A stretch of 64,000 bases of DNA from Flavobacterium tiangeerense. Its GTDB lineage: Bacteria > Bacteroidota > Bacteroidia > Flavobacteriales > Flavobacteriaceae. Of the stretch, positions 1-64,000 are shown in pieces; positions within the stretch are counted from its first letter, which is position 1; every line of letters begins with the position of its first letter. A program made the position numbers and the translations under genes. Where the stretch lies: NCBI RefSeq assembly GCF_007830355.1, contig NZ_VLKO01000007.1:186001-250000 (forward strand). The letters are read 5' to 3'. Below the pieces are notes generated by a model. The model was not told the DNA's origin. It saw nothing but the letters and a program-made list of their open reading frames with translations, and made no database searches.

Positions 1-1368
1 GACTCTAATGGTAATGACACGAAAGACCCTGGGGAAAACTTTTTATATGGAATTAACACTCCAATCACTTTCAAACCAGGAGGAACATCATTTAATCACT
101 ATGTTGGAAATATAGATATCTCTAAAAATTTAAATGATCAATTAAGTTTAGGATTTGGATCTGAATTTAGAACTGAAAATTTTGAAATTTTCGAAGGAGA
201 TCTTGCATCATACACTGGAAATAGAAGTGGTGCTGATTCATTTCAAGGTAATACTCCAGAAAACTCAGGTAAATTTAATAGATATAACTTGGGTGTCTAT
301 TTAGATTTAGCATACGATGTGACAGAAGATTTTTTAATAAATGGGACAGTTAGATATGAAGACTACAGCGATTTTGGTAGTGCAACTGTATGGAAAGCAA
401 GTACTAGATATAAGTTTTCTGACGATAAAATAACACTAAGAGCTTCTTTATCAACAGGATTCAGAGCACCATCATTACATCAAATATACACTCAAAAATC
501 ACAATCCTCTTTTGTTCCAGGACAAGGAATCGTTGTACAAGGTTTAATTAACAATGTATCATCTGCAGCAAGAGCAAGTGGTGTTCCAAAATTAGATTCT
601 GAAAATTCAACAAACTTTACAGCAGGAATAGGTTTAAAACCAAACAAAAATTTCAACCTTACCATAGATTATTATGATATTAAGGTAGAAGACCGAATTG
701 TACTTGGAAATCCTATCACATTTTCCCCTACTAATACATCAGCGTTTTTTGTTAACGGAATTGATTCAAGAACATCTGGGATTGACCTTGTAGCGGGCTA
801 CAAAAATTTAATAGTGGGATCTGGAAAAATGGGCTTTAACTTATCTGGTAACTATACCATTACAAATAAAATTGACGGCCCAGTTAAAAATCCTGCAAGT
901 GTTGTAGCTGTTAATCAATCTGTAATAGATGCAACCCAAGAAGCACTTTTATTTACTTCTAGACCTGAATTCAAAGTAATAGGTGGTGCAGAATACGAAA
1001 TTGGAAAATTTGGATTAACAGTAAACAATACCTTGTTTGGGCCTACAAAGTTTAAAAATGCTGGTATGTCAAATGACTTAAGAGTAGAGTTTTTGACAAA
1101 AATGGTTACTGATTTAGGAGTTACATTCTCTGCAACAGATAAACTTACATTAGCACTTAATGTAAATAACATATTAAATGTTTTACCAGAATGGCAATTT
1201 AAAGCTGAAAACGCAGCTGGAACAGCAATTTTGAATGATCCAGCGCAAACTAGAAAACAATTCAATTTGGTTACTTTCAATGGACGTTATTCTCAAATGA
1301 CGTATGATGGATACCATTTCAGTCAATTAGGAACTATGTTCAATTTATCTTTGAACTATAAATTCTAA
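1..1368 (+). CDS. TonB-dependent receptor, C-terminal part (5' end outside window)
   Basis: The reading frame is open from base 1 to the stop at 1366-1368, so about 455 residues of a longer protein are present. An internal ATG at 289 is not the real start, because the same frame runs upstream of it. The sequence has the alternating strands, aromatic ends and turns of an outer-membrane beta-barrel, including the receptor motif LSTGFRAPSLHQIY and a final strand ending in NLSLNYKF. Such receptors import siderophores, vitamins or glycans with TonB energy. The missing plug and any carboxypeptidase-like N-terminal domain would be needed to name the substrate. The class looks more like siderophore or vitamin receptors than SusC, but this is inference. 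A strong terminator follows. Confidence 0.9.
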   Translation, partial: DSNGNDTKDPGENFLYGINTPITFKPGGTSFNHYVGNIDISKNLNDQLSLGFGSEFRTENFEIFEGDLASYTGNRSGADSFQGNTPENSGKFNRYNLGVYLDLAYDVTEDFLINGTVRYEDYSDFGSATVWKASTRYKFSDDKITLRASLSTGFRAPSLHQIYTQKSQSSFVPGQGIVVQGLINNVSSAARASGVPKLDSENSTNFTAGIGLKPNKNFNLTIDYYDIKVEDRIVLGNPITFSPTNTSAFFVNGIDSRTSGIDLVAGYKNLIVGSGKMGFNLSGNYTITNKIDGPVKNPASVVAVNQSVIDATQEALLFTSRPEFKVIGGAEYEIGKFGLTVNNTLFGPTKFKNAGMSNDLRVEFLTKMVTDLGVTFSATDKLTLALNVNNILNVLPEWQFKAENAAGTAILNDPAQTRKQFNLVTFNGRYSQMTYDGYHFSQLGTMFNLSLNYKF

Positions 1369-1387
1369 TTTTCAAATATAAATTCAT

Positions 1388-1419
1388 AAAGGACTATCGA
1401 AAGATGGTCCTTTTTTTTT
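1388..1419 (+). terminator. Rho-independent terminator after the TonB receptor
   Basis: An 8-bp stem (GGACTATC with GATGGTCC, one G-U pair) is closed by a GAAA tetraloop at 1399-1402 and followed by nine T. It lies 20 bases after the receptor stop codon. Confidence 0.92.
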
Positions 1420-1650
1420 GGCAAAAACTCTTACCTACGTACCTCATCATAATTAAAACTTATTCGAAATTGTTTCGAAAGAATCATTTTCTTTTTTGAT
1501 TTTCAAAACATACTATTAACGATTAATAAATTTTCATAAAGGAAAATAGTAACTAGTGTAAATTATACAATTTATCCTGGAAATTTCATAACAACTTATC
1601 TCTGTTATCATTGTAATTTTACCTCATATTAATATTATAAATAAATAATT
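1420..1650. other. Non-coding stretch upstream of the secreted protein gene
   Basis: AT-rich sequence between the receptor terminator and the next start codon. I see no ORF or RNA gene. It must hold the promoter for the gene at 1651, but I cannot point to a clear TAnnTTTG box. Confidence 0.4.
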
Positions 1651-2187
1651 ATGAAAACGATACTTATTGGTGCTATTGCACTATTATTTTCAGTGAATAG
1701 TCAAGCGCAAATCAAAAATGTAAAATCCGAGGTAAAAACAACGGTTACAACAATAAAAGATTCAAAAGGAGAAAAACAATTGGTTAAAACTCAAGAGGTA
1801 AAAGAAACTCAAAATATTGAATTGAAAGATGCTGAGTCTAATGCTTTGAATAAAGAAATAAAACAAACTCCTGTACAGGTTACAGCCATTACTGCAGTAA
1901 CAGCAAATGGAGTTACAAATATTGTAGACGTAGACAGATCTGCTTATTACAACTACAACGGACAAAAATACCAAGTTAGTCTAGCAGAAACAGGTTATAA
2001 CATGTACCTGCCTAATAAGGAAAAGGCGGCTGTATTAAGAAAAACTTCAAATAACAATTATATTTACAGTACTAAAAGCAAAACCTCTTTTGGATACTTT
2101 AATGCTGATGGAAACTTAGTTTTAGAATCTTATGATCCAGCAACAGATAAAATTACATCTGAAATTTTTGAAATGATCAAAGAATAA
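1651..2187 (+). CDS. Hypothetical secreted protein
   Basis: 178 residues. The N-terminus is a clear signal peptide (KT, hydrophobic core, then SQAQ at about residue 20), so the product is exported. The mature part starts with a Lys/Thr/Glu/Val-rich low-complexity stretch (about residues 23-80) and ends in a more folded-looking segment with many Tyr and Asn. I do not recognise a family. The gene stands alone between two terminators, so it is probably transcribed by itself. Function unknown; a periplasmic or surface location is inferred from the signal peptide only. Confidence 0.75.
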   Translation: MKTILIGAIALLFSVNSQAQIKNVKSEVKTTVTTIKDSKGEKQLVKTQEVKETQNIELKDAESNALNKEIKQTPVQVTAITAVTANGVTNIVDVDRSAYYNYNGQKYQVSLAETGYNMYLPNKEKAAVLRKTSNNNYIYSTKSKTSFGYFNADGNLVLESYDPATDKITSEIFEMIKE

Positions 2188-2203
2188 CAAAAATAGTATT
2201 GCA

Positions 2204-2236
2204 TAAAAAAACCTGAGATATCTCAGGTTTTTTTTA
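2204..2236. terminator. Bidirectional terminator between convergent genes
   Basis: A perfect 18-nt palindrome (2211-2228) is flanked by an A-run on the left and a T-run on the right, so it can terminate both the gene ending at 2187 and the minus-strand ferredoxin gene ending at 2251. Confidence 0.9.
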
Positions 2237-2250
2237 TTTAAAATCAATAC

Positions 2251-2601
2251 TTATTCGTTGTGTAAAAATGCTTGCCTGTTTAGCAATGTTTCATCACTTT
2301 CTACATGTGCTTCATCTGGAATACAACAATCTACAGGACATACTGCAGCACATTGCGGTTCGTCATGAAATCCTTTACACTCCGTACATTTACCAGGAAC
2401 GATATAATACACTTCGTCAGAGATTGGTGTTTGTGCCTCGTCAGAATCAATTTCAGTACCGTCTGGCAAAATTACTTTACCTTTCAGTTTTGTTCCGTCC
2501 TTGTATCTCCAATCATCAGCTCCTTCATATATTGCAGTATTTGGGCACTCAGGTTCGCAAGCTCCACAATTGATACATTCGTCTGTTATAATAATTGCCA
2601 T
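2251..2601 (-). CDS. 4Fe-4S dicluster ferredoxin
   Basis: 116 residues with two cysteine clusters: [12 protein letters not shown] at the N-terminus and CTEC...[10 protein letters not shown] in the second half. Each should bind a [4Fe-4S] cluster, as in YfhL/FdxN-type bacterial ferredoxins. The insert of about 40 residues between the clusters is larger than in minimal 2[4Fe-4S] ferredoxins. It is a soluble cytoplasmic electron carrier with unknown partner. It is divergent from the acyl-CoA reductase gene at 2741, and the two probably share the intervening 139 bases as promoter region. The ATG at 2599-2601 directly precedes the first cluster, which fixes the start. Confidence 0.93.
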
Positions 2602-2694
2602 CTTTTTAATTTAGGAATTAAGCAAATAAGATTTTCGAGTATAAGAATCTATGATCTTTCGTCTTTTAATCTTTTTACTATACTTTTTATAGCT

Positions 2695-2702
2695 TATTTT
2701 TG
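2695..2702 (+). promoter_or_regulatory. Candidate -7 box (TATTTTTG)
   Basis: Matches the Bacteroidota -7 consensus TAnnTTTG and lies 38 bases before the ATG at 2741. No good TTTG -33 element is seen, so support is partial. Confidence 0.45.
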
Positions 2703-2740
2703 TGCAAAATTACAATCAAAACTATTCATAAGCAAACATT

Positions 2741-3802
2741 ATGACATTAGAAACAAAAAAAAATGTTTTTGTTGAATTAGGGAAATTTTTAAGCCAATTT
2801 TCTGAAAACAATACTATAAAAAGCCCAAATGTTTTGCACAACGAAACATTTTTTGATGCTTTTCAAGAACTTATTATCCTATCTCAATCACACAATGGCT
2901 GGTACACTCCTGAAAATGTATATTTTTCAATTCAATCTTGGTCTAAAGCATTAACAGCAGAAAACCTTGATCAATGGCTTTCTGCCTACACTCTAGAGAA
3001 TCAAAATCCAAAAAATATTGCATTAGTACTAGCAGGAAACATTCCTCTAGTTGGGTTTCATGATTTTTTATCGGTTGTAATAACTGGGAACAATGTCATT
3101 GTAAAAACATCATCAAACGACCAACATTTACTGCCTTTTTTAGCTAAATATTTGATTGCAGTCGCTCCTCCATTAGCGAATACTATTCGTTTTGTTGAGG
3201 GTAAATTAGAAAACTTTGATGCAGTTATCGCCACGGGCAGCAACAATACAGCAAGGTATTTTGAGTATTATTTTAAAGACAAACCGTCTATTATTAGAAA
3301 AAGTAGAAATTCAGTAGCGGTTTTGACTGGTACTGAAAATAAGGAGGAACTAACTGCTTTGGGAGAAGATATTTTTAGGTATTTTGGTTTAGGATGTCGT
3401 AATGTATCTAAACTTTTTGTACCAAAGGGATATAATTTCGACACCTTTTTTGAAGCCATTTTTGAATATCAAGATGTCATTCATTATGAAAAATACGCTA
3501 ATAATTATGATTACAACAAAGCGGTTTTCTTGATGAGTAATTTCAAGTTGCTTGACAATGGCTTTTTGACTATAAAAGAAGATCAAAGCCATGCCTCACC
3601 TATTTCTAGTGTTTTTTATGAATATTACGAAGACTTACCTGCACTACAAACAAAGTTAGATTCTGAAAATGAACTACTTCAATGTATCGTTTCTGGTGGT
3701 TGCATTGAAAATAGTATTTCGTTTGGACAAACTCAAAATCCGCAATTATGGGATTATGCAGATAACATAGATACAATTTCATTTTTACTAAATATAGCCT
3801 AA
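2741..3802 (+). CDS. LuxC-like acyl-CoA reductase
   Basis: 353 residues resembling the LuxC/acyl-CoA reductase family, which reduces acyl-CoA or acyl-ACP to aldehyde with NADPH through a thioester on a cysteine. The motif RYFGLGCRNVSK (about residues 214-225) contains the probable catalytic Cys. Upstream there is a dinucleotide-fold-like segment (LAGNIPLVGFHDFLSVVITGNNVIVK). There is no signal peptide. No luciferase genes are nearby, so bioluminescence is not implied; lipid or aldehyde metabolism is the more likely role. It is followed by serC and serA on the same strand. The order ferredoxin / acyl-CoA reductase / serC / serA is familiar from flavobacteria, but the functional link is not known to me. 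Confidence 0.8.
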   Translation: MTLETKKNVFVELGKFLSQFSENNTIKSPNVLHNETFFDAFQELIILSQSHNGWYTPENVYFSIQSWSKALTAENLDQWLSAYTLENQNPKNIALVLAGNIPLVGFHDFLSVVITGNNVIVKTSSNDQHLLPFLAKYLIAVAPPLANTIRFVEGKLENFDAVIATGSNNTARYFEYYFKDKPSIIRKSRNSVAVLTGTENKEELTALGEDIFRYFGLGCRNVSKLFVPKGYNFDTFFEAIFEYQDVIHYEKYANNYDYNKAVFLMSNFKLLDNGFLTIKEDQSHASPISSVFYEYYEDLPALQTKLDSENELLQCIVSGGCIENSISFGQTQNPQLWDYADNIDTISFLLNIA

Positions 3803-3894
3803 AATAGGGGGCAATTATTCTTGATTAATTAGCTATTTTTAAGCTCCTATTGTCGAAATTTGCATTTTAATTTTTTTTGGAAATAACTACACAC

Positions 3895-4965
3895 ATGAAA
3901 AAACACAACTACAGCGCAGGACCTTGCATTTTACCCCAAGAAGTTTTTGAAAAATCAGCACAAGCGATATTAAATTTCAATGATTCTGGATTATCTCTTC
4001 TAGAAATGTCTCACAGAAGCAAAGATTTTGTGGCCGTTATGGATGAAGCTCGAGCACTTGTTTTAGAATTATTAGGCCTTGAAGGCAAAGGCTACCAAGC
4101 ATTATTTCTTGCAGGTGGTGCTAGTCTAGAATTTTTGATGGTTCCTTACAACTTGATGAAAGAAAATGGAAAAGCCGCTTACCTGGATACAGGAACGTGG
4201 GCTGCAGCTGCGATAAAAGAGGCACAACTTTTTGGAGAAACTAGCATCATAGGTTCTTCTAAGGAGCAAAATTACAATCATATTCCAAAAGGATACAATA
4301 TACCAGAAGATGCTGATTATTTTCACTGCACAAGTAATAATACCATCTTTGGTACCCAAATGAAGAAGTTTCCAGAAACTAACATCCCTCTTGTGTGCGA
4401 TATGAGTTCTGATATTTTTTCAAGAGTATTGGATTTTTCAAAATTTGACTTGATCTATGCTGGAGCTCAAAAAAACATGGGACCTGCAGGAACCACATTG
4501 ATTGTTGTAAAAGAAGAAATTCTAGGTAAAACTGGTAGAACTATTCCTAGTATGCTGGATTATACCAAACATATTAAAGCAGAAAGTATGTACAACACAC
4601 CTCCTGTTTTCCCTGTTTACGCTTCTTTATTGACTTTACAATGGTTAAAAAACTTGGGTGGAATTGCAGCCATTGAAAAAATAAACAATGCTAAAGCGGC
4701 TTTATTGTATGCCGAAATTGATAGAAATCCATTATTTAAAGGAGCTGCTGCGGTTGAAGATCGTTCTAATATGAATGCTACGTTCTTGTTGAATGATGAA
4801 GCACATGCCGCAACCTTTGACGCTTTGTGGAAAGCTGCAGGAATTTCAGGATTACCAGGTCATCGTTCAGCAGGTGGTTACAGAGCTTCTATGTACAATG
4901 CATTACCATTAGAGAGCGTTCAAGTACTGGTGGATGTAATGCAGGCTTTGGAAAAGGCAATTTAA
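3895..4965 (+). CDS. serC: Phosphoserine aminotransferase
   Basis: 356 residues from the ATG at 3895; an in-frame TTG six codons upstream is less likely because family members begin with M-K-K-H-N-[FY]-SAGP. PLP-dependent enzyme of serine biosynthesis that converts 3-phosphohydroxypyruvate and glutamate to phosphoserine and 2-oxoglutarate. Visible family motifs are SAGPCILP at the N-terminus, GLSLLEMSHRS, the PLP lysine in YAGAQKNMGPAG, and GLPGHRSAGGYRASMYNA at the C-terminus, which binds the substrate phosphate. Cytoplasmic. It is followed 114 bases later by serA, which makes its substrate, so the pair probably forms one transcription unit that ends at 6090. Confidence 0.97.
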   Translation: MKKHNYSAGPCILPQEVFEKSAQAILNFNDSGLSLLEMSHRSKDFVAVMDEARALVLELLGLEGKGYQALFLAGGASLEFLMVPYNLMKENGKAAYLDTGTWAAAAIKEAQLFGETSIIGSSKEQNYNHIPKGYNIPEDADYFHCTSNNTIFGTQMKKFPETNIPLVCDMSSDIFSRVLDFSKFDLIYAGAQKNMGPAGTTLIVVKEEILGKTGRTIPSMLDYTKHIKAESMYNTPPVFPVYASLLTLQWLKNLGGIAAIEKINNAKAALLYAEIDRNPLFKGAAAVEDRSNMNATFLLNDEAHAATFDALWKAAGISGLPGHRSAGGYRASMYNALPLESVQVLVDVMQALEKAI

Positions 4966-5079
4966 AAATTAAAATATTGAATGATTTAAAGATTTAAAAA
5001 ATCAATTTTTAATCAATCACTACAATACACAATATAGATTGAATCTTTAAATTTTTCAATCCTTAAAAATAAAATAAAA

Positions 5080-6030
5080 ATGAAAGTATTAGCCAACGAT
5101 GGAATTTCAAAAAGTGGAATTCAAGCTTTAGAAAAAGGTGGTTTTGAAGTTATAACAACAAAAGTAGCGCAGGAACAAGTGGCTAATTTTGTTAATGAAA
5201 ACAATGTTAGTGTAGTTTTAGTAAGAAGCGCTACTAAGGTTCGTAAAGACATTATTGATGCTTGCCCTGGCTTGAAAATTATAGGTCGTGGAGGCGTAGG
5301 AATGGATAATATTGATGTGGATTATGCTAAAAGCAAAGGAATTGCAGTGATTAATACGCCTGCTTCATCATCAGAATCTGTGGCAGAGTTGGTTTTTGCA
5401 CATTTATTTTCGGGTGTTCGTTTTTTGCACGACTCGAATAGAAACATGCCCCTTGAGGGCGATACCAACTTTGACGGGCTTAAAAAAGCATACGCAAATG
5501 GTATTGAACTTAGAGGCAAAACGCTTGGAATTGTGGGCATTGGCCGTATTGGTCAGGCTACGGCAAAAATGGCGCTTGGACTTGGAATGAAAGTTATTGC
5601 TGCAGATAGTTTTATTCCTCAAGTAGATGTCACGGTATCTTTTTTTGACGGTCAATCTATTACCACAACTATTGTTTCGCAATCTTTAGAATCAGTTTTT
5701 AAAGAGGCTGATTTTATTACGCTGCATGTGCCTGCGCAAAACGGTTACATTATTAGTGATAAAGAAATTGCTAGCATGAAAGATGGTGTGGGAATTGTAA
5801 ATTGTGCCCGTGGTGGTGTAATTGACGAGGTTGCTTTACTTAAAGGACTGGATAGCGGAAAAATATTGTTTGCAGGATTGGACGTTTTTGAGAGTGAACC
5901 AACGCCTGAGATGGCAATATTAATGCACCACAAAATCTCACTAACACCACACATAGGTGCAGCTACAGGTGAGGCACAAGATAGAATAGGAACTGAACTA
6001 GCCCAACAAATTATAAGTATTTTGGGATAA
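5080..6030 (+). CDS. serA: D-3-phosphoglycerate dehydrogenase (short type, no ACT domain)
   Basis: 316 residues. NAD-dependent enzyme that oxidises 3-phosphoglycerate to 3-phosphohydroxypyruvate, the first step of serine synthesis. It shows the D-2-hydroxyacid dehydrogenase fold: GRGGVGMDNID, the Rossmann loop GIVGIGRIGQ (about residue 150), NCARGGVIDE with the catalytic Arg, the Glu in FESEP, and the His in TPHIGAATGEAQ. The chain stops right after the catalytic core, so the C-terminal ACT/ASB regulatory domain that gives serine feedback in E. coli SerA is absent. The assignment as SerA rather than another hydroxyacid dehydrogenase rests on the adjacent serC. No serB is seen in the window. 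Confidence 0.9.
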   Translation: MKVLANDGISKSGIQALEKGGFEVITTKVAQEQVANFVNENNVSVVLVRSATKVRKDIIDACPGLKIIGRGGVGMDNIDVDYAKSKGIAVINTPASSSESVAELVFAHLFSGVRFLHDSNRNMPLEGDTNFDGLKKAYANGIELRGKTLGIVGIGRIGQATAKMALGLGMKVIAADSFIPQVDVTVSFFDGQSITTTIVSQSLESVFKEADFITLHVPAQNGYIISDKEIASMKDGVGIVNCARGGVIDEVALLKGLDSGKILFAGLDVFESEPTPEMAILMHHKISLTPHIGAATGEAQDRIGTELAQQIISILG

Positions 6031-6053
6031 GTTTCATTATAAATGAAATGCAT

Positions 6054-6090
6054 AAAAGGGATTTATTTTAAGTAATAAATCCTTTTTTTT
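6054..6090 (+). terminator. Terminator after serA
   Basis: GGGATTTATT pairs with AATAAATCC (one G-U at the base), with a short loop and a run of eight T after the stem. Confidence 0.85.
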
Positions 6091-6124
6091 CATTAGATTT
6101 GATATCTAAACAAAACCAAAACCT

Positions 6125-6688
6125 ATGTTAGAACAATTAACACAATTAGCACAACAGTTTGGAGTCGAGTCAGTTGTTAAAAACGATGCCATACCAAACG
6201 AACAAAACGAGGCAGTTATTGAAGAAGCAAGTAGCTCCATTTTTTCTGGTTTACAGAAAATTGCTTCTGAAGGAGGAGTAGAACAATTGGCTTCTTTGTT
6301 TCAAGGAGACAATGCTCAAAACGCTTCAAATCCTGTAGTTCAAAAACTTACTGAACAACTTACTGGTAACCTTGGAGAAAAATTTGGTATCAATGCAGAT
6401 ACCGCATCAGGTGTTGCTGGAAGTTTGATTCCTAAAATCCTTGGCTCATTGGTAAATAAAGCAAAAGATCCTAACGATAGTAGTTTTCAAATCTCTGATA
6501 TCATTGCAGCTATATCTGGAGGTGGAGCTCAAGGATCTGGAATCATGGATGCTATTTCAAAATATGGAGGACAATTTGGTTTAGATCAAAATGCTGATGG
6601 AAAAGTAGACATTAGCGATGCAATGGCAGCCGTATCTGGTAAAGGTGGTGGACTAGGCGGAATTCTAGGCAAACTATTCGGGAAATAA
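6125..6688 (+). CDS. DUF937/YidB-like protein
   Basis: 187 residues without signal peptide. The middle part (about 45-115: SIFSGLQKIASEGGVEQL, then VAGSLIPKILGSLVNK) resembles the helical repeats of DUF937/YidB-family proteins. Near the C-terminus, DQNADGKVDISDAM looks like a calcium-loop or dockerin-type D-x-N-x-D-G motif, followed by a Gly-rich tail (GKGGGLGGILGKLFGK). The function of the family is unknown. The gene has its own flanking terminators (6054-6090 and 6701-6727), so it is probably monocistronic. Family assignment is by pattern and moderately certain. Confidence 0.7.
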   Translation: MLEQLTQLAQQFGVESVVKNDAIPNEQNEAVIEEASSSIFSGLQKIASEGGVEQLASLFQGDNAQNASNPVVQKLTEQLTGNLGEKFGINADTASGVAGSLIPKILGSLVNKAKDPNDSSFQISDIIAAISGGGAQGSGIMDAISKYGGQFGLDQNADGKVDISDAMAAVSGKGGGLGGILGKLFGK

Positions 6689-6700
6689 AAAACATTAAAA

Positions 6701-6727
6701 ATCACCTACTTAGGTGATTTTTTTTTG
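6701..6727 (+). terminator. Terminator after the DUF937-like gene
   Basis: Nine-bp perfect stem AATCACCTA / TAGGTGATT with a two-base spacer and a following run of T (6719-6726). Confidence 0.9.
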
Positions 6728-6783
6728 TTAAATGGTTTTAAAAAAAGAGAATATAGTTGTAAATTTAAAGTAAAATTTCGATT

Positions 6784-7218
6784 ATGAAACGTAGTTTATA
6801 TATATTAGGAATAGTCGCGCTCATCATGTACAGTTGTGCTACAACTACTCCATTTACAGCTGTAAAAAATCCGTCAAATAATTCTACTAATGATACCGTA
6901 AGAATAGCAAATGAAGAACTCGAATACGAGGTAATTATAATAGAACCTGGCTTTAATTCTTGGCTCAATGCTACAGCTTTGCCTAGAAATTATTACTCTC
7001 AGGCTTTCTTAGAAACTAAAAATAGGTTTTATATAACCGAGTGGAACAACCGTGTTTTGCAACCACAGCGTTTTAATCCCAATTTATATGAAATGACGAT
7101 AAATTATGACCCCACTATTAATTATGGGTATGAAGTAAATTATTTGATATACAACTACATGATTTTTTTCCAAAACACGTACAAACAAAAACTTTTTGGT
7201 TTTGTACCCCTGAGATAA
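6784..7218 (+). CDS. Small lipoprotein of unknown function (DUF6146-like)
   Basis: 144 residues. The N-terminus MKRSLYILGIVALIMYSC is a lipoprotein signal with the lipid-attachment Cys at residue 18, so the product is probably anchored in the envelope. The mature part carries an acidic strand region (EELEYEVIIIEPGFNSWL), then aromatic-rich segments (NYYSQAFLETKNRFYITEWNN) ending in FVPLR. The pattern fits a small protein family found in flavobacteria that I recall as DUF6146; the number should be confirmed. The promoter of the next gene begins inside its 3' end. Confidence 0.65.
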   Translation: MKRSLYILGIVALIMYSCATTTPFTAVKNPSNNSTNDTVRIANEELEYEVIIIEPGFNSWLNATALPRNYYSQAFLETKNRFYITEWNNRVLQPQRFNPNLYEMTINYDPTINYGYEVNYLIYNYMIFFQNTYKQKLFGFVPLR

Positions 7219-7232
7219 TCTCACTACATTTG
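7201..7232 (+). promoter_or_regulatory. Promoter of the small membrane protein gene (TTTG / TACATTTG)
   Basis: TTTG at 7201-7204 and TACATTTG at 7225-7232 are separated by 20 bases, an excellent match to the Bacteroidota -33/-7 promoter. The predicted start of transcription is about 12 bases before the ATG at 7251. It overlaps the stop codon of the upstream gene. Confidence 0.75.
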
Positions 7233-7250
7233 TATTCATTATAAATAAAA

Positions 7251-7553
7251 ATGAACAAACTCAAACAACGTTGGGGAATTGAAACAAATTTCCAATTCAT
7301 AATAATTCTAATTGTTTTTGCTATTACGGGATCAGCATCAGCTTGGTTATCTAAACCGTTTTGTACGTGGCTAGGTATAACAAAAGATTCTTTGGGATAT
7401 TTGATAATTCCTGTTCGCTTGATATTAATATTTCCTATATACCAAGTACTGCTAGTTTGTATTGGTTTTATATTTGGGCAATTCAAATTTTTTTGGGCAT
7501 TTGAGAAAAAAATGCTGAAAAGATTAGGACTCGGATTTCTTTTTAAATCATAA
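7251..7553 (+). CDS. Small integral membrane protein (DUF6787-like)
   Basis: 100 residues with two or three hydrophobic segments: about 17-34 (FIIILIVFAITGSASAWL), about 48-78 (LIIPVRLILIFPIYQVLLVCIGFIF), and a short aromatic C-terminus FKFFWAFEKKMLKRLGLGF. Family members seen in flavobacteria begin the same way (KQRWGI) and I recall them as DUF6787. There is no catalytic motif. It converges with the membrane protein gene at 7578 across a shared terminator. Confidence 0.65.
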   Translation: MNKLKQRWGIETNFQFIIILIVFAITGSASAWLSKPFCTWLGITKDSLGYLIIPVRLILIFPIYQVLLVCIGFIFGQFKFFWAFEKKMLKRLGLGFLFKS

Positions 7554-7565
7554 GTAGTACCATAA

Positions 7566-7592
7566 AAAAATGCCTCGTTAAGAGGCATTTTT
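7566..7592. terminator. Bidirectional terminator between convergent genes
   Basis: AAAAATGCCTC / GAGGCATTTTT with a five-base loop; the stop codon of the minus-strand gene lies inside it. Confidence 0.9.
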
Positions 7593-7877
7593 ATTTTTTA
7601 TTAAATACGTGTATATCCACGTTAAGGTAAATGTGGGAATAAAATCAGTAAACGGTATAATTTCTTCAAGAAAAGTTACCACTCCTCCTACTTTACCTAT
7701 TTTACCTTTATACATCCAAGTCATTAAAAAAACTGCTAATGGCGCCCAAACTACATCTGAAAATTCTCCCAAAAGAGGAATGGTAAAAGAAAGCATCCCA
7801 ATAGCATCAAACAATATTCCCAACAAAAAATTTCTTGTTTTGTTATTTGCTTCATCATTAGCAACAGGTTGTATCAT
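7578..7877 (-). CDS. Small membrane protein of unknown function
   Basis: 99 residues. Hydrophobic segments at about 17-35 (FLLGILFDAIGMLSFTIPL), 42-55 (VVWAPLAVFLMTWMY) and 73-93 (IIPFTDFIPTFTLTWIYTYL). Gly/Pro-rich turns (GKIGKVGGVVTFLEE) lie between them. No family recognised. It is located 47 bases downstream of exported MsrA on the same strand and may be cotranscribed with it. The last codons overlap the terminator shared with the opposing gene. Confidence 0.7.
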   Translation of the reverse strand: MIQPVANDEANNKTRNFLLGILFDAIGMLSFTIPLLGEFSDVVWAPLAVFLMTWMYKGKIGKVGGVVTFLEEIIPFTDFIPTFTLTWIYTYLIKNKNAS

Positions 7878-7924
7878 AAGTATTCAATTTATATTTATTG
7901 AACAATATACAAATCTAATGCCAA

Positions 7925-8572
7925 TTATTTCTTAAGCTTTCCTTGATACATTTTCTTCAACTTATCAATTTTTGGAGTAATTACATAACTACAATACCCT
8001 TGCGTTTTGTTTTGGTTGTAGTAATTTTGATGGTAGTCTTCAGCAACATAAAATTTTGTGGCAGCTGATATTTTAGTAACAATAGGTTTACCAAAAGTAT
8101 TTTCTTGCGTCATCAAGGCAATGTAATCCTGTGACAACTGTTTTTGAGTATCATTGTGATAAAAAATTTCGCTTCGGTATTGCGTCCCTACATCAGCACC
8201 TTGACGGTTGAGCGTGGTAGGATCATGAGTGGCAAAAAATATCTCAAGTAGCTCTCCAAAACTTATTTTCTTAGGATCAAAAGTTATTTCAATAGCTTCG
8301 GCATGTCCCGTTTCTCCAGTAGAAATGTCTTTATAGCTAGGATTTACGGTATTTCCACCAATGTAACCTGAAACTACTTTACTCACTCCGTCAAGCTGTA
8401 AAAATACTGCCTCGGTACACCAAAAACAACCTCCTGCAAATGTTGCAATCTCTAAATTTCCTTGTTTTTCCATATTTTTTGATTCTAAACTTTTAGGTAC
8501 AATTACGTTTTTTTCTTTGGCACAAAATGAAAAGGGCAAAAGGGCGATCATCAATCCAATTATTTTTTTCAT
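7925..8572 (-). CDS. msrA: Peptide methionine sulfoxide reductase MsrA, exported form
   Basis: 215 residues. Reduces methionine-S-sulfoxide in proteins. The catalytic motif GGCFWC lies at residues 47-52 with the nucleophilic Cys49. Other family blocks visible are VVSGYIGG, YKDISTGETGHAEAIEITFDP and the late YYNQNKTQGYC containing a resolving Cys. Residues 1-17 (MKKIIGLMIALLPFSFC) form a signal peptide, possibly of lipoprotein type although FSFC is not a classic lipobox. This points to a periplasmic or membrane-anchored repair enzyme rather than the cytoplasmic form. MsrB is not fused and not seen nearby. Confidence 0.95.
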   Translation of the reverse strand: MKKIIGLMIALLPFSFCAKEKNVIVPKSLESKNMEKQGNLEIATFAGGCFWCTEAVFLQLDGVSKVVSGYIGGNTVNPSYKDISTGETGHAEAIEITFDPKKISFGELLEIFFATHDPTTLNRQGADVGTQYRSEIFYHNDTQKQLSQDYIALMTQENTFGKPIVTKISAATKFYVAEDYHQNYYNQNKTQGYCSYVITPKIDKLKKMYQGKLKK

Positions 8573-8716
8573 ATTTCAAATTTTAATCAAAGTTATTTAT
8601 TATCAAACACCTTAGACCTATTCTTAACTAAAGTTTATCGTTTGTCAAACTGAAAAATTAATGACTTCCAATTCATAATACTTAAAATCTTTGTTTCTTT
8701 GTAAAAACAGAATAAA

Positions 8717-9400
8717 ATGATAGAAGTCAAAAATATACATAAATACTACGATAAACTACATGTACTTAAAGGAGTAGATTTGCATATTAAAAAAGGAGAA
8801 ATTGTATCTATTGTAGGGTCATCGGGAGCAGGAAAAACAACACTCTTGCAAATTTTAGGCACCTTAGACAAACCCAATACTATACCCAACACAGATATTC
8901 AAAAAACAACTACCTCCTTATTCATCAATGGTCAAGACATTTTGACCATGAATGACAAAGTTTTATCTACTTTCAGAAATTTAAATTTAGGATTCATATT
9001 TCAGTTTCACCAACTACTTCCTGAATTTACTGCACTTGAAAATGTTTGCATTCCAGCCTTTATTGCCAACAAACCAAAAGGTGAAACAGAGCAAGAGGCA
9101 AAAAAATTATTAGACTATTTGGGTCTTTCACACCGCATAAATCATAAACCAAATGAACTTTCGGGTGGAGAGCAGCAACGCGTAGCCGTGGCACGAGCAC
9201 TAATCAACAAACCAGCGGTTATTTTTGCAGATGAGCCTTCAGGAAACCTTGACACCACATCGGCAGAGAATTTACATCAGCTTTTCTTTAAACTAAGAGA
9301 CGAATTCGGACAAACATTTGTGATTGTAACTCATAATGAAGAACTCGCTAATATGGCCGACAGAAAACTAGTCATGGTGGATGGTTTGATTAGTAATTAG
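8717..9400 (+). CDS. ABC transporter ATP-binding protein, LolD/MacB type
   Basis: 227 residues. Walker [10 protein letters not shown] at about 34-42, Q-loop in [12 protein letters not shown], signature LSGGEQQR at about 148-155, Walker [14 protein letters not shown] at about 168-180, and the H-loop in [10 protein letters not shown]. The DEPSGNLD and [14 protein letters not shown] blocks are those of the LolD/MacB/FtsE subfamily, which energises lipoprotein release or other mechanotransmission exporters. The permease is not adjacent, which is common for lolD in Bacteroidota. An insertion at about 53-66 ([14 protein letters not shown]) follows Walker A. Directly downstream lies the structured element at 9401-9520. 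Confidence 0.9.
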
Positions 9401-9520
9401 GAGCTTTTTAGCTCAGCTGAATCTTCGATGTCCAGCTATCCACTGTATTCCCGATCAAAAAAACTACGGCCGAAAAAGCCTTGTTTTTTAAAATCGGGAG
9501 ATGCCGTTCCTATCTGGGCA
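9401..9520. repeat. Structured intergenic element, probable dispersed palindromic repeat
   Basis: It begins one base after the ABC gene stop. It contains a small hairpin (GAGCT TTTT AGCTC, 9401-9414) and then a larger interrupted stem: CCCGAT plus CAAAAAAAC (9450-9464) pairs with GTTTTTT plus ATCGGG (9483-9498), enclosing a GGC/GCC mini-stem. The ordering GGAGCT ... GCTATCC ... hairpin ... ATGCCGTTCCTATC-GGGC resembles an intergenic repeat I have seen in Flavobacterium genomes. Only one copy is in this window, so repeat status is inferred. Confidence 0.5.
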
Positions 9521-9573
9521 ATGAACAGCCGTTACAAACACACTCTTTCTTATTATACCTTTCCTACCTTATA

Positions 9574-10338
9574 ATGACTACAACAGAATTAAAAGAATTT
9601 CTAGACGACAAAGTTTTACAATACAATACCTTAGATTTCATAGAAAGTGATCCCGTTCAAATTCCGCATCTTTATTCACAAAAAGAAGATGTTGAAATTG
9701 CTGGTTTTCTAAGTGCTACCATTGCGTGGGGGAATCGTAAAATGATAATACAAAATTCGCATCGCATGCTGGACTTAATGGGCAATGCACCTTATGATTT
9801 TGTGATGTCACACACTCCAGCTGATTTAGAACGGTTAAATACATTTGTTCATCGTACTTTTAATGGTCAAGATTTCATTGGATTCATCCAATCTTTACAA
9901 AACATCTATTCCCATCACGGTGGACTAGAAACGGTTTTTGCCAAAAATCAAGAACCTCATTCGATGCAAAATAGCATTTCCGAATTTAAAAAAATCTTTT
10001 TTTCCATCCCTCATCTCGCTCGAACTCAAAAACACGTTTCAGATCCTTTGAACAATTCGGCAGCAAAAAGAATCAACATGTATTTAAGGTGGATGGTTCG
10101 AAATGATAAAACTGGCGTTGATCTGGGTATCTGGAAAAACATCTCAACGGCTTCCCTATCTTGCCCGCTTGATGTACACTCTGGTAATGTGGCTAGAAAA
10201 CTGGGGTTGCTTACTCGAAAACAAAATGATGGAAAAGCTTTAGCAGAATTAGACGCTAAACTTCGCGAATTTGATGCACAAGATCCTGTAAAGTATGATT
10301 TTGCCTTGTTTGGATTAGGAGTTTTTGAAGGTTTTTGA
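9574..10338 (+). CDS. TIGR02757 (DUF2400) family protein
   Basis: 254 residues from the ATG at 9574; the frame is open further upstream only through the structured intergenic element, which is not coding. Family blocks are PVQIPHLYSQKEDVEIAGFL, SATIAWGNRKMIIQNSHRML, the internal SDPLNNSAAKRINMYLRWMVR and the ending PVKYDFALFGLGVFEGF. The family is widespread in Bacteroidota and its function is not established. The NSAAKRINMYLRWMVR stretch and the overall helical character recall helix-hairpin-helix DNA glycosylase-like folds, which is only an inference. No signal peptide. Confidence 0.88.
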   Translation: MTTTELKEFLDDKVLQYNTLDFIESDPVQIPHLYSQKEDVEIAGFLSATIAWGNRKMIIQNSHRMLDLMGNAPYDFVMSHTPADLERLNTFVHRTFNGQDFIGFIQSLQNIYSHHGGLETVFAKNQEPHSMQNSISEFKKIFFSIPHLARTQKHVSDPLNNSAAKRINMYLRWMVRNDKTGVDLGIWKNISTASLSCPLDVHSGNVARKLGLLTRKQNDGKALAELDAKLREFDAQDPVKYDFALFGLGVFEGF

Positions 10339-10398
10339 AACGTTTACCAAAACGCATGTATACCTTCACCGGTAACAAAAAGACTGTAAATTAGCACA

Positions 10399-10431
10399 TT
10401 TGCTTGATTACTTTCAAAAAGACTATCTTTG
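10399..10431 (+). promoter_or_regulatory. Promoter of the DEAD-family helicase gene
   Basis: TATCTTTG at 10424-10431 matches the -7 consensus exactly. TTTG at 10399-10402 lies 21 bases upstream (and TTG at 10404-10406 lies 17 bases upstream). The ATG at 10448 follows 16 bases later. Confidence 0.7.
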
Positions 10432-10447
10432 CAAAAAATTAAAGCAA

Positions 10448-11797
10448 ATGACTACTTTTGAGCAATTCAATCTTCCTAAATCCGTACAGAAAGCGATCGA
10501 TGATTTAGGATTTACAACACCTACCCCTATTCAAGCAAAAACGTTCTCAGTAATCATGTCTGGTAGAGATATGATGGGAATTGCGCAAACGGGAACTGGT
10601 AAAACATTTGCTTACCTACTTCCTTTACTCAAATTATACAAATTTACTCCTGGCCATACTCCTAAAATAGTGATCCTAGTACCTACGCGCGAACTTGTAG
10701 TGCAAGTGGTGGAAGAGGTTGAGAAATTGACAAAATACATGTCGGTTCGTACTATTGGTATTTTTGGTGGTGTAAACATTAATACACAAAAAACTACCGT
10801 TTACCAAGGTTGCGACATATTAGTTGGAACACCCGGCCGAATAATGGACTTAACATTGGATAACGTAATCCGATTTGAGGAAATGCAAAAACTCGTAATT
10901 GATGAGTTTGATGAAATGCTTAATCTAGGTTTTAGAACCCAACTTACTGCAATTTTGGCAATGATGCCAAAAAAACGTCAGAACATTCTTTTTTCAGCCA
11001 CCATGACTGATGAAGTAGATGCTATTTTGAATGATTTCTTTGATTATCCAGAAGAAGTTACATTATCTGCGTCAGGAACTCCGTTAGAAAACATTACACA
11101 AATCACCTACAACGTTCCTAATTTTAACACGAAAGTTAATTTATTAAAACACTTATTATCTACCACACCAGATATGAGTCGCGTTCTTGTTTTTGTGAAC
11201 AACAAAAAAATATCCGATTTACTACACGATCGCATAGAAGAAGATTTTGATGGACAGTTTGGTGTCATTCACTCTAATAAATCACAAAACTATCGTTTGA
11301 GCACCATGGCCTCTTTTCAAGAAGGAAACTTAAGAGGTTTGATTACAACAGATATTATGGCAAGAGGTTTAGATATCTCTAATATAACACATGTTGTCAA
11401 TTTTGAAATACCCGAATTACCGGAATTGTACATGCACAGAATAGGTAGAACTGGTCGTGCAGATGCTACAGGTACTGCAATCAGTTTAGTTGCTCCGCGC
11501 GAAGAGGAGTTTAAAATTGAGATAGAACTCCTGATGGATATGGAACTTACTATTGAAGCATTCCCAGAAACTGTTGAAGTATCCTCAAAATTAATTGAGC
11601 CTGAGAAAGAAAGACAACCTATTAAGTTTTTGATGAAAAAACAAAAACTAGCCGGTGATGGTGCTTTTCAGGAAAAAAGCAAGAAAAATAAAAAGGTAAA
11701 TCTTGGAGGACCTGGAATTACTAAGAAAAAAACACACGGATCTGTTAATAGAAACATGTTGAAGACCAGAGATAAAAAACGAAAAGATAAAAAATAA
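10448..11797 (+). CDS. DEAD-box-family RNA helicase with DEFD motif II
   Basis: 449 residues from the ATG at 10448. Superfamily 2 helicase core: Q-motif (FNLPKSVQKAIDDLGFTTPTPIQ), motif I AQTGTGKT (47-54), VPTREL, GTPGR, motif II DEFD at 152-155 (normally DEAD), SAT, then domain 2 motifs VFVNNKK, TDIMARGLDI and HRIGRTGR. A Lys-rich C-terminal tail (KKNKKVNLGG ... RDKKRKDKK) of about 80 residues probably contacts RNA. Role: ATP-driven RNA remodelling, for example ribosome assembly or mRNA turnover, in the cytoplasm. The Asp and Glu for metal and water are kept, so activity is expected despite the A to F change. Confidence 0.93.
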   Translation: MTTFEQFNLPKSVQKAIDDLGFTTPTPIQAKTFSVIMSGRDMMGIAQTGTGKTFAYLLPLLKLYKFTPGHTPKIVILVPTRELVVQVVEEVEKLTKYMSVRTIGIFGGVNINTQKTTVYQGCDILVGTPGRIMDLTLDNVIRFEEMQKLVIDEFDEMLNLGFRTQLTAILAMMPKKRQNILFSATMTDEVDAILNDFFDYPEEVTLSASGTPLENITQITYNVPNFNTKVNLLKHLLSTTPDMSRVLVFVNNKKISDLLHDRIEEDFDGQFGVIHSNKSQNYRLSTMASFQEGNLRGLITTDIMARGLDISNITHVVNFEIPELPELYMHRIGRTGRADATGTAISLVAPREEEFKIEIELLMDMELTIEAFPETVEVSSKLIEPEKERQPIKFLMKKQKLAGDGAFQEKSKKNKKVNLGGPGITKKKTHGSVNRNMLKTRDKKRKDKK

Positions 11798-11804
11798 ATT
11801 ACTT

Positions 11805-11832
11805 AAAAAGGGCTACTACAACAGCCCTTTTT
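11805..11832. terminator. Bidirectional terminator between helicase and lactonase genes
   Basis: Ten-bp perfect stem AAAAAGGGCT / AGCCCTTTTT with an eight-base loop, between convergent genes. Confidence 0.92.
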
Positions 11833-11844
11833 AGTATAATACAT

Positions 11845-12960
11845 TTACTTATTATCTGTAAAAACAAGACAAACAGGCGCACACAATTCTATTTTTTTGC
11901 CCGTATTGGTTAGCGTGCCCGTTTTTTTATTTCTTTTAAAAATAATTACATCATTTGAATATTGATGCGCAATAAGTAAAAAAGCTCCAGTAGGATCTAT
12001 TGCAAAATTACGCGGTCCTTTTCCTAATGTTGAAACATGCTCCACTAATTTGAGATTACCATTAAGATTGGCTTTAAATATTGAAATGGTATTGGCATCG
12101 CCACGATTAGTAGCATATAAAAACTTTCCATCAGGAGAAAAATGAATATCTGCAGCTGTAAAATTTCCTTTGAAACCTCCTGCTAATATAGACGTTTCAT
12201 CTCTTTTAACTAGTTTACCCTCTTTATAACTGTACACTGTAATCATACCACTAAGCTCTTGCAGAACGTAAACTAATTTGCCATTTTTACTAAAAGTTAA
12301 ATGCCGTGGTCCACTTCCTGCTGTTACGGAGATGCTATCTTTTATTTGCAGTACATCGGTTTTTGCAAGTGGATCGTAACAATAGGTATAAATCTTGTCA
12401 TTTCCCATATCATTCGCCAAAACAAATTTTTTATCAGGTGAAAAAGAGACCATGTGCACGTGAGGCGCTTCTTGGCGTTTGGGATTCAATCCTTTTCCGT
12501 AATGTTGAATGACTTGTTTGGCTTCTTGGAGCGTACCGTCACTATTTTTTTCCAAAACACTGATTGAACCTCCAGAATAATTTGCTACAATGACGTTTTT
12601 GTCATCATTAATAATATAACAAGGATCAGCACCCATAGCACTTTGCTTATTTAATAACTGAATAGCGCCGCTAGAAGTATTGTAATTAAAAGCACTAATT
12701 GTACTTTCTTTTCCAAATTCATTAACAGAATACACGAAATTATTTTGACTGGATACGGTTAAAAAACTTGGATTAACTGTCTTATCAGTTGCGTTTTTGT
12801 AACTGAAATCTCCATTTGAAGTATCAAAGTCATAAACATAAATACCTTTACTGTCGCAATTTTGAGTATAGGTTCCAATTAATAAATTGAATTTCTTATT
12901 CTGCGCTTTGACCGTAACACTAAAAACAAGGAGTATCAAGAAAACTAAAGATTTTTTCAT
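11845..12960 (-). CDS. Exported lactonase-family beta-propeller (6-phosphogluconolactonase, YbhE type)
   Basis: 371 residues from the ATG at 12960, which begins a clear signal peptide (MKKSLVFLILLVFSVTVKAQ); an upstream non-ATG extension is less likely. The rest is a seven-bladed propeller with repeated blades such as FLTVSSQNNFVYSVNE, PDKKFVLANDMGND, SPDGKFLYATNRGDANTISIF and DPTGAFLLIAHQYSNDVIIF. Family-typical pieces are LIGTYTQ at the start of the mature chain and GSGPRHLTFSKNGK in the middle. YbhE hydrolyses 6-phosphogluconolactone in the cytoplasm; this homologue is exported, so another lactone or glycan substrate is more likely. It is divergent from the VWA gene at 13141. Confidence 0.88.
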   Translation of the reverse strand: MKKSLVFLILLVFSVTVKAQNKKFNLLIGTYTQNCDSKGIYVYDFDTSNGDFSYKNATDKTVNPSFLTVSSQNNFVYSVNEFGKESTISAFNYNTSSGAIQLLNKQSAMGADPCYIINDDKNVIVANYSGGSISVLEKNSDGTLQEAKQVIQHYGKGLNPKRQEAPHVHMVSFSPDKKFVLANDMGNDKIYTYCYDPLAKTDVLQIKDSISVTAGSGPRHLTFSKNGKLVYVLQELSGMITVYSYKEGKLVKRDETSILAGGFKGNFTAADIHFSPDGKFLYATNRGDANTISIFKANLNGNLKLVEHVSTLGKGPRNFAIDPTGAFLLIAHQYSNDVIIFKRNKKTGTLTNTGKKIELCAPVCLVFTDNK

Positions 12961-13069
12961 TGTGTAAAAATTTGCAATAAGGCTAAAATAAAGATTAAAT
13001 GCACGCAAATGTAAAATTATTTATTATTCAAAATTTACCAAACGTGCTGATAAACTGTCAACAAATTTG

Positions 13070-13077
13070 TATTTTTG
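13070..13077 (+). promoter_or_regulatory. Candidate -7 box of the VWA/dihydroorotase operon (TATTTTTG)
   Basis: Exact TAnnTTTG match about 63 bases before the ATG at 13141. The -33 element is not evident. Confidence 0.45.
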
Positions 13078-13140
13078 ATTCCATTATCAACAATGAAATC
13101 CATTGGAGTTTTAACACATTCTAGTCAATACCATCACAGT

Positions 13141-15072
13141 ATGCATTTTAAGCACCCTGAAGTTTTATATTTTTTATTCCTTTTGCTCATACCAATATTG
13201 GTTCATCTTTTTCAATTGCGAAAGTTTAAAACGGAACTTTTTACAAATGTTCGGTTTTTAAAGGCACTCACCATTCAAACTAGAAAAAGCTCTAAAATAA
13301 AAAAATGGCTTCTTTTAACATGCAGATTGTTACTATTGACATGTATTATCATTGCTTTTGCTCAGCCTTTTTTTTCCTCAAAAGACAGTAAAAATAAAAA
13401 CAATGAACTGTTTATTATTTTAGATAATTCCTATAGCATGCAGGCTAAAGGAAAGAAAGGCGAACTATTAAAAAGAGCTGTTCAAGAACTGCTTGAAGAA
13501 ACACCAGAAAATATTACATTTTCATTATTAACAAATTCTGAAAACTTTTGGAACACCGATATAAAATCAGTTCGAAGTAATTTACAAAATTTAAAATACA
13601 GTTCTGAGGCATTCAATTTAGATAATATTCTAGCTAAGGTAAAAGCTCATAAATCCCCGTATAACAAAGATGTTGTAGTCCTTACAGATGGATTATCTAT
13701 AACAGAAAAACAGGTAAAAACTAGCGATCAAAATATGAATCCTCTATTAATACTTTCAGAAGCGGAACAAAAAAACAACGCATCTGTAGATAGCGTGTAC
13801 ATCAGTAAAACGGTCGAAAGTTTCTATGAAATTACGGTTCAAGTCACTGGCTATGGCGATAAATTTCCTGATGTTCCAATTTCCATTTTTGACAATAATA
13901 AATTAATTGCAAAAACTACTGTTGACCTAGATAGCAAGAAAAAAAATATCACTTTTACCATCCCGAAAAAATCATTTCATGGATATATATCTATTCAAGA
14001 CAATGGTCTTGCTTATGATAACATCCTTTATTTTAGCATTTCGAAAAATAAAAAAGCAAATGTAATTAGTGTAGGAGAGCCATCAAAAAGTAATTTCTTA
14101 ACCCGAATTTACACTCCTGATGAATTTGTGTATAAAAACTATTCTTTAAGCACACTGAATTACAACAGTATAGAGCAGCAGGATGCTATTGTTTTAAATG
14201 AATTGAATGAAATACCTCAAGCCTTAGCAACTACTTTAAAATCGTTTGTGTCAAAGGGCGGACACGTTGTTGTAATTCCGTCATTAGAAAGTTCAATCGA
14301 AACGTACAACGCATTTTTCAAAAATTTTGGTACACTTTCATACAGTCCATTAGAACAAACCGAAAAGCAAATTACTAAAATCAACTTTAATCATCCCATT
14401 TTCAATAATGTATTCGAGTCGAAAATAACCAATTTTCAATATCCAAAGACCAAAATATCCTATCCTTTAAGTAGTTCGAGTCCCGCAGCATTATCTTATG
14501 AAGACCAGAGTCCATTTCTCACATCCTTAACAAACTCGGTAGCTACAGTAGCCGTATTTGCATCACCTTTAAATCTTGAAAATTCTAATTTTCAGCAGTC
14601 GCCATTGATTGTACCTACGTTTTATAAAATGGTGATTAACAATCAAAATAACGGAGTTATTGCATATACCATAGGAAGTAATTTACCTCACATTACAGAT
14701 GCAGCTTTACAAAAAGACGCTATTGTAACCATTAAAGGAACCGAGGAGCAATTTATTCCCATTCAACAAATCTTGAGTACTAAGGTTAAAATGACTTTTA
14801 ATGGTTACCCAAAACAAGCTGGAAATTTTAGTGTTTTCTCCAAAAAAAATTGGATCGAAAATCTCAGTTTCAACTACGCAAGATCAGAGAGTGATTTAAT
14901 TAAAAACAATGATAACGTACTAGCTGATTTGAACCAAGAATCATCTATTACATCATTCTTTAATGCTTTACAAACAAACCGAACCGATAACCAAATTTGG
15001 AAATGGTTTGTTATATTTGCACTACTATTTCTACTCTTAGAAATGGCAATTCTCAAATTTGTCAAATCATAA
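13141..15072 (+). CDS. BatA-domain / von Willebrand factor A-like membrane protein
   Basis: 643 residues from the ATG at 13141; the preceding in-frame codons lack the family start. The N-terminus (FKHPEVLYFLFLLLIPILVHLFQLRKFK, split by two membrane helices at about 8-25 and 58-76) is the aerotolerance BatA N-terminal domain. A VWA-like domain follows (about 90-230) with the MIDAS-type start IILDNSYSM (D-x-S-x-S kept as DNSYS). A long periplasmic-looking beta region comes next, then a C-terminal membrane helix (WFVIFALLFLLLEMAILKF). Proteins of this type in Bacteroidota often lie beside other membrane or pyrimidine genes. It is the first gene of an operon: the next start is 16 bases downstream. 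Confidence 0.88.
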   Translation: MHFKHPEVLYFLFLLLIPILVHLFQLRKFKTELFTNVRFLKALTIQTRKSSKIKKWLLLTCRLLLLTCIIIAFAQPFFSSKDSKNKNNELFIILDNSYSMQAKGKKGELLKRAVQELLEETPENITFSLLTNSENFWNTDIKSVRSNLQNLKYSSEAFNLDNILAKVKAHKSPYNKDVVVLTDGLSITEKQVKTSDQNMNPLLILSEAEQKNNASVDSVYISKTVESFYEITVQVTGYGDKFPDVPISIFDNNKLIAKTTVDLDSKKKNITFTIPKKSFHGYISIQDNGLAYDNILYFSISKNKKANVISVGEPSKSNFLTRIYTPDEFVYKNYSLSTLNYNSIEQQDAIVLNELNEIPQALATTLKSFVSKGGHVVVIPSLESSIETYNAFFKNFGTLSYSPLEQTEKQITKINFNHPIFNNVFESKITNFQYPKTKISYPLSSSSPAALSYEDQSPFLTSLTNSVATVAVFASPLNLENSNFQQSPLIVPTFYKMVINNQNNGVIAYTIGSNLPHITDAALQKDAIVTIKGTEEQFIPIQQILSTKVKMTFNGYPKQAGNFSVFSKKNWIENLSFNYARSESDLIKNNDNVLADLNQESSITSFFNALQTNRTDNQIWKWFVIFALLFLLLEMAILKFVKS

Positions 15073-15088
15073 AAAAAGTTCCTTAAAT

Positions 15089-16342
15089 ATGAAATTAATT
15101 ATCCGAGATGCAAAAATTATTGACCCTAAAAGTTCATTTCATAACACCATTTCAGATCTTTTAATAGTAGATGGATACATTCAAGAAATAGGAACTAATC
15201 TTGAAAATCCAGATAAAATTCAAGAAATTAAACTAGATAATTTACATCTCTCCCAAGGCTGGTTTGACAGTAGCGTATCTCTTGGAGAACCCGGTTTTGA
15301 GGATCGAGAAACCATACTTAACGGGCTGCAAGTAGCGTCAAAAAGCGGATTTACAAGCCTTGCATTACAACCTAACTCCTATCCTGTAATTGACAATCAA
15401 TCCCAAATACATTTTGTAAAAAGCAAAGCAACGCAGACTGCAACGCAACTCTATCCCATAGGTGCTATGACAAAAGAAAGCGCAGGAAAAGATATTGCCG
15501 AATTATATGACATGAAAAATGCTGGTGCAGTAGCCTTTGGTGATTATAATAAAAGTACAGAAAATGCCAATTTACTAAAAATTGCATTGCAATATGTTCA
15601 AGATTTTGATGGTTTGATAATTGCTTTTTCACAAGATGAACATATTAAAGGTAATGGAGTTGCAAATGAAGGAATTATATCAACTCAACTTGGGTTAAAA
15701 GGAATTCCAAATTTAGCTGAAGAAATCCACACTGCTAGAAATTTATATTTACTAGAGTACACAGGAGGAAAATTACACCTACCTACTTTATCTACTGAAA
15801 AATCTATAGCATTAGTTAAGGCCGCTAAATCAAAAGGCCTTCAGGTCAGTTGTAGTGTTGCTGTACACCACTTAGTACTCACTGACGAAAAACTACAAGA
15901 ATTTGACACTCGATTTAAAGTTTCACCACCATTACGAAACGAAAGTGACCGTCAAGCTTTGCTCAATGGAGTCCTTGATGGAACAATAGATATGATTACT
16001 ACCGATCATAATCCGATAGATATTGAACATAAAAAAATGGAATTTGATGGAGCAAAAAATGGTACTATCGGCCTTGAAAGTTGTTTTGGTGCCCTAATGA
16101 CCGTTTTACCACTTGAAGTAGTTATTGAGAAATTAACTTCTGGTAAAAAAACCTTTGGTATACCCGAAGAAATTATTGCAAAAGGTGCAAAAGCAAATCT
16201 TACACTGTTCAACCCTAATTTTAAAAGTGTTTTTAGCAAATCATCCATTTTATCAAAATCAAAAAACTCCGCATTTCTGGGGACTGAACTGAATGGAAAA
16301 GTCTACGGAATTATCAATCAAAACCAATTAATTTTAGCTTAA
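15089..16342 (+). CDS. Dihydroorotase homologue lacking the HxH metal site
   Basis: 417 residues from the ATG at 15089. Amidohydrolase fold of the class I dihydroorotase type (pyrimidine synthesis). Kept family blocks are LIIRDAKIIDP, LGEPGFEDRET, AVHHLVLTD, FKVSPPLRNESDRQALLNGVLDGTID, TTDHNPID and a C-terminal KGAKANLTLFNP. The metal-binding D-x-H-x-H at the first strand is replaced by D60-S-S-V-S64, the substrate Arg of LREPG is Gly (LGEPG), and the His of TDHAPH is Ile. It therefore looks like a non-catalytic dihydroorotase (PyrC'-like, known in some bacteria as a partner of aspartate transcarbamoylase) or an enzyme with changed chemistry. A true PyrC should lie elsewhere. Cotranscribed with its neighbours. 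Confidence 0.85.
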   Translation: MKLIIRDAKIIDPKSSFHNTISDLLIVDGYIQEIGTNLENPDKIQEIKLDNLHLSQGWFDSSVSLGEPGFEDRETILNGLQVASKSGFTSLALQPNSYPVIDNQSQIHFVKSKATQTATQLYPIGAMTKESAGKDIAELYDMKNAGAVAFGDYNKSTENANLLKIALQYVQDFDGLIIAFSQDEHIKGNGVANEGIISTQLGLKGIPNLAEEIHTARNLYLLEYTGGKLHLPTLSTEKSIALVKAAKSKGLQVSCSVAVHHLVLTDEKLQEFDTRFKVSPPLRNESDRQALLNGVLDGTIDMITTDHNPIDIEHKKMEFDGAKNGTIGLESCFGALMTVLPLEVVIEKLTSGKKTFGIPEEIIAKGAKANLTLFNPNFKSVFSKSSILSKSKNSAFLGTELNGKVYGIINQNQLILA

Positions 16343-16346
16343 AAAA

Positions 16347-16676
16347 ATGAATTCAAACCAAACCGAATCTGGTAAAACAGCCGCTATAACAAGCTACATT
16401 TTAGGAATTGGCGTTTTTATAGCCATGTCCATGAATTCCGAAGATAAAAATGAATTTGCGTCATTTCACATCAGGCAAGGATTAGGAATCACACTAACTT
16501 TTATTTCACTCGGTTTGATCATAAGTAACTTTGATAGTTTAATGATCTCAGCGCCCATGTGGATCTTTACATTTGTATTGTGGTCATACGGAATTACAAG
16601 CGCAATAAAAGGAGAAACAAGACCGGTACCTCTGTTAGGTACGTATTATCAAAAATGGCTTTCAAATATATCTTAA
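16347..16676 (+). CDS. Small membrane protein (DUF4870/Tic20-like)
   Basis: 109 residues, starting four bases after the dihydroorotase stop. Three hydrophobic segments (about 13-27, 48-65 and 70-87) and the motif EFASFHIRQGLGI resemble the small DUF4870/Tic20-like membrane proteins, which carry an F-x-x-x-H-x-R-Q-[AGS] signature. No catalytic residues are evident. The tight spacing on both sides (4 and 5 bases) supports translation from one operon mRNA. Function unknown. Confidence 0.75.
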   Translation: MNSNQTESGKTAAITSYILGIGVFIAMSMNSEDKNEFASFHIRQGLGITLTFISLGLIISNFDSLMISAPMWIFTFVLWSYGITSAIKGETRPVPLLGTYYQKWLSNIS

Positions 16677-16681
16677 AAACA

Positions 16682-17329
16682 ATGGCATTATCACTTGAAT
16701 ACAAAATAAGAGAACCCAAAATAATTTTAGACAAAAACCCACTTTTGTTACTCCTACATGGTTATGGAAGTAATGAAGCTGATTTATTTTCATTTGCCGA
16801 AGAACTTCCGGAGCAGTATTATGTAGTTTCAGCCAGAGCTCCGTATGACATGCAATACGGAAGCTACGCTTGGTACGCCATCAATTTTGATGCTGATGAG
16901 AATAAATTTTCAGATCACGATCAAGCCAGGATATCTAGAGATGTTATTGTTCAATTTATAGACGAATTAACCGCAACTTATCCCATTGATGCGCAAAATA
17001 TTGCTTTGATTGGCTTTAGCCAAGGAGCAATTTTAAGCTATGCTGTTGCTTTATCTTACCCTGAAAAAGTGCAGAAAATCGTTGCTATGAGCGGGTATTT
17101 CAATGCAGAGATTATTAAAGACGGTTATCAAAAAAACAATTTTGATACTTTAAAAATATTTGCATCACATGGAACCGTTGATCAAGTAATACCTATTGAT
17201 TGGGCAAGAAAAACACCATCAGTGATGGAAACTTTAGGCATTAACACTACCTACAAAGAATATCCGGTGGGACACGGTGTAGCACCACAAAACTTTTATG
17301 ATTTCAAGAATTGGTTACTTGAAAATTAA
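16682..17329 (+). CDS. Alpha/beta hydrolase, phospholipase/carboxylesterase family
   Basis: 215 residues from the ATG at 16682, five bases after the previous stop; upstream in-frame sequence overlaps that gene and is not needed. Oxyanion region LLLLHGYGSNEADLF near the N-terminus, nucleophile elbow ALIGFSQGAILSY with the catalytic Ser, the Asp in SHGTVDQVIP and the His in YPVGHGVAP. This matches the YpfH / acyl-protein-thioesterase-like carboxylesterase family. It is cytoplasmic because no signal peptide is seen. Last gene of the operon and followed directly by a strong terminator. Confidence 0.92.
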   Translation: MALSLEYKIREPKIILDKNPLLLLLHGYGSNEADLFSFAEELPEQYYVVSARAPYDMQYGSYAWYAINFDADENKFSDHDQARISRDVIVQFIDELTATYPIDAQNIALIGFSQGAILSYAVALSYPEKVQKIVAMSGYFNAEIIKDGYQKNNFDTLKIFASHGTVDQVIPIDWARKTPSVMETLGINTTYKEYPVGHGVAPQNFYDFKNWLLEN

Positions 17330-17332
17330 ATA

Positions 17333-17378
17333 AAAAAGTCGCAGTTAAATTTAATTTCAACTGCGACTTTTTTTTTAT
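17333..17378. terminator. Bidirectional terminator after the esterase gene
   Basis: AAAGTCGCAGTT (to 17346) pairs with AACTGCGACTTT (17359-17370), with a 12-base AT-rich loop, an A-run before and a long T-run after. It also serves the minus-strand gene that ends at 17375. Confidence 0.93.
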
Positions 17379-17875
17379 TTCTGATACAAGAATGATTGAT
17401 TTACTTCAAATGAAATGCTTTCATCATCATTCACAAAGTATTTCAGTAAAACTTCTCCCCAAATTTCTCCATCGCTATAATCAGCAATAATCCATCTGTG
17501 ATTTAAAATTTTCACTTTGTTAATGATAAACTTATTCGCTCCTATTTGATCTTGACCTGTATAAGGATTCCCTTTTGGGTTGGCATTAAAATCCAAAAGT
17601 TTTTCAGTGACAAATGGAATTAATTTTTCATATTGAATCATTTTATCATTCGACCCAGATTCAAAATAATTTTGTGCATTTTCATTTTTTTCTAATGAAA
17701 AGTAATTAGCACTTTGCAACTCATTTGATAATAATGCAATGCTATCTCTCAATTTTTTAGTGGTTTTATCGTAACGCTTTTGTTCAAATGCAACCTCTTT
17801 ACTTAAGAACATGTACGTAAAAATAGTAGACAAAACTGCGAGAATAGTCAAATACAATAAGAATGATTTTTTCAT
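17375..17875 (-). CDS. Membrane-anchored hypothetical protein
   Basis: 166 residues. One N-terminal membrane helix (about 4-24: SFLLYLTILAVLSTIFTYMFL) without a cleavage site, followed by a predicted coiled coil (EQKRYDKTTKKLRDSIALLSNELQ broken over about 30-55) and a compact C-terminal domain with beta strands (KFIINKVKILNHRWIIADYSDGEIWGEVLLKYFV). No catalytic motif recognised. It is 11 bases downstream of the MBL-fold hydrolase gene on the same strand, so the two are probably one operon. Confidence 0.75.
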   Translation of the reverse strand: MKKSFLLYLTILAVLSTIFTYMFLSKEVAFEQKRYDKTTKKLRDSIALLSNELQSANYFSLEKNENAQNYFESGSNDKMIQYEKLIPFVTEKLLDFNANPKGNPYTGQDQIGANKFIINKVKILNHRWIIADYSDGEIWGEVLLKYFVNDDESISFEVNQSFLYQK

Positions 17876-17886
17876 TTTTAGTTTAA

Positions 17887-18651
17887 TTAAATTATAATTT
17901 CCAAATTGTCATAAGCAAGATACACGTTCTCAGGAAGTTGTTTTTCGACCTCTTCATGAAAGCCCAATACATGACTAATGTGTGTGAGATATGCTTTTTC
18001 TGGTTGCACCAAATTTATGAAATCTAAAGCTTCTTTCAAATTGAAATGTGTATCATGCGGCTCTTCCCGCAAGGCATTGATCACTAAAACCTTTAAATTT
18101 TTCAATTTTAAAATCTCCTCGTTACTGATTGTTTTCACATCTGTTAAGTACGCAAAATCATCCATTCGATACCCAAAAACCTGCAAACTACCATGAAGTA
18201 CATCAATAGGAACAATTCTTTTTTCACCCAGTACAAAGGGATGATTATTGATGACCTCTATTGTTTTTACAGAAGGTGCTCCTGGATATTTATTGATGGT
18301 TTCAAAAACATAAGCAAAACGCTCCTTAAGATTATTAATCACTCGTGTATGAGCATAAATAGGAATCTCTCCTTGTTTAAAATTAAAAGGTCTAATATCA
18401 TCCAGTCCTGAGGTATGATCTGCATGCTCGTGAGTAAACAAAATAGCATCTACTTTTTGACAATTAGACACTAGCATTTGCTGCCTAAAGTCAGGACCAC
18501 AATCAATAACGAAAGAATAGTCATCCCACGATATCCAAACTGATACTCGCAACCTTTTATCTTTAAAATCAGTGCTCTTACACACGGGATGATTACTCCC
18601 TATAACAGGTATGCCTTGAGAGGTGCCCGTTCCTAAAAAATATACTTTCAA
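17887..18651 (-). CDS. MBL-fold metallo-hydrolase (PhnP-like)
   Basis: 254 residues counted from a TTG at 18651 that gives the family start MKVYFLGTGTSQGIP; a second TTG seven codons upstream (18672) is possible and there is no ATG. Metallo-beta-lactamase fold: LGTGTSQGIPVIG, the metal site THEHADHTSG (HxHxDH), DVLHGSLQVFGYR, and the late YLTHISHVLG. The closest recognised type is PhnP and related phosphodiesterases that cleave cyclic phosphates. Without phosphonate genes nearby, the substrate cannot be named. Divergent from the gene at 18743. Confidence 0.88.
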   Translation of the reverse strand: MKVYFLGTGTSQGIPVIGSNHPVCKSTDFKDKRLRVSVWISWDDYSFVIDCGPDFRQQMLVSNCQKVDAILFTHEHADHTSGLDDIRPFNFKQGEIPIYAHTRVINNLKERFAYVFETINKYPGAPSVKTIEVINNHPFVLGEKRIVPIDVLHGSLQVFGYRMDDFAYLTDVKTISNEEILKLKNLKVLVINALREEPHDTHFNLKEALDFINLVQPEKAYLTHISHVLGFHEEVEKQLPENVYLAYDNLEIII

Positions 18652-18711
18652 TTCAATAGATTTTATTTGCAAAAATAGGGTTAATTATCTTTCTTTAATA
18701 ACCTATTTCAT

Positions 18712-18719
18712 TAACTTTG
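18712..18719 (+). promoter_or_regulatory. Candidate -7 box (TAACTTTG)
   Basis: Exact TAnnTTTG match 24 bases before the ATG at 18743; no clear -33 partner. Confidence 0.5.
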
Positions 18720-18742
18720 TAACATATTAGGAATTAAAAAAA

Positions 18743-20203
18743 ATGGATACAGAGATAAAATTAAAAGGTGATAAAATCATCGAACAAATCCCATCAATAA
18801 AAGACAAAGCGCTTCGAATAAATTTGAACGAAAATATTTATGGGACCTTTGCTGAAATTGGAGCTGGACAGGAAACTGTAAGACATTTTTTTAGATCTGG
18901 TGGTTCATCTGGAACAATTGCAAAAGCCATGTCTGCTTATGATAAAGACTTTAGTGATGCCGTTTACGGAGTAGAATCGGATGGTAGATACGTTACAGAG
19001 AGTAGGTTAAAAAAAATGCTTTCGCATGAAGTAAATCTTATAGAACAAAGATTGAGCCGTGAAAAACATCCTAATAAAATGTTTTTTAGTTATGCAAACA
19101 CAGTTGCCACTATAGATTTTGCTAAACAATTTAAAGGCCACGGATGGGTAGGAATTAGCTACCAAATTGAACCTGATGAAGATTACAATGAAATTATACT
19201 TCACATTCGTTTTAAAGAAACAGATGTAAGATTACAACAAGAAACCTTAGGGATTCTAGGTGTAAACTTAATTTACGGAGCTTTTTATAAATACAATGAT
19301 CCTAAAAGATTACTTCGTTATTTATATGATCACTTAGATAAAGACCAACTAGAAATTGATACCATAAATTTCTCTGGACCTCGATTTGCAGATGTAGACA
19401 ACAGATTAATGAGTTTGCAACTTGTGAAAAATGGCATGACAGATGCCGTGATGTTTAACCCTGATGGTAAAAACATTCTTCCTGCAGCCATTCTTTACAA
19501 GAAAAACATACTTGCTTTTAGAGGAAGTTTTCGTCCTGTGACCAAGGTAAATATGGACATGTATGAAAAGTCTTTAAAAATGTTTTTGAATGAAAATAAA
19601 GTAGATAAGGACAATACACTAGTTGTTTTTGAAATTACTTTATCTAATTTACGTTCTGATGGAGAGATCAACGAAAGGGATTTCATGGATCGTGCTGAGC
19701 TTTTATGTTCACTAGGGCAAACCGTTATGATATCTAATTTTCAAGAATATTATAAAGTTGTAGAATACTTTGCTAATTATACTAAGGCTCGAATGGGACT
19801 AGCATTAGGAGTTAATAACTTAATTGATATTTTTGACGAAAAATACTACCGACATTTAAGTGGAGGAATTCTTGAAGCTTTTGGAAAATTATTCTATCGC
19901 GATATGAAAGTTTTCTTGTACCCAATGATAGGAGAAAACGGTGAAATTATCAACTCTGATAACTTGAAAGTACATCCACGAATGAAAGAGCTCTACAAAT
20001 TCTTTAAATTCAATGGAAAAGTAGTTGATATTGATGATTATGATCCTACTATATTAAATGTGTTTTCTCGAGAAGTACTCAACATGATTAATCACGGTAA
20101 ACCAGGATGGGAAAGTATGTTGCCATCAGGTATAGCTGAAATCATTAAAGAGCATCAACTGTTTGGTTATGCTCCTCAAAAAGTCTTAAACGAAAGCAAT
20201 TAA
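18743..20203 (+). CDS. Large conserved protein of unknown function
   Basis: 486 residues, acidic to neutral, no signal peptide and no membrane helix, so cytoplasmic. Striking segments are GTFAEIGAGQETVRHFFRSGGSSGTIAKAMSAYD near residue 35, a Glu/Asp-rich middle, LPAAILYKKNILAFRGSFRPVT, VVFEITLSNLRSDGEIN, and a C-terminal SGGILEAFGKLFYRDMKVFLYP. Homologues in Bacteroidota have sometimes been labelled nicotinate-nucleotide adenylyltransferase, but the nucleotidyltransferase HxGH motif is not visible. The AEIGAGQETV piece resembles a nucleotide-binding Gly loop only weakly. The gene is monocistronic between its own promoter and terminator. Confidence 0.8.
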   Translation: MDTEIKLKGDKIIEQIPSIKDKALRINLNENIYGTFAEIGAGQETVRHFFRSGGSSGTIAKAMSAYDKDFSDAVYGVESDGRYVTESRLKKMLSHEVNLIEQRLSREKHPNKMFFSYANTVATIDFAKQFKGHGWVGISYQIEPDEDYNEIILHIRFKETDVRLQQETLGILGVNLIYGAFYKYNDPKRLLRYLYDHLDKDQLEIDTINFSGPRFADVDNRLMSLQLVKNGMTDAVMFNPDGKNILPAAILYKKNILAFRGSFRPVTKVNMDMYEKSLKMFLNENKVDKDNTLVVFEITLSNLRSDGEINERDFMDRAELLCSLGQTVMISNFQEYYKVVEYFANYTKARMGLALGVNNLIDIFDEKYYRHLSGGILEAFGKLFYRDMKVFLYPMIGENGEIINSDNLKVHPRMKELYKFFKFNGKVVDIDDYDPTILNVFSREVLNMINHGKPGWESMLPSGIAEIIKEHQLFGYAPQKVLNESN

Positions 20204-20220
20204 CTTTTAGCTATATATAA

Positions 20221-20263
20221 AAATCCAGTACACAAGAATACAATCTTGAATACTGGATTTTTT
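20221..20263. terminator. Bidirectional terminator between convergent genes
   Basis: AAATCCAGTA (20221-20230) pairs with TACTGGATTT (20251-20260), with an inner CAAGA/TCTTG stem and T-runs on both strands. Confidence 0.88.
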
Positions 20264-20296
20264 ATTTTGTTGAAATTATGTAAATCCTAAATTGTA

Positions 20297-20749
20297 TTAT
20301 TTTAAGATTTGAGCGGCGTGTACTTTGGTTTTCACATCAGATATAACCTCATCAATAAAACCTTCTTCGTTAATTACAAAAGTAGTTCTGTGAATTCCAT
20401 CGTATTCTTTACCCATAAACTTTTTTGGTCCCCAAACTCCAAAAGCTTGAATTACAGATTTATCTTCATCAGCAAGTAAAGGGAAAGGAAATTCATATTT
20501 GTCTTTAAATTTGGCTTGAGCCTTTGAACTATCAGCACTCACGCCTAATAATGCATAATTATTAGCCTGAAAGCGTTCAAAATTATCTCTCAAATCACAA
20601 GCTTCAGCCGTACATCCAGGAGTATTTGCTTTTGGATAGAAAAAAACAACTAGCTTTTTACCCGCATAATCTGCTAATTGATGTTTTTTACCGTCTTGAT
20701 CTAAACCTATAAAATCTGGAGCTTTATCTCCTTTAGTTAATGTTGTCAT
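20297..20749 (-). CDS. bcp: Thioredoxin-dependent thiol peroxidase (Bcp/PrxQ)
   Basis: 150 residues. Peroxiredoxin that reduces hydrogen peroxide and organic hydroperoxides. Family motif FYPKANTPGCTAEACDLRD has the peroxidatic Cys46 and a resolving Cys51 five residues later, the classic PrxQ arrangement. GVSADSSKAQAKFKDKYEFPF and HRTTFVINEEG also match. Cytoplasmic. The length is normal for the family. Divergent from the endonuclease III gene. Confidence 0.96.
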   Translation of the reverse strand: MTTLTKGDKAPDFIGLDQDGKKHQLADYAGKKLVVFFYPKANTPGCTAEACDLRDNFERFQANNYALLGVSADSSKAQAKFKDKYEFPFPLLADEDKSVIQAFGVWGPKKFMGKEYDGIHRTTFVINEEGFIDEVISDVKTKVHAAQILK

Positions 20750-20833
20750 TGTAATAATATTTAATAGTGAAATGGCTTGTTAGTTGCATTTGAAATTAGA
20801 AATGATTTTCTTTACAAATCAAATTTAGGAATA

Positions 20834-21496
20834 ATGACCAAACAGGAACGCGTAACTTTTGTTATAAATACGTTAAAAGAATTGTACCCTACAATTCCCA
20901 TACCGCTAGATCATAAAGATCCTTATACCTTATTGATAGCTGTGTTATTATCTGCTCAATGTACTGATGTGCGGGTCAATCAAATAACCCCAATACTTTT
21001 TGCAAAAGCAGATAATCCGTATGATATGGTAAAAATGACTGTAGAAGAAATAAAAGAAATCATTAGACCCTGCGGCTTATCGCCAATGAAATCTAAAGGA
21101 ATTCACGGATTATCACAAATCCTAATTGAAAAACATAACGGCGAAGTTCCGCAAAGTTTTGAGTTTCTAGAAGAACTTCCTGCTGTGGGCCATAAAACGG
21201 CTAGTGTGGTCATGTCTCAAGCTTTTGGAGTACCTGCATTTCCTGTTGATACGCACATTCATAGGTTAATGTACCGCTGGAATTTAACGAATGGTAAAAA
21301 TGTTGTTCAAACGGAAAAAGATGCTAAACGTATCTTTCCTGAAGAAACATGGAACGACCTGCACCTTCAAATTATTTGGTACGGAAGAGAATATTCACCA
21401 GCGAGAGGTTGGGATTTAGAAAAAGATATTATCACCAAAACTATTGGCAGAAAAAAGGTAATCAACGAATATCAAAAAAAAGTAAAACCACTATAA
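20834..21496 (+). CDS. nth: Endonuclease III-type DNA glycosylase without iron-sulfur cysteines
   Basis: 220 residues from the ATG at 20834. Removes oxidised pyrimidines and cleaves the abasic site in base excision repair. The helix-hairpin-helix is LPAVGHKTASVV with catalytic Lys121, and the catalytic Asp139 lies in FPVDTHIHR; these match E. coli K120 and D138. DHKDPYTLLIAVLLSAQCTD at the N-terminus is also typical. The C-terminal C-x6-C-x2-C-x5-C loop that holds a [4Fe-4S] cluster in E. coli Nth is absent: from residue 150 to the end there is no Cys, and the region reads WYGREYSPARGWDLEKDI. The stop codon lies inside the terminator loop. Confidence 0.93.
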   Translation: MTKQERVTFVINTLKELYPTIPIPLDHKDPYTLLIAVLLSAQCTDVRVNQITPILFAKADNPYDMVKMTVEEIKEIIRPCGLSPMKSKGIHGLSQILIEKHNGEVPQSFEFLEELPAVGHKTASVVMSQAFGVPAFPVDTHIHRLMYRWNLTNGKNVVQTEKDAKRIFPEETWNDLHLQIIWYGREYSPARGWDLEKDIITKTIGRKKVINEYQKKVKPL

Positions 21497-21515
21497 ATTA
21501 GTGGTTTTACTTTTT
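21481..21515 (+). terminator. Terminator overlapping the nth stop codon
   Basis: Twelve-bp perfect stem AGTAAAACCACT (21481-21492) / AGTGGTTTTACT (21500-21511) with a seven-base loop containing the stop codon, then TTTT. Confidence 0.88.
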
Positions 21516-21602
21516 AAAACTTAAATTAAAATTTTAATTAGATACTATTTCATAACATCTATTGTCTATTTTTAATACTGTTAGTGCTTTTGAATAGCTC
21601 AA

Positions 21603-21626
21603 TAAAAAGGAAACGATTTCCTTTTT
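21603..21626 (-). terminator. Possible terminator for the sigma factor gene
   Basis: AAAAAGGAAA CGA TTTCCTTTTT hairpin about 100 bases downstream of the minus-strand sigma factor stop. The stem is AT-rich and partly made of A/T runs, so support is modest. Confidence 0.4.
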
Positions 21627-21728
21627 TGGTTTCATTAAAGGTAAGGCACTTGCCCTTTTTGAGTATAATTTTGCCATAAATCCTACGCTTTTATTTTAAA
21701 TTATAACGTAAGAATTAAAGGGATAGTA

Positions 21729-22313
21729 TTAAGTAGTCAAAACAATTTGATGTTTATCAATAACTTTTCTCAAATTGAGTAACGCATAACGCATTCTTCC
21801 AAGGGCAGTATTGATGCTAACACCAGTTATCTCAGATATTTCCTTGAAACTCATGTCTTGATACATGCGCATGATCAAAACTTCTTTTTGATCAGCAGGA
21901 AGCTCTTCAATAATTTTCTTAATATCTATTTGAACTTGGTCGGCAATAATTTTATTTTCAATAGATAGTGAATCATCAGACATGATTGAAAAAATAGAAA
22001 ACTCTTCGGTTTCTCTATATAAAGGCATTTTTTTGGACTTTCTAAAATGATCTACAATCAAATTGTGAGCAATTCGCATGACCCATGGTAGAAATTTACC
22101 CTCTTCGTTATAAGAATTAGATTTTAAAGTATTGATTACTTTAATAAAGGTGTCTTGAAAAATATCATTAGTGATGTCTCTATCCGGTATTTTAGAATAA
22201 ATAAAACCGTAGATTTTAGACTCGTGCCTTTTAATTAGTTTTGCTAATGCATCCTCGTTTCCAGATACATATTCTTTAACTAAAAGTGCATCGTTGAGTT
22301 GTATATTAACCAT
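21729..22313 (-). CDS. ECF-type RNA polymerase sigma factor
   Basis: 194 residues. Region 2 is visible as YGFIYSKIPDRDITNDIFQDTFIKVINTL and WVMRIAHNLIVDHFRKSKK, and region 4 as LPADQKEVLIMRMYQDMSFKEISEITGVSINTALGRMRYAL with its helix-turn-helix. Extracytoplasmic-function sigma factors redirect RNA polymerase to a stress or envelope regulon. No anti-sigma gene is adjacent: the neighbour downstream is the convergent nth gene and upstream is a 264-base non-coding gap. It resembles the lone RpoE-like sigma factor common in flavobacteria. Its own promoter looks like the housekeeping type. Confidence 0.93.
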   Translation of the reverse strand: MVNIQLNDALLVKEYVSGNEDALAKLIKRHESKIYGFIYSKIPDRDITNDIFQDTFIKVINTLKSNSYNEEGKFLPWVMRIAHNLIVDHFRKSKKMPLYRETEEFSIFSIMSDDSLSIENKIIADQVQIDIKKIIEELPADQKEVLIMRMYQDMSFKEISEITGVSINTALGRMRYALLNLRKVIDKHQIVLTT

Positions 22314-22407
22314 AATAGTACTTTTTTAATTTAATTAATTGGGGTATGATTTCTCAAAAAAGTAATTTTATGTAATAGGCTTTTGGTTTTCGTGGTTAAT
22401 TTTAATT

Positions 22408-22440
22408 CAAATTTAACAAAATATTGCATTTAAATGCAAA
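22408..22440 (-). promoter_or_regulatory. Promoter of the sigma factor gene (TTTG / TAAATTTG)
   Basis: On the minus strand TTTG (22437-22440) and TAAATTTG (22408-22415) are 21 bases apart, a good Bacteroidota -33/-7 match. It implies a leader of roughly 90 bases before the ATG at 22313. Confidence 0.6.
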
Positions 22441-22517
22441 AAAAAATAATAAAAATTATATAAATAAATTTATAATGTGGTGAAATTGTCAATGAAATTA
22501 TAAACTTTCAACAAAAA

Positions 22518-22553
22518 ACACTAAAAAGAGCTAAAACCTGGCTTTTTTAGTGT
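22518..22553 (-). terminator. Terminator at the end of the glucan utilization operon
   Basis: ACACTAAAAAGAGC (22518-22531) pairs with GCTTTTTTAGTGT (22541-22553) apart from one bulge; on the minus strand it is followed by a T-run. It lies 25 bases after the last GH16 gene. Confidence 0.85.
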
Positions 22554-22577
22554 CTAGAGTTGAAAATAATTTGCTCA

Positions 22578-23336
22578 TTATTGAAACACTTTTATGTAAT
22601 CAATATAAAATTTTTGAGGAAAAATTGCATCATCAACTTTGGGCCCTCCAAAATTACCTCCTATAGCCATGTTTATAATAAAATAAAATGGCTGGTTGTA
22701 TGGCCAAACAGCTTGGGTTTTTAATTCAGGCTGAAAAGTATACACTAACTTAGCATCTACAAAAAATTCTATTTTATCTGGTGTCCACTCTATGGCATAC
22801 AGGTGAAAACCCTCTTCAATAGACTCTATTTTTGTTTTTTTAGTGTTAATAGTATTTCCATGACTGTCTTGAGTATGTAACGATGTAAATACCATATTGG
22901 GTTCTTTACCCACATATTCAAGGATATCAATTTCTCCACACATGGGCCACCCAACTTGATCAATATTAGAGCCTAACATCCAAAAAGCGGGCCAAATCCC
23001 ATGCCCTACGGGAAGTTTTGCTCTTGCTTCAAATCTACCGTATTGAAATTCTTTTTTCCCTTTGGTAGTAATTCTTGTTGATGTGTATTTATTGTCTGCT
23101 TCTTTTTTTGCAGTAATTACTAAGCAACTTTTTTCAATTTTATGATTATCATTTGTATATAACTGTCTTTCATTATTACCCCATCCACAATTTGGGCAAC
23201 CATCACCCAACTCGATATTCCAAGTTTTTTCATTTAATGATTTTCCATTAAAGTGTTCTTCCCAAACTAATTTGCGAGTACCCACTTGTGCGAATGAACA
23301 AGTGAAAATTAGGAAACAAACCAATATATATTTCAT
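22578..23336 (-). CDS. GH16 endo-beta-glucanase (laminarinase-like)
   Basis: 252 residues. Signal peptide MKYILVCFLIFTCSFAQ. One GH16 catalytic domain fills the chain. The active-site motif GEIDILE gives nucleophile E135, assisting D137 and acid/base E140. The pattern E-I-D-I-L-E without an extra residue is close to the laminarinase-type subgroup with a beta-bulge. Also typical are YGRFEARAKLPVGHGIWPAFWML and the C-terminal FYIDYIKVFQ. Expected to cut internal beta-1,3 (or mixed) glucan bonds in the periplasm or outside. It is the last gene of the operon, seven bases after GH3. Two Cys pairs (47/50 and others) may form a disulfide. Confidence 0.95.
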   Translation of the reverse strand: MKYILVCFLIFTCSFAQVGTRKLVWEEHFNGKSLNEKTWNIELGDGCPNCGWGNNERQLYTNDNHKIEKSCLVITAKKEADNKYTSTRITTKGKKEFQYGRFEARAKLPVGHGIWPAFWMLGSNIDQVGWPMCGEIDILEYVGKEPNMVFTSLHTQDSHGNTINTKKTKIESIEEGFHLYAIEWTPDKIEFFVDAKLVYTFQPELKTQAVWPYNQPFYFIINMAIGGNFGGPKVDDAIFPQKFYIDYIKVFQ

Positions 23337-23342
23337 GAATGC

Positions 23343-25637
23343 TTAGTTTTTAAATTGAAAATCTTTTTCGAATTGTGTTACAGAACTGCCTCCAACAAAG
23401 ACTTTAAAATCTCCCGCTTCGGCTTCCCATTTTCTATTGGCGGTAAAAAATTCAATCGTTTTTTCATTGATTGTAAACACTACTTTCTTTGTTTCATTAG
23501 GTTGTAACTCTATTAATTCAAAACCTTTAAGTTCTTTTACAGGGCGCGTAACGCTGGCAATCAAATCTCTAATATACAACTGAACTACCTCTTTACCTAT
23601 TACATTACTTGTGTTTTTAATATTGACCGATACTTGAATAGATCCACCTTTTGCGAAAGCATTAGAAGACAATTCAAAACCTGAATATTCAAATTTAGAA
23701 TAACTTAAACCATGTCCGAAAGGAAATTGAGGCGTGTTTTTCTCGTCAATATAATGAGACCAAAAAACACTTTCAGGTTCATTCATTATAGGTCTTCCGG
23801 TATTTTTATAATTGTAATACAAAGGCAATTGCCCCACGTTACGCGGGAAAGACATTGGTAGTTTTCCGCTTGGATTGTAGTCTCCATATAGTACTTGCGC
23901 TATAGCGTTACCACTTTGTGTGCCTAACTGCCATCCCACTAAAATTGCAGGAATTTTTTCTGCAGCCCACGGAATAGCAAGAGGCCTACCATTGTTTAAA
24001 ACCAAAACAATATTAGGATTCACTTTATACACTGCCTCTAGTAATTCTTGCTGTACACCTGGTAAATCTATCTCGGTTCTGCTTCTACCTTCTCCAGATT
24101 GCAAACCGTGTTCTCCTAAAACCATTACCACAACATCTGCTTGTTTTGCATTTGCAATCGCTTCATCAAATCCCGTTTTATCTGTGGAGTTGATTTTAGT
24201 TTCCCAAATAAATTGAGTGCGTCCCACTGAAACATCAGCACCTTTTGAAAAAGTCAGTTGATTTCCAGAGTATTTTTGCAATCCTTCTAAAACAGAAACC
24301 GCCGTATTGTCTTCAGCTGCAATTCGCCAACTGCCTAATGGACTTGTTTTATCATTTGCCAAAGCACCAATTAATGCTATTTTTTGACCCGTTTTTTTTA
24401 ATGGTAAAATATTATTGTCATTTTTTAAAAGCACAATTGATTTTTTTGCCATGTCTAAAACACCTTCATGAAACTCGGGTTTACCTACTGTGGCTTGCTC
24501 TCTTTTTTCATCACAATATTTATAGGGATCATCAAAAAGTCCCAATTCAAATTTCACTTTCAATATACGTCTTGCAGCATCATCAATAAAGCTCTCTTTT
24601 ACTTTACCCTCTTTTACTAATACCACTAAATGATCTACATAAGCGCTTGATTCCATATCCATATCTGATCCTGCATTGATGGCAATCTCGGCAGCATGTT
24701 TGCTATCTTTGGCATATCCGTGAGCTATCATTTCGTTTATAGAACCCCAATCTGAAACTACAAAACCATCAAAATTCCACTCTTTCTTTAAAATATCCCT
24801 CTGTAAATACGCATTACCAGTAGCAGGTATGCCATTCAATTCATTGAAGGAATTCATAAAAGTACGCACGCCAGCATCAACCGCTGCCTTAAAAGGAGGG
24901 AAAATGGTGTTTTGCAACGTATTTTCGCTTACATCTACCGTGTTATAATCTCTACCTGATTCAGCAAAACCATAACCTGCAAAATGTTTGGCACAAGCCA
25001 AAATAGTATTGGTCGCAGCCAAATCATTTCCTTGAAAACCTTGTACGCGAGCCACCGCAATTTTACTTCCAAGGTATGGATCTTCGCCAGCTCCTTCCAT
25101 AACACGACCCCAGCGTGCATCACGAGCCACATCAACCATGGGAGCAAAAGTCCAATTTAATCCCTCTGCCGAAGCTTCTTCGGCAGCAATAGCCGCAGAT
25201 TTTTGTATGGCTTGTAAATCCCAACTTGCAGCTTCGGCAAGTGGAATAGGGCTAATTGTTTTATACCCGTGAATTACATCAAAGCCAAAAAGCAAAGGAA
25301 TTTTGAGACGGGTTTGTTCCACAGCTATTTTTTGCAAAGCGCGAACATCCTTTACCCCTTTTACGTTAAGCATAGATCCAACTAAGCCTTTTTTAAGGTC
25401 TTCGTATTTTTTTGCGGCTTGGCCTTCTTTTGGAGTGGGTCCCGTAATATCCCAAAAACCATTGTATTGATTGAGTTGTCCAACTTTTTCCTCTAAAGTC
25501 ATCAATTGAAGAACCGAATCAACCTTTCTATCTAATGCGTTTTTTTGCACCAAAGGAGTTGATGGTTGTGTGATTTTTTTACTACAAGCAACTACAAAAA
25601 ATAGGCTGCCAAGTATAAATAGAAATGAATACTTCAT
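23343..25637 (-). CDS. bglX: GH3 beta-glucosidase, lipoprotein
   Basis: 764 residues. Lipoprotein signal MKYSFLFILGSLFFVVAC with Cys18. GH3 (alpha/beta)8 domain at about 35-380: PLLFGFDVIHGYKTISPIPLAEAASWD, KHFAGYG, and GFVVSDWGS with nucleophile Asp296. The alpha/beta sandwich domain at about 400-620 contains VVMVLGEHGLQSGEGRSRT, and a fibronectin III-like domain ends the protein. This is the BglX architecture and size. It releases glucose from the non-reducing ends of beta-gluco-oligosaccharides, probably in the periplasm after SusCD uptake. A hairpin lies between this gene and the GH16 gene upstream. Confidence 0.95.
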   Translation of the reverse strand: MKYSFLFILGSLFFVVACSKKITQPSTPLVQKNALDRKVDSVLQLMTLEEKVGQLNQYNGFWDITGPTPKEGQAAKKYEDLKKGLVGSMLNVKGVKDVRALQKIAVEQTRLKIPLLFGFDVIHGYKTISPIPLAEAASWDLQAIQKSAAIAAEEASAEGLNWTFAPMVDVARDARWGRVMEGAGEDPYLGSKIAVARVQGFQGNDLAATNTILACAKHFAGYGFAESGRDYNTVDVSENTLQNTIFPPFKAAVDAGVRTFMNSFNELNGIPATGNAYLQRDILKKEWNFDGFVVSDWGSINEMIAHGYAKDSKHAAEIAINAGSDMDMESSAYVDHLVVLVKEGKVKESFIDDAARRILKVKFELGLFDDPYKYCDEKREQATVGKPEFHEGVLDMAKKSIVLLKNDNNILPLKKTGQKIALIGALANDKTSPLGSWRIAAEDNTAVSVLEGLQKYSGNQLTFSKGADVSVGRTQFIWETKINSTDKTGFDEAIANAKQADVVVMVLGEHGLQSGEGRSRTEIDLPGVQQELLEAVYKVNPNIVLVLNNGRPLAIPWAAEKIPAILVGWQLGTQSGNAIAQVLYGDYNPSGKLPMSFPRNVGQLPLYYNYKNTGRPIMNEPESVFWSHYIDEKNTPQFPFGHGLSYSKFEYSGFELSSNAFAKGGSIQVSVNIKNTSNVIGKEVVQLYIRDLIASVTRPVKELKGFELIELQPNETKKVVFTINEKTIEFFTANRKWEAEAGDFKVFVGGSSVTQFEKDFQFKN

Positions 25638-25658
25638 TTGTGGTATGTTTATTAAAGC

Positions 25659-25687
25659 AAAAGGCAGGTAAAAAAAACCTACCTTTT
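25659..25687 (-). promoter_or_regulatory. Intra-operon hairpin between GH16 lipoprotein and GH3 genes
   Basis: On the minus strand AAAAGGTAGGT pairs with ACCTGCCTTTT (one G-U) around a seven-T loop, just upstream of the GH3 start. It could lower read-through or protect the mRNA end. The following T-run is short (TTTT), so full termination is doubtful. Confidence 0.5.
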
Positions 25688-25712
25688 ACTATTATTGCTA
25701 ATTTAAATGTGC

Positions 25713-27353
25713 TTATTGATATACTCTTACATAATCAATCTCCATTGAGGACTGACTAAAGGCTGTATCAATAGCACCTCCAAAGGTTCCTCCCATTGCA
25801 ACATTTAAAATCAAAAAGAAATCTTTGTTAAATGGCAACGCACTTGTATTTGCAACCGTGTGAAACAATACATCATCAACATATATTTTTACTGATTCTG
25901 GGCTCCAAATGGTTTTGTAAATATGAAATTCAGAAGCAGCATTAGCTATTGTAGTTGAACTTCCATTACCATTACCTCCTGAATTTCCGGGATAATGTAA
26001 GGTGCCATATATAGTAGTAGGTTGACTGCCTTTGAATTCCATGATATCAATTTCTCCGCAGGCAGGCCAAGCATTAGTGGCATAATTCTCGCCTAGCATC
26101 CATATTGCTGGCCAAGTACCCGCCCCAGTTGTCAATTTAGCTCTCACCTCAACCCTTCCATAGGTAAATTCAAACTTGTTTTCAGACTTCAATCGAGCAG
26201 AAGTATAACCTGAACCTACTTTTTTAGCAGTAATTTTTAGGTTCCCACCGGCTACAACTACATTATCACTAGCGCTTGTATAAGACTGAGATTCATTATT
26301 ACCCCAACCTCCTGCACCTAAGTCATAACCCCATTTAGTAGGATCTGGTGCTCCGTCAGTATTGAATTCATCGCTAAATTTCAATACATTATAATTCGCA
26401 GATGGTGGTGTAACTGCTGCTCCAGGTGCTGTAGTAGTAAAGGTGTGGTACCAAGCTAGAAATGGATTTCCTGCTTGAATTACTCTTACTCTCATTCTGT
26501 TATCCGTTAAAGAAAGTATTTCATAAGAACTTGAACCAACAAAATACCCCATAAAACCTCCATCGGCAATATTTAAAACAGTTCCCCTAGTTTGAGTGGC
26601 AGCTCCTGGATTTTTAGAAACAAAAGAATCTGATTTACTAAGAGTAACTATTTTTAATCCTGTAGTAACCAAGTCAAAACATGCATCTTCATTAACGCCC
26701 TTGAGAGCAGCGTTATAATACGTTTGTCCTTTGTTATCCAATTCAAATTTCATTTGTTGTCCCACTAACGAGAAGGTCATTACACTTTTATACAAACAAG
26801 TTGCAGCTTTTTCATTGGCAGCAGCCCTATAAAAAGAGGGGTAATAATTTTGTGTTCCAAAGGTAGGATCAGACCAAGCCACATTAGGACCTACACCCAA
26901 ATGTTCTGGTTCACTTTGTGCCCAATACCATTTTTTACTAGATCCGCCAGTTAAAAATTGAACTGCAGCTTCATCTTTAAAGTTACTAAACACAGTAACC
27001 TCTATTGTAGTGCTAGAAGTCACTCCTCCTGCACCCGATGCTATGATGGTTACAGTATATGTATTAGTACCAGGAGTAGCGAATGGATATTCAAGAATTC
27101 CGCTTGGTTGATTTTTGCTTGTGCCATCACTAAAAACGTATTTGTATGAAATTGCATTTTCGGCGGTACTTATAAATTTTACTTTTCCTGATCCATCTCC
27201 ATTTGGAAATGCAGCTGATTTTCCAATAATTTCAGCAGTTACTTTTAGATTTGAGGGGGCATCAATGGCTCCAAATCCTAAATTATCCTCTTGACAATTG
27301 ACCATCAATAGCAGGATAAAAACGGAAACTATTTTGATTAGTATTTTTTTCAT
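25713..27353 (-). CDS. PKD-containing GH16 beta-glucanase lipoprotein
   Basis: 546 residues. Lipoprotein signal ending at Cys20 (LLLMVNC). Residues about 30-122 form a PKD-like domain (YKYVFSDGTSK ... TPGTNTYTVTIIASG). Residues about 130-310 form a middle domain with many aromatics, probably beta-sandwich and perhaps glycan-binding. Residues about 320-546 are the GH16 domain with motif GEIDIMEFKG (nucleophile E434, acid/base E439) and the closing MEIDYVRVYQ. Surface-anchored endo-glucanase that would make the first cuts for SusCD. Its catalytic domain and the GH16 at 22578 are clearly related but far from identical, so they are not a recent duplication. Confidence 0.93.
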   Translation of the reverse strand: MKKILIKIVSVFILLLMVNCQEDNLGFGAIDAPSNLKVTAEIIGKSAAFPNGDGSGKVKFISTAENAISYKYVFSDGTSKNQPSGILEYPFATPGTNTYTVTIIASGAGGVTSSTTIEVTVFSNFKDEAAVQFLTGGSSKKWYWAQSEPEHLGVGPNVAWSDPTFGTQNYYPSFYRAAANEKAATCLYKSVMTFSLVGQQMKFELDNKGQTYYNAALKGVNEDACFDLVTTGLKIVTLSKSDSFVSKNPGAATQTRGTVLNIADGGFMGYFVGSSSYEILSLTDNRMRVRVIQAGNPFLAWYHTFTTTAPGAAVTPPSANYNVLKFSDEFNTDGAPDPTKWGYDLGAGGWGNNESQSYTSASDNVVVAGGNLKITAKKVGSGYTSARLKSENKFEFTYGRVEVRAKLTTGAGTWPAIWMLGENYATNAWPACGEIDIMEFKGSQPTTIYGTLHYPGNSGGNGNGSSTTIANAASEFHIYKTIWSPESVKIYVDDVLFHTVANTSALPFNKDFFLILNVAMGGTFGGAIDTAFSQSSMEIDYVRVYQ

Positions 27354-27415
27354 TTTATTATTTTTTAATTTTTAGTGTATGTTTACTTTTCAACCTACTG
27401 TTATCCTTATAAAGG

Positions 27416-29011
27416 TTAATTGTGAAAATATACGTTGTCTACATAAACAGTTGTATTACCAGAAGGTGCTCCAACATAAATTAATTGTGCTATATGCGCT
27501 CTTGTAGTTAATCCTGTAAATTGACTCAATGGAATATCAAGACTAACCCATGATCCTTGGGCTGGAGAATTTACTGTTATTTCATGTTCTACATCATCGC
27601 CTCCACTAAAAGCTCCATCGGCACCAAAATCAACTAATTTAATCTTGAATTGTGTAAAATCAGAAGACCAAACATCAGTATGAAAATGAGTCATAGCCGT
27701 TGCATTTATAGGAGTTGAAGTAGCCTCAATACCCACAAAATTTAGAGCGCTATATTTTTTAGTTGCATTTCCGCTTATACTCAAATCAGTTAATGTCGCA
27801 CTAGACCAAGATGTTCTCCAGGTATCAACGGCTACATTTGTATATGCATCACTAAACATAGAAATCACACTTGATGCAGGACGTGTAGGTGTTGGCGCTG
27901 CAGTAACAGAGCCTGCAGTGTTGTAAAAAAACACATTGTCTACATAAACCGTATTACTTCCTGCTGGAGCTCCTACTAAAATTAATTGCGCAATGTGAGA
28001 ACGTGTAGTTAATCCTGTAAAATCACTTAAAGGAATGTCTAAACTTACCCATTCCTCTTTTTTAGGATTGGCAATGGTTATTTCGTGTTCTCTATCATCA
28101 CCACCGTCAAAAGTTCCGTTTGCACCAAAGTCAACTAGTTTTACTTTGAATTCGGTTACATCTGATGACCAAATATCAATATGAAAAAATGTCATAGCCG
28201 ATGCGTTTATAGGAGAAGAAGTAGCCTCTATACCCACAAAATTTAATGCGCTGTATTTTTTTGCTTTGTTTCCACTGATATCAATGTCCTCTAAAGTTGC
28301 TTGTGACCAAGAAGTTCTCCAGGTATCAACTGCAACATTAGTGTAGCTATCACTAAACATCGATATAACATTAGCAGCTGGAACCGTTGGTACTGGTGCA
28401 GCAAATAAATTTGTAACAGTAACTGGAGTTATTTTTTGGGTAGTTGCTGCACCACCGCTCAATGCTACAACACGTACATTGTAGGTTCCAGGGGTTTTGT
28501 AGGTGTGCGTAATTACTTGACCTTGCATGAAATCTACTGGAACTTCGTTAGGGACATCACCAAAATAAACTTGAAAAAAAGTCTCTAATTCTGCTTCTGC
28601 AGAAACATTTACGCTTAAATTACTACCAATTGCCACAGTCGACACTAAGTTCTTAGGTGCTAAAAACGAAACTGTTACATCTTGAATAGTTTCAGTTTTT
28701 TTGCCATTTAGGGTTATCCCAATGATTTTTGCTTTAAATACTCCCTCTCGGTATTTGTGGGTGTATGTCCCGCCAGGATTCACAATAATAGACTTTGTTG
28801 TAGCATCTCCAAAGAAGATTTCAAATTGAGTTACTCCTTCACCTTTTGGCAAAAAAGTAACATTACCTGAATTATCTTGTGTAATGGTTGTGAGTGCGGA
28901 AACGTTTTTTGGCGCACCTATAGTTTCTAAATCTACATCATTATTTTCCTCCGTACACCCAAAAGAAAGGGTCAGAATGAAAATACTTAGAATTAATTGT
29001 AACTTTTTCAT
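27416..29011 (-). CDS. Surface glycan-binding lipoprotein with two PKD-like and two duplicated C-terminal domains
   Basis: 531 residues. Lipoprotein signal with Cys19 (LTLSFGC). Two PKD-like domains follow at about 33-115 and 117-200 (FEIFFGDATTKSIIVNPGGTYTHKY; FQVYFGDVPNEV ... THTYKTPGTYNVRVVAL). Then come two copies of a domain of about 160 residues (205-364 and 372-531), each with VISMFSDxYTNVAVDTWRTSW, YSALNFVGIEATS and VYVDNVxF. No catalytic motif is seen. The position right after susD is that of a SusE/F-like surface glycan-binding protein (SGBP). The C-terminal domains look like carbohydrate-binding beta-sandwiches; binding to beta-1,3-glucan is inferred from the locus. Confidence 0.88.
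   Translation of the reverse strand: MKKLQLILSIFILTLSFGCTEENNDVDLETIGAPKNVSALTTITQDNSGNVTFLPKGEGVTQFEIFFGDATTKSIIVNPGGTYTHKYREGVFKAKIIGITLNGKKTETIQDVTVSFLAPKNLVSTVAIGSNLSVNVSAEAELETFFQVYFGDVPNEVPVDFMQGQVITHTYKTPGTYNVRVVALSGGAATTQKITPVTVTNLFAAPVPTVPAANVISMFSDSYTNVAVDTWRTSWSQATLEDIDISGNKAKKYSALNFVGIEATSSPINASAMTFFHIDIWSSDVTEFKVKLVDFGANGTFDGGDDREHEITIANPKKEEWVSLDIPLSDFTGLTTRSHIAQLILVGAPAGSNTVYVDNVFFYNTAGSVTAAPTPTRPASSVISMFSDAYTNVAVDTWRTSWSSATLTDLSISGNATKKYSALNFVGIEATSTPINATAMTHFHTDVWSSDFTQFKIKLVDFGADGAFSGGDDVEHEITVNSPAQGSWVSLDIPLSQFTGLTTRAHIAQLIYVGAPSGNTTVYVDNVYFHN
27419..27898 (-). repeat. Copy 2 of tandem coding repeat in the glycan-binding protein gene
   Basis: Encodes residues 372-531. About three quarters of its residues are identical to copy 1 by eye, so this is a relatively recent in-frame domain duplication. 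Confidence 0.9.
27920..28399 (-). repeat. Copy 1 of tandem coding repeat in the glycan-binding protein gene
   Basis: Encodes residues 205-364. Separated from copy 2 by a seven-residue linker (TAGSVTA). Confidence 0.9.
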
Positions 29012-29031
29012 ATCTAAATTATGTTAGTTTT

Positions 29032-30507
29032 TTAATATCCTTGATTTTGTTTCCAATTCCCATTTGCAAATTGAATTTCCTCGATAGGAATAGGAAATAA
29101 TTCGTGTTTGTTAGCTGTAAATCCTGGGATTTCTTGTGCAGCTTTACCAGTTCGAACTAAATCAAAGAAACGATGTCCTTCTCCTACTAATTCTACCCTT
29201 CTTTCTGCCAAAATAAAGTCAGTTAATGCCGCTCCCGATGTTGAAATATCATGGTTCAAGTCCCCAAAAGCACGTCTGCGAACTAAATTTAGGTATCCTC
29301 TTGCTTTTACATCGTCTATTCCACCACGGTTGAAAGCCTCTGCTGCCATTAATAATACATCAGCATATCGAATAGCGCGGTAGTTGTTAGGATTTGTCAA
29401 GTTTAAATCACCTTGAGCAGTTGTGCTTCTTTTTCTAGGAATGTACTTTCTGTTAAAAAACCCAGTATGCTCGTATCCTTTTCCAAAAGTTGCTCCTGTG
29501 CTAGTAGCCCAAGCTTCAATATCTAGGATGGCCACTGCTTTACGATTGTCACCAGCCTCAAAAGCGTTTACAATTTTTTGCGTAGGCACATTAAAACTAA
29601 ATCCAGATGAAAACAAAGTACCACTATAACTGCGTGGTCCACTAAAACCTACCGCTACATTCCCTTCACTACATTGGAGACATCCAAAACCGGCACCTTC
29701 AACATCAGTATATTGTACCTCAAAAACAGATTCTGCTCCATTTTCGCCTTCATTTTCAAAAATTGAATTATAATTTGGAACTAATGAATACGCCCCTGAC
29801 GTTATCAACTTATCAAAAGTTGTAGCAGCTGGTGCAAATTTGTTTTGGTACAAATAGGCTTTTCCTAACAAAGCAAGTGCTGCTCCACGAGTTGCTCTCC
29901 CTTTTTGAGTTGTTGTTACAGGTAAATTTTCGGAGGCAAAAATTAGATCGGCTTCTATAGATGCATAAACTTCTGATTTTGAAGAACGAGGGATTTTTTT
30001 CTCATCTCCTGGAACAAATCTTGCGTCTCCTTTCATCGGGATACCACCAAACCATTTTACTAGTTCAAAATGATAGTAAGCTCTTAGAAATCGAGTTTCG
30101 GCAATAATTTGGTTTTTGCCTTGAAAATCTGTTTTATTTTTAAATTCTAAGATATAGTTGGCTCTTTGAACACCTGCAAACATCCAATCCCAGAGATTTT
30201 TTAAATTGCTATTCACAGGGGTGTGAATCATATCATCAATTTGCTGAAAACCTGGAGTGTCTGATTGACTCTCGCCACCAGCCAAGGTATTATCAGAGGC
30301 AATTTCTCCTAAAAGTGAATTAAGATACGTGGTTTGCAACAAATCATAAGCAGCAATCAAGGCATTATCATAATCCTCTTTTGAGTTGAAATAATTTTCA
30401 GAATCAATAGAATATTCCACTGGTCTATCCACAAATTCATCACTACATGAAATGATAGTCATGGCTATAGCTGCTATCATTACGGTACTAAAAAGATATT
30501 TTTTCAT
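29032..30507 (-). CDS. susD: SusD/RagB-family nutrient-binding lipoprotein
   Basis: 491 residues. Lipoprotein signal MKKYLFSTVMIAAIAMTIISC with Cys21. SusD fold pieces: SENYFNSKEDYDNALIAAYDLLQ, the TPR-like helical part with ETRFLRAYYHFELVKWFGGIP (a family hallmark), RATRGAALALLGKAYLYQNKFAPAA, YRAIRYADVLLMAAEAFNRGG and a C-terminal ELVGEGHRFFDLVRTG and HELFPIPIEEI. It caps the SusC barrel on the cell surface and captures oligosaccharides. It lies 11 bases after susC, so the two are translationally close. The particular glycan cannot be read from SusD alone. Confidence 0.97.
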   Translation of the reverse strand: MKKYLFSTVMIAAIAMTIISCSDEFVDRPVEYSIDSENYFNSKEDYDNALIAAYDLLQTTYLNSLLGEIASDNTLAGGESQSDTPGFQQIDDMIHTPVNSNLKNLWDWMFAGVQRANYILEFKNKTDFQGKNQIIAETRFLRAYYHFELVKWFGGIPMKGDARFVPGDEKKIPRSSKSEVYASIEADLIFASENLPVTTTQKGRATRGAALALLGKAYLYQNKFAPAATTFDKLITSGAYSLVPNYNSIFENEGENGAESVFEVQYTDVEGAGFGCLQCSEGNVAVGFSGPRSYSGTLFSSGFSFNVPTQKIVNAFEAGDNRKAVAILDIEAWATSTGATFGKGYEHTGFFNRKYIPRKRSTTAQGDLNLTNPNNYRAIRYADVLLMAAEAFNRGGIDDVKARGYLNLVRRRAFGDLNHDISTSGAALTDFILAERRVELVGEGHRFFDLVRTGKAAQEIPGFTANKHELFPIPIEEIQFANGNWKQNQGY

Positions 30508-30518
30508 TTTAATTCAGA

Positions 30519-33500
30519 TTAAAAATTAATGTTCAAACCTAACAAGTAAGTTCTTGGAATAGGGTAAAAACCATTGTCAATACCTCCACCCAATGGAGCT
30601 CCACTTGATGCTCCGGGATCAAAACCTTTGTATTTTGTAAAAGTGTATAAGTTGTTTACACCGGCAAACAAACGTACTTTTGAAAGACCTGCTTTTTCAA
30701 TAAACTTATTTTCAAGTGCGTATCCTAACTGTATGTTTTGAATTCTTGCATACGAAGCATCTTCAACAAAAAAACTTGAAAAGTTTGAATTTCCTGTAGC
30801 GCCTGTTGTTACTCTCGGAGTTGAATTTGTACTTCCTTCACCTGTCCAACGGTCTAAAACATAATTCAGTCTGTTAACATCTGTTAGATTTCGTTCATAA
30901 TTTCGAACCATATCATTGCCTACAGAGGCAAAAGTATACATGGCAAAATCAAAGTTTTTGTAGTTCATTTGGACATTGAAACCCATTGTAGCTGCAGGAA
31001 TTGGATCACCAATATTAGTTCTATCACTGGCATTTAAAATACCATCACCATTTACATCAACAAATCTTAAATCACCTGGACTTGCCTCTGCTCCTAATGA
31101 TAATTGAGATGGATGCGCACTTACTTCGGCTTGATTCTGAAAAATACCATCTGTTTTATAGCCGTAGAAATAACCAATTGGTCTACCTACTTCCATTCTT
31201 GAAGGTGGTTGTTGACCAACTCCAAAGGATCCTCCCTCAAGATACCCAATACCATTGTTTACCTCTAGCACTTCGTTTTTCAAGAAAGTAACATTGTATC
31301 CTACGCTTAAAGAAAAGGAATCCGAAAACTTATTTTTATAATCCAAGGCTAGCTCTAAACCTGTATTTCTTACCGTACCTGCATTAATTGTAGGTGCATT
31401 AGATCCAGGTGCAGCAGCACCGTTAATTCCAGAAACAGGAATAAATGGAATTAACAAATCAGCTCTTGTGTCAATAAAATAATCTGCAACAAATGATATT
31501 TTGTTTTGAAGAAATCGTAAATCCAATCCTACATCAAACTTGCGGGCTTCTTCCCATTTTAAATTAGAATTTGGAATTTGGCCTACAGCAAAACCATTTA
31601 CTAACACATCATTAAAAACGTAAGTAGCCTCGCCATTTAATTGAGAAATATATCCATTGTTAGGGATTTGATCGTTTCCTAAAGTTCCGTAACTTCCTCT
31701 AAATTTCATGAAATTAATAAACTTATCTTGACCAAAGAAACTCTCATCAGATACTACCCAACCAGCTGTAAATGAAGGGAAGTATCCCACTTTGTTGCCA
31801 GGTCCAAATTTTGTAGAAGCATCACGACGAATCATTGCCGAGAAAAGATACTTCCCTTTATAATCATACTGACCTCTTGCAAAATAAGAAAGTCTACGTT
31901 CATCATAATTATACGAACTGTTTGTTACAACCGTTGCTATTCCTCTAGTTAAAGCAATATCAGCAAATTCCCAAGAATTATAAGGAACGTCAAAACCTGT
32001 GGCAAACAAACCATTACCATACTCTTTAAAAATAGTGTTACCTATAGTTGCTGTGATATTATGCGCATCGGCAATTTTCTTAGTATACGTACCATAAATA
32101 TCAAATGAATAATTATTGTCGTTTATAGCACCTTGAGTTACAGAACTTCTTTGTACATCAAAAACTTTTCCTCCATAACTGATTTGTTTAGAAAATGTTT
32201 TCGACTCGCTATTAGACGTATTAAATCCAATAGAACTCGTAATCACAAAATCTTTAAATAGTTTATAATCTAACCCAAAATTACCATTTAACTTCTTGAA
32301 GTTATAATCGTTATAGGTATTTGCAATTTGAGCTAAAGGATTTATTATTTCGTTACCAAGACCCGTACCTGCAAGTGTAAAGTCACCATTAGCATCATAC
32401 GGTTTTAGTGTAGACGGCATATTCAACGCATTAAATAACACAGAACCTAATCCACCTTCATTAAGTGTGTTTCTAGTAAAATAAGTGTAAATAACATTCG
32501 TTTTTAATTTCAATTTATCAGTTACATCTGCCCCTAGCGCAATTCTTGCAGTATTTCTTAAAAAGCCTGATTTTTTTTCTCCAATGATCCCTTCTTGATC
32601 AATGTGAGACCCACTCACTGCATAAGTTATTTTATCAGATCCTCCAGAGAAAGAAATATCATGATTGATTATTGGAACTGAAGTACTAAAAATTTCATTC
32701 TGCCAGTCGGTACCTTTACCCAATCCAGAAACATTTGGAAAAGGAATTGCGTTACCACCATTAGCATAACTTTCATTTAGTAATAATGCATATTCAGTGG
32801 CATTAAGAGTCGGTAATTTTCTTGAAGTTTCTTGAAAGCCAGTATAGGCATTGTAACTAATTTTAGATTTGGTATTCTTTTTACCTGATTTGGTTGTAAT
32901 CAAGATAATACCATTGGCACCAATAGTACCATAAATGGCAGCTTGAGCATCTTTTAATACCGTAATCGTTTCTATATCATTAGGATTTAGTAAGCCTAAC
33001 TCCCCTACATAACCATCTATAATAGTAGTAGGTCTATTTTCTCCATTTGTAGCAATACCTCTAATTCTAATATCTAGCGATGCACCTGGCGCTCCAGATG
33101 TAGAGGTAACATTTACTCCAGACACGGTTCCTTGCAATGCTTGTTCTACTCTAACTGGTTTTAAAACCTCAAGCGTTTTGCTATCTACAACAGAAACTGC
33201 TCCTGTTACTTCTCTCTTTTTTTGAGTTCCATACCCAATGACAACAATCTCGTCTAATGTATTTGCGTCTTCTTTTAAAACGATTGATAGGTTTTGTGTG
33301 GCTTGTGTAACCTTATATTCTACACTTTTAAAACCTACGAAAGAGAATATTAAAACGGAATTAGGCGAAACACCTTTTACATAAAAACGACCATCAAAAT
33401 CTGTTGTGGTTCCTGATGAAGAATTTTTTACTTGGATATTTACCCCTGGTATTGGTAAACCAGAACTTGCCTCTTTGACAACACCTCCTACATCATACCC

Positions 33501-33560
33501 TTGAGAAAAACCCAAAGTGGTTATGAATAGAAAAAAGATTAATAGATAGTTTGACTTCAT
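30519..33560 (-). CDS. susC: SusC/RagA-family TonB-dependent transporter
   Basis: 1013 residues. Signal peptide (to about residue 19), then a CarboxypepD_reg-like domain (GVVKEASSGLPIPGVNIQVKNS ... GTTTDFDGRFYVKGV) at about 25-105, a TonB box-like/plug domain with the SusC signature DEIVVIGYGTQKKREVTGAVS, a plug (VSGVNVTSTSGAPGASLDIRIRG) and a barrel to the C-terminus ending in TYLLGLNINF. Imports beta-glucan oligosaccharides with TonB energy together with SusD. It is the first gene of the operon; the 238-base gap upstream should contain its promoter and operator. Normal length for the family. Confidence 0.97.
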   Translation of the reverse strand: MKSNYLLIFFLFITTLGFSQGYDVGGVVKEASSGLPIPGVNIQVKNSSSGTTTDFDGRFYVKGVSPNSVLIFSFVGFKSVEYKVTQATQNLSIVLKEDANTLDEIVVIGYGTQKKREVTGAVSVVDSKTLEVLKPVRVEQALQGTVSGVNVTSTSGAPGASLDIRIRGIATNGENRPTTIIDGYVGELGLLNPNDIETITVLKDAQAAIYGTIGANGIILITTKSGKKNTKSKISYNAYTGFQETSRKLPTLNATEYALLLNESYANGGNAIPFPNVSGLGKGTDWQNEIFSTSVPIINHDISFSGGSDKITYAVSGSHIDQEGIIGEKKSGFLRNTARIALGADVTDKLKLKTNVIYTYFTRNTLNEGGLGSVLFNALNMPSTLKPYDANGDFTLAGTGLGNEIINPLAQIANTYNDYNFKKLNGNFGLDYKLFKDFVITSSIGFNTSNSESKTFSKQISYGGKVFDVQRSSVTQGAINDNNYSFDIYGTYTKKIADAHNITATIGNTIFKEYGNGLFATGFDVPYNSWEFADIALTRGIATVVTNSSYNYDERRLSYFARGQYDYKGKYLFSAMIRRDASTKFGPGNKVGYFPSFTAGWVVSDESFFGQDKFINFMKFRGSYGTLGNDQIPNNGYISQLNGEATYVFNDVLVNGFAVGQIPNSNLKWEEARKFDVGLDLRFLQNKISFVADYFIDTRADLLIPFIPVSGINGAAAPGSNAPTINAGTVRNTGLELALDYKNKFSDSFSLSVGYNVTFLKNEVLEVNNGIGYLEGGSFGVGQQPPSRMEVGRPIGYFYGYKTDGIFQNQAEVSAHPSQLSLGAEASPGDLRFVDVNGDGILNASDRTNIGDPIPAATMGFNVQMNYKNFDFAMYTFASVGNDMVRNYERNLTDVNRLNYVLDRWTGEGSTNSTPRVTTGATGNSNFSSFFVEDASYARIQNIQLGYALENKFIEKAGLSKVRLFAGVNNLYTFTKYKGFDPGASSGAPLGGGIDNGFYPIPRTYLLGLNINF

Positions 33561-33798
33561 AATTTATGTTTTTTGTGAATTATAAAATTAACACCTAAAG
33601 ACTGCTAATTTGTAAATTAGAACCACAACAAAAAACATACAAAGCAAAAAAAAACTAATATCACTGAATATTTCTCAAATTACTTCATAATTTACAGTGA
33701 AACTTAACTCTTAATAAAATCTTAAATCTCAAGAAATACACAACAATAACGTTAATGTTGTGGTAATGTATAGTTTTTTAGACCTAAAAAGTGATGAC
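33561..33798 (-). promoter_or_regulatory. Control region upstream of susC
   Basis: Non-coding, very AT-rich gap between the regulator stop and the susC start. It holds the 24-nt near-palindrome at 33739-33762 and a smaller inverted repeat, CTAATTT GT AAATTAG, at 33605-33620. A textbook TAnnTTTG box is not evident, which would fit an activator-dependent promoter. Confidence 0.55.
33739..33762. repeat. 24-nt near-palindrome, candidate operator
   Basis: Half-sites CACAACAATAAC and GTTAATGTTGTG are reverse complements except for one internal pair of positions; the centre is AACGTT. It lies 37 bases after the regulator gene and about 180 bases before susC. It has no following T-run, so a terminator is less likely than a protein-binding site. 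Confidence 0.5.
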
Positions 33799-36600
33799 CT
33801 ATACAGCTAAAATGTACTCTACAAGTCCTTGTTCATGCGATAATTCCATTTTTTTACGCAAACGATATCGTTTTATCTCAACACTTCGTACAGATATGTT
33901 CAATAAAGGTGCTACTTCTTTGGAGGATAGATTAAGTCTTAAATAAGCACACAATCTTAAATCATTAGGAGTTAATGTAGGATGCGCCGCCTTCATTTTT
34001 TTCAAGAAATCTTTATCTGTACTATCAAATGCCTCTTTAAAAATACTCCAACTGTCTCCTTGATTGATATTTTTATTTATGGTAGAAATTACAGATTTTA
34101 TACTTTTATTGCCATCCTCAGTTGTTTTTTTCAAATCTTCTTTGATAAAGGCCAACAACTCATTTTTACTATTCAAACTCATTGTAGATGCAGCCAATTC
34201 TTTATTTTTTGAATCAACCACTTGAGAAAGTTGTTCGTTTTTAATTCGCATAACCTCTTGCTCGTTCTCCAACTCTTTTATTTCTAATAACAGATTGTTC
34301 TCCTCTATTAATTTTTTTTCTAATTGTTCATAATAGCGTTTGTAAGCCTTGTGTATAAATCTTGCTGCAAAGACTAGCACAATTAAATAAATCAAAAGCG
34401 CGACATGAGTAAAGTACCAAGGTTTGTTTATTCTAAACGAATAGGATATCGTACTATCTAAAGTGGAATTAGCATATTTTGCTCTAACTTTTAAGGTGTA
34501 ATACCCAGGAGGTAGATTCTTAAAATTAACGGATGACTTTGCACTCCATTCACTCCATTCCTCTTGAAACCCTTCGAGTAAGTACTGAAACTCTACATTT
34601 ATATACTTATTGAACTCGGGTACAGCATAAAAAACTGAAATGTTATTTTCATCATGATCAAAACTTCCCTCACTTAGAATACTTTGATTTTGAAACGATT
34701 CGTTTTGTTTATTTGTAGTTATTCCTGATAATGAAACGTTGTAATTCTTTAAACCTAATTCATTTAAATTTAAAATATAATATCCATCAGTTGTTCCTAT
34801 TAAATAATTGGAGTGAGAAATTTGAGTTATATTTTCATATCCCAACATAGAGTTTGTCAAAGCTGCTGGTATGGGAATTAAATTTTGAACTAGTTGATTA
34901 CTAAATTTACTAAGAGAAAAATAATGAATGTAATTCTTTGAAAACAACCAAATCTTATTAGAATTGTCAACAATTAATTTTCCAGATGTGTATTCATCTT
35001 TTTCAAAAACAGTACTCAATACTTTGTCTTTTACAAACTGTTTAGATTTTTGATTCAGTTTAAAAATACCTGCTTTATTAGCATAATAAATTTCATTATT
35101 AAAGGTAGTTAAGCTTGCATTTTTCCCTTTTTGAGGTGTTTTATAAGCCTGAACTCGTTGTACTTTCAATAGATCTTTATCAAGTTCCAGTCTATAAATC
35201 CCTTTATATTCATGACTTACGTATACATCTGAATTTTTTGAAATCTCAAAATACTTAGACGAATAATCAAAACCTGTTATTTTATTTCTAAAAATCCATT
35301 GATTATTTCTTTTTTCTAAAACTGAAATACCGAAATAATTGCCCTGTAATAGTACTGTTTTCTTATTTTTTACCTTTTCAAATTTCCAAGTTCCAGATGC
35401 AGAAAAAATATTCTTAGCCATCCCATTCTCAACAATAAATGTCCCTGAATCATGACCACAAAAAAGCGTACCATCATGTTCAAATAAAGACCATACTTGA
35501 CCTTTAGTACCACTCACAAAACGAAATTCCTCCTGTACAGAATCCTTTTTAAAAAACAATCCTTGATTTGTTCCTACATATAAGTTCCCGTTACATTTTA
35601 AAGAGGTGTAAACAGTCCCCAATATTCCTGTATCATCACTATAATTTTGAATGGGCGAACGCAAATTGATACAATTGATACCATTGTCAAGGCCCAACCA
35701 TACATTTTGATCAACATCTTCATAGAGTGATAAAACAGTATTATTACTCAAACCTTTATTTTGAGTGATATGAAATTTCAATTTACCTGCTGTATCAAGT
35801 ATAAAAACACCATTTGAAATAGTTCCCAAGGCAAAACTTCCATCACTTAACCTTTGACTGCAATACACATTTCCTGTTGCAAATTCATCGTCTACATCTG
35901 TTTTAATTTTTTTCAAACGTTTATCAATAAGTTTAAAAAAACCATTTTGTTGCGTTTGTAAAAGGAGTCCATCATCATCAGCAAAAATATTTACCAACTT
36001 ATTTTGCAATACAATTTGATCATTGGTTACAAGACGATACGTACCACTTTCTATTTCAAAAAGACCTTCATTTGCTATTTGAAAATAAATTGCATCTTTA
36101 GTACGAAAAGATTTAGTAATGTTATTTTTTGGACTAATGATGTTAAAAGTATCCGTCTTAGTATCATAAATATACATTCTATTTAAAGACTGAAAAACAA
36201 CCCATTGTTCAAAATCTAAAACATTCCAAAACTGTTCATCATCAAGAATTTTGTTTTTTATTTTTTTACTTAAGGAATAGTATTTAAGTTTCCCGTTGGA
36301 TATTCGTTTCCAAAAACCAAATTCCATGTAGGCACCCGAATAAATTTTATTACCTATAACCTTTACAGATCGTATAATGGTTTCGTTTGGAGACGGGTAC
36401 AGTTCCCAATTAGCACCATTAAATTCTAGTAGTCCTTCATTATTTGCTAGATAAATAAATTGCTTTTTATCCTGTGAAATCATCCAGTTTTGATTTCCTG
36501 CGCCATACGTTGCAGAACTATATTTTACAATAGGGGGGAGCTCTTGTGAAAAGCCACAAAAACAGCATAAAAAAAGAATAAGGTATAACTTTGTTTTCAA
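33799..36600 (-). CDS. One-piece transmembrane regulator: Reg_prop propeller, Y_Y_Y domain, LuxR-type HTH
   Basis: 933 residues from a TTG at 36600 (no ATG available); the start gives a good signal peptide, MKTKLYLILFLCCFCGFSQ. Residues about 20-640 are propeller repeats typical of Reg_prop sensors (for example VLSLYEDVDQNVWLGLDNGINCI). A Y_Y_Y domain follows (about 640-730: FQYLLEGFQEEWSEWS, LPPGYYTLKVRA), then one membrane helix (about 738-760), a long coiled coil (about 765-820), and a C-terminal HTH (LRLNLSSKEVAPLLNISVRSVEIKRYRLRKK). The periplasmic part resembles hybrid two-component systems, but no kinase or receiver is present. The expected role is direct sensing of glucan products and activation of susC. 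Confidence 0.9.
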   Translation of the reverse strand: MKTKLYLILFLCCFCGFSQELPPIVKYSSATYGAGNQNWMISQDKKQFIYLANNEGLLEFNGANWELYPSPNETIIRSVKVIGNKIYSGAYMEFGFWKRISNGKLKYYSLSKKIKNKILDDEQFWNVLDFEQWVVFQSLNRMYIYDTKTDTFNIISPKNNITKSFRTKDAIYFQIANEGLFEIESGTYRLVTNDQIVLQNKLVNIFADDDGLLLQTQQNGFFKLIDKRLKKIKTDVDDEFATGNVYCSQRLSDGSFALGTISNGVFILDTAGKLKFHITQNKGLSNNTVLSLYEDVDQNVWLGLDNGINCINLRSPIQNYSDDTGILGTVYTSLKCNGNLYVGTNQGLFFKKDSVQEEFRFVSGTKGQVWSLFEHDGTLFCGHDSGTFIVENGMAKNIFSASGTWKFEKVKNKKTVLLQGNYFGISVLEKRNNQWIFRNKITGFDYSSKYFEISKNSDVYVSHEYKGIYRLELDKDLLKVQRVQAYKTPQKGKNASLTTFNNEIYYANKAGIFKLNQKSKQFVKDKVLSTVFEKDEYTSGKLIVDNSNKIWLFSKNYIHYFSLSKFSNQLVQNLIPIPAALTNSMLGYENITQISHSNYLIGTTDGYYILNLNELGLKNYNVSLSGITTNKQNESFQNQSILSEGSFDHDENNISVFYAVPEFNKYINVEFQYLLEGFQEEWSEWSAKSSVNFKNLPPGYYTLKVRAKYANSTLDSTISYSFRINKPWYFTHVALLIYLIVLVFAARFIHKAYKRYYEQLEKKLIEENNLLLEIKELENEQEVMRIKNEQLSQVVDSKNKELAASTMSLNSKNELLAFIKEDLKKTTEDGNKSIKSVISTINKNINQGDSWSIFKEAFDSTDKDFLKKMKAAHPTLTPNDLRLCAYLRLNLSSKEVAPLLNISVRSVEIKRYRLRKKMELSHEQGLVEYILAV

Positions 36601-36760
36601 TGGTAGCGTTCGTTTGTTTTGTCAAAAATAAACCTAAAAATAGTACTTATTTATCGGATGGAAAACATAAATACCATACAAGGCCAAAATTGACTTTTAA
36701 ACCTCAGTTTTAATCATTATTTGTGAGTTGTTCATCCTGAAATCTCTGTTCAAAATTGAT

Positions 36761-36768
36761 TACTTTTG
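36761..36768 (+). promoter_or_regulatory. Candidate -7 box of uvrA (TACTTTTG)
   Basis: Exact TAnnTTTG match 18 bases before the ATG at 36786, implying a very short leader. No clear -33 element. Confidence 0.5.
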
Positions 36769-36785
36769 TAAAAATTATCATTTTT

Positions 36786-39584
36786 ATGCAAGTTGACCTT
36801 TCTAAATTAGACCCAAAAAAAAATATCATTATAAAAGGAGCGCAAGTACACAATTTAAAAAACGTGGATGTTGCTATACCTAGAAATAAACTAGTGGTTA
36901 TTACAGGTCTTTCAGGATCTGGAAAATCAAGCTTAGCATTTGATACTTTGTACGCCGAGGGACAGCGCAGGTATGTTGAAAGCTTATCCTCTTATGCCCG
37001 CCAATTTCTTGGCAGACTCGATAAACCAAAGGTAGAATATATTAAAGGTATTGCTCCAGCTATTGCCATTGAACAAAAGGTAAATACTACAAATGCACGT
37101 TCAACTGTGGGTACTTCTACAGAAATTTATGATTATATAAAATTACTTTTTGCAAGAATAGGACGCACTTATTCCCCAGTTTCTGGTGTTGAAGTCAAAA
37201 AAAATACAGTAACTGATGTTGTAAATGCGGTCAAAAAGCTAGAACAAAACAGCAAATGGTTGTTATTAGCTCCCATTCATTTAGAACCCGGACGCAAACT
37301 ACAAGACAAACTCAATGTTCTTTTGCAACAAGGTTTTGCTAGAATCCTTGTAAACAATGAAATGATTAGGCTGGATACCATTCCAGATGAAATAAATGAA
37401 AAGGAAGTTTATTTAATAGTTGACCGTATTGTGGTTAACCAAGATCCCGAAGTTGAAGAAGAATTTTACAACCGCCTAGCAGATGCGGTTCAAACTGCTT
37501 TTTTTGAAGGGAAAGGCGTTTGCTACTTACAAGAATTAAACACCCATATTAAACATACTTTTTCAAATAATTTTGAACTGGATGGCATCACTTTTTTAGA
37601 ACCAAATGTTCATTTATTTAGTTTTAACAATCCTTATGGCGCCTGCCCAGTGTGCGAAGGCTACGGAAACATTATTGGTATCGATGCTGAACTAGTTGTT
37701 CCAAATACTACTTTATCTATTTTTGAAAATGCTATTTTTCCATGGCGTGGTGATAGTATGAGTTGGTATCGTGACGAGTTAGTTAACAAAGCTTATAAAT
37801 TTGATTTTCCCATTCACAAACCTTTTTATCAACTTACTGAGACTCAAAAAGAACTTATTTGGACAGGAAATAGCTATTTTCAGGGATTGAATGTTTTTTT
37901 TAAAGAGCTTGAAGAAAAAAACTATAAAATCCAAAACAGAGTAATGCTTTCTCGCTATCGAGGCAAGACAAAGTGTACCTCATGTAAAGGAAAAAGGCTG
38001 CGTGTAGAAGCTTCTTATGTTAAGATTAATCAAAAAACAGTTTCTGATTTGGTTGATTTGCCTATCAAGCATTTGGATACTTTTTTCAAAAACTTAGAAT
38101 TAAATTCTTATGAAAAACAAATAGCCAATAGATTGCTAATTGAAATCAACAACAGACTGTCTTTTTTAACTGAAGTAGGTCTTGATTACTTAACACTCAA
38201 TAGAAATTCAGCGACATTGTCTGGTGGTGAATCACAACGTATTAACTTAGCTACTTCACTTGGCAGTAGCTTGGTAGGATCTATGTATATCTTGGATGAG
38301 CCAAGCATCGGGTTACACCCTAAAGATACTGAAAGACTAATAAAAGTACTACTGTCTTTAAGAGATTTAGGTAATACTGTAATTGTTGTAGAGCATGACG
38401 AGGATATCATGAAAGCAGCAGATATGATCATTGACATTGGCCCCGAAGCTGGTAGTCTTGGTGGAAATTTAGTGGCCCAAGGAACATTTGACGAAATATT
38501 AAAATCTACTTCTCTTACAGCAAAATATCTGAATGGTGATTTAGAAATTTCGGTACCAAAAAAACGCCGACAGTTTAAGAACTTCATTGAAATTAAAGGA
38601 GCTCGCGAAAACAACTTACAAAATATTGATGTTACATTTCCGTTAGATGTTTTAACGGTCATTACAGGTGTTTCAGGTAGTGGAAAAAGTACACTGGTAA
38701 AGAAAATTCTTTTTCCAGCTATGCAAAAAAAGCTAGAAAATATTGGTGAAAAAGCAGGTCAATTCTCAGAAATATCAGGTTCGTTTTCGCAAATAAAACA
38801 TATCGAATATGTAGATCAAAACCCAATAGGTAGAAGTTCACGTTCAAATCCGGTAACGTATATCAAAGCATATGATGACATTAGGGATTTGTATGCCAAA
38901 GAAAAACTTTCAAAAGTAAGAGGATACCAAGCCAAACATTTTTCATTTAATGTTGATGGTGGGCGCTGCGAAACCTGTAAAGGCGAGGGATCTATCAACG
39001 TAGAGATGGTGTTTATGGCTGATGTGCAATTACCATGTGAAACCTGCCACGGAAAACGATTTAAAAAAGAAGTATTAGAGGTAGCTTTTGAAGGGAAAAA
39101 CATTCATGAAATTCTAACCTTGACCATTGATGATGCAATTGCTTTTTTTACAGCTCAAAAACAAACTAAAATAACTCAAAAATTGCAACCGCTGCAAGAT
39201 GTAGGTTTGGGTTATGCACAACTAGGACAATCATCCTCAACCCTTTCTGGCGGAGAAGCACAACGTATAAAACTGGCATCATTTTTAGTAAAAGGAGCCA
39301 CAAAAGACAAAGCTTTATTTGTTTTTGATGAACCTACAACAGGACTTCATTTTCATGACATCAAGAAATTATTGGCGTCTTTTGATGCTTTAATTGAGAA
39401 AGGACATTCTATAATAGTAATTGAACACAATCTTGACTTAATAAAATGTGCCGACTGGTTAATTGATCTTGGTCCTGAAGGTGGAGAAAATGGAGGGAAA
39501 TTATTAGCGGTTGGTACTCCAGAGCAGGTGGTGAAAAATAAAGAATCTATTACTGGAACCTATTTAAAAGCAGTTCTAAAATAA
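36786..39584 (+). CDS. uvrA: Excinuclease ABC subunit A
   Basis: 932 residues from the ATG at 36786. Damage-recognition ATPase of nucleotide excision repair. Two ABC ATPase modules: Walker A GLSGSGKSS (N) and GVSGSGKST (C), signatures LSGGESQR and LSGGEAQR, and Walker B MYILDEPSIGLH and LFVFDEPTTGLH. Zinc-binding pairs are visible as CPVCEGYG, CTSCKGKR, CETCKGEG and CETCHGKR. The insertion between about residues 120 and 250 fits the UvrB-binding domain. Cytoplasmic. Monocistronic with its own promoter box and a strong terminator. Divergent from the one-piece regulator. Confidence 0.98.
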   Translation: MQVDLSKLDPKKNIIIKGAQVHNLKNVDVAIPRNKLVVITGLSGSGKSSLAFDTLYAEGQRRYVESLSSYARQFLGRLDKPKVEYIKGIAPAIAIEQKVNTTNARSTVGTSTEIYDYIKLLFARIGRTYSPVSGVEVKKNTVTDVVNAVKKLEQNSKWLLLAPIHLEPGRKLQDKLNVLLQQGFARILVNNEMIRLDTIPDEINEKEVYLIVDRIVVNQDPEVEEEFYNRLADAVQTAFFEGKGVCYLQELNTHIKHTFSNNFELDGITFLEPNVHLFSFNNPYGACPVCEGYGNIIGIDAELVVPNTTLSIFENAIFPWRGDSMSWYRDELVNKAYKFDFPIHKPFYQLTETQKELIWTGNSYFQGLNVFFKELEEKNYKIQNRVMLSRYRGKTKCTSCKGKRLRVEASYVKINQKTVSDLVDLPIKHLDTFFKNLELNSYEKQIANRLLIEINNRLSFLTEVGLDYLTLNRNSATLSGGESQRINLATSLGSSLVGSMYILDEPSIGLHPKDTERLIKVLLSLRDLGNTVIVVEHDEDIMKAADMIIDIGPEAGSLGGNLVAQGTFDEILKSTSLTAKYLNGDLEISVPKKRRQFKNFIEIKGARENNLQNIDVTFPLDVLTVITGVSGSGKSTLVKKILFPAMQKKLENIGEKAGQFSEISGSFSQIKHIEYVDQNPIGRSSRSNPVTYIKAYDDIRDLYAKEKLSKVRGYQAKHFSFNVDGGRCETCKGEGSINVEMVFMADVQLPCETCHGKRFKKEVLEVAFEGKNIHEILTLTIDDAIAFFTAQKQTKITQKLQPLQDVGLGYAQLGQSSSTLSGGEAQRIKLASFLVKGATKDKALFVFDEPTTGLHFHDIKKLLASFDALIEKGHSIIVIEHNLDLIKCADWLIDLGPEGGENGGKLLAVGTPEQVVKNKESITGTYLKAVLK

Positions 39585-39587
39585 TAA

Positions 39588-39623
39588 AAAAGCCGATATA
39601 CTTTTTCAAGTATATCGGCTTTT
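39588..39623. terminator. Bidirectional terminator after uvrA
   Basis: Fourteen-bp perfect stem AAAAGCCGATATAC / GTATATCGGCTTTT with an eight-base loop between convergent genes. Confidence 0.95.
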
Positions 39624-39642
39624 AATATTTGTAATAAGTTAT

Positions 39643-40440
39643 TTAGAATCGGTATCCTAAGCTAATTCCGCTTCTTACACCACCCCAAGGACCACTCACA
39701 TTAATCTTAGCACCTCGAGCATTAACCTCTGTTTTTATATCCGATAATGGAAGTTCAATATTATCCAGTTCTTTTTTCAACTCTTGTTGTTCAAAAGTAG
39801 TTAAGTTTCTATCAGTTATTCCCACAAAATCACCTTTTGAAGTACCATAATGAGGACCTACAATCCACCAATCAAGTATGATATGTTTGCCTAAATTAAA
39901 TTGAGCACCTAATTGCAACCCAAAAGAATTAGCCGAAAGCTTACCACCCATAGCTAGATTTTGCTCTGTTACACCTGCAACGTCACTGCTAAAAGTAAAA
40001 TTTACATTGTTAATATCATACTGTACATTTCTATAAAAAGGAGCTACATAAAATCCTTTTCCATACCCTTTTCCCAAGTAAAATCTAATCTCTGGAGTAA
40101 AAGCTTTGTAACCCAATTCTGCATTTTCAAATATACCTTGTGTATCTGCATTATCAGCTGTTAAGTCATTTAGTTGTGTTCTAAATGGCACAGCTCCTTT
40201 TGGAATAAAACTATACCCTACAACAAGTCCAATGCGCTTAGTAAGACTTCTTTCGTATTGCAACTGATAGTTTCCAAAAATTAAGCTGGTTAAACTGATT
40301 TTAAAGTTGTTCTTTTTTGGAGAATCTACATCATCACTGATAGTGATACGTTCTTTACTATCAATTTCTCCAGGAGATTGTGCAACAGCAATACTAATGT
40401 TAAACAGCACAGCTGCAAGGATAAGTAATTTACATTTCAT
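39643..40440 (-). CDS. Outer-membrane beta-barrel protein (DUF3575-like)
   Basis: 265 residues from the ATG at 40440, which starts a signal peptide (MKCKLLILAAVLFNISIAVAQ); a TTG 12 codons upstream is less likely. The mature chain is a small barrel: FKISLTSLIFGNYQLQYERSLTKRIGLVVGYSFIP, FTPEIRFYLGKGYGKGFYVAPFYR, and FGLQLGAQFNLGKHIILDWWIVGPHYG, ending in RSGISLGYRF with a terminal aromatic. This matches DUF3575-type proteins of Bacteroidota. Function unknown; presumably in the outer membrane. Confidence 0.82.
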   Translation of the reverse strand: MKCKLLILAAVLFNISIAVAQSPGEIDSKERITISDDVDSPKKNNFKISLTSLIFGNYQLQYERSLTKRIGLVVGYSFIPKGAVPFRTQLNDLTADNADTQGIFENAELGYKAFTPEIRFYLGKGYGKGFYVAPFYRNVQYDINNVNFTFSSDVAGVTEQNLAMGGKLSANSFGLQLGAQFNLGKHIILDWWIVGPHYGTSKGDFVGITDRNLTTFEQQELKKELDNIELPLSDIKTEVNARGAKINVSGPWGGVRSGISLGYRF

Positions 40441-40488
40441 AATGAGTCTATTAAAATATTTGAATATTGATTTCAAAAATAAGAAAAA

Positions 40489-40797
40489 TTATCCCATGTA
40501 GCATTTTTCCTCAAATGGATTTCCATCCTCATCTATAGCTATTAGAATTTTTTTAGCTTTTGATGAAACTTGCGTAATGTAAATCCATACAAAAGACCAT
40601 AACCCTAAAGTTGCACAAAAAATTGCAAAATTATAGATGTGGTTTACTTTCTTTTTCTTTTTCAATAATACCGCATAAGGAAGTTTATCATTGCGTTCCA
40701 CGACTACAAATCCTTCTTTAGTTTTTCCTTTCAAAAGAGTTGAAAATTTAACCAAGTTAGCATTTATGCTTTCTGCTTGTGACGTTGTATGTACCAT
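40489..40797 (-). CDS. Hypothetical protein with one membrane helix
   Basis: 102 residues. An N-terminal segment of about 45 residues (FSTLLKGKTKEGFVVVERNDKLPYAVLL) is followed by a KKKKK stretch and a membrane helix at about 55-76 (YNFAIFCATLGLWSFVWIYI). A short tail with DEDGNPFEEKCYMG follows. The Lys run before the helix suggests the N-terminus stays inside. No family recognised. It stands alone between longer gaps. Confidence 0.6.
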   Translation of the reverse strand: MVHTTSQAESINANLVKFSTLLKGKTKEGFVVVERNDKLPYAVLLKKKKKVNHIYNFAIFCATLGLWSFVWIYITQVSSKAKKILIAIDEDGNPFEEKCYMG

Positions 40798-40998
40798 TTA
40801 AATGAGTCCTTTTGTACTTTATATTATTTTATAATGCACCACAAAATTACCATCTTAATCACACACCAACAATACCCACTTTTAGTGATATTTTAATTAT
40901 TTTTAATAAAAAATTCAAACTAGAAATCCAAGAGAATTTAATAACAAGAAATAGACTAATATACCTTTAAAATTAGGGTTTACAGTTGCGATAATTCT

Positions 40999-42465
40999 TT
41001 ACAAAAACTTTATTTTTTTAAGAACCACATTTATAGCATCATTGATCTCATTTGATACAACAAATTTGTAATTAACATAAACATACAATACTGTAATCAA
41101 GATTGATTTCAGTAAAATATTTAAAATAGGATTAAAAGGAAAATCCCAAAAATAAAATATAAGAAACAACAAAAATGTAATTGCTAGTGAATGTAAAGTT
41201 TGCTTTGTAAAAGGATATAAGTGCAATCTTTTGACAACAAAAAGCAATTTAGCGATACTGTACAATGTTATAGAAACCAATGTAGCAAATGCAGAACCCA
41301 TAATCCCGTAAAGTGGAATAAAAATAGCATTTAAACCAATGGCTACCACTACAAGAAATACACCTAAAAATAAAACGGCACGATAGTATTTTGTATTGAA
41401 AATGATCGCATTATTATTACCCAGAATCAAATCAAAGTACTTAGAAATTCCAATCATAAAAACCACTAATATTCCACCACTATATTCCTTCGGAACAATT
41501 TCATACAACTGATTAATATTAACAAAAATACCTAGCATTACAAAACCACCAACAACTTGCAGATTTATAGATGTTTTTTTATACAATACATTCAACTCCG
41601 TGAGTTTGTTATCGTGCATTAATTTTGCAGTAATCGGATAAACAATTTGATGCATGGCTCGACTAGGAACGGATATCACTAACGCTATAAAGGTTGCAAT
41701 AGAGTAATACGCAATATTATCAATAACCATGTATTGGTTAAGCATAATTTTATCTCCATCCAAAAGTAAATTGGCAACACTACCTGATAAAATGATATAA
41801 AAAGTATACTCTAAAATGTCTTTAACGTTTTTAGGTACTGCGATTTGAAAACTAGGCATCTTGATATAAAAAGCATAAGCCATAGTGACTACAAGTGCCA
41901 AAAAGTAAATCCCAGCTGTAATATATATAAAATCAACAATGGTAATCCACTTATAATAGACTCCTACTAATGCTAGTAATGACAACAATCTAAGTCCAAC
42001 CTCTTTAATAAAATTACCAAAAACGGAGTGCATATGCACTCGTGCCCAAGCATAAAATATTTCGAAATAAGCCATTGACATCCCAATAAAGGGTATCAAC
42101 CAAATAAAATCTTTTACAATTGGATTTTTCTTAGAAACAAAAAACAAAATGTCATCAAAAAATAAAAACCCAATAAAGATTAAGGGAATCGATAATAATA
42201 GCGGAAACAAAACCGTAAAGGATAAAAACTGAGCTTTCTCCTCATCTGTTTTGTATTGAGAATAAAACTTGACTAATGTATTTTGCATCCCTATTGCAAA
42301 CAAAGGCATAATCACATTGGCAACAGATAAAATATAATTAGCTAGAGCGTAATACGTAGCACCTAAAAAAATAGGATATAAATAAAGTGTATTCACTGCT
42401 CCAATTCCAAAACCGGCGTAGGTAATTATGGTATTCTTTAATGATTGATTTAATACTATTCCCAT
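40999..42465 (-). CDS. Polysaccharide flippase, MOP/Wzx superfamily
   Basis: 488 residues from the ATG at 42465 (MGIVLNQSLKNT, a family-like start); an upstream in-frame extension has no support. About 12-14 hydrophobic helices fill the chain, with Lys/Arg-rich loops (YKKTSINLQVVGG, KRLHLYPFTK). This is the Wzx/RfbX-like polysaccharide biosynthesis exporter type, which flips lipid-linked oligosaccharides to the periplasmic face. Downstream of, and probably cotranscribed with, the glycosyltransferase gene 38 bases away. Which surface polysaccharide it serves is not known. Confidence 0.9.
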   Translation of the reverse strand: MGIVLNQSLKNTIITYAGFGIGAVNTLYLYPIFLGATYYALANYILSVANVIMPLFAIGMQNTLVKFYSQYKTDEEKAQFLSFTVLFPLLLSIPLIFIGFLFFDDILFFVSKKNPIVKDFIWLIPFIGMSMAYFEIFYAWARVHMHSVFGNFIKEVGLRLLSLLALVGVYYKWITIVDFIYITAGIYFLALVVTMAYAFYIKMPSFQIAVPKNVKDILEYTFYIILSGSVANLLLDGDKIMLNQYMVIDNIAYYSIATFIALVISVPSRAMHQIVYPITAKLMHDNKLTELNVLYKKTSINLQVVGGFVMLGIFVNINQLYEIVPKEYSGGILVVFMIGISKYFDLILGNNNAIIFNTKYYRAVLFLGVFLVVVAIGLNAIFIPLYGIMGSAFATLVSITLYSIAKLLFVVKRLHLYPFTKQTLHSLAITFLLFLIFYFWDFPFNPILNILLKSILITVLYVYVNYKFVVSNEINDAINVVLKKIKFL

Positions 42466-42503
42466 TATTTTATGATTGTAAAACACAAACAGGCTTTACT
42501 TTA

Positions 42504-43793
42504 TTATATTTTGTTAAGCAATTGAACCAAATCTTTCGTGAGGTTTTTTCTAGAATAGTTTTGTAAACCAACTCCATTGGATTGCAACGTTCCTTCTAAA
42601 AATTGATCATAAAAGTCCAAAATTACTCTTTTAAGTTTCATTTTCTCAGAATAGTCAAAAAATACACCTGTGTTGGTATTGGTAATAATTTCAGCAAAAT
42701 CAGAATCTTGAGGCCCAATTGCTATAATAGGCCTATTAGAAACCATGTATTCAAAAAGTTTTCCCGGGATAATGCTTTTAGTATCTTCAGAGTTGATTTC
42801 GATTAGCAACAAAACCTGTGACTTTCTTTGGTGCGCAATAGCTTCTGCATGTGAAACATAACCCAGATTATTCAAATATGCATTTAACCCGAATTGAGAA
42901 ATAGTTTCTAAAACTTCTTGACTGACCGCGCCTATTAGTTTTATTTCTAAATTCAATTTAAAACTAGGGATTTCCTCTAGCAGTTCCAGCAGCACTTCCC
43001 ATAACATCTTTGGATTTCTCTCAGAAAGAAAAGAACCAATGTGTGCTAAGCTAAATTTGACATCTAAAGTTTGTTTTTCAATTTGCTCTGTATCATAACC
43101 ATTGGTAATTACCGAAATTGGTTTATTTGTAATCGCTTGAAATTCCGTTTTAGTAGTTTTACTCGTTACAATAACCGTATCAGCAGTATTCAAAACCTGA
43201 TGCTCTAAAGCTTTATGTTTCTTGGCGGCAAAACTTGATAAACGTAAGGATTTATGATACCCTATTGTGGTCCAAGGATCTCTAAAATCAGCAAACCATT
43301 TTAGATTTAATTTTTGTTTTAATTCTAATCCAATAAGATGCAAACTGTGTGGCGGACCCGAAGTTATAATGGTATCAATATCATTTTCTAAAATGTATTT
43401 TTCTAAAAATGATACTGATGGTTTTACCCAAAAAACGCGGGCATCAGGAATAAAAAGATTGCCTCTAATCCAAAGAAAAGTTTTATCAAGAAAAGATTGC
43501 TTTTTTTGATTGGGAATAATCCCCGAATTCATTTTTTGAGTTTTATTCTTGGATAAAAAAGAGGCCAATTGATAAGGCTCAAAAATCCTATGCTTGACAA
43601 TAATTGCTTGATCTGACACCTCACTTACAAGATTTTGATCCACAATAGGATAGGTAGGATTCTCCGGAATATAAACTATAGGCTGAACGCCAAAATCTGG
43701 CAAATACTTTACGAACTTAAGCCAACGCTGTACTCCTGGTCCTCCCGCTGGTGGCCAATAATAGGTAATTATTAAAATTTTATTATTTTTCAA
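42504..43793 (-). CDS. Glycosyltransferase, GT4-like
   Basis: 429 residues from a TTG at 43793, which gives the family-like start KILIITYYWPPAGGPGVQRWLKF. The N-terminal Rossmann-like domain binds the acceptor (TIITSGPPHSLHLIGLELKQ; WFADFRDPWT). The C-terminal half contains VITNGYD, AHIGSFLSERNPKMLWEVL, YVSHAEAIAHQRKSQVLLLIE and the nucleotide-sugar site IIPGKLFEYMVSNRPIIAIGP, in which the Glu in the EYM part is the usual donor-binding residue. Adds a sugar to a glycan chain at the inner membrane; the specificity is unknown. Part of the flippase/GT/YfhO gene run. Confidence 0.92.
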   Translation of the reverse strand: MKNNKILIITYYWPPAGGPGVQRWLKFVKYLPDFGVQPIVYIPENPTYPIVDQNLVSEVSDQAIIVKHRIFEPYQLASFLSKNKTQKMNSGIIPNQKKQSFLDKTFLWIRGNLFIPDARVFWVKPSVSFLEKYILENDIDTIITSGPPHSLHLIGLELKQKLNLKWFADFRDPWTTIGYHKSLRLSSFAAKKHKALEHQVLNTADTVIVTSKTTKTEFQAITNKPISVITNGYDTEQIEKQTLDVKFSLAHIGSFLSERNPKMLWEVLLELLEEIPSFKLNLEIKLIGAVSQEVLETISQFGLNAYLNNLGYVSHAEAIAHQRKSQVLLLIEINSEDTKSIIPGKLFEYMVSNRPIIAIGPQDSDFAEIITNTNTGVFFDYSEKMKLKRVILDFYDQFLEGTLQSNGVGLQNYSRKNLTKDLVQLLNKI

Positions 43794-43850
43794 TTTATTC
43801 CTGTTGAATTAAAATATTCCTGACAACTACTCCGAAAATATAAAACAACA

Positions 43851-46271
43851 TTAATTAATCACGTTCTTCGGGTTCTTCTTTTTTTCGTAATAAATTCCCC
43901 CAATCAGTAGTAACAATATTCCAACTGCACTTATCAGCGTAATCATACTACCCGTTTTTACTACTTGAGGCTCAAACTTAAATTCGATTTTATGTTTTCC
44001 TGCTGGTACTGGTAATCCTCTTAAAAGATAATCAACTCTCAAATGATCTACTTTTTTATCGTCAATGTAAGCATTCCACCCATTGCCATAATAAGCCTCA
44101 GAGAACACAGCGAAGCCTTCATTTTTATTAGTAGCAGTATACTTGATGTAATTTGGTTTATACGTAACTACAGCTATTGTAGCCGCGCTATCTTTGGCGA
44201 AAGCCGTATTTTTAACTTGAAACTCCTTTGTATTAATGACAACCGTATTTTTAGAATCTAATTTATCCAAAGCTTTCATTTCGGCATCGGGAGAATTTAC
44301 TTGTTTGACCTGACTGATAAACCAAGCATTTCCATTAGCATCAGGGTTAGCAACCGGAAATTCTTTCCCTTCCTTATCTTTCTGTATCAAATACTTCACA
44401 TTAAGCATGTTCAGCACTTCGATATTGTTTTTTACAATTTGGTAATCCAGTAACTGCTGTATCCTTCTTGGTCTCACAGCACTGTAACCACCAATAGATT
44501 TATGAAAATAAGAGGCTCTAGCACCCATAATATCTCCTACCTCAAATACTCTATAATTTGAAGTATCTTTTAAAATTTCCGCATCTGATGGAGATTCTTG
44601 GAAAGGTGCTTCTACTTGGTACTTGCTCACAAAATCTTTCCCTGAAACATAATTTTTAGCAACAAAAAACAAGTCAGAAACCATCAATAAACCTACAATT
44701 ATGATAGCAGTATTTTGAGCAAATCTCTCCTTTAAAGCCAGCCACAAAACTCCAGCTACCAATATTATAAAGAAAGCAGAGCGAAGCAAATCTGCACTAA
44801 ACAAACTCATTCGATCTTCCTTCAAAGCGTTTACAAAATCAGGACCGTAGCTTTCTTGAAAATACGAATCACTTCCACCTGAAAAACTAAACATGCTTTT
44901 ACTTAAAAACAAAATAAGAAGTATACCTAGCGAAAGAATTGTTGTTTCATACAACGATTTCCATTGCAATTTTTTATCTGATTTGAAATACGATTGTAAT
45001 CCCATTATTGCAAGTACTGGGAAGCACATTTCTAAAACTACCTGAATAGAGGAAACCGCTCTAAACTTATCATACAACGGTATGTACTCAATAAAAAAAT
45101 CAGTTAATAAAGGGAAATTTTTTCCCCAAGAAAGCAATAAGGAAACAAATACGCCTGCTAAAAAAACGTATTTAATTTTTCTTTGATCTAAAAACAAAGC
45201 CATCACTGCCAAAAAGAAAACTACAATTCCTATGTAAGCTGGTGCCGCCACAATTGGTTGATCTCCCCAATAAGTAGGCATTCCTGAGACAAAATCAGTT
45301 GCTTGATCCTCTGGAACCCCTTGTCCTATCATGAACTCAAACATGTGGCTATCCTTGCCTACTTTTTCATTATTTGAACCTCCAAAAAGACGAGGAGCAA
45401 TAAGGTTAAAGCTTTCCATTACACCATAACTATATTCGGTAATATAATCTTTAGACATAGATGAAGTAGTCTGGTTTTTAGTCCCATCAGGGTTAAAGGT
45501 AAGCTCACTTTTCCCTCTAATACTGAAATTAGTATACTCAGAAGTAGCCAACAAGTTAGTTGCATTGGCACCAAGCGCAAAAACACCAGCAACTGCCAGA
45601 GCTCCAAAAGAATATAGTAACGCCTTATATTCTTTATCTTTTAGGTGTTTATATATAAAATACGCAGAAAGTATTAAAAGGAAAATCAAGAGGTAGTACG
45701 TCATTTGAAAGTGATTTGCATTGATCTCTAATGCTGTCGCAAAAAGTGTAATCAAACCACCCAACACGTATTTCTTTTGGAAAACCAAAATAAATCCCGC
45801 CACAACAAGTGGCATGTACCCAATTGCATGTGCTTTTGCATTATGACCTACACCCAAAATAACAATCAAATAAGTGGAAAATCCAAAAGCCAAGGCTCCG
45901 AAGAAGGCCTTTAGAGGATCTATTTTCAGCACTAATAATAATGCATAAAAACCTAAGAAGTAAAGAAATAAATAGTCCGCAGGACGTGGTAAAAATCGCA
46001 ACGCATCATCAAGAACACCTATATAATCATGCGAATACTTGGCTCCTAATTGATACGTAGGCATACCGCCAAAGGCTGAATTAGTCCAATACGGTTCTAC
46101 ATCATTTGTGGCTCTAAAATCGTTTTGCTCCTTGGCCATACCTGTATATTGAACAATATCCGATTGAAAAATTTGTTTGCCTTGCAAAACTGGATAAAAG
46201 TAAATCAAGGAAACAAGAACAAAACCAAAAATGGCAAGAGCGTGTGGGTAAAACTTATTAATTATTTTCAA
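43851..46271 (-). CDS. YfhO-family multispanning membrane protein
   Basis: 806 residues from a TTG at 46271 (no ATG before the first membrane helix at about 9-30). Around 12 helices in the first 560 residues, a large soluble C-terminal part (about 570-770, rich in beta strands: YIKYTATNKNEGFAVFSEAYYGNGWNAYIDDKKV), and a last helix at about 778-797. The block FSEAYYxGWxAYxDG and DYLLRGLPVPAGKHKIEFKFEP is typical of YfhO/DUF-type GT-C glycosyltransferases that transfer sugars from a lipid carrier outside the cytoplasm. It is followed by a GT4-like gene, so a surface glycan modification is likely. Confidence 0.9.
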   Translation of the reverse strand: MKIINKFYPHALAIFGFVLVSLIYFYPVLQGKQIFQSDIVQYTGMAKEQNDFRATNDVEPYWTNSAFGGMPTYQLGAKYSHDYIGVLDDALRFLPRPADYLFLYFLGFYALLLVLKIDPLKAFFGALAFGFSTYLIVILGVGHNAKAHAIGYMPLVVAGFILVFQKKYVLGGLITLFATALEINANHFQMTYYLLIFLLILSAYFIYKHLKDKEYKALLYSFGALAVAGVFALGANATNLLATSEYTNFSIRGKSELTFNPDGTKNQTTSSMSKDYITEYSYGVMESFNLIAPRLFGGSNNEKVGKDSHMFEFMIGQGVPEDQATDFVSGMPTYWGDQPIVAAPAYIGIVVFFLAVMALFLDQRKIKYVFLAGVFVSLLLSWGKNFPLLTDFFIEYIPLYDKFRAVSSIQVVLEMCFPVLAIMGLQSYFKSDKKLQWKSLYETTILSLGILLILFLSKSMFSFSGGSDSYFQESYGPDFVNALKEDRMSLFSADLLRSAFFIILVAGVLWLALKERFAQNTAIIIVGLLMVSDLFFVAKNYVSGKDFVSKYQVEAPFQESPSDAEILKDTSNYRVFEVGDIMGARASYFHKSIGGYSAVRPRRIQQLLDYQIVKNNIEVLNMLNVKYLIQKDKEGKEFPVANPDANGNAWFISQVKQVNSPDAEMKALDKLDSKNTVVINTKEFQVKNTAFAKDSAATIAVVTYKPNYIKYTATNKNEGFAVFSEAYYGNGWNAYIDDKKVDHLRVDYLLRGLPVPAGKHKIEFKFEPQVVKTGSMITLISAVGILLLLIGGIYYEKKKNPKNVIN

Positions 46272-46324
46272 TTTATAATGTATTGGATTTAATAAATGTA
46301 TTGATGTGGTTCAAGCAAAACGAT

Positions 46325-46609
46325 TTAATCTATTTCTTCATAGTCCACGTAATCCCCTACTTTTTTAGTTTCGCGAGGTTTTTTTACGTTTTCTGTGCTA
46401 TAAATTATTTCATCTTGTTGCTGCTGTTGCTGCGAATTGTTCCAAGATTTTTGCTGATATTGCTGTTGTTGCATGTTTTGACCTGCTTTTTCTACTACCT
46501 TTTTTATAATTAATGGCAAAAAAAGTTTTGCTAAAAATTTGAATATGTAGTAAAATGCAATGATAAATAAAATTGTATTTAAAACACTTTTAAAAGAAGC
46601 TGTTTGCAT
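46325..46609 (-). CDS. DUF4834-like small membrane protein
   Basis: 94 residues from the ATG at 46609; a start further upstream would add an unlikely segment. One N-terminal helix (about 8-35: VLNTILFIIAFYYIFKFLAKLFLPLII), then KKVVEKAGQNM, a Gln-rich low-complexity part (QQQQYQQKSWNNSQQQQQQ) and a C-terminal KVGDYVDYEEID. This layout matches DUF4834 proteins of Bacteroidota. Function unknown. It is the first gene of a minus-strand run that continues with YfhO, glycosyltransferase and flippase. Confidence 0.75.
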   Translation of the reverse strand: MQTASFKSVLNTILFIIAFYYIFKFLAKLFLPLIIKKVVEKAGQNMQQQQYQQKSWNNSQQQQQQDEIIYSTENVKKPRETKKVGDYVDYEEID

Positions 46610-46698
46610 AAAGGTAATTTTTTCCAAAAATAATAAATTCAGAACTATATTTGGGGACAAAATTAAGATATCATTCTTAATTAAATGATAAATTATAG

Positions 46699-46706
46699 TA
46701 CTTTTG
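46699..46706 (+). promoter_or_regulatory. Candidate -7 box (TACTTTTG)
   Basis: Exact TAnnTTTG match 37 bases before the ATG at 46743; no clear -33 element. Confidence 0.5.
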
Positions 46707-46742
46707 AAAAGCTATGTTACACCAAAAACAAAAAAAACAATT

Positions 46743-47702
46743 ATGCGAAAATTTAAATCATTCCTTGTAGCGGCTCTTTTTGCAATTCCAAGTATTCAAT
46801 ATGCACAGTACACCGATGAAATAAACTCTAATAGACCCGGAGAAACCATGTCTGCATTTGCCGTGGGTAAATCAGTTATTCAGGTTGAAACAGGAGTTTA
46901 CGGAATCAATCAAAAACACAATTTATTGGGGTATGAAGCAAATGGTTTTGGTCTTGATGCCACATTGCGCTGGGGTTTGTTTCTGGAACGTTTAGAGTTG
47001 ATAGCTGATATTCAATATCAAAATGAGACCTATACTTCTTTATTCAGCAAAACCGCTATTGCTGATTTTAAACAACTTGTATTAGGAGCAAAATATTTAA
47101 TTTACGACCCTAATAAAAATTATAAGAAAAAAGTAAACCTATATAGCTGGAAAGCAAACAAGGCGTTTCACTGGCGTCAATTAATCCCAGCTGTTTCAGG
47201 TTTTGTAGGTGTAAATTATTCGGCAGAGAATAATCCGTATGCGTTTTCAAACAGAAACCCAACCGAAAGTAGATACCCTGCTCAATTCTCGCCAAAAGCA
47301 ATGTTGATTACGCAAAACAATCTGGGTGACGGAAGATGGGTTTTAGTTTCAAACATCATTGCTGATTATATAGGTACTGAATTTCCTAATTATAGCTATG
47401 CCGTTACCTTAACACGTGGTTTTAATAATAAATGGTCTGGTTTTGTAGAAAATCAAGGCATAAAAAGTGAATTATATGCAGATGCCATTGTGAGAGGTGG
47501 AGCAGCTTATTTACTCAACAAAAACATGCAAGTAGACGCTTCAATAGGCACTAGTTTAAAAGAGACTCCATCCGCTTTATTTGGTGGAATCGGTTTTTCA
47601 TGGCGATATGATGGCAAATATAAAGAAGTTCGCATTGATGTAGAACCTAATAAAAAAGAAGCTAAAGCAAAAAAAGTAGCTAAAAAAATTAAAAAAGGAT
47701 AA
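46743..47702 (+). CDS. Outer-membrane beta-barrel protein, MetA/transporter-like
   Basis: 319 residues from the ATG at 46743, which begins a signal peptide (MRKFKSFLVAALFAIPSIQYAQ). The mature chain opens with INSNRPGETMSAFAVGKSVIQVETGVYG, the conserved start of the phenol MetA pathway/transporter-like barrel family. Repeated beta strands follow, ending in GFSWRYDGKYKEVRIDVEP and a Lys-rich tail (KKEAKAKKVAKKIKKG) unusual for a barrel and probably periplasmic. Substrate unknown. It is followed 23 bases later by the GNAT-like gene, so the two may be cotranscribed. Confidence 0.85.
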   Translation: MRKFKSFLVAALFAIPSIQYAQYTDEINSNRPGETMSAFAVGKSVIQVETGVYGINQKHNLLGYEANGFGLDATLRWGLFLERLELIADIQYQNETYTSLFSKTAIADFKQLVLGAKYLIYDPNKNYKKKVNLYSWKANKAFHWRQLIPAVSGFVGVNYSAENNPYAFSNRNPTESRYPAQFSPKAMLITQNNLGDGRWVLVSNIIADYIGTEFPNYSYAVTLTRGFNNKWSGFVENQGIKSELYADAIVRGGAAYLLNKNMQVDASIGTSLKETPSALFGGIGFSWRYDGKYKEVRIDVEPNKKEAKAKKVAKKIKKG

Positions 47703-47724
47703 TAAAAACATTCTAAAACACAAC

Positions 47725-48843
47725 ATGATTACAATACACGAAGCCGTATCAAAAAAAGAATTAACAGCGTTCATTAAATTTCCTTTTTCCCTTTACAAAA
47801 ATAATCCCTACTGGGTTCCGCCGCTTATTGCGGATGAGCTCGAAACATTTGATAAAACAAAAAATCCAGCTTTTGAAAATGCAGAAGCCTATTTTTATGT
47901 AGCCAAAAAAAACAATGAAATCGTTGGCCGAATTACAGCAATAATTAATTGGAGTGAGGTAAAAAACCAACAGAAATTAAAAGTACGTTTTGGTTGGTTT
48001 GATGTAATTGATGACATCGAAGTGACAAAAGCTCTATTAGAAAAGGTTTACGAACTTGGCAAAAAAAACAATCTAGATCATGTAGAGGGACCTATGGGAT
48101 TTTCAAATCTTGACAAAGTTGGGGTCATGACTGAGGGTTTTAATGAAATTAGCACAATGATCACTTGGTACAACCATCCTTATTATGCAAACCATTTTAG
48201 AGAACTAGGATTTAAAGTTGAGAAAGAATATTTAGAGAGTAAATTCCCTTTTGAAAATGTAAAACTTGAGTTTTTTGAAAAGGCAAATGATTTGGTTAAA
48301 AAAAGATATCAATTGAGTCCGCTGAACTTTAAAACCACAAAAGAAGTAATCCCGCACGTGGATAAAATGTTTGATTTATTCAATAAATCCTACGCTTCCT
48401 TATCCTCTTTTGTAGCTATTTCTGATACACAAAAAGAGTATTTTAAGAAAAAGTACATCAGCTTTATCAATCCTGAATTTATAAAGTTTGTTGAAGATAA
48501 AGACCATAACATTGTCGCTTTTAGTATTGTAATGCCTGATTTTGCTGAAGCTTTACAAAAATCCAAAGGAAAATTGTTTCCGTTTGGGTTCTTACACATG
48601 CTCAAGGCTAGAAAACAAAGTAAAAATGTGATTTTTTATCTAATAGGTGTACTACCCGAATACCAAAACAAAGCCGTAACCGCCATTCTATTCAAGGAAT
48701 GTTATGAAACATTTAAAGAAAAAGGGATCTTAAACTGTTTTAGAACTCCTGAACTTGCAGATAATGTTGCTATTCAAAATCTGTGGAAACATTTTGACCC
48801 TCAAGTACATAAAAAGCGTTGTACTTTTAGAGCTGAATTGTAA
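47725..48843 (+). CDS. GNAT-superfamily-like protein
   Basis: 372 residues. Characteristic blocks are FIKFPFSLYKNNPYWVPPLIADE at the N-terminus, AEAYFYVAKKNNEIVGRITAIIN (the acetyl-CoA-site-like strand of GNAT proteins), GPMGFSNLDKVGVMTEGF, and a second GNAT-like half with VIFYLIGVLPEYQNKAVTAILFKECYE, in which the pyrophosphate loop is present in modified form. Homologues are sometimes called GTP cyclohydrolase, but the metal and catalytic residues of that family are not seen. Double GNAT-like fold, acceptor unknown. Cytoplasmic. It ends at a terminator. Confidence 0.8.
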   Translation: MITIHEAVSKKELTAFIKFPFSLYKNNPYWVPPLIADELETFDKTKNPAFENAEAYFYVAKKNNEIVGRITAIINWSEVKNQQKLKVRFGWFDVIDDIEVTKALLEKVYELGKKNNLDHVEGPMGFSNLDKVGVMTEGFNEISTMITWYNHPYYANHFRELGFKVEKEYLESKFPFENVKLEFFEKANDLVKKRYQLSPLNFKTTKEVIPHVDKMFDLFNKSYASLSSFVAISDTQKEYFKKKYISFINPEFIKFVEDKDHNIVAFSIVMPDFAEALQKSKGKLFPFGFLHMLKARKQSKNVIFYLIGVLPEYQNKAVTAILFKECYETFKEKGILNCFRTPELADNVAIQNLWKHFDPQVHKKRCTFRAEL

Positions 48844-48857
48844 ACATTAACCCATAA

Positions 48858-48892
48858 AAAAACCATCTGTTTAAAAGTAACAGATGGTTTTT
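48858..48892. terminator. Bidirectional terminator between convergent genes
   Basis: AAAAACCATCTGTT / AACAGATGGTTTTT, 14-bp perfect stem with a short loop, between the GNAT-like and aminotransferase genes. Confidence 0.93.
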
Positions 48893-48911
48893 ATAATTTT
48901 AGAATAAGATC

Positions 48912-50174
48912 TTAAGCGTCTAAATCAACTGTAGTTCTACTTGCAATCTCCTTATAAGTACCATTTTCTAGTTTTTCACGTATAGCTTCAAATGCTGTCA
49001 ATGTTTCATTAACATCATCAATAGTATGTGAAGTTGTAGGTATCATACGCAATAAAATAATTCCTTTTGGAATTACAGGATAGATTACAATACTTAAAAA
49101 GATACCATAATTTTCTCTTAAATCATTTACCATCACCATAGCTTCTGGAACACTTCCTTCAAGATAAACTGGAGTAACACACGTATTAGTATCACCAATA
49201 TTAAAGTTTCTCTCTTTTAATCCGTTTTGTAATGCGTTTACATTTTCCCAAAGTTTATCTTTCAATCCTGGGTTGTTACGCAACAATTCCAATCTTTTTA
49301 AAGAACCAATAGTTTGAATCATTGGCAATGCTTTGGCAAACATTTGAGAACGTAAATTGTATTTTAAATAATCAATAATATCTTTATCAGCGGCTACAAA
49401 AGCACCAATATTAGCCATCGATTTTGCAAATGTCGAGAAGTAAACATCGATACCATCTTGACAACCTTGCTCCTCACCTGCTCCAGCTCCTGTTTTACCT
49501 AAGGTTCCAAAACCGTGTGCATCATCAACTAGCAAACGGAAATTGTACTTTTCTTTTAAAGCAACAATTTCTTTCAATTTACCTTGTTGACCACGCATAC
49601 CAAAAACACCTTCGGTAATAAACAAAATCCCACCACCTGTTTCAGTAGCCATTTTAGTTGCACGTTGCAGGTTTTTCTCCATACTTTCAAGATCATTGTG
49701 CTTGTAAGTATATCTTTTCCCACTGTGCAAACGTACTCCATCTATAATACATGCATGTGCGTCTACGTCATATACAATAATGTCGTTACGTGTCACTAAA
49801 GCATCAATAGTGGACATAATTCCTTGGTATCCAAAATTCAACAAGTAAGCTGATTCTTTCATAACAAAAGCGGCTAACTCATTCTCTAATTGCTCATGAT
49901 ATTTAGTGTGACCACTCATCATTCTAGCTCCCATAGGATATGCGGCTCCATACTGTGCAGCGGCATCTGTATCAGCCTGACGAACTTCAGGATGATTGGC
50001 TAGACCTAAATAGTCATTCAAACTCCAATTCAAAATATTTTTACCTCCAAACTGCATTCTTGGTCCCAACTCACCTTCTAATTTTGGAAAAACAAAATAC
50101 CCTTCAGCTTGTGAAGCCCATTTCCCTAAAGGACCTTTATTGTTTTGAATTCTTTCGAATAAATCTTTTACCAT
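48912..50174 (-). CDS. spt: Serine palmitoyltransferase-like aminotransferase (AONS/KBL family)
   Basis: 420 residues from the ATG at 50174 (MVKDLFERIQNN). PLP-dependent alpha-oxoamine synthase. Motifs: NDYLGLANHPEV, GARMMSGHTKYHEQLE, NFGYQGIMSTIDALV, LVDDAHGFGTLG with the ring-binding Asp, and the PLP lysine in STFAKSMAN. The sequence follows the pattern of Bacteroidota serine palmitoyltransferases, which condense serine and acyl-CoA to 3-ketodihydrosphingosine for sphingolipids. 8-amino-7-oxononanoate synthase or glycine C-acetyltransferase are the close alternatives. Cytoplasmic. Monocistronic. Confidence 0.88.
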   Translation of the reverse strand: MVKDLFERIQNNKGPLGKWASQAEGYFVFPKLEGELGPRMQFGGKNILNWSLNDYLGLANHPEVRQADTDAAAQYGAAYPMGARMMSGHTKYHEQLENELAAFVMKESAYLLNFGYQGIMSTIDALVTRNDIIVYDVDAHACIIDGVRLHSGKRYTYKHNDLESMEKNLQRATKMATETGGGILFITEGVFGMRGQQGKLKEIVALKEKYNFRLLVDDAHGFGTLGKTGAGAGEEQGCQDGIDVYFSTFAKSMANIGAFVAADKDIIDYLKYNLRSQMFAKALPMIQTIGSLKRLELLRNNPGLKDKLWENVNALQNGLKERNFNIGDTNTCVTPVYLEGSVPEAMVMVNDLRENYGIFLSIVIYPVIPKGIILLRMIPTTSHTIDDVNETLTAFEAIREKLENGTYKEIASRTTVDLDA

Positions 50175-50407
50175 AATATGTAAAGTAATAATTTTAATTT
50201 TAAGAAGTTGCAAAAATAATTATTTAAATTTTATAAAGGACTTGAAAGTAAATTTATTTTTCAAGCAATCTAATCCTACGAAAATTAAGATATTTCAAAC
50301 GCCAAAATTCAAACATAATGATACTAAAATTCTAGGAATCCCTTTTTATAGTGCATTTTTAAACAAATCAAATACTAAACATTCCAACCATAACACAATA
50401 AACTTTG

Positions 50408-50415
50408 TATATTTG
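50408..50415 (+). promoter_or_regulatory. Candidate -7 box (TATATTTG)
   Basis: Exact TAnnTTTG match 25 bases before the ATG at 50440; -33 element unclear. Confidence 0.5.
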
Positions 50416-50439
50416 ACTTACTAAAATAAATTTAAATTT

Positions 50440-51204
50440 ATGTCTAACAATACAAAGGAATTAAAACTAGCGGTACTTATTGATGCTGACAACGTTCCCT
50501 ACAGTAATGTAAAAGGAATGATGGAAGAGATTGCTAAGTTTGGTACGCCTACTACAAAACGCATCTATGCCGATTGGACAAAACCAAATGCTAGCGGTTG
50601 GAAAAGTGTATTATTAGAACATGCCATTACTCCTATACAACAATACAGTTATACAGTAGGCAAAAATTCCTCAGATTCAGCCATGATTATTGATGCCATG
50701 GATTTACTCTATTCTGATAAAGTAGATGGTTTTTGTATTGTATCCAGCGACTCTGATTTCACAAGACTTGCCATTCGATTGCGAGAATCTGGAATGAAGG
50801 TCATAGGAATAGGCGAACAAAAAACACCCAATTCATTCATTGTAGCTTGTGACCGATTTGTATACATTGAAGTCTTGGACGGAGCAATCAAAAAGAAAGA
50901 ACCAAAAAGAACAGCAACAGATCCTAAAAAACCATCTCCTAAAAGCTTAAATAAAGTAGACCTGCAAACTATAGAATTAATTGAATCTACCATTGAAGAT
51001 ATTGGTGATGATAGCGGATGGGCGTTTCTAGGTGATGTTGGAAATTTAATTGTAAAAAAGAAACCCGAGTTTGACCCAAGGAATTATGGTTTTTCAAAAC
51101 TAACTCCGATGTTGAAATCCTTGACAGATATTCTTGAAATAGATGAGCGCGACTCAGATAAAAAAGGAATCAAACACGTTTATGTACGATTGCGATTTAG
51201 CTAA
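50440..51204 (+). CDS. NYN-domain protein with C-terminal OST-HTH/LOTUS domain
   Basis: 254 residues. The N-terminal NYN (PIN-like) RNase domain at about 8-150 contains AVLIDADNVPY with the acidic metal site, ADWTKPNASGWK, DSAMIIDAMDLLY and VDGFCIVSSDSDFTRLAIRLRESG, the LabA/DUF88 hallmark. A Lys/Pro linker follows, then a C-terminal OST-HTH/LOTUS domain at about 175-254 (WAFLGDVGNLIVKKKPEFDPRNYGFSKLTPMLKSL), known to bind RNA or partner proteins. A putative RNA-processing nuclease in the cytoplasm. The combination is common in bacteria but targets are unknown. Confidence 0.9.
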   Translation: MSNNTKELKLAVLIDADNVPYSNVKGMMEEIAKFGTPTTKRIYADWTKPNASGWKSVLLEHAITPIQQYSYTVGKNSSDSAMIIDAMDLLYSDKVDGFCIVSSDSDFTRLAIRLRESGMKVIGIGEQKTPNSFIVACDRFVYIEVLDGAIKKKEPKRTATDPKKPSPKSLNKVDLQTIELIESTIEDIGDDSGWAFLGDVGNLIVKKKPEFDPRNYGFSKLTPMLKSLTDILEIDERDSDKKGIKHVYVRLRFS

Positions 51205-51300
51205 CATCTCTTCTACTTTTGGTTTCCAAAATTAAAAACATTTTTAACAAGAACTTATCCATTTTGAATACAAAGCCATTTTCAAATTGAAATTTAATAT

Positions 51301-52806
51301 ATGAGAACAAAATTTTTCCTTTTTGGTTTCCTTTCTTTGTTAGTAAGCGTGATCATAAACATCTATTTTCAAAAAGCATACTTCCTTAGTTTCATTTTAT
51401 TATTAATACTAATTATTGGAGTTTACAACAGCGTACAAACCAAGCATACCATATTAAGAAACTTTCCTGTTTTAGGATACTTTAGATATTTATTTGAAAA
51501 CATAGCTCCCGAAATCCAACAATATTTCATAGAAAGAAATACAGATGGCAAGCCTTTTTCAAGAAATGAAAGGTCATTAGTCTACCAAAGAGCAAAAAAC
51601 TTAAGCGCTACAACGGCTTTTGGAACACAATTACATCTTAACCAACCCGATTACGAAGGCATCAAGCACTCCATATTTCCTGTAAAAGTCAATGAAGAGC
51701 TACCCCGAGTAGTTGTAGGAGGACCAGATTGCAAACAACCATACTCAGCTTCTTTACTCAATATATCCGCGATGAGTTTTGGTTCTTTAAGCGAGAACGC
51801 AATCATTGCACTTAATAATGGCGCAAAGAAAGGCGACTTTTATCATAACACAGGCGAAGGAGGTTTAACGGAATTCCATCTTCAAGGCGGAGCAATTGTT
51901 TGGCAAATAGGAACTGGATATTTTGGATGTAGAGATAAGCATGGAGCATTTGATGTTCAAAAATTTACAGAAAAAGCAAATCTCCCATCTGTAAAAATGA
52001 TAGAAATCAAACTATCACAAGGTGCTAAGCCCGGTCATGGCGGAGTACTTCCTGCAAGTAAAAACACCCCATTAATAGCTAAGATACGAGGCGTAGAACC
52101 GCATACTACTATTCTATCACCACCGAGCCACTCTGCTTTTCATGATGCTAGTGGTTTGATACAATTCATACAAACACTGAGAACGGCATCAAATGGAAAA
52201 CCCATTGGATTTAAACTGTGCATTGGAATAACCGAAGAATTTGAAGCTATTTGTCAAAAAATGATAGCACAAAATTGTTTTCCAGACTTTATAACGGTTG
52301 ATGGTGCAGAAGGCGGAACGGGTGCTGCACCACTAGAATTTTCTGACGGAGTAGGCATGCCATTAGAACCAGCGCTTATTTTTGTAAACAAAACATTGAC
52401 CCAGTTCAACATAAAAGATAAAATAAAAATTATCTCTAGCGGTAAAATAATAACTGGTCATGCCATTTTAAGAGCCATTGCCATGGGAGCAGACATTTGC
52501 AATACAGCTAGAGGATTTATGTTCTCACTAGGATGTATTCAAGCCTTGAAATGCAACAATAATACTTGTCCAACAGGAGTAGCCACTCAGGATAAAATGC
52601 TCATGAAAGGATTAGTGGTAACCGATAAGTCTGAAAGGGTTTATCATTTTCATCACAATACGTTACATGCTGCAAACGAACTTTTGGCAGCGTCAGGAAA
52701 ATCTAGTTTTCAAGATGTTGACAGTAGCATTTTTATGCGTGGTGATGAGTTTACCAAATTATCTGATTTGTATTTCCCGGATAATTTGACTCGAGTTTTT
52801 AATTAA
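51301..52806 (+). CDS. FMN-binding glutamate synthase-domain protein
   Basis: 501 residues. Two N-terminal membrane helices (about 6-24 and 29-45) are followed by the GltB-like synthase domain: ISAMSFGSLSENAIIALNNGAKKG, GGLTEFHLQGGAIVWQIGTGYFG, IKLSQGAKPGHGGVLP, ITVDGAEGGTGAAPLEFSDGVGMP, and the cluster region GCIQALKCNNNTCPTGVATQD, whose Cys residues match the [3Fe-4S] ligands of glutamate synthase. The glutamine amidotransferase and the small NADPH subunit are missing, so this is not a normal GOGAT. It belongs to the archaeal-type/stand-alone GltS-domain family, whose substrate is unsettled. The membrane anchor is notable. Confidence 0.88.
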   Translation: MRTKFFLFGFLSLLVSVIINIYFQKAYFLSFILLLILIIGVYNSVQTKHTILRNFPVLGYFRYLFENIAPEIQQYFIERNTDGKPFSRNERSLVYQRAKNLSATTAFGTQLHLNQPDYEGIKHSIFPVKVNEELPRVVVGGPDCKQPYSASLLNISAMSFGSLSENAIIALNNGAKKGDFYHNTGEGGLTEFHLQGGAIVWQIGTGYFGCRDKHGAFDVQKFTEKANLPSVKMIEIKLSQGAKPGHGGVLPASKNTPLIAKIRGVEPHTTILSPPSHSAFHDASGLIQFIQTLRTASNGKPIGFKLCIGITEEFEAICQKMIAQNCFPDFITVDGAEGGTGAAPLEFSDGVGMPLEPALIFVNKTLTQFNIKDKIKIISSGKIITGHAILRAIAMGADICNTARGFMFSLGCIQALKCNNNTCPTGVATQDKMLMKGLVVTDKSERVYHFHHNTLHAANELLAASGKSSFQDVDSSIFMRGDEFTKLSDLYFPDNLTRVFN

Positions 52807-52837
52807 AAAAGTACATTTAAAATTCTTAACTAAAATC

Positions 52838-53416
52838 ATGAAAATAGTTTTCGCTTCTAACAACAAAAATAAAATTATAGAACTTCAAAGCATGCTTCCA
52901 GAAAGCGTAACAATATTGAGCCTTGAAAGCATAGGATGCCATGAAGAAATTCCAGAAACAGCATCAACAATTGAAGGAAATGCCATTTTAAAAGCAAATT
53001 ATGTAACTCAAAAATACGGCTACGACTGTTTTGCAGATGATACAGGTCTTGAGGTACTAGCACTTGATGGAGCGCCCGGAGTTTACAGCGCCAGATATGC
53101 CGGTGAGCAACGTAATCCTGAAGACAATATGAATCTCTTATTAAAAAATTTAACAGATAAAGAAACTAGAGCAGCACAATTTAAAACCGTAATAGCTTTA
53201 AATTTAAACGGCGAACAACATTTATTTACTGGTATTGCCAAAGGTGAAATTACGTTAGAAAAAATTGGCAATCAAGGTTTTGGTTACGATCCCATATTCC
53301 AACCAGAGGGATATATTGAAACTTTTGCTCAACTACCATTAGAACTAAAAAATGAAATTAGCCATAGAGGTAAGGCAACAAAACAACTATTAGCGCATCT
53401 AAAAAACAAAAGTTAA
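52838..53416 (+). CDS. rdgB: Non-canonical purine NTP pyrophosphatase (RdgB/HAM1)
   Basis: 192 residues. Hydrolyses ITP, XTP and their deoxy forms to monophosphates and so keeps inosine out of DNA. HAM1 motifs: KIVFASNNKNKIIEL at the N-terminus, FADDTGLEVLALDGAPGVYSARYAG in the middle, and GFGYDPIFQPEG with SHRGKA near the end. Length is normal for the family (190-200). Cytoplasmic. It begins 31 bases after the glutamate synthase-like gene, so cotranscription is possible. Confidence 0.97.
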   Translation: MKIVFASNNKNKIIELQSMLPESVTILSLESIGCHEEIPETASTIEGNAILKANYVTQKYGYDCFADDTGLEVLALDGAPGVYSARYAGEQRNPEDNMNLLLKNLTDKETRAAQFKTVIALNLNGEQHLFTGIAKGEITLEKIGNQGFGYDPIFQPEGYIETFAQLPLELKNEISHRGKATKQLLAHLKNKS

Positions 53417-53578
53417 GCAAAAACAATAAAAATTTACTTGAAAAACATAGTTGCAAAGCTATATTTTTTGTATCAAAAATAATCCAAAATTGAACAACAA
53501 ATCATAACTTTCTGATAATCAAATTATAATAAATCATTAAATCTTGAAATAGCATTAGTTTATATGAATAATTTAGAG

Positions 53579-53586
53579 TAATTTTG
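53579..53586 (+). promoter_or_regulatory. Candidate -7 box of the DEAD helicase gene (TAATTTTG)
   Basis: Exact TAnnTTTG match 22 bases before the ATG at 53608. The TTG at 53544-53546 is too far upstream for a normal -33 box. Confidence 0.45.
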
Positions 53587-53607
53587 CACCCTATTTTAAA
53601 AATACAT

Positions 53608-55533
53608 ATGAACAAATTTGAACAATTAGGATTGAGTGAATCGTTACTGAAGGCGGTTTTAGATCTAGGATTTGAAAATCCGAGCGAAGTACAGGAGAAA
53701 GCGATTCCCCTATTATTGGAAAAAGATACAGATATGGTGGCGTTGGCTCAGACAGGGACAGGGAAAACGGCAGCTTTTGGTTTTCCAGTTATCCAAAAAA
53801 TTGATGCTAACAACAGAAACACACAAGCATTAATTTTATCTCCAACACGCGAATTGTGTTTGCAGATTACCAACGAACTTAAAAACTACTCTAAATACGA
53901 AAAAGGTATTAATGTAGTAGCCGTTTACGGAGGAGCTAGCATCACAGAACAAGCGAGAGACATTAAAAGAGGAGCACAAATTATTGTAGCAACTCCAGGA
54001 AGAATGCAAGATATGATTAATAGAGGTCTAGTAAACATTACTGGAATTAACTATTGTATTCTTGACGAAGCTGACGAAATGTTGAATATGGGTTTCTACG
54101 AAGATATCGTAAACATCCTTTCAACTACACCAGACGACAAAAACACATGGTTGTTTTCTGCAACAATGCCTGCTGAAGTAGCACGTATTGGAAAACAATT
54201 CATGACTGATCCTATTGAAATTACAGTTGGAGCTAAAAACTCAGGTTCTGCTACCGTTTCTCACGAATTTTACCTGGTAAATGCACGTGACCGTTACGAA
54301 GCTTTGAAACGTTTGGCAGATTCAAACCCAGATATTTTCTCTGTAGTTTTTTGTCGTACCAAAAGAGATACACAAGCTGTAGCCGAAAAATTAATTGAAG
54401 ACGGATACAGTGCTGCTGCATTACACGGTGATTTATCACAAGCACAACGTGATGGAGTTATGAAATCATTCCGTGGTCGTCAAATACAAATGCTTGTTGC
54501 TACTGATGTAGCTGCTCGTGGTATTGATGTGGATAACATTACTCACGTAGTAAACTACCAATTACCTGACGAAATTGAAACATACAACCACCGTTCTGGT
54601 CGTACTGGTCGTGCAGGTCGTTTAGGAACTTCGATTGTAATTGTTACTAAAAGCGAATTGCGTAAAATTTCATCTATTGAAAGAATCATCAAGCAAAAAT
54701 TTGAAGAAAAATCAATTCCATCTGGAATCGAAATTTGCGAGATTCAATTACTGCACTTAGCCAACAAAATTAAAGATACAGAGGTTGATCACGAAATTGA
54801 TACATACCTTCCTGCAATTAATAGCGTTCTTGAAGATTTATCGAAAGAAGAATTAATCAAGAAAATGGTATCGGTAGAATTCAACCGTTTTATCAATTAC
54901 TACAAGAAAAACAGAGACATTTCAACTCAATCAGGTGAAAGACGTGAAAGAAGTGATGATAGAGATGGTGCTCCAAGAGAAAACAATAATGGCGGAGCAA
55001 CTCGTTATTTTGTAAACATTGGTTCTAGAGACAACTTTGATTGGATGTCACTTAAAGATTACTTGAAAGAGACATTAGACTTAGGTCGTGATGACGTTTT
55101 CAAAGTAGACGTAAAAGAAGGTTTCTCTTTCTTTAATACTGATCCTGAGCATACTGATAAAGTAATGGAAATATTGAATAACGTTCAATTAGAAGGACGC
55201 AGAATCAATGTTGAGATTTCTAAAAATGACGGTGGCGGAAGACGTGACCACAACGGAAGAAGTTCTGGTGGAGGTTTTGGTGGCGGAAGAAGTTCAGCTC
55301 CTAGAAGAGAAGGAAGTTTTGCTCCAAGAAGAGAAGGTTCTGGCGGATTTAGAAGCGATAGAAGTTCAGCGCCAAGAGAAGGTGGTTTTAGAAGCGACAG
55401 AGGAGCAGCTCCAAGAAGAGAAGGTGGTTTTTCATCTGACCGACCTAGAACTGAAGGATCATCTGATAGAGCACCTAGACGTTCTGAAAGCTTTGGTGAT
55501 GCACCAAGACCAAGAAGACCAAGAAGAGACTAA
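53608..55533 (+). CDS. deaD: DEAD-box RNA helicase, CsdA/DeaD type, with RG-rich tail
   Basis: 641 residues from the ATG at 53608 (MNKFEQLGLSESLLKAVLDLGF). Helicase core at about 1-375: Q motif, ALAQTGTGKT, SPTREL, ATPGR, ILDEADEML, SATMP, HRSGRTGR. A helical linker follows, then a DbpA-type RNA-binding domain at about 465-545 (RYFVNIGSRDNFDWMSLKDYLKE, ...EGRRINVEIS). The last 90 or so residues are a low-complexity Arg/Gly/Ser tail with repeats such as SAPRREG and GGFRSDR. It is the type of helicase needed for ribosome assembly and growth in the cold. The tail is encoded by imperfect DNA repeats. Confidence 0.95.
   Translation: MNKFEQLGLSESLLKAVLDLGFENPSEVQEKAIPLLLEKDTDMVALAQTGTGKTAAFGFPVIQKIDANNRNTQALILSPTRELCLQITNELKNYSKYEKGINVVAVYGGASITEQARDIKRGAQIIVATPGRMQDMINRGLVNITGINYCILDEADEMLNMGFYEDIVNILSTTPDDKNTWLFSATMPAEVARIGKQFMTDPIEITVGAKNSGSATVSHEFYLVNARDRYEALKRLADSNPDIFSVVFCRTKRDTQAVAEKLIEDGYSAAALHGDLSQAQRDGVMKSFRGRQIQMLVATDVAARGIDVDNITHVVNYQLPDEIETYNHRSGRTGRAGRLGTSIVIVTKSELRKISSIERIIKQKFEEKSIPSGIEICEIQLLHLANKIKDTEVDHEIDTYLPAINSVLEDLSKEELIKKMVSVEFNRFINYYKKNRDISTQSGERRERSDDRDGAPRENNNGGATRYFVNIGSRDNFDWMSLKDYLKETLDLGRDDVFKVDVKEGFSFFNTDPEHTDKVMEILNNVQLEGRRINVEISKNDGGGRRDHNGRSSGGGFGGGRSSAPRREGSFAPRREGSGGFRSDRSSAPREGGFRSDRGAAPRREGGFSSDRPRTEGSSDRAPRRSESFGDAPRPRRPRRD
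55250..55530 (+). repeat. Repeats coding for the RG-rich helicase tail
   Basis: Imperfect direct repeats of units encoding SAPRREG, GGFRSDR and related peptides inside the 3' end of the helicase gene. Prone to length change. Confidence 0.75.
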
Positions 55534-55617
55534 AGTTTAGTTAATATTCTTATAATTATACTGGAACTACAAAATATTTAATCCTGATTTATTACTTTTA
55601 AAGTCTTAAATTAGAGT

Positions 55618-56385
55618 ATGAAATATTTTGTAGTTTTTTTATTTACTGTATTCTCAATTACAGCACAATCTCAAGTCAAAGAACCTTCTCAAAAAGTAGA
55701 TGGAATTATTCTTAGTAATACAACTAAACAACCTTTATCAAGTGTAAATATCATCAACATCAACAAAGTGCGTGGTGCCACAACTGATGAAAGCGGACAT
55801 TTTGAGATTGATGTTCAAGTTAATGATACATTGCACATAACGAGTTTAGGTTTCCAATCCTTGCGTGTGCGCGTCACAAATGACTGGATCAAAAACCGAA
55901 GTACAAAAATTCAACTTACAGAGAAAGCCATTGCGCTTGAAGAGGTTATCATTAGACCCTTTAACCTAACAGGCTATCTTGAAGTAGATACAAAAATTAT
56001 CCCCGTAAGAGAGAATTACCGCTATAGTATTTCTGGATTAACACAAGGATATGAAGCAGGACAGTACTCTCCAAATGCTTTTGGAAAAGTTTTGGGTTCC
56101 ATATTCAATCCAGCTGATATGCTCTATAATTTTTTTGGTAAAAATCCAAAAGAGTTGAAGAAGTTAAAAGAAATGAAAAAGGATGACACGGTACGAAAAT
56201 TATTAGAATCAAAATATGATAGAGAAACTATTGCTGTACTTTTAGGCATTGACAAAGATGAAATCCCTGAAATTTTACAACGTTGTAATTACTCTGAATC
56301 ATTTATTAAAACGGCTAACGATCTACAAATAATGGATGCTATTAGTGGCTGTTATGAAGAATATAAGATCTTGAAGAAAAAATAA
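55618..56385 (+). CDS. Carboxypeptidase regulatory-like domain protein
   Basis: 255 residues. Signal peptide MKYFVVFLFTVFSITAQSQ. Residues about 27-110 form a CarboxypepD_reg-like beta-sandwich (VDGIILSNTTKQPLSSVNIININKVRGATTDESGHFEIDV ... LHITSLGFQSLRV), the same domain that opens SusC-type receptors, but here without plug or barrel. The C-terminal half is helical (NPKELKKLKEMKKDDTVRKLLES) and ends with DAISGCYEEYKILKKK. Stand-alone proteins of this kind are common in Bacteroidota with unknown function; a periplasmic location is inferred. Confidence 0.8.
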   Translation: MKYFVVFLFTVFSITAQSQVKEPSQKVDGIILSNTTKQPLSSVNIININKVRGATTDESGHFEIDVQVNDTLHITSLGFQSLRVRVTNDWIKNRSTKIQLTEKAIALEEVIIRPFNLTGYLEVDTKIIPVRENYRYSISGLTQGYEAGQYSPNAFGKVLGSIFNPADMLYNFFGKNPKELKKLKEMKKDDTVRKLLESKYDRETIAVLLGIDKDEIPEILQRCNYSESFIKTANDLQIMDAISGCYEEYKILKKK

Positions 56386-56414
56386 ATTTCAACATTTCTT
56401 AAATAATACAAATC

Positions 56415-56447
56415 AATCCTCAATTCAAAAAAATTGGGGATTTTTTA
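56415..56447 (+). terminator. Terminator after the carboxypeptidase-like gene
   Basis: AATCCTCAATT (56415-56425) / AATTGGGGATT (56432-56442), one G-U pair, followed by TTTT. Confidence 0.75.
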
Positions 56448-56518
56448 ATTAAATAGGTAATAAATCAAAATAATACATACATTTACTAAATTGTATATTA
56501 ACCACTAAATATATTATC

Positions 56519-56629
56519 ATGGCAAAAAGTCAGGATGCGAAAAAGACTGCGAAAAAAGAGCCTTTAAAAACCGCTAAAGAAAAGAAAGAAGAAAAAAGAG
56601 AAAAGAAAAATGCTCCTAAAAGAGATTAA
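56519..56629 (+). CDS. Very small Lys-rich protein (36 aa)
   Basis: ATG at 56519, 36 codons, stop TAA at 56627-56629. The product starts MAKSQDAKKTAKKEPLKTAK and continues with a Lys/Glu-rich stretch ending KNAPKRD; it is highly basic with no Cys or aromatic residue. The ATG is preceded by an A/T-rich leader. Short Lys/Ala-rich proteins with this start recur in flavobacteria as I remember them, possibly nucleic-acid associated, but the function is unknown. Its position between a terminator and an inverted repeat supports an independent gene. Confidence 0.6.
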   Translation: MAKSQDAKKTAKKEPLKTAKEKKEEKREKKNAPKRD

Positions 56630-56639
56630 TACTCAGTTT

Positions 56640-56683
56640 ACAGTCTCAGTTTGCAGTTCTTTTAAACTGAATACTGAGACTGT
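56640..56683. repeat. Inverted repeat after the small Lys-rich gene
   Basis: ACAGTCTCAGT (56640-56650) pairs perfectly with ACTGAGACTGT (56673-56683); an inner CAGTT/AACTG stem lies inside. It has no strong T-run, and two similar 13-14-nt direct units (CAGTTTACAGTCT, CAGTTTGCAGTTCT) overlap its left side. Confidence 0.7.
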
Positions 56684-56698
56684 TCCTGAATACTAAGA

Positions 56699-58162
56699 TT
56701 ATTTAACTGGAATATTTGCTAAAATTTCTACAAAAAATTTCCAGAATTTTTGTGATGACGAAATACTAGCTCTCTCATCAGGTGAATGAGCACCATGAAT
56801 AGTTGGGCCAAAAGATATCATATCCATCTCAGGATAATTTGTTCCTAAAATACCGCATTCAAGTCCCGCATGACAAGCAACCACTCTAGGTTTTTCACCG
56901 TTTTGCTTTTCATAAAGAGGAACTAAAACATCTAAAATTTCCGATTTAGAATTTGGAGTCCATCCAGGATAGGAACCTGAAAATTCAACTTCGCAACCCA
57001 TTAATTCAAAAGCTGATCGCAACCCATTTGCCAAATCAAATTTTGAAGTCTCTACAGAAGATCGTGTTAAACATTGTACCGAAAGTTGCCCATCTCCTAA
57101 AACTACTTTTGCAATATTATTTGAAGTTTCAACTAGATTTTCAAAATCAGCGCTCATGCTGTACACTCCGTTATGAGCGGTATACATGGCTCTCACAAAA
57201 TAAAACTGAGCAATTGACGGCATAACCTTAGCAGGTGTTGTTTCTAATTTTTCAAAAACAACTTCTAGATTAGGCTCCGTAGTTTTTAGTTCGGTTTTTA
57301 TTTCGTTTACAATTTGCTGCATGTCAAACACAAATGCTTCATCATACACCTCGGCAATGATTACTTTCGCTACACTTTCTCTTGGAATTGCATTGCGTAA
57401 ACTTCCTCCTTTTATTTCGGAGATTTGCAACCCAAAATTATCAAAACCATCAAACAATAAACGGTTCATTATTTTATTGGCATTGCCCAAACCTTTATGA
57501 ATATCCATCCCAGAATGACCTCCTTGCAAGCCTTTCACGGTAATGGTATACCCCACAGAACCTTCAGGAGTTTCCTCTTCATCATATTCTGCAGTAGCTG
57601 TAACATCTATTCCACCAGCACAACCGATATCAATTTCATCGTCTTCTTCCGTATCTAAATTCAGTAATATTTGACCCTGTAAAACACCACCTTTTAAGTT
57701 AAGAGCTCCAGTCATTCCGGTTTCTTCATCTATAGTAAACAAGGCCTCAATAGCAGGATGAGGAATGTCTTTACTTTCTAGAACAGCCATGATAGCTGCA
57801 ACTCCTAAACCGTTGTCAGCACCTAAAGTTGTACCTTGCGCACGAACCCAGTCACCATCAACATACATGTCTATTCCTTGTGTATCAAAATCAAAAACAG
57901 TTTCTCCATTTTTTTGATGCACCATGTCTAAATGTCCCTGAAGCACAATTGCTTTACGGTTTTCCATACCTGGAGTAGCCGGTTTTCTTATGATTACATT
58001 TCGAATTTCATCTTCAAAAGTTTCAAGTCCTAGGCTTTCGCTAAAATTTTTCATGAAAGCAATCACGCGATCCTCTTTCTTAGAAGGCCTTGGCACCGCA
58101 TTTAAATCCGCAAACTTATTCCAAAGTGCTTTTGGCTCTAGATTTCTTATTTCTTGACTCAT
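56699..58162 (-). CDS. pepD: Aminoacyl-histidine dipeptidase (M20 family)
   Basis: 487 residues from the ATG at 58162 (MSQEIRNLEPKALWNKFADLNAVPRPSKKE). M20 zinc metallopeptidase: metal site LQGHLDMVHQ (His, Asp), GADNGLG, the bridging pair region TIDEETGMTGA, and a C-terminal HAGLECGILG and GPTIHGAHSPDERASI. PepD cleaves carnosine and other Xaa-His dipeptides in the cytoplasm. Length and motif order are normal for PepD. Divergent from the DUF3810 gene. Confidence 0.96.
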   Translation of the reverse strand: MSQEIRNLEPKALWNKFADLNAVPRPSKKEDRVIAFMKNFSESLGLETFEDEIRNVIIRKPATPGMENRKAIVLQGHLDMVHQKNGETVFDFDTQGIDMYVDGDWVRAQGTTLGADNGLGVAAIMAVLESKDIPHPAIEALFTIDEETGMTGALNLKGGVLQGQILLNLDTEEDDEIDIGCAGGIDVTATAEYDEEETPEGSVGYTITVKGLQGGHSGMDIHKGLGNANKIMNRLLFDGFDNFGLQISEIKGGSLRNAIPRESVAKVIIAEVYDEAFVFDMQQIVNEIKTELKTTEPNLEVVFEKLETTPAKVMPSIAQFYFVRAMYTAHNGVYSMSADFENLVETSNNIAKVVLGDGQLSVQCLTRSSVETSKFDLANGLRSAFELMGCEVEFSGSYPGWTPNSKSEILDVLVPLYEKQNGEKPRVVACHAGLECGILGTNYPEMDMISFGPTIHGAHSPDERASISSSQKFWKFFVEILANIPVK

Positions 58163-58266
58163 ATTAGTAATTGATGTTTTAATTTTACAATACAAAGTTA
58201 CAAAGTTTAAATTCCAATAGGCACTAATTAATATTGTAATTATATTTACAACTCAAATTTTTTATC

Positions 58267-59328
58267 TTGAAAACAAAATATTTTCTCCCGATTTTTTTCT
58301 TCATCCAAATTATATTGCTCCAAATTGCTCCTTTTTATCCAGAACAAATAGAGCGCTGGTACAGTAATGGCATGTTTCCTGTATTATCTCAGTTCTTGCG
58401 TACAATTTTAGGAAGGATTCCTTTTTCAATTGGTGATTGTCTTTATTTTATTTTGATTCTTTGCGTTTTGAGATGGTTTTGGAACAACCGAAAAACTTGG
58501 AGATCCCAATGGAAAAACACACTTTTAAGGATCCTAAGTTTTACATCTGTTCTTTACTTTTTATTTCATGCACTCTGGGCACTCAACTACTACCGTGAAC
58601 CACTTTTTGAAAAAATGAATATTAAAAATGAGTACACGGATGCTGACTTACTTGTTTTTACAAAAATGATTATTTCAAAAACAAATGCCCTTCAATATAC
58701 CATTACTACGAATAAAGCTTTAAAAGTTTCCATTCCATACACACAAGAACAAATTTTTAAAAAGAGCTTGAACGGTTATCATGCCATTGCAAAAAAGCAT
58801 TCTTTTTTTAAATTCAACACTCTAAGTACCAAAAAATCATTATTTAGTCTACCCTTGACCTACATGGGATTTGGAGGTTATTTAAATCCTTTTACAAATG
58901 AGGCTCAGGTAAATGATCTCGTACCGCTGTATGGTTTTCCTATGACTGTAAATCACGAGATGGCTCACCAGATGGGTTATGCTAGCGAAAGTGAATGTAA
59001 CTTTATTGGATTCCTCGCTTCTGTTGAAAATGAAGATACGTACATCCAATATTCTGGCTACAGTATGGCTTTACGCTATTGTCTGGGAAATTGGCAAATA
59101 CGAGATGAAGGCATTTACAAACAATTAATAAAAACCATACATCCCGGTGTTTTAAAAAACTACAAAGAAAGCGAGCAATTCTGGAAGCAATACGACACCT
59201 TTATTGACAAAGGTTTTCATGCTTTCTATGACCAATTCTTGAAGATCAATCAACAAAAAGACGGCATGGAAAGCTATAGTAAGTTTGTGAATTTGATGGT
59301 GAATTACAGTAAAACACATACCCTATAA
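58267..59328 (+). CDS. DUF3810 family membrane protein with HExxH motif
   Basis: 353 residues from a TTG at 58267; there is no ATG before the first membrane segments. Three N-terminal helices (about 5-23, 45-70 and 90-112), then a soluble domain with TMNHEMAHQMGYASESE-type sequence: the His-Glu-Met-Ala-His plus a downstream Glu look like a zinc-metallopeptidase site (HExxH and ESExxF). Family members are annotated as DUF3810 in Bacteroidota. Predicted membrane metalloprotease; substrate unknown. It ends with a strong terminator opposite the OmpA gene. Confidence 0.82.
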   Translation: MKTKYFLPIFFFIQIILLQIAPFYPEQIERWYSNGMFPVLSQFLRTILGRIPFSIGDCLYFILILCVLRWFWNNRKTWRSQWKNTLLRILSFTSVLYFLFHALWALNYYREPLFEKMNIKNEYTDADLLVFTKMIISKTNALQYTITTNKALKVSIPYTQEQIFKKSLNGYHAIAKKHSFFKFNTLSTKKSLFSLPLTYMGFGGYLNPFTNEAQVNDLVPLYGFPMTVNHEMAHQMGYASESECNFIGFLASVENEDTYIQYSGYSMALRYCLGNWQIRDEGIYKQLIKTIHPGVLKNYKESEQFWKQYDTFIDKGFHAFYDQFLKINQQKDGMESYSKFVNLMVNYSKTHTL

Positions 59329-59402
59329 AATATGACAGAAACAACTAGTATTATATTGAATTGACTCCTATTCCATCATTCATTTATCTAATACGATATA
59401 AC

Positions 59403-59440
59403 AAAAAAGGCTATCCATATATAACTTGGATAGCCTTTTT
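59403..59440. terminator. Bidirectional terminator between DUF3810 and OmpA genes
   Basis: AAAAAGGCTATCCA / TGGATAGCCTTTTT, 14-bp perfect stem, between convergent genes. Confidence 0.93.
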
Positions 59441-59464
59441 AGATTTTTATTATTTTGAGAAGAT

Positions 59465-61423
59465 TTATTGCATAGATACAATAATAAACTCACTTCTTCT
59501 ATTGGCTTGGTGTTGCTCCTCTGTACAGTTTGATTTGTTCGTAGGTTCACATCCACAATCGTTTACAAGTTGTGATTCACCGTATCCTTTAGCGGTTAAT
59601 CTACTAGCAGCTATACCGTTTTTTACCAACCATGCCTTAGTTGATTTAGCTCTTCTGTCAGATAGTGCCTGGTTGTATGCTGCGGTTTGTCTGCAATCTG
59701 TATGGGATCTAATGTCGATGGTCATCTTTGGGTATTGTTGCATCACTGCTAATACTTTTTCAAGCTCAAAAGCCGCATCCTTACGAATAAATGACTTGTC
59801 TAAATCAAAATAAAGCATTGGAATATCCAAGGTCTTAGCTAAATCTGTACCCACATCAACAACTTTTTTTCGAGGCTCTAAGGCCAATGGGCCTTGCGTT
59901 ACTCCAGATACTTTTGCTATTACAATTTTATTCTCTTTGGTTTCATACTCTGGCTTTTCTCCACGTAAATAATACGCCTTACCACATTCTACCTCAAAGC
60001 TGTAGGCTCCTGATAATGGAGTGGTAATTTCTTGGATCAAATTAAAATTCGCGTCAAACAAACTTACCTTAGCATTGGACAAGACTAAACCTGTATCTTG
60101 ATCCTTGATGACTCCTTGAAGTACTTGATTACAAACAGGAACAGGAAATTTATTGAATCTATAAATATCATCCGATCCTAATCCTCCCTCTCTATTGGAA
60201 GTCACAAATCCTTTTTTATTCTCTGCATCTATCACAAATGAAAAATCATCTTGGGTACTGTTTATAGGTGTTCCTAAGTTTTTTATAGTACTGCCGGGAG
60301 TTGTTGACGACAAATCCATCACAAACACATCTAAACCTCCAAGTCCAGGATGTCCATCACTGGCAAAATACATCTTGTTATCTGGTGAGATATACGGAAA
60401 GGTTTCTCGTGACTCTGTGTTAATAGGCAATCCTAGATTCTCTGGTGTCCCGTAAGTATCATTAGCATTGATGCTTACTTTAAAAAGATCTGATAATCCC
60501 TTGGTACCGGGCATGTCTGATGCAAAATACAAGGTTTTCTCATCTACACTCAGCGCTGGATGCGCTACACTATATTCGTTACTATTAAAAGGTAGCTCTT
60601 GTACATTGACCCATTTTCCGTTTTCGTTTGTGGCCTTGTAAAGTTTTAATAATATAACTCGTCTGCTGTCTTTTTGCTTTTTCCCGTTGAGATAATTATT
60701 ACGCGTGAAGTACATCGTTTGGCCATCTTTGGTAAAAACGGGAGTTGACTCATGAAATCTACTGTTGATGTTTTTATTGAATACCTCTGGCTTGCCCGCA
60801 CTACCATCTGTACTGATCTGGGAACTGTACAAGTTGGTAAAAGATTCATTGTTCCACTTGAACACTTTCTTTGCTACTCCACCTGTATCTCGTGCTGAGG
60901 CAAAAAGTAAGGTATTGTTGTAATAAGCACTACCGTAATCAGAATAAGGGGAGTTGATACCGGCATCAAAAATTTCATATTTTCCTGAGTTTTCCTTGAT
61001 GTCATTTAAGTAATCGCGCTGACTCGCAAAGAGTTTCCCGCGCTGGTCTGTGGCTGATTTTGCTATGAATTGCTCTAACATTTTATCGGCCTTAGCATAA
61101 TTCCCTACGGCTTTTAATGATTGAGAATATCTGTAATAGTACTCTGGCTCTTGAGTGGGATTCATATCAAAAAGTGCAGTGTACCACTTCTCTGCCTTGA
61201 TCAAATCAGCAATAAAAAAATAGGAGTCTCCTAGCTTTTGAAACATTTTCTCGTCCTTATACCCTTTATCTGCTACTTTCTCATAAGTAGCTATAGCATC
61301 AACGTAAGAATAATTTTCGAAGTTTTTATCTGCGGTTGCCACTCCTTTTTTTTGTGTATACCCCATTACTGTTGATACTAAAAAAAATACACAGCATCCG
61401 AAATGTTTGGCGCTTAATTTCAT
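59465..61423 (-). CDS. OmpA-family protein with TPR, PD40 and carboxypeptidase-like domains (PorE-like)
   Basis: 652 residues. Signal peptide (to about 23). TPR-like repeats at about 30-110 (YSYVDAIATYEKVADKGYKDEKMFQKLGDSYF), a propeller-like PD40 part at about 170-420 (DGQTMYFTRNNYL, DEKTLYFASDMPGTKGLSDLF, GGLGSDDIYRF), a carboxypeptidase regulatory-like domain at about 435-520, and an OmpA C-terminal peptidoglycan-binding domain at about 535-652 (YFDLDKSFIRKDAAFELEKV, DIRSHTDCRQ, LSDRRAKSTKAWLVKNGI). This layout is that of PorE and related type IX secretion or gliding proteins. It sits downstream of a PorP/SprF gene and an adhesin remnant, the usual order for SprF-dependent adhesins. Confidence 0.9.
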   Translation of the reverse strand: MKLSAKHFGCCVFFLVSTVMGYTQKKGVATADKNFENYSYVDAIATYEKVADKGYKDEKMFQKLGDSYFFIADLIKAEKWYTALFDMNPTQEPEYYYRYSQSLKAVGNYAKADKMLEQFIAKSATDQRGKLFASQRDYLNDIKENSGKYEIFDAGINSPYSDYGSAYYNNTLLFASARDTGGVAKKVFKWNNESFTNLYSSQISTDGSAGKPEVFNKNINSRFHESTPVFTKDGQTMYFTRNNYLNGKKQKDSRRVILLKLYKATNENGKWVNVQELPFNSNEYSVAHPALSVDEKTLYFASDMPGTKGLSDLFKVSINANDTYGTPENLGLPINTESRETFPYISPDNKMYFASDGHPGLGGLDVFVMDLSSTTPGSTIKNLGTPINSTQDDFSFVIDAENKKGFVTSNREGGLGSDDIYRFNKFPVPVCNQVLQGVIKDQDTGLVLSNAKVSLFDANFNLIQEITTPLSGAYSFEVECGKAYYLRGEKPEYETKENKIVIAKVSGVTQGPLALEPRKKVVDVGTDLAKTLDIPMLYFDLDKSFIRKDAAFELEKVLAVMQQYPKMTIDIRSHTDCRQTAAYNQALSDRRAKSTKAWLVKNGIAASRLTAKGYGESQLVNDCGCEPTNKSNCTEEQHQANRRSEFIIVSMQ

Positions 61424-61437
61424 AACATTATATTAAA

Positions 61438-62367
61438 TTAAAAGAATCTAGGTGATGTAATTCTATTATAACTGTTGAATATTTCGTAACGAAGAAATAT
61501 TTCATGTGATCCAGAATTGTAATTAGCCAATCGTGTGGTTTCCATATCGTATGCATACCCAATAAACCAAGAATCTGATACCTGAAAGCCTACCATGGCA
61601 CTCAATGCAGCACTCCAGCGGTAGGCAGCTCCTACTGTAAACTTGTCATTAAACAAGAAGTTAGCCGATAAATCTACCTGTAAGGGCGCACCTTGAACCA
61701 ACTTAGTCATCATGGCGGGTTTGAACTTTAAATTATAATCTAAATCAAATACGTGACCTGCTGTTAAGTAATAGTTTACGCGCTCTCGTGCAATATAGGA
61801 ATTGGCTCCTACTCCTGCATATTTATCAAAATGCTGGGTCTCAAGTAAATTAGGCACAGAAAGCCCGATATAGCTTTTATCAGAATACAAATAAAGACCC
61901 ACTCCAATATTAGGTGAAAACTTATTGTCTATGTTGTTCTCAAAACTATAATCATTAGGATCATACTGATTCAATTTATCAAAATTGACATTCAAAAGAT
62001 TTGCTGAGGCTTTCAATCCAAAGGAGAGTTTGAAGTCTTCTGAGGTATTGATGTAGTATGAAAAATCAACTGCTAGATTGCTCTCATCAGATGGCCCTAT
62101 CCTATCATTTATGATCGACACTCCTAAACCTACTTTAGTATCATTGATAGGAGTATTAATAGAGGCAGTATTCGTTACTGGTGCCCCATCTAGCCCTACC
62201 CACTGGGTGCGGTGTAGGGCAAAGATGTTCATGGACTGACGCGAACCTGCATAGGCTGGATTTATATTGATCGAATTGTACATGTACTGTGTAAACTGAG
62301 CATCTTGCTGGGCATTTACTATACCCGAGAGTAAGAGTACCATTACTACTACTAATTTTGTCTTCAT
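61438..62367 (-). CDS. Type IX secretion membrane protein, PorP/SprF family
   Basis: 309 residues from the ATG at 62367, which begins a signal peptide (MKTKLVVVMVLLLSGIVNAQ). The mature start QQDAQFTQYMYNSININPAYAGSR is the PorP/SprF signature. A barrel follows, with LGVSIINDRIGPSDESNLAVDFSYYI and FSPNIGVGLYLYSDKSYIGLSVPNLLE. SprF-type proteins are outer-membrane partners needed for surface delivery of cell-surface adhesins with a type B C-terminal signal. The neighbouring gene 62407-63081 encodes just such a C-terminal signal, so the two probably belonged together. Downstream gene is OmpA (14 bases). Confidence 0.93.
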   Translation of the reverse strand: MKTKLVVVMVLLLSGIVNAQQDAQFTQYMYNSININPAYAGSRQSMNIFALHRTQWVGLDGAPVTNTASINTPINDTKVGLGVSIINDRIGPSDESNLAVDFSYYINTSEDFKLSFGLKASANLLNVNFDKLNQYDPNDYSFENNIDNKFSPNIGVGLYLYSDKSYIGLSVPNLLETQHFDKYAGVGANSYIARERVNYYLTAGHVFDLDYNLKFKPAMMTKLVQGAPLQVDLSANFLFNDKFTVGAAYRWSAALSAMVGFQVSDSWFIGYAYDMETTRLANYNSGSHEIFLRYEIFNSYNRITSPRFF

Positions 62368-62406
62368 ATTGCTTCCATTTTTAAACTTATGAGCTTTATT
62401 TATCAA

Positions 62407-63081
62407 TTATCGGTTAATATATAAGTATCCTGCTTTCTCAAAACTAGTGGCTGCACTGTCCTTATATCTCAAGATGTAATAATACGTTCCTTCTGGTAAC
62501 TCTTCGGATTGTTTGATGGTTACTCTTCCTTCTGAAACGCCTCTAAAGGCTCTATCATCATTGTTGTATCCTGTTCTTTCAAATACTAAAACTCCCCAAC
62601 GGTTGTATATCTCTACCGTATTGTCGCTGTAACATTCAAGTCCTCTAATGAGGAACACTTTGTTGTCTCCATTTCCATTTGGCGCTACTGCATTAAACAC
62701 TTCGATCACGCATCCTTGAATAGCAAGTACAGTTGGTCTATCACTTAAAGCGCTAGAATCATCCGATAAATCACTTACTACTACTCCTAGAGGGGTAACT
62801 CCTGTTGCAGTTGCTTGGTTGGTTACGCTTCCTAAGTTGATGTCGGCTTGTTTCAAGCGATATACTCCTTGATAGGCTGTATTGTTTGTCACTCCTACTG
62901 TCAATAAAGGTATGCTATTACCCGATAGTATCAAACCTGGTAAAACATCGGTAACCGTTACATTGTTTAATGGCGTGTTTCCTGTATTGCTTACCGCAAA
63001 ACTGTAGGTAATAGTCTCTCCTGCCTGTGCAAAACCATCTCCATTTTCGTCATTGAATACGGCTGTTTTAACAATGTATAT
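62407..63081 (-). pseudogene. 5'-truncated adhesin with gliding-motility-associated C-terminal domain
   Basis: The frame is open from 63081 to the stop at 62407 (224 residues) but has no start codon, signal peptide or N-terminus. An in-frame TGA lies at 63082-63084, where coding-like sequence stops abruptly and gives way to AT-rich DNA. Residues 1-115 are an Ig-like repeat domain (TAVFNDENGDGFAQAGETIT, NNVTVTDVLPG) and residues 135-224 are the gliding motility-associated C-terminal domain (DNTVEIYNRWGVLVFERTGYNN broken, LPEGTYYYILRYKD), the type B signal for type IX secretion. A TTG at 62934 could begin a shorter protein but it would lack an export signal. Either a real truncation or an assembly join. 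Confidence 0.85.
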
Positions 63082-63676
63082 TCAAATTTTGAGAGTAATT
63101 TTTAATTATAAAAAAATGATAATAATTTTTTGATATAGAAAACAATCATGAGTTTAATTTCAATCATCAATAAAGCTGCGAATGTCCTAAAAAACATAAC
63201 TAGATATCAATTACTTCTCTTTGTATTTTATATTTACGTTAAAATCTTGTTACCGATTTTATTTAAAACTGTAAAACTAAAATATATTTTAAAATTTAAC
63301 TAATCAGATGATAAAAAGTAGATTAAAAGCAATTCTAATAGATAATCAACACTGATCAATAAAAAATACAGCTCAAAATACTAGAATTATTATAAAAAAC
63401 ACCATAAACATGAAGCATAACTATTCAAATGAAAATAATTCTATATTCTTGAAAAAAAGCATAAAAACTTTTATTAAACTAAAATATTATTTCAAATTGA
63501 TGAAAATCGCAAAAGTTTCGATGAAAAAAACTGTATACGAAAGCCAAATTCTTAAATATAAATGCTAATAACAATCTAAAAAACTAAGGTGAAATTGTTT
63601 TAAACAATAGAGATTCCAAATTTGTAGAATTATATTTTATCATTACTTAACAAATAAATAGAAATTAAAATTGATC

Positions 63677-63704
63677 AAAAAAAAGACCGTCTTTAAAGAC
63701 AGTC
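63677..63704 (-). terminator. Minus-strand terminator
   Basis: On the minus strand GACTGTCTTT / AAAGACGGTC (one G-U) followed by eight T. It implies a transcribed unit to its right on the minus strand. Confidence 0.75.
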
Positions 63705-63729
63705 CAAGATATACCGGTAATAAATAATT

Positions 63730-63840
63730 TTAAACACTGCCTTCAACCCAACAACTAGTGCCATTACTAGTATTCAGACTAGTAAATTTTCTAAATTTGT
63801 CCGCTAAATATTCTACTAAATTATCATCAATAGAAGCCAC
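63730..63840 (-). CDS. Tiny ORF with Thr/Ser/Cys-rich end, possible short peptide gene
   Basis: GTG at 63838-63840, 36 codons, stop at 63730-63732; the frame is open to 63867. The sequence starts VASIDDNLVEYLADKFRKF and ends TSLNTSNGTSCWVEGSV. The tail contains three TSxx units at 12-base spacing (ACTAGT at 63754, 63766 and 63778). A terminator lies 26 bases downstream, consistent with a real transcript. No ATG and no known family. It could be a leader/core-type small peptide or the end of a decayed gene whose upstream frame carries stops. Confidence 0.25.
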   Translation of the reverse strand: MASIDDNLVEYLADKFRKFTSLNTSNGTSCWVEGSV

Positions 63841-64000
63841 AAAATTTGAGTCTAATGAATAGCTTTTCTATTCGAATTCAAAAAAAATTTGCCTACAGAA
63901 TCTCGCAAAACAAGGTCTAGACTTGCTTACCAATATAGCCAAACAAGTACAAGATATAAAAACCCATTTTTGAATTTTTAAATTATTATAGATATTTTGA

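Follow-up and report, generated by a model that had tools for sequence, protein, structure and literature searches.

Organization of the locus

Seven open reading frames on the minus strand cover positions 22578-36600 of the window (the whole stretch of DNA analysed, 64,000 nt), as determined from the ORF list and Pfam matches. In the order of transcription, they encode a regulator, SusC, SusD, a PKD lipoprotein, a GH16 lipoprotein, a GH3 enzyme and a second GH16 enzyme. The same genes had been named in an earlier sequence-only reading, and all seven were found where it had placed them. Lipoprotein signals were assigned by reading the N-termini by eye. The features are as follows (position, strand, description and basis).

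22518..22553, minus strand: terminator-type hairpin at the operon end (sequence, RNA fold)
22578..23336, minus strand: predicted GH16 endo-beta-1,3-glucanase, ULam111-like, 252 aa (Pfam PF00722, 99.5 bits; PDB 5wut)
23343..25637, minus strand: predicted GH3 beta-glucosidase, BglX-type, 764 aa (Pfam, NCBIfam BglX, PDB GH3 matches)
25713..27353, minus strand: GH16 lipoprotein, 546 aa, with a PKD-like domain, a 7kv5-related domain and a C-terminal GH16 domain (Pfam, PDB)
27416..29011, minus strand: predicted SGBP-like surface glycan-binding lipoprotein, 531 aa, with a PKD stalk and two beads (Pfam, repeats)
27419..27910, minus strand: bead 2, second copy of the bead domain (structure predicted for this copy, pLDDT 96.5)
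27914..28405, minus strand: bead 1, uncatalogued beta-sandwich domain of ~165 residues
28400..29011, minus strand: SGBP stalk, read as two PKD-like domains (one PKD above the Pfam cut-off)
29032..30507, minus strand: SusD-like glycan-binding lipoprotein (Pfam, solved chains)
30519..33560, minus strand: SusC-like TonB-dependent outer-membrane transporter (TIGR04056, 820.5 bits)
33799..36600, minus strand: one-piece sensor-regulator (Pfam, solved HTCS sensors)

The minus-strand RNA of the terminator region folds with -20.8 kcal/mol, compared to -9.5 (sd 2.6) in 200 shuffled sequences (z -4.3), so that the terminator proposed earlier at this site corresponds to a real hairpin. Six U residues lie at its base, and the predicted fold has three of these paired; a consensus terminator scan of the window did not list it. 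Promoter-like matches were uninformative (72 found, 70.7 expected). Conservation of the locus was followed in 78 named loci recovered by similarity to the bead domain. An identical gene order including GH3 was found in 23 of them, and another 17 shared it without GH3; because the order recurs in this way, the arrangement is far beyond chance. The solved chains nearest to the SusD product are 6gcz, 9sje, 9sjj, 7kv4, 7kv2 and 7kv1; we take 6gcz and 7kv1-7kv7 to belong to beta-glucan loci, from both marine and gut Bacteroidota.

Glycoside hydrolases and predicted substrate

The small GH16 matches ULam111 (PDB 5wut) with E 1.5e-130, and 184 of 231 aligned residues (80%) are identical. All nine ULam111 residues checked are retained, including N33, W113 and the unusual F212; the activity of the window enzyme is predicted from this likeness. 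In the GH16 lipoprotein, which has a lipobox-like N-terminus and a PKD match below the Pfam cut-off, the GH16 domain has its best PDB match in 4bq1 (E 3.2e-56), presumably ZgLamC or ZgLamA of Zobellia, and a domain of ~180 residues in the N-terminal region matches the 'PKD domain protein' 7kv5 (E 4.5e-19). Both enzymes carry the E-x-D-x-x-E catalytic motif (EIDIME at residue 434 of the lipoprotein, EIDILE at residue 135 of the small GH16). The GH3 product scores 783.7 bits against NCBIfam BglX (cut-off 666), and membership in GH3 does not fix the linkage that is cleaved.

An affiliation of the GH16 domains with agarase or carrageenase groups had been named beforehand as evidence against a glucan substrate, and the outcome was the opposite. 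Among the matches listed (60 of 68 and 48 of 48), the best solved matches of the two enzymes are laminarinases or endo-1,3-beta-glucanases, with 437 and 194 bits, which rules out the agarase/carrageenase reading; within the same listed matches, a kappa-carrageenase appears for the small GH16 at 33 bits, and an endo-beta-galactosidase for both enzymes at 37-38 bits. A beta-1,3-glucan of the laminarin type is thus a well-supported predicted substrate. The earlier proposal of a beta-1,3-glucan cut by a surface GH16, taken up by SusCD and finished by GH3 is likewise supported.

According to Kappelmann et al. (PMC6298971), the variant A laminarin PUL consists of one GH3 framed by two GH16 genes and was first described in Gramella forsetii, where it is upregulated by laminarin. 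The window contains a SusC/SusD pair and one GH3 between two GH16 genes, and its enzyme set is the same when compared by the definition published there. Judged by its sequence, the locus is a representative of this published kind of PUL in a Flavobacterium. It also has SusCD, an extra SGBP-B, a predicted GH16_3 and GH3 in common with the Bacteroides 1,3GUL, as described in PMC7157763, although the B. uniformis locus reported there differs from the window in having an HTCS regulator and GH158.

Pfam detected neither GH17 nor GH30 in the locus, in line with the sequence-only reading. The suggestion drawn from it, that beta-1,6 side chains may go unprocessed, was incomplete: elsewhere in the genome, a second locus encodes a GH16 (the third in the genome), two GH30, a GH5 and a GH3 enzyme, and its two GH30s and GH5 probably handle the beta-1,6 branches. 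A GH17 search that was positive in 32 of 100 family members gave no match in this genome.

Regulator

Pfam matches in the regulator comprise Reg_prop, Y_Y_Y and, below the cut-off, a LuxR-type HTH (GerE). The protein is built from a periplasmic double propeller with Y_Y_Y, a hydrophobic stretch at residues ~728-750, a long helix and the LuxR-type HTH; neither histidine kinase nor receiver domains were found by Pfam at E <= 0.001. The propellers and Y_Y_Y are shared with the HTCS sensors BT4663, BT3049 and BT4673 (4a2l, 3v9f, 3ott). Unlike these, the window regulator has no detected kinase or receiver and carries its HTH in the same chain, and its domain matches mark it as an HTCS-like propeller sensor fused to a LuxR-type HTH. 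It had been called unusual, a view that did not hold: such a regulator is present in 67 of the 78 named loci (a set recovered via the bead domain), and a second one is encoded at the other glucan locus of the genome, so that a locus-specific oddity is ruled out. The PDB title for BT4673 already reads 'putative one component system'.

Architecture of the predicted SGBP

The stalk of the SGBP contains one PKD domain above the Pfam cut-off, and the first one is visible below the cut-off in a relative. Stalk matches (E <= 0.001) were obtained in 169 of 397 family genomes. The two beads had no Pfam, NCBIfam or close PDB match. Their duplication is evident from direct-repeat blocks of 300 and 132 nt (spacing 501 nt, 76-77% identical), which together with the PKD match agree with the PKD/duplicated-domain lipoprotein described earlier for this gene.

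In relatives, beads of the window type alternate with another bead type, and each of the two was directly observed on the same PKD stalk. The alternative type matches PDB 8qx6, a solved laminarin-binding module, with E 1.4e-34. On the stalk tree (from which L144, having no assigned bead, was left out), the first bead switches type only four times, counted without three rows that contain unassigned stretches; much of the pattern is therefore inherited by clade. Window-type beads are also a component of secreted proteins that carry several beads and a type IX tail.

The predicted structure of bead 2 is a CBM8/11/29/30-like beta-sandwich. Foldseek returned CBM30 (2.8e-6), CBM11 (6.1e-6) and CBM29 (1.7e-5), and the VIA Z scores were 13.2 for CBM8, 12.6 for CBM29 and CBM11 and 11.7 for 8qx6. 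The fold is common, with scores as good as those of the CBMs also for a complex I assembly factor (Z 12.7) and for parts of agarases and a xanthanase.

PDB 8qx6 ('Novel laminarin-binding CBM X584', 'PKD domain-containing protein') belongs to a family that fills the same slots on PKD-stalk lipoproteins. Its beta-sandwich is similar to that of the window bead (rmsd 3.1 over 134 residues), and the two are linked remotely at the profile-profile level only (hhalign 96.5%). An assignment of the bead to the 8qx6 (X584) family was rejected on the sequence-profile test, in which 8qx6 was absent from the searches with window-bead profiles A1 and A3 at E <= 10, although the folds are alike. CBM11 of Clostridium thermocellum Lic26A-Cel5E (1v0a, 6r3m) has the same fold (Z 12.6 and 12.4), with a weak profile match (E 0.0021-0.0024) and 13% identity. 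The window bead matches no Pfam family at E <= 1, CBM_11 included; seven of 50 aligned beads match CBM_11 at this threshold (best 2.1e-4), and the whole multi-bead protein of a relative reaches 28.0 bits (cut-off 27), none of its stretches passing by itself. An assignment to CBM11 was likewise rejected on the Pfam model, the likeness consisting of the fold and the weak profile match. A search for viral relatives of the bead gave three pattern matches, none of which was confirmed.

Distribution of the bead and its link to GH16

Of the 100 genera of the family sampled, 49 have the bead. GH16 occurs in all 49, and the bead in none of the 30 genomes lacking GH16 (Fisher 4.5e-12), which makes the genomic link between bead and GH16 a strict one. 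In G054, G081 and G105, the bead is represented by weak rows only, which in G081 and G105 overlap matches of the alternative bead; with weak matches removed, 46 of 46 bead genomes have GH16. The alternative bead is accompanied by GH16 in 52 of 52 cases, and the alginate-lyase control PL7 gave p 0.24. Among 40 closer relatives, the SGBP has a match in 18, all of them within the 26 that possess GH16.

For bead positions, rows with E < 1e-10 were used (95 kept, 16 weaker listed rows dropped). At least 50 of 68 bead clusters lie within 10 kb of a GH16 gene (~1.5 expected, estimated over 67 clusters), and at least 64 of 68 lie within 10 kb of GH16 or GH17; since these counts use the listed GH16/GH17 positions, some without the weakest rows, the distances are conservative. 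For three of the 68 clusters (G041; G106 twice, short contigs), the matches listed contain neither GH16 nor GH17 at up to 10 kb, and there is no checked contig-end explanation.

Proposed working and alternative explanations

From the gene identities and their conservation, we infer binding, cutting, import and induction as follows. The SGBP would be raised above the cell surface on its PKD stalk and hold glucan with its two beta-sandwich beads, while the surface GH16 lipoprotein, which has an SGBP-B-like domain of its own, would cut the chain. The oligosaccharides would be imported by SusCD and converted to glucose by the second GH16 and GH3. The propellers of the membrane sensor-regulator may read periplasmic oligosaccharides and switch on the operon through the LuxR-type HTH, and beta-1,6 branches would pass to the second locus with its two GH30s and GH5. 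This explanation as a whole, a variant A laminarin locus in which an SGBP with glucan-binding beads is combined with the enzymes, SusCD and the sensor-regulator, is held with high confidence.

A locus devoted mainly to mixed-linkage beta-1,3/1,4-glucans such as lichenan or cereal glucan, laminarin being a secondary substrate, appears quite improbable. GH16 enzymes of this group are able to cleave mixed-linkage glucans as well. PMC6298971 allows for such activity in variant A GH16s, and Bacteroides GH16_3 shows it according to PMC7157763. The solved folds nearest to the bead include that of CBM11, whose structure was determined with a mixed-linkage tetrasaccharide. Against this stands the 80% identity of the small GH16 to ULam111, with N33, W113 and F212 in place: the kcat of the Flavobacterium sp. 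UMI-01 enzyme is given in PMC5595797 as about tenfold higher on curdlan and laminarin than on lichenin. That the beads could be structural spacers or protein-protein modules of the surface complex is also unlikely, if somewhat less so. Conservation in the bead is strongest at residues that look structural, with none picked out as a binding site, and non-CBM proteins have the same fold; however, the beads take the slots used by 8qx6, a solved laminarin-binding module, GH16 co-occurrence is shared by both bead types (49/49 and 52/52), and beads are found in the secreted type IX-tail proteins, where no SusCD complex needs holding. The beads are, as modelled, probably sugar-binding.

The bead may instead bind laminarin as a member of a CBM family already named in CAZy, a serious possibility that we rate below even. 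Pfam, NCBIfam and PDB do not cover all CBM families, and a 2024 paper reportedly established, for Christiangramia forsetii, two laminarin-binding families whose names we take to be CBM102 and CBM103; in the literature collection searched, neither these names nor X584 together with laminarin brought up a paper. It is the alternative bead, however, and not the window bead, that matches 8qx6, and the second of the two families is said to sit on a GH16 protein, where the window GH16 lipoprotein has a different domain that matches 7kv5. The bead most likely serves as a laminarin-binding module, its slots on the SGBP being shared with the 8qx6-type module. We propose tentatively, at a little under even chances, that the two beads represent an undescribed beta-1,3-glucan-binding family widespread in Bacteroidota, and that a conserved PKD stalk has repeatedly received either this bead or the 8qx6-type module, tuning capture with the enzymes unchanged.

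Laminarin is an algal storage sugar and among the main algal sugars eaten by flavobacteria, in which such loci are common. The enzymes of the locus offer nothing new, and the SGBP beads may be its sole new point. With its presence in 49 of the 100 genera sampled, the bead may supply annotation pipelines with a missing marker of beta-1,3-glucan capture, and the two bead types alternating on one stalk form a natural experiment on why they alternate.

Composition and type of the locus

The sequence-only reading had described a laminarin-type locus for beta-1,3-glucan that ends in a terminator. Its main point was correctly read and the finding is real: searches for ORFs, Pfam and NCBIfam domains returned seven minus-strand ORFs at 22578-36600 with the domains as named (regulator, SusC, SusD, surface glycan-binding-like lipoprotein (SGBP), GH16 lipoprotein, GH3 and a 252-aa GH16), with a strong hairpin downstream of the last one (22518-22553; fold z -4.3). 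The genome comprises 3.51 Mb, with the window on its contig C7. The locus fits the excerpted description of laminarin PUL variant A, in which one GH3 is framed by two GH16; this variant was first found in Gramella forsetii and is upregulated by laminarin (PMC6298971).

For comparison, 78 named loci were fetched via the domain duplicated in the SGBP (the bead, see below) from the best 80 of at least 558 relatives, a set that is biased towards the window locus and in which contig ends cut some loci. The complete order regulator-SusC-SusD-SGBP-GH16-GH3-GH16 was found in 23 of them, and the same order minus GH3 in 17. The window locus is ordinary as a locus. In the latter 17 (L070, L072-L075, L077, L078, L082-L084, L087, L088, L094, L098, L099, L104 and L118), GH3 was not recognised between both GH16 genes while the remaining order was kept.

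Regulator

The regulator had been called unusual, which was not borne out: a homologue is present in 67/78 named loci and it is therefore a standard partner. Its AlphaFold model (mean pLDDT 76) resembles HTCS sensors of B. thetaiotaomicron in their periplasmic parts (3ott at E 8e-34), superposing better on 4a2l and 3v9f than on 3ott. A single hydrophobic stretch at about residues 728-750 is followed by a long, poorly predicted helix and a C-terminal HTH. Pfam detected no kinase or receiver domain, and the GerE match (20.3 bits) lies below the cut-off of 23.5, which the sister regulator at the second locus of this genome (L046) passes with 26.3 bits. SusR-like sensor-regulators are listed alongside HTCS in related loci in a figure legend of PMC7157763.

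Enzymes, SusD and the second locus

The 252-aa GH16 matches ULam111 (PDB 5wut) at E 1.5e-130, with 184 identical residues among 231 aligned. It retains the catalytic residues E118, D120, E123 and H137 of ULam111, its substrate residues N33, W113 and F212, and its C31-C34 pair (roles according to the parts of PMC5595797 consulted). For the larger GH16 lipoprotein, the nearest solved structures are the endo-1,3-beta-glucanases 4bq1 and 4bow (E 3.2e-56); a seven-member profile of its N-terminal region found the 'PKD domain protein' 7kv5 (E 4.5e-19). GH3 is BglX-type by PDB matches and NCBIfam. The best solved relative of the SusD-like protein is 6gcz (E 8e-64), with 7kv4, 7kv2 and 7kv1 at ranks four to six; all four come from beta-glucan loci.

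GH30 and GH17 are absent from the window locus, as had been noted with regard to beta-1,6 branches, which another locus of the genome probably handles. A second beta-glucan locus of the genome (L046, contig C4, 98001-118000) encodes a regulator, SusCD, a 288-aa protein without Pfam match, a third GH16, an endonuclease/exonuclease/phosphatase-family protein, two GH30, a GH5 carrying a type IX secretion tail and a fascin-like domain, and a GH3. It resembles variants C and D as excerpted from PMC6298971. A search for GH17 that was positive in 32/100 family members was negative for this genome.

The bead domain

27416-29011, minus strand: SGBP, with a PKD stalk and, at the C-terminal end, two copies of a ~165-residue domain (beads)

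Judged against Pfam, NCBIfam and PDB, the bead is the only part of the locus that may be new. For the whole SGBP, Pfam gave PKD only, NCBIfam gave nothing and PDB nothing better than E 0.58; searching the bead by itself, up to E 1, yielded no Pfam family. When an alignment of 50 bead copies was compared with PDB, CBM11 of C. thermocellum provided the sole sequences below E 0.01 (E 0.0021-0.0024). Among the matches listed, the named relative closest in the bead is Flavobacterium sp. I-STPP5a, with 99% identity.

The bead was predicted by AlphaFold as a confident beta-sandwich (pLDDT 96.5). CBM30, CBM11 and CBM29 were on top in Foldseek; VIA was led by CBM8 (Z 13.2), a complex I assembly factor (12.7), and CBM29 and CBM11 (12.6), with 8qx6, 'Novel laminarin-binding CBM X584', at Z 11.7. 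Given these lists, the predicted fold is CBM-like, yet not exclusive to CBMs.

Co-occurrence with GH16 and GH17, a probable link to beta-1,3-glucan

One genome per genus was taken for 100 genera of the family; 49 of these genomes had the bead and 70 had GH16. All 49 bead genomes contained GH16, and none of the 30 genomes lacking GH16 had a bead (Fisher 4.5e-12); dropping three genomes with weak bead matches only left 46/46. In 40 closer relatives, SGBP matches occurred in 18, all within the 26 bearing GH16. Alginate lyase PL7, taken as a measure of general polysaccharide appetite, served as control and was not associated with the bead (14/49 vs 9/51, p 0.24).

At the level of position, 50/68 bead clusters have a GH16 at a distance of at most 10 kb, with ~1.5 expected by uniform placement, and 14 of the remaining 18 have a GH17 within that distance. 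Four remain: L159, a locus like that of the window, truncated at a contig end; L160, a secreted two-bead protein amid housekeeping genes; L158, a secreted protein adjoining SusCD, in which two bead matches are strong and two weak; and one on contig C12 of genome G106. Bead proteins were located at most 3 kb from GH17 genes in nine genomes (G044, G056, G083, G084, G087, G100, G108, G110 and G121), so the bead also occurs in GH17-type laminarin loci.

Alternative beads on the SGBP stalk

In relatives, the stalk of the SGBP also bears a second bead type, which matches 8qx6 at E 1.4e-34 and is remotely related to that of the window (hhalign 96.5%). Like the window type, it was found in genomes with GH16 only (52/52). 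Stalk matches were obtained in 169/397 genomes. Among 29 loci picked by stalk alone, which are the top-scoring ones and include proteins cut by short flanks, 15 had the 8qx6 type only, four the window type only and seven both, while the other three loci held stretches left without assignment. A quick tree was built from 81 stalks, bead-selected loci included, with 23/78 inner branches drawn open. On it, bead make-up (one type, the other or mixed) switches at least 14 times and the first bead only four times; by these raw counts, bead gain and loss along the array is frequent and replacement beside the stalk rare.

Other bead proteins and neighbouring genes

In L055 (= L024:17713-19545), L065, L086, L089, L095, L111, L117 and L122, the nearest recognised neighbour of the regulator gene encodes a multi-bead protein lacking the PKD stalk; that of L024/L055 carries a type IX secretion tail. 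These may be glucan-binding proteins, secreted and subject to the same control. A 2383-aa protein of another locus (L031:171-7322, minus strand) combines PA14, GH16, one bead, Ig/PKD-like repeats and a type IX secretion tail. Other genes noted in the window are:

21729-22313, minus strand: gene for an ECF sigma factor, immediately beyond the terminator, with nothing seen that ties it to the locus
36756-39584, plus strand: uvrA-family gene, divergent from the regulator and ~155 bases off
40999-46271, minus strand: row of polysaccharide-synthesis/export, glycosyltransferase and YfhO-family genes
59465-62406, minus strand: PorP/SprF-family gene adjoining an OmpA/PD40 gene, like type IX secretion or gliding gene pairs
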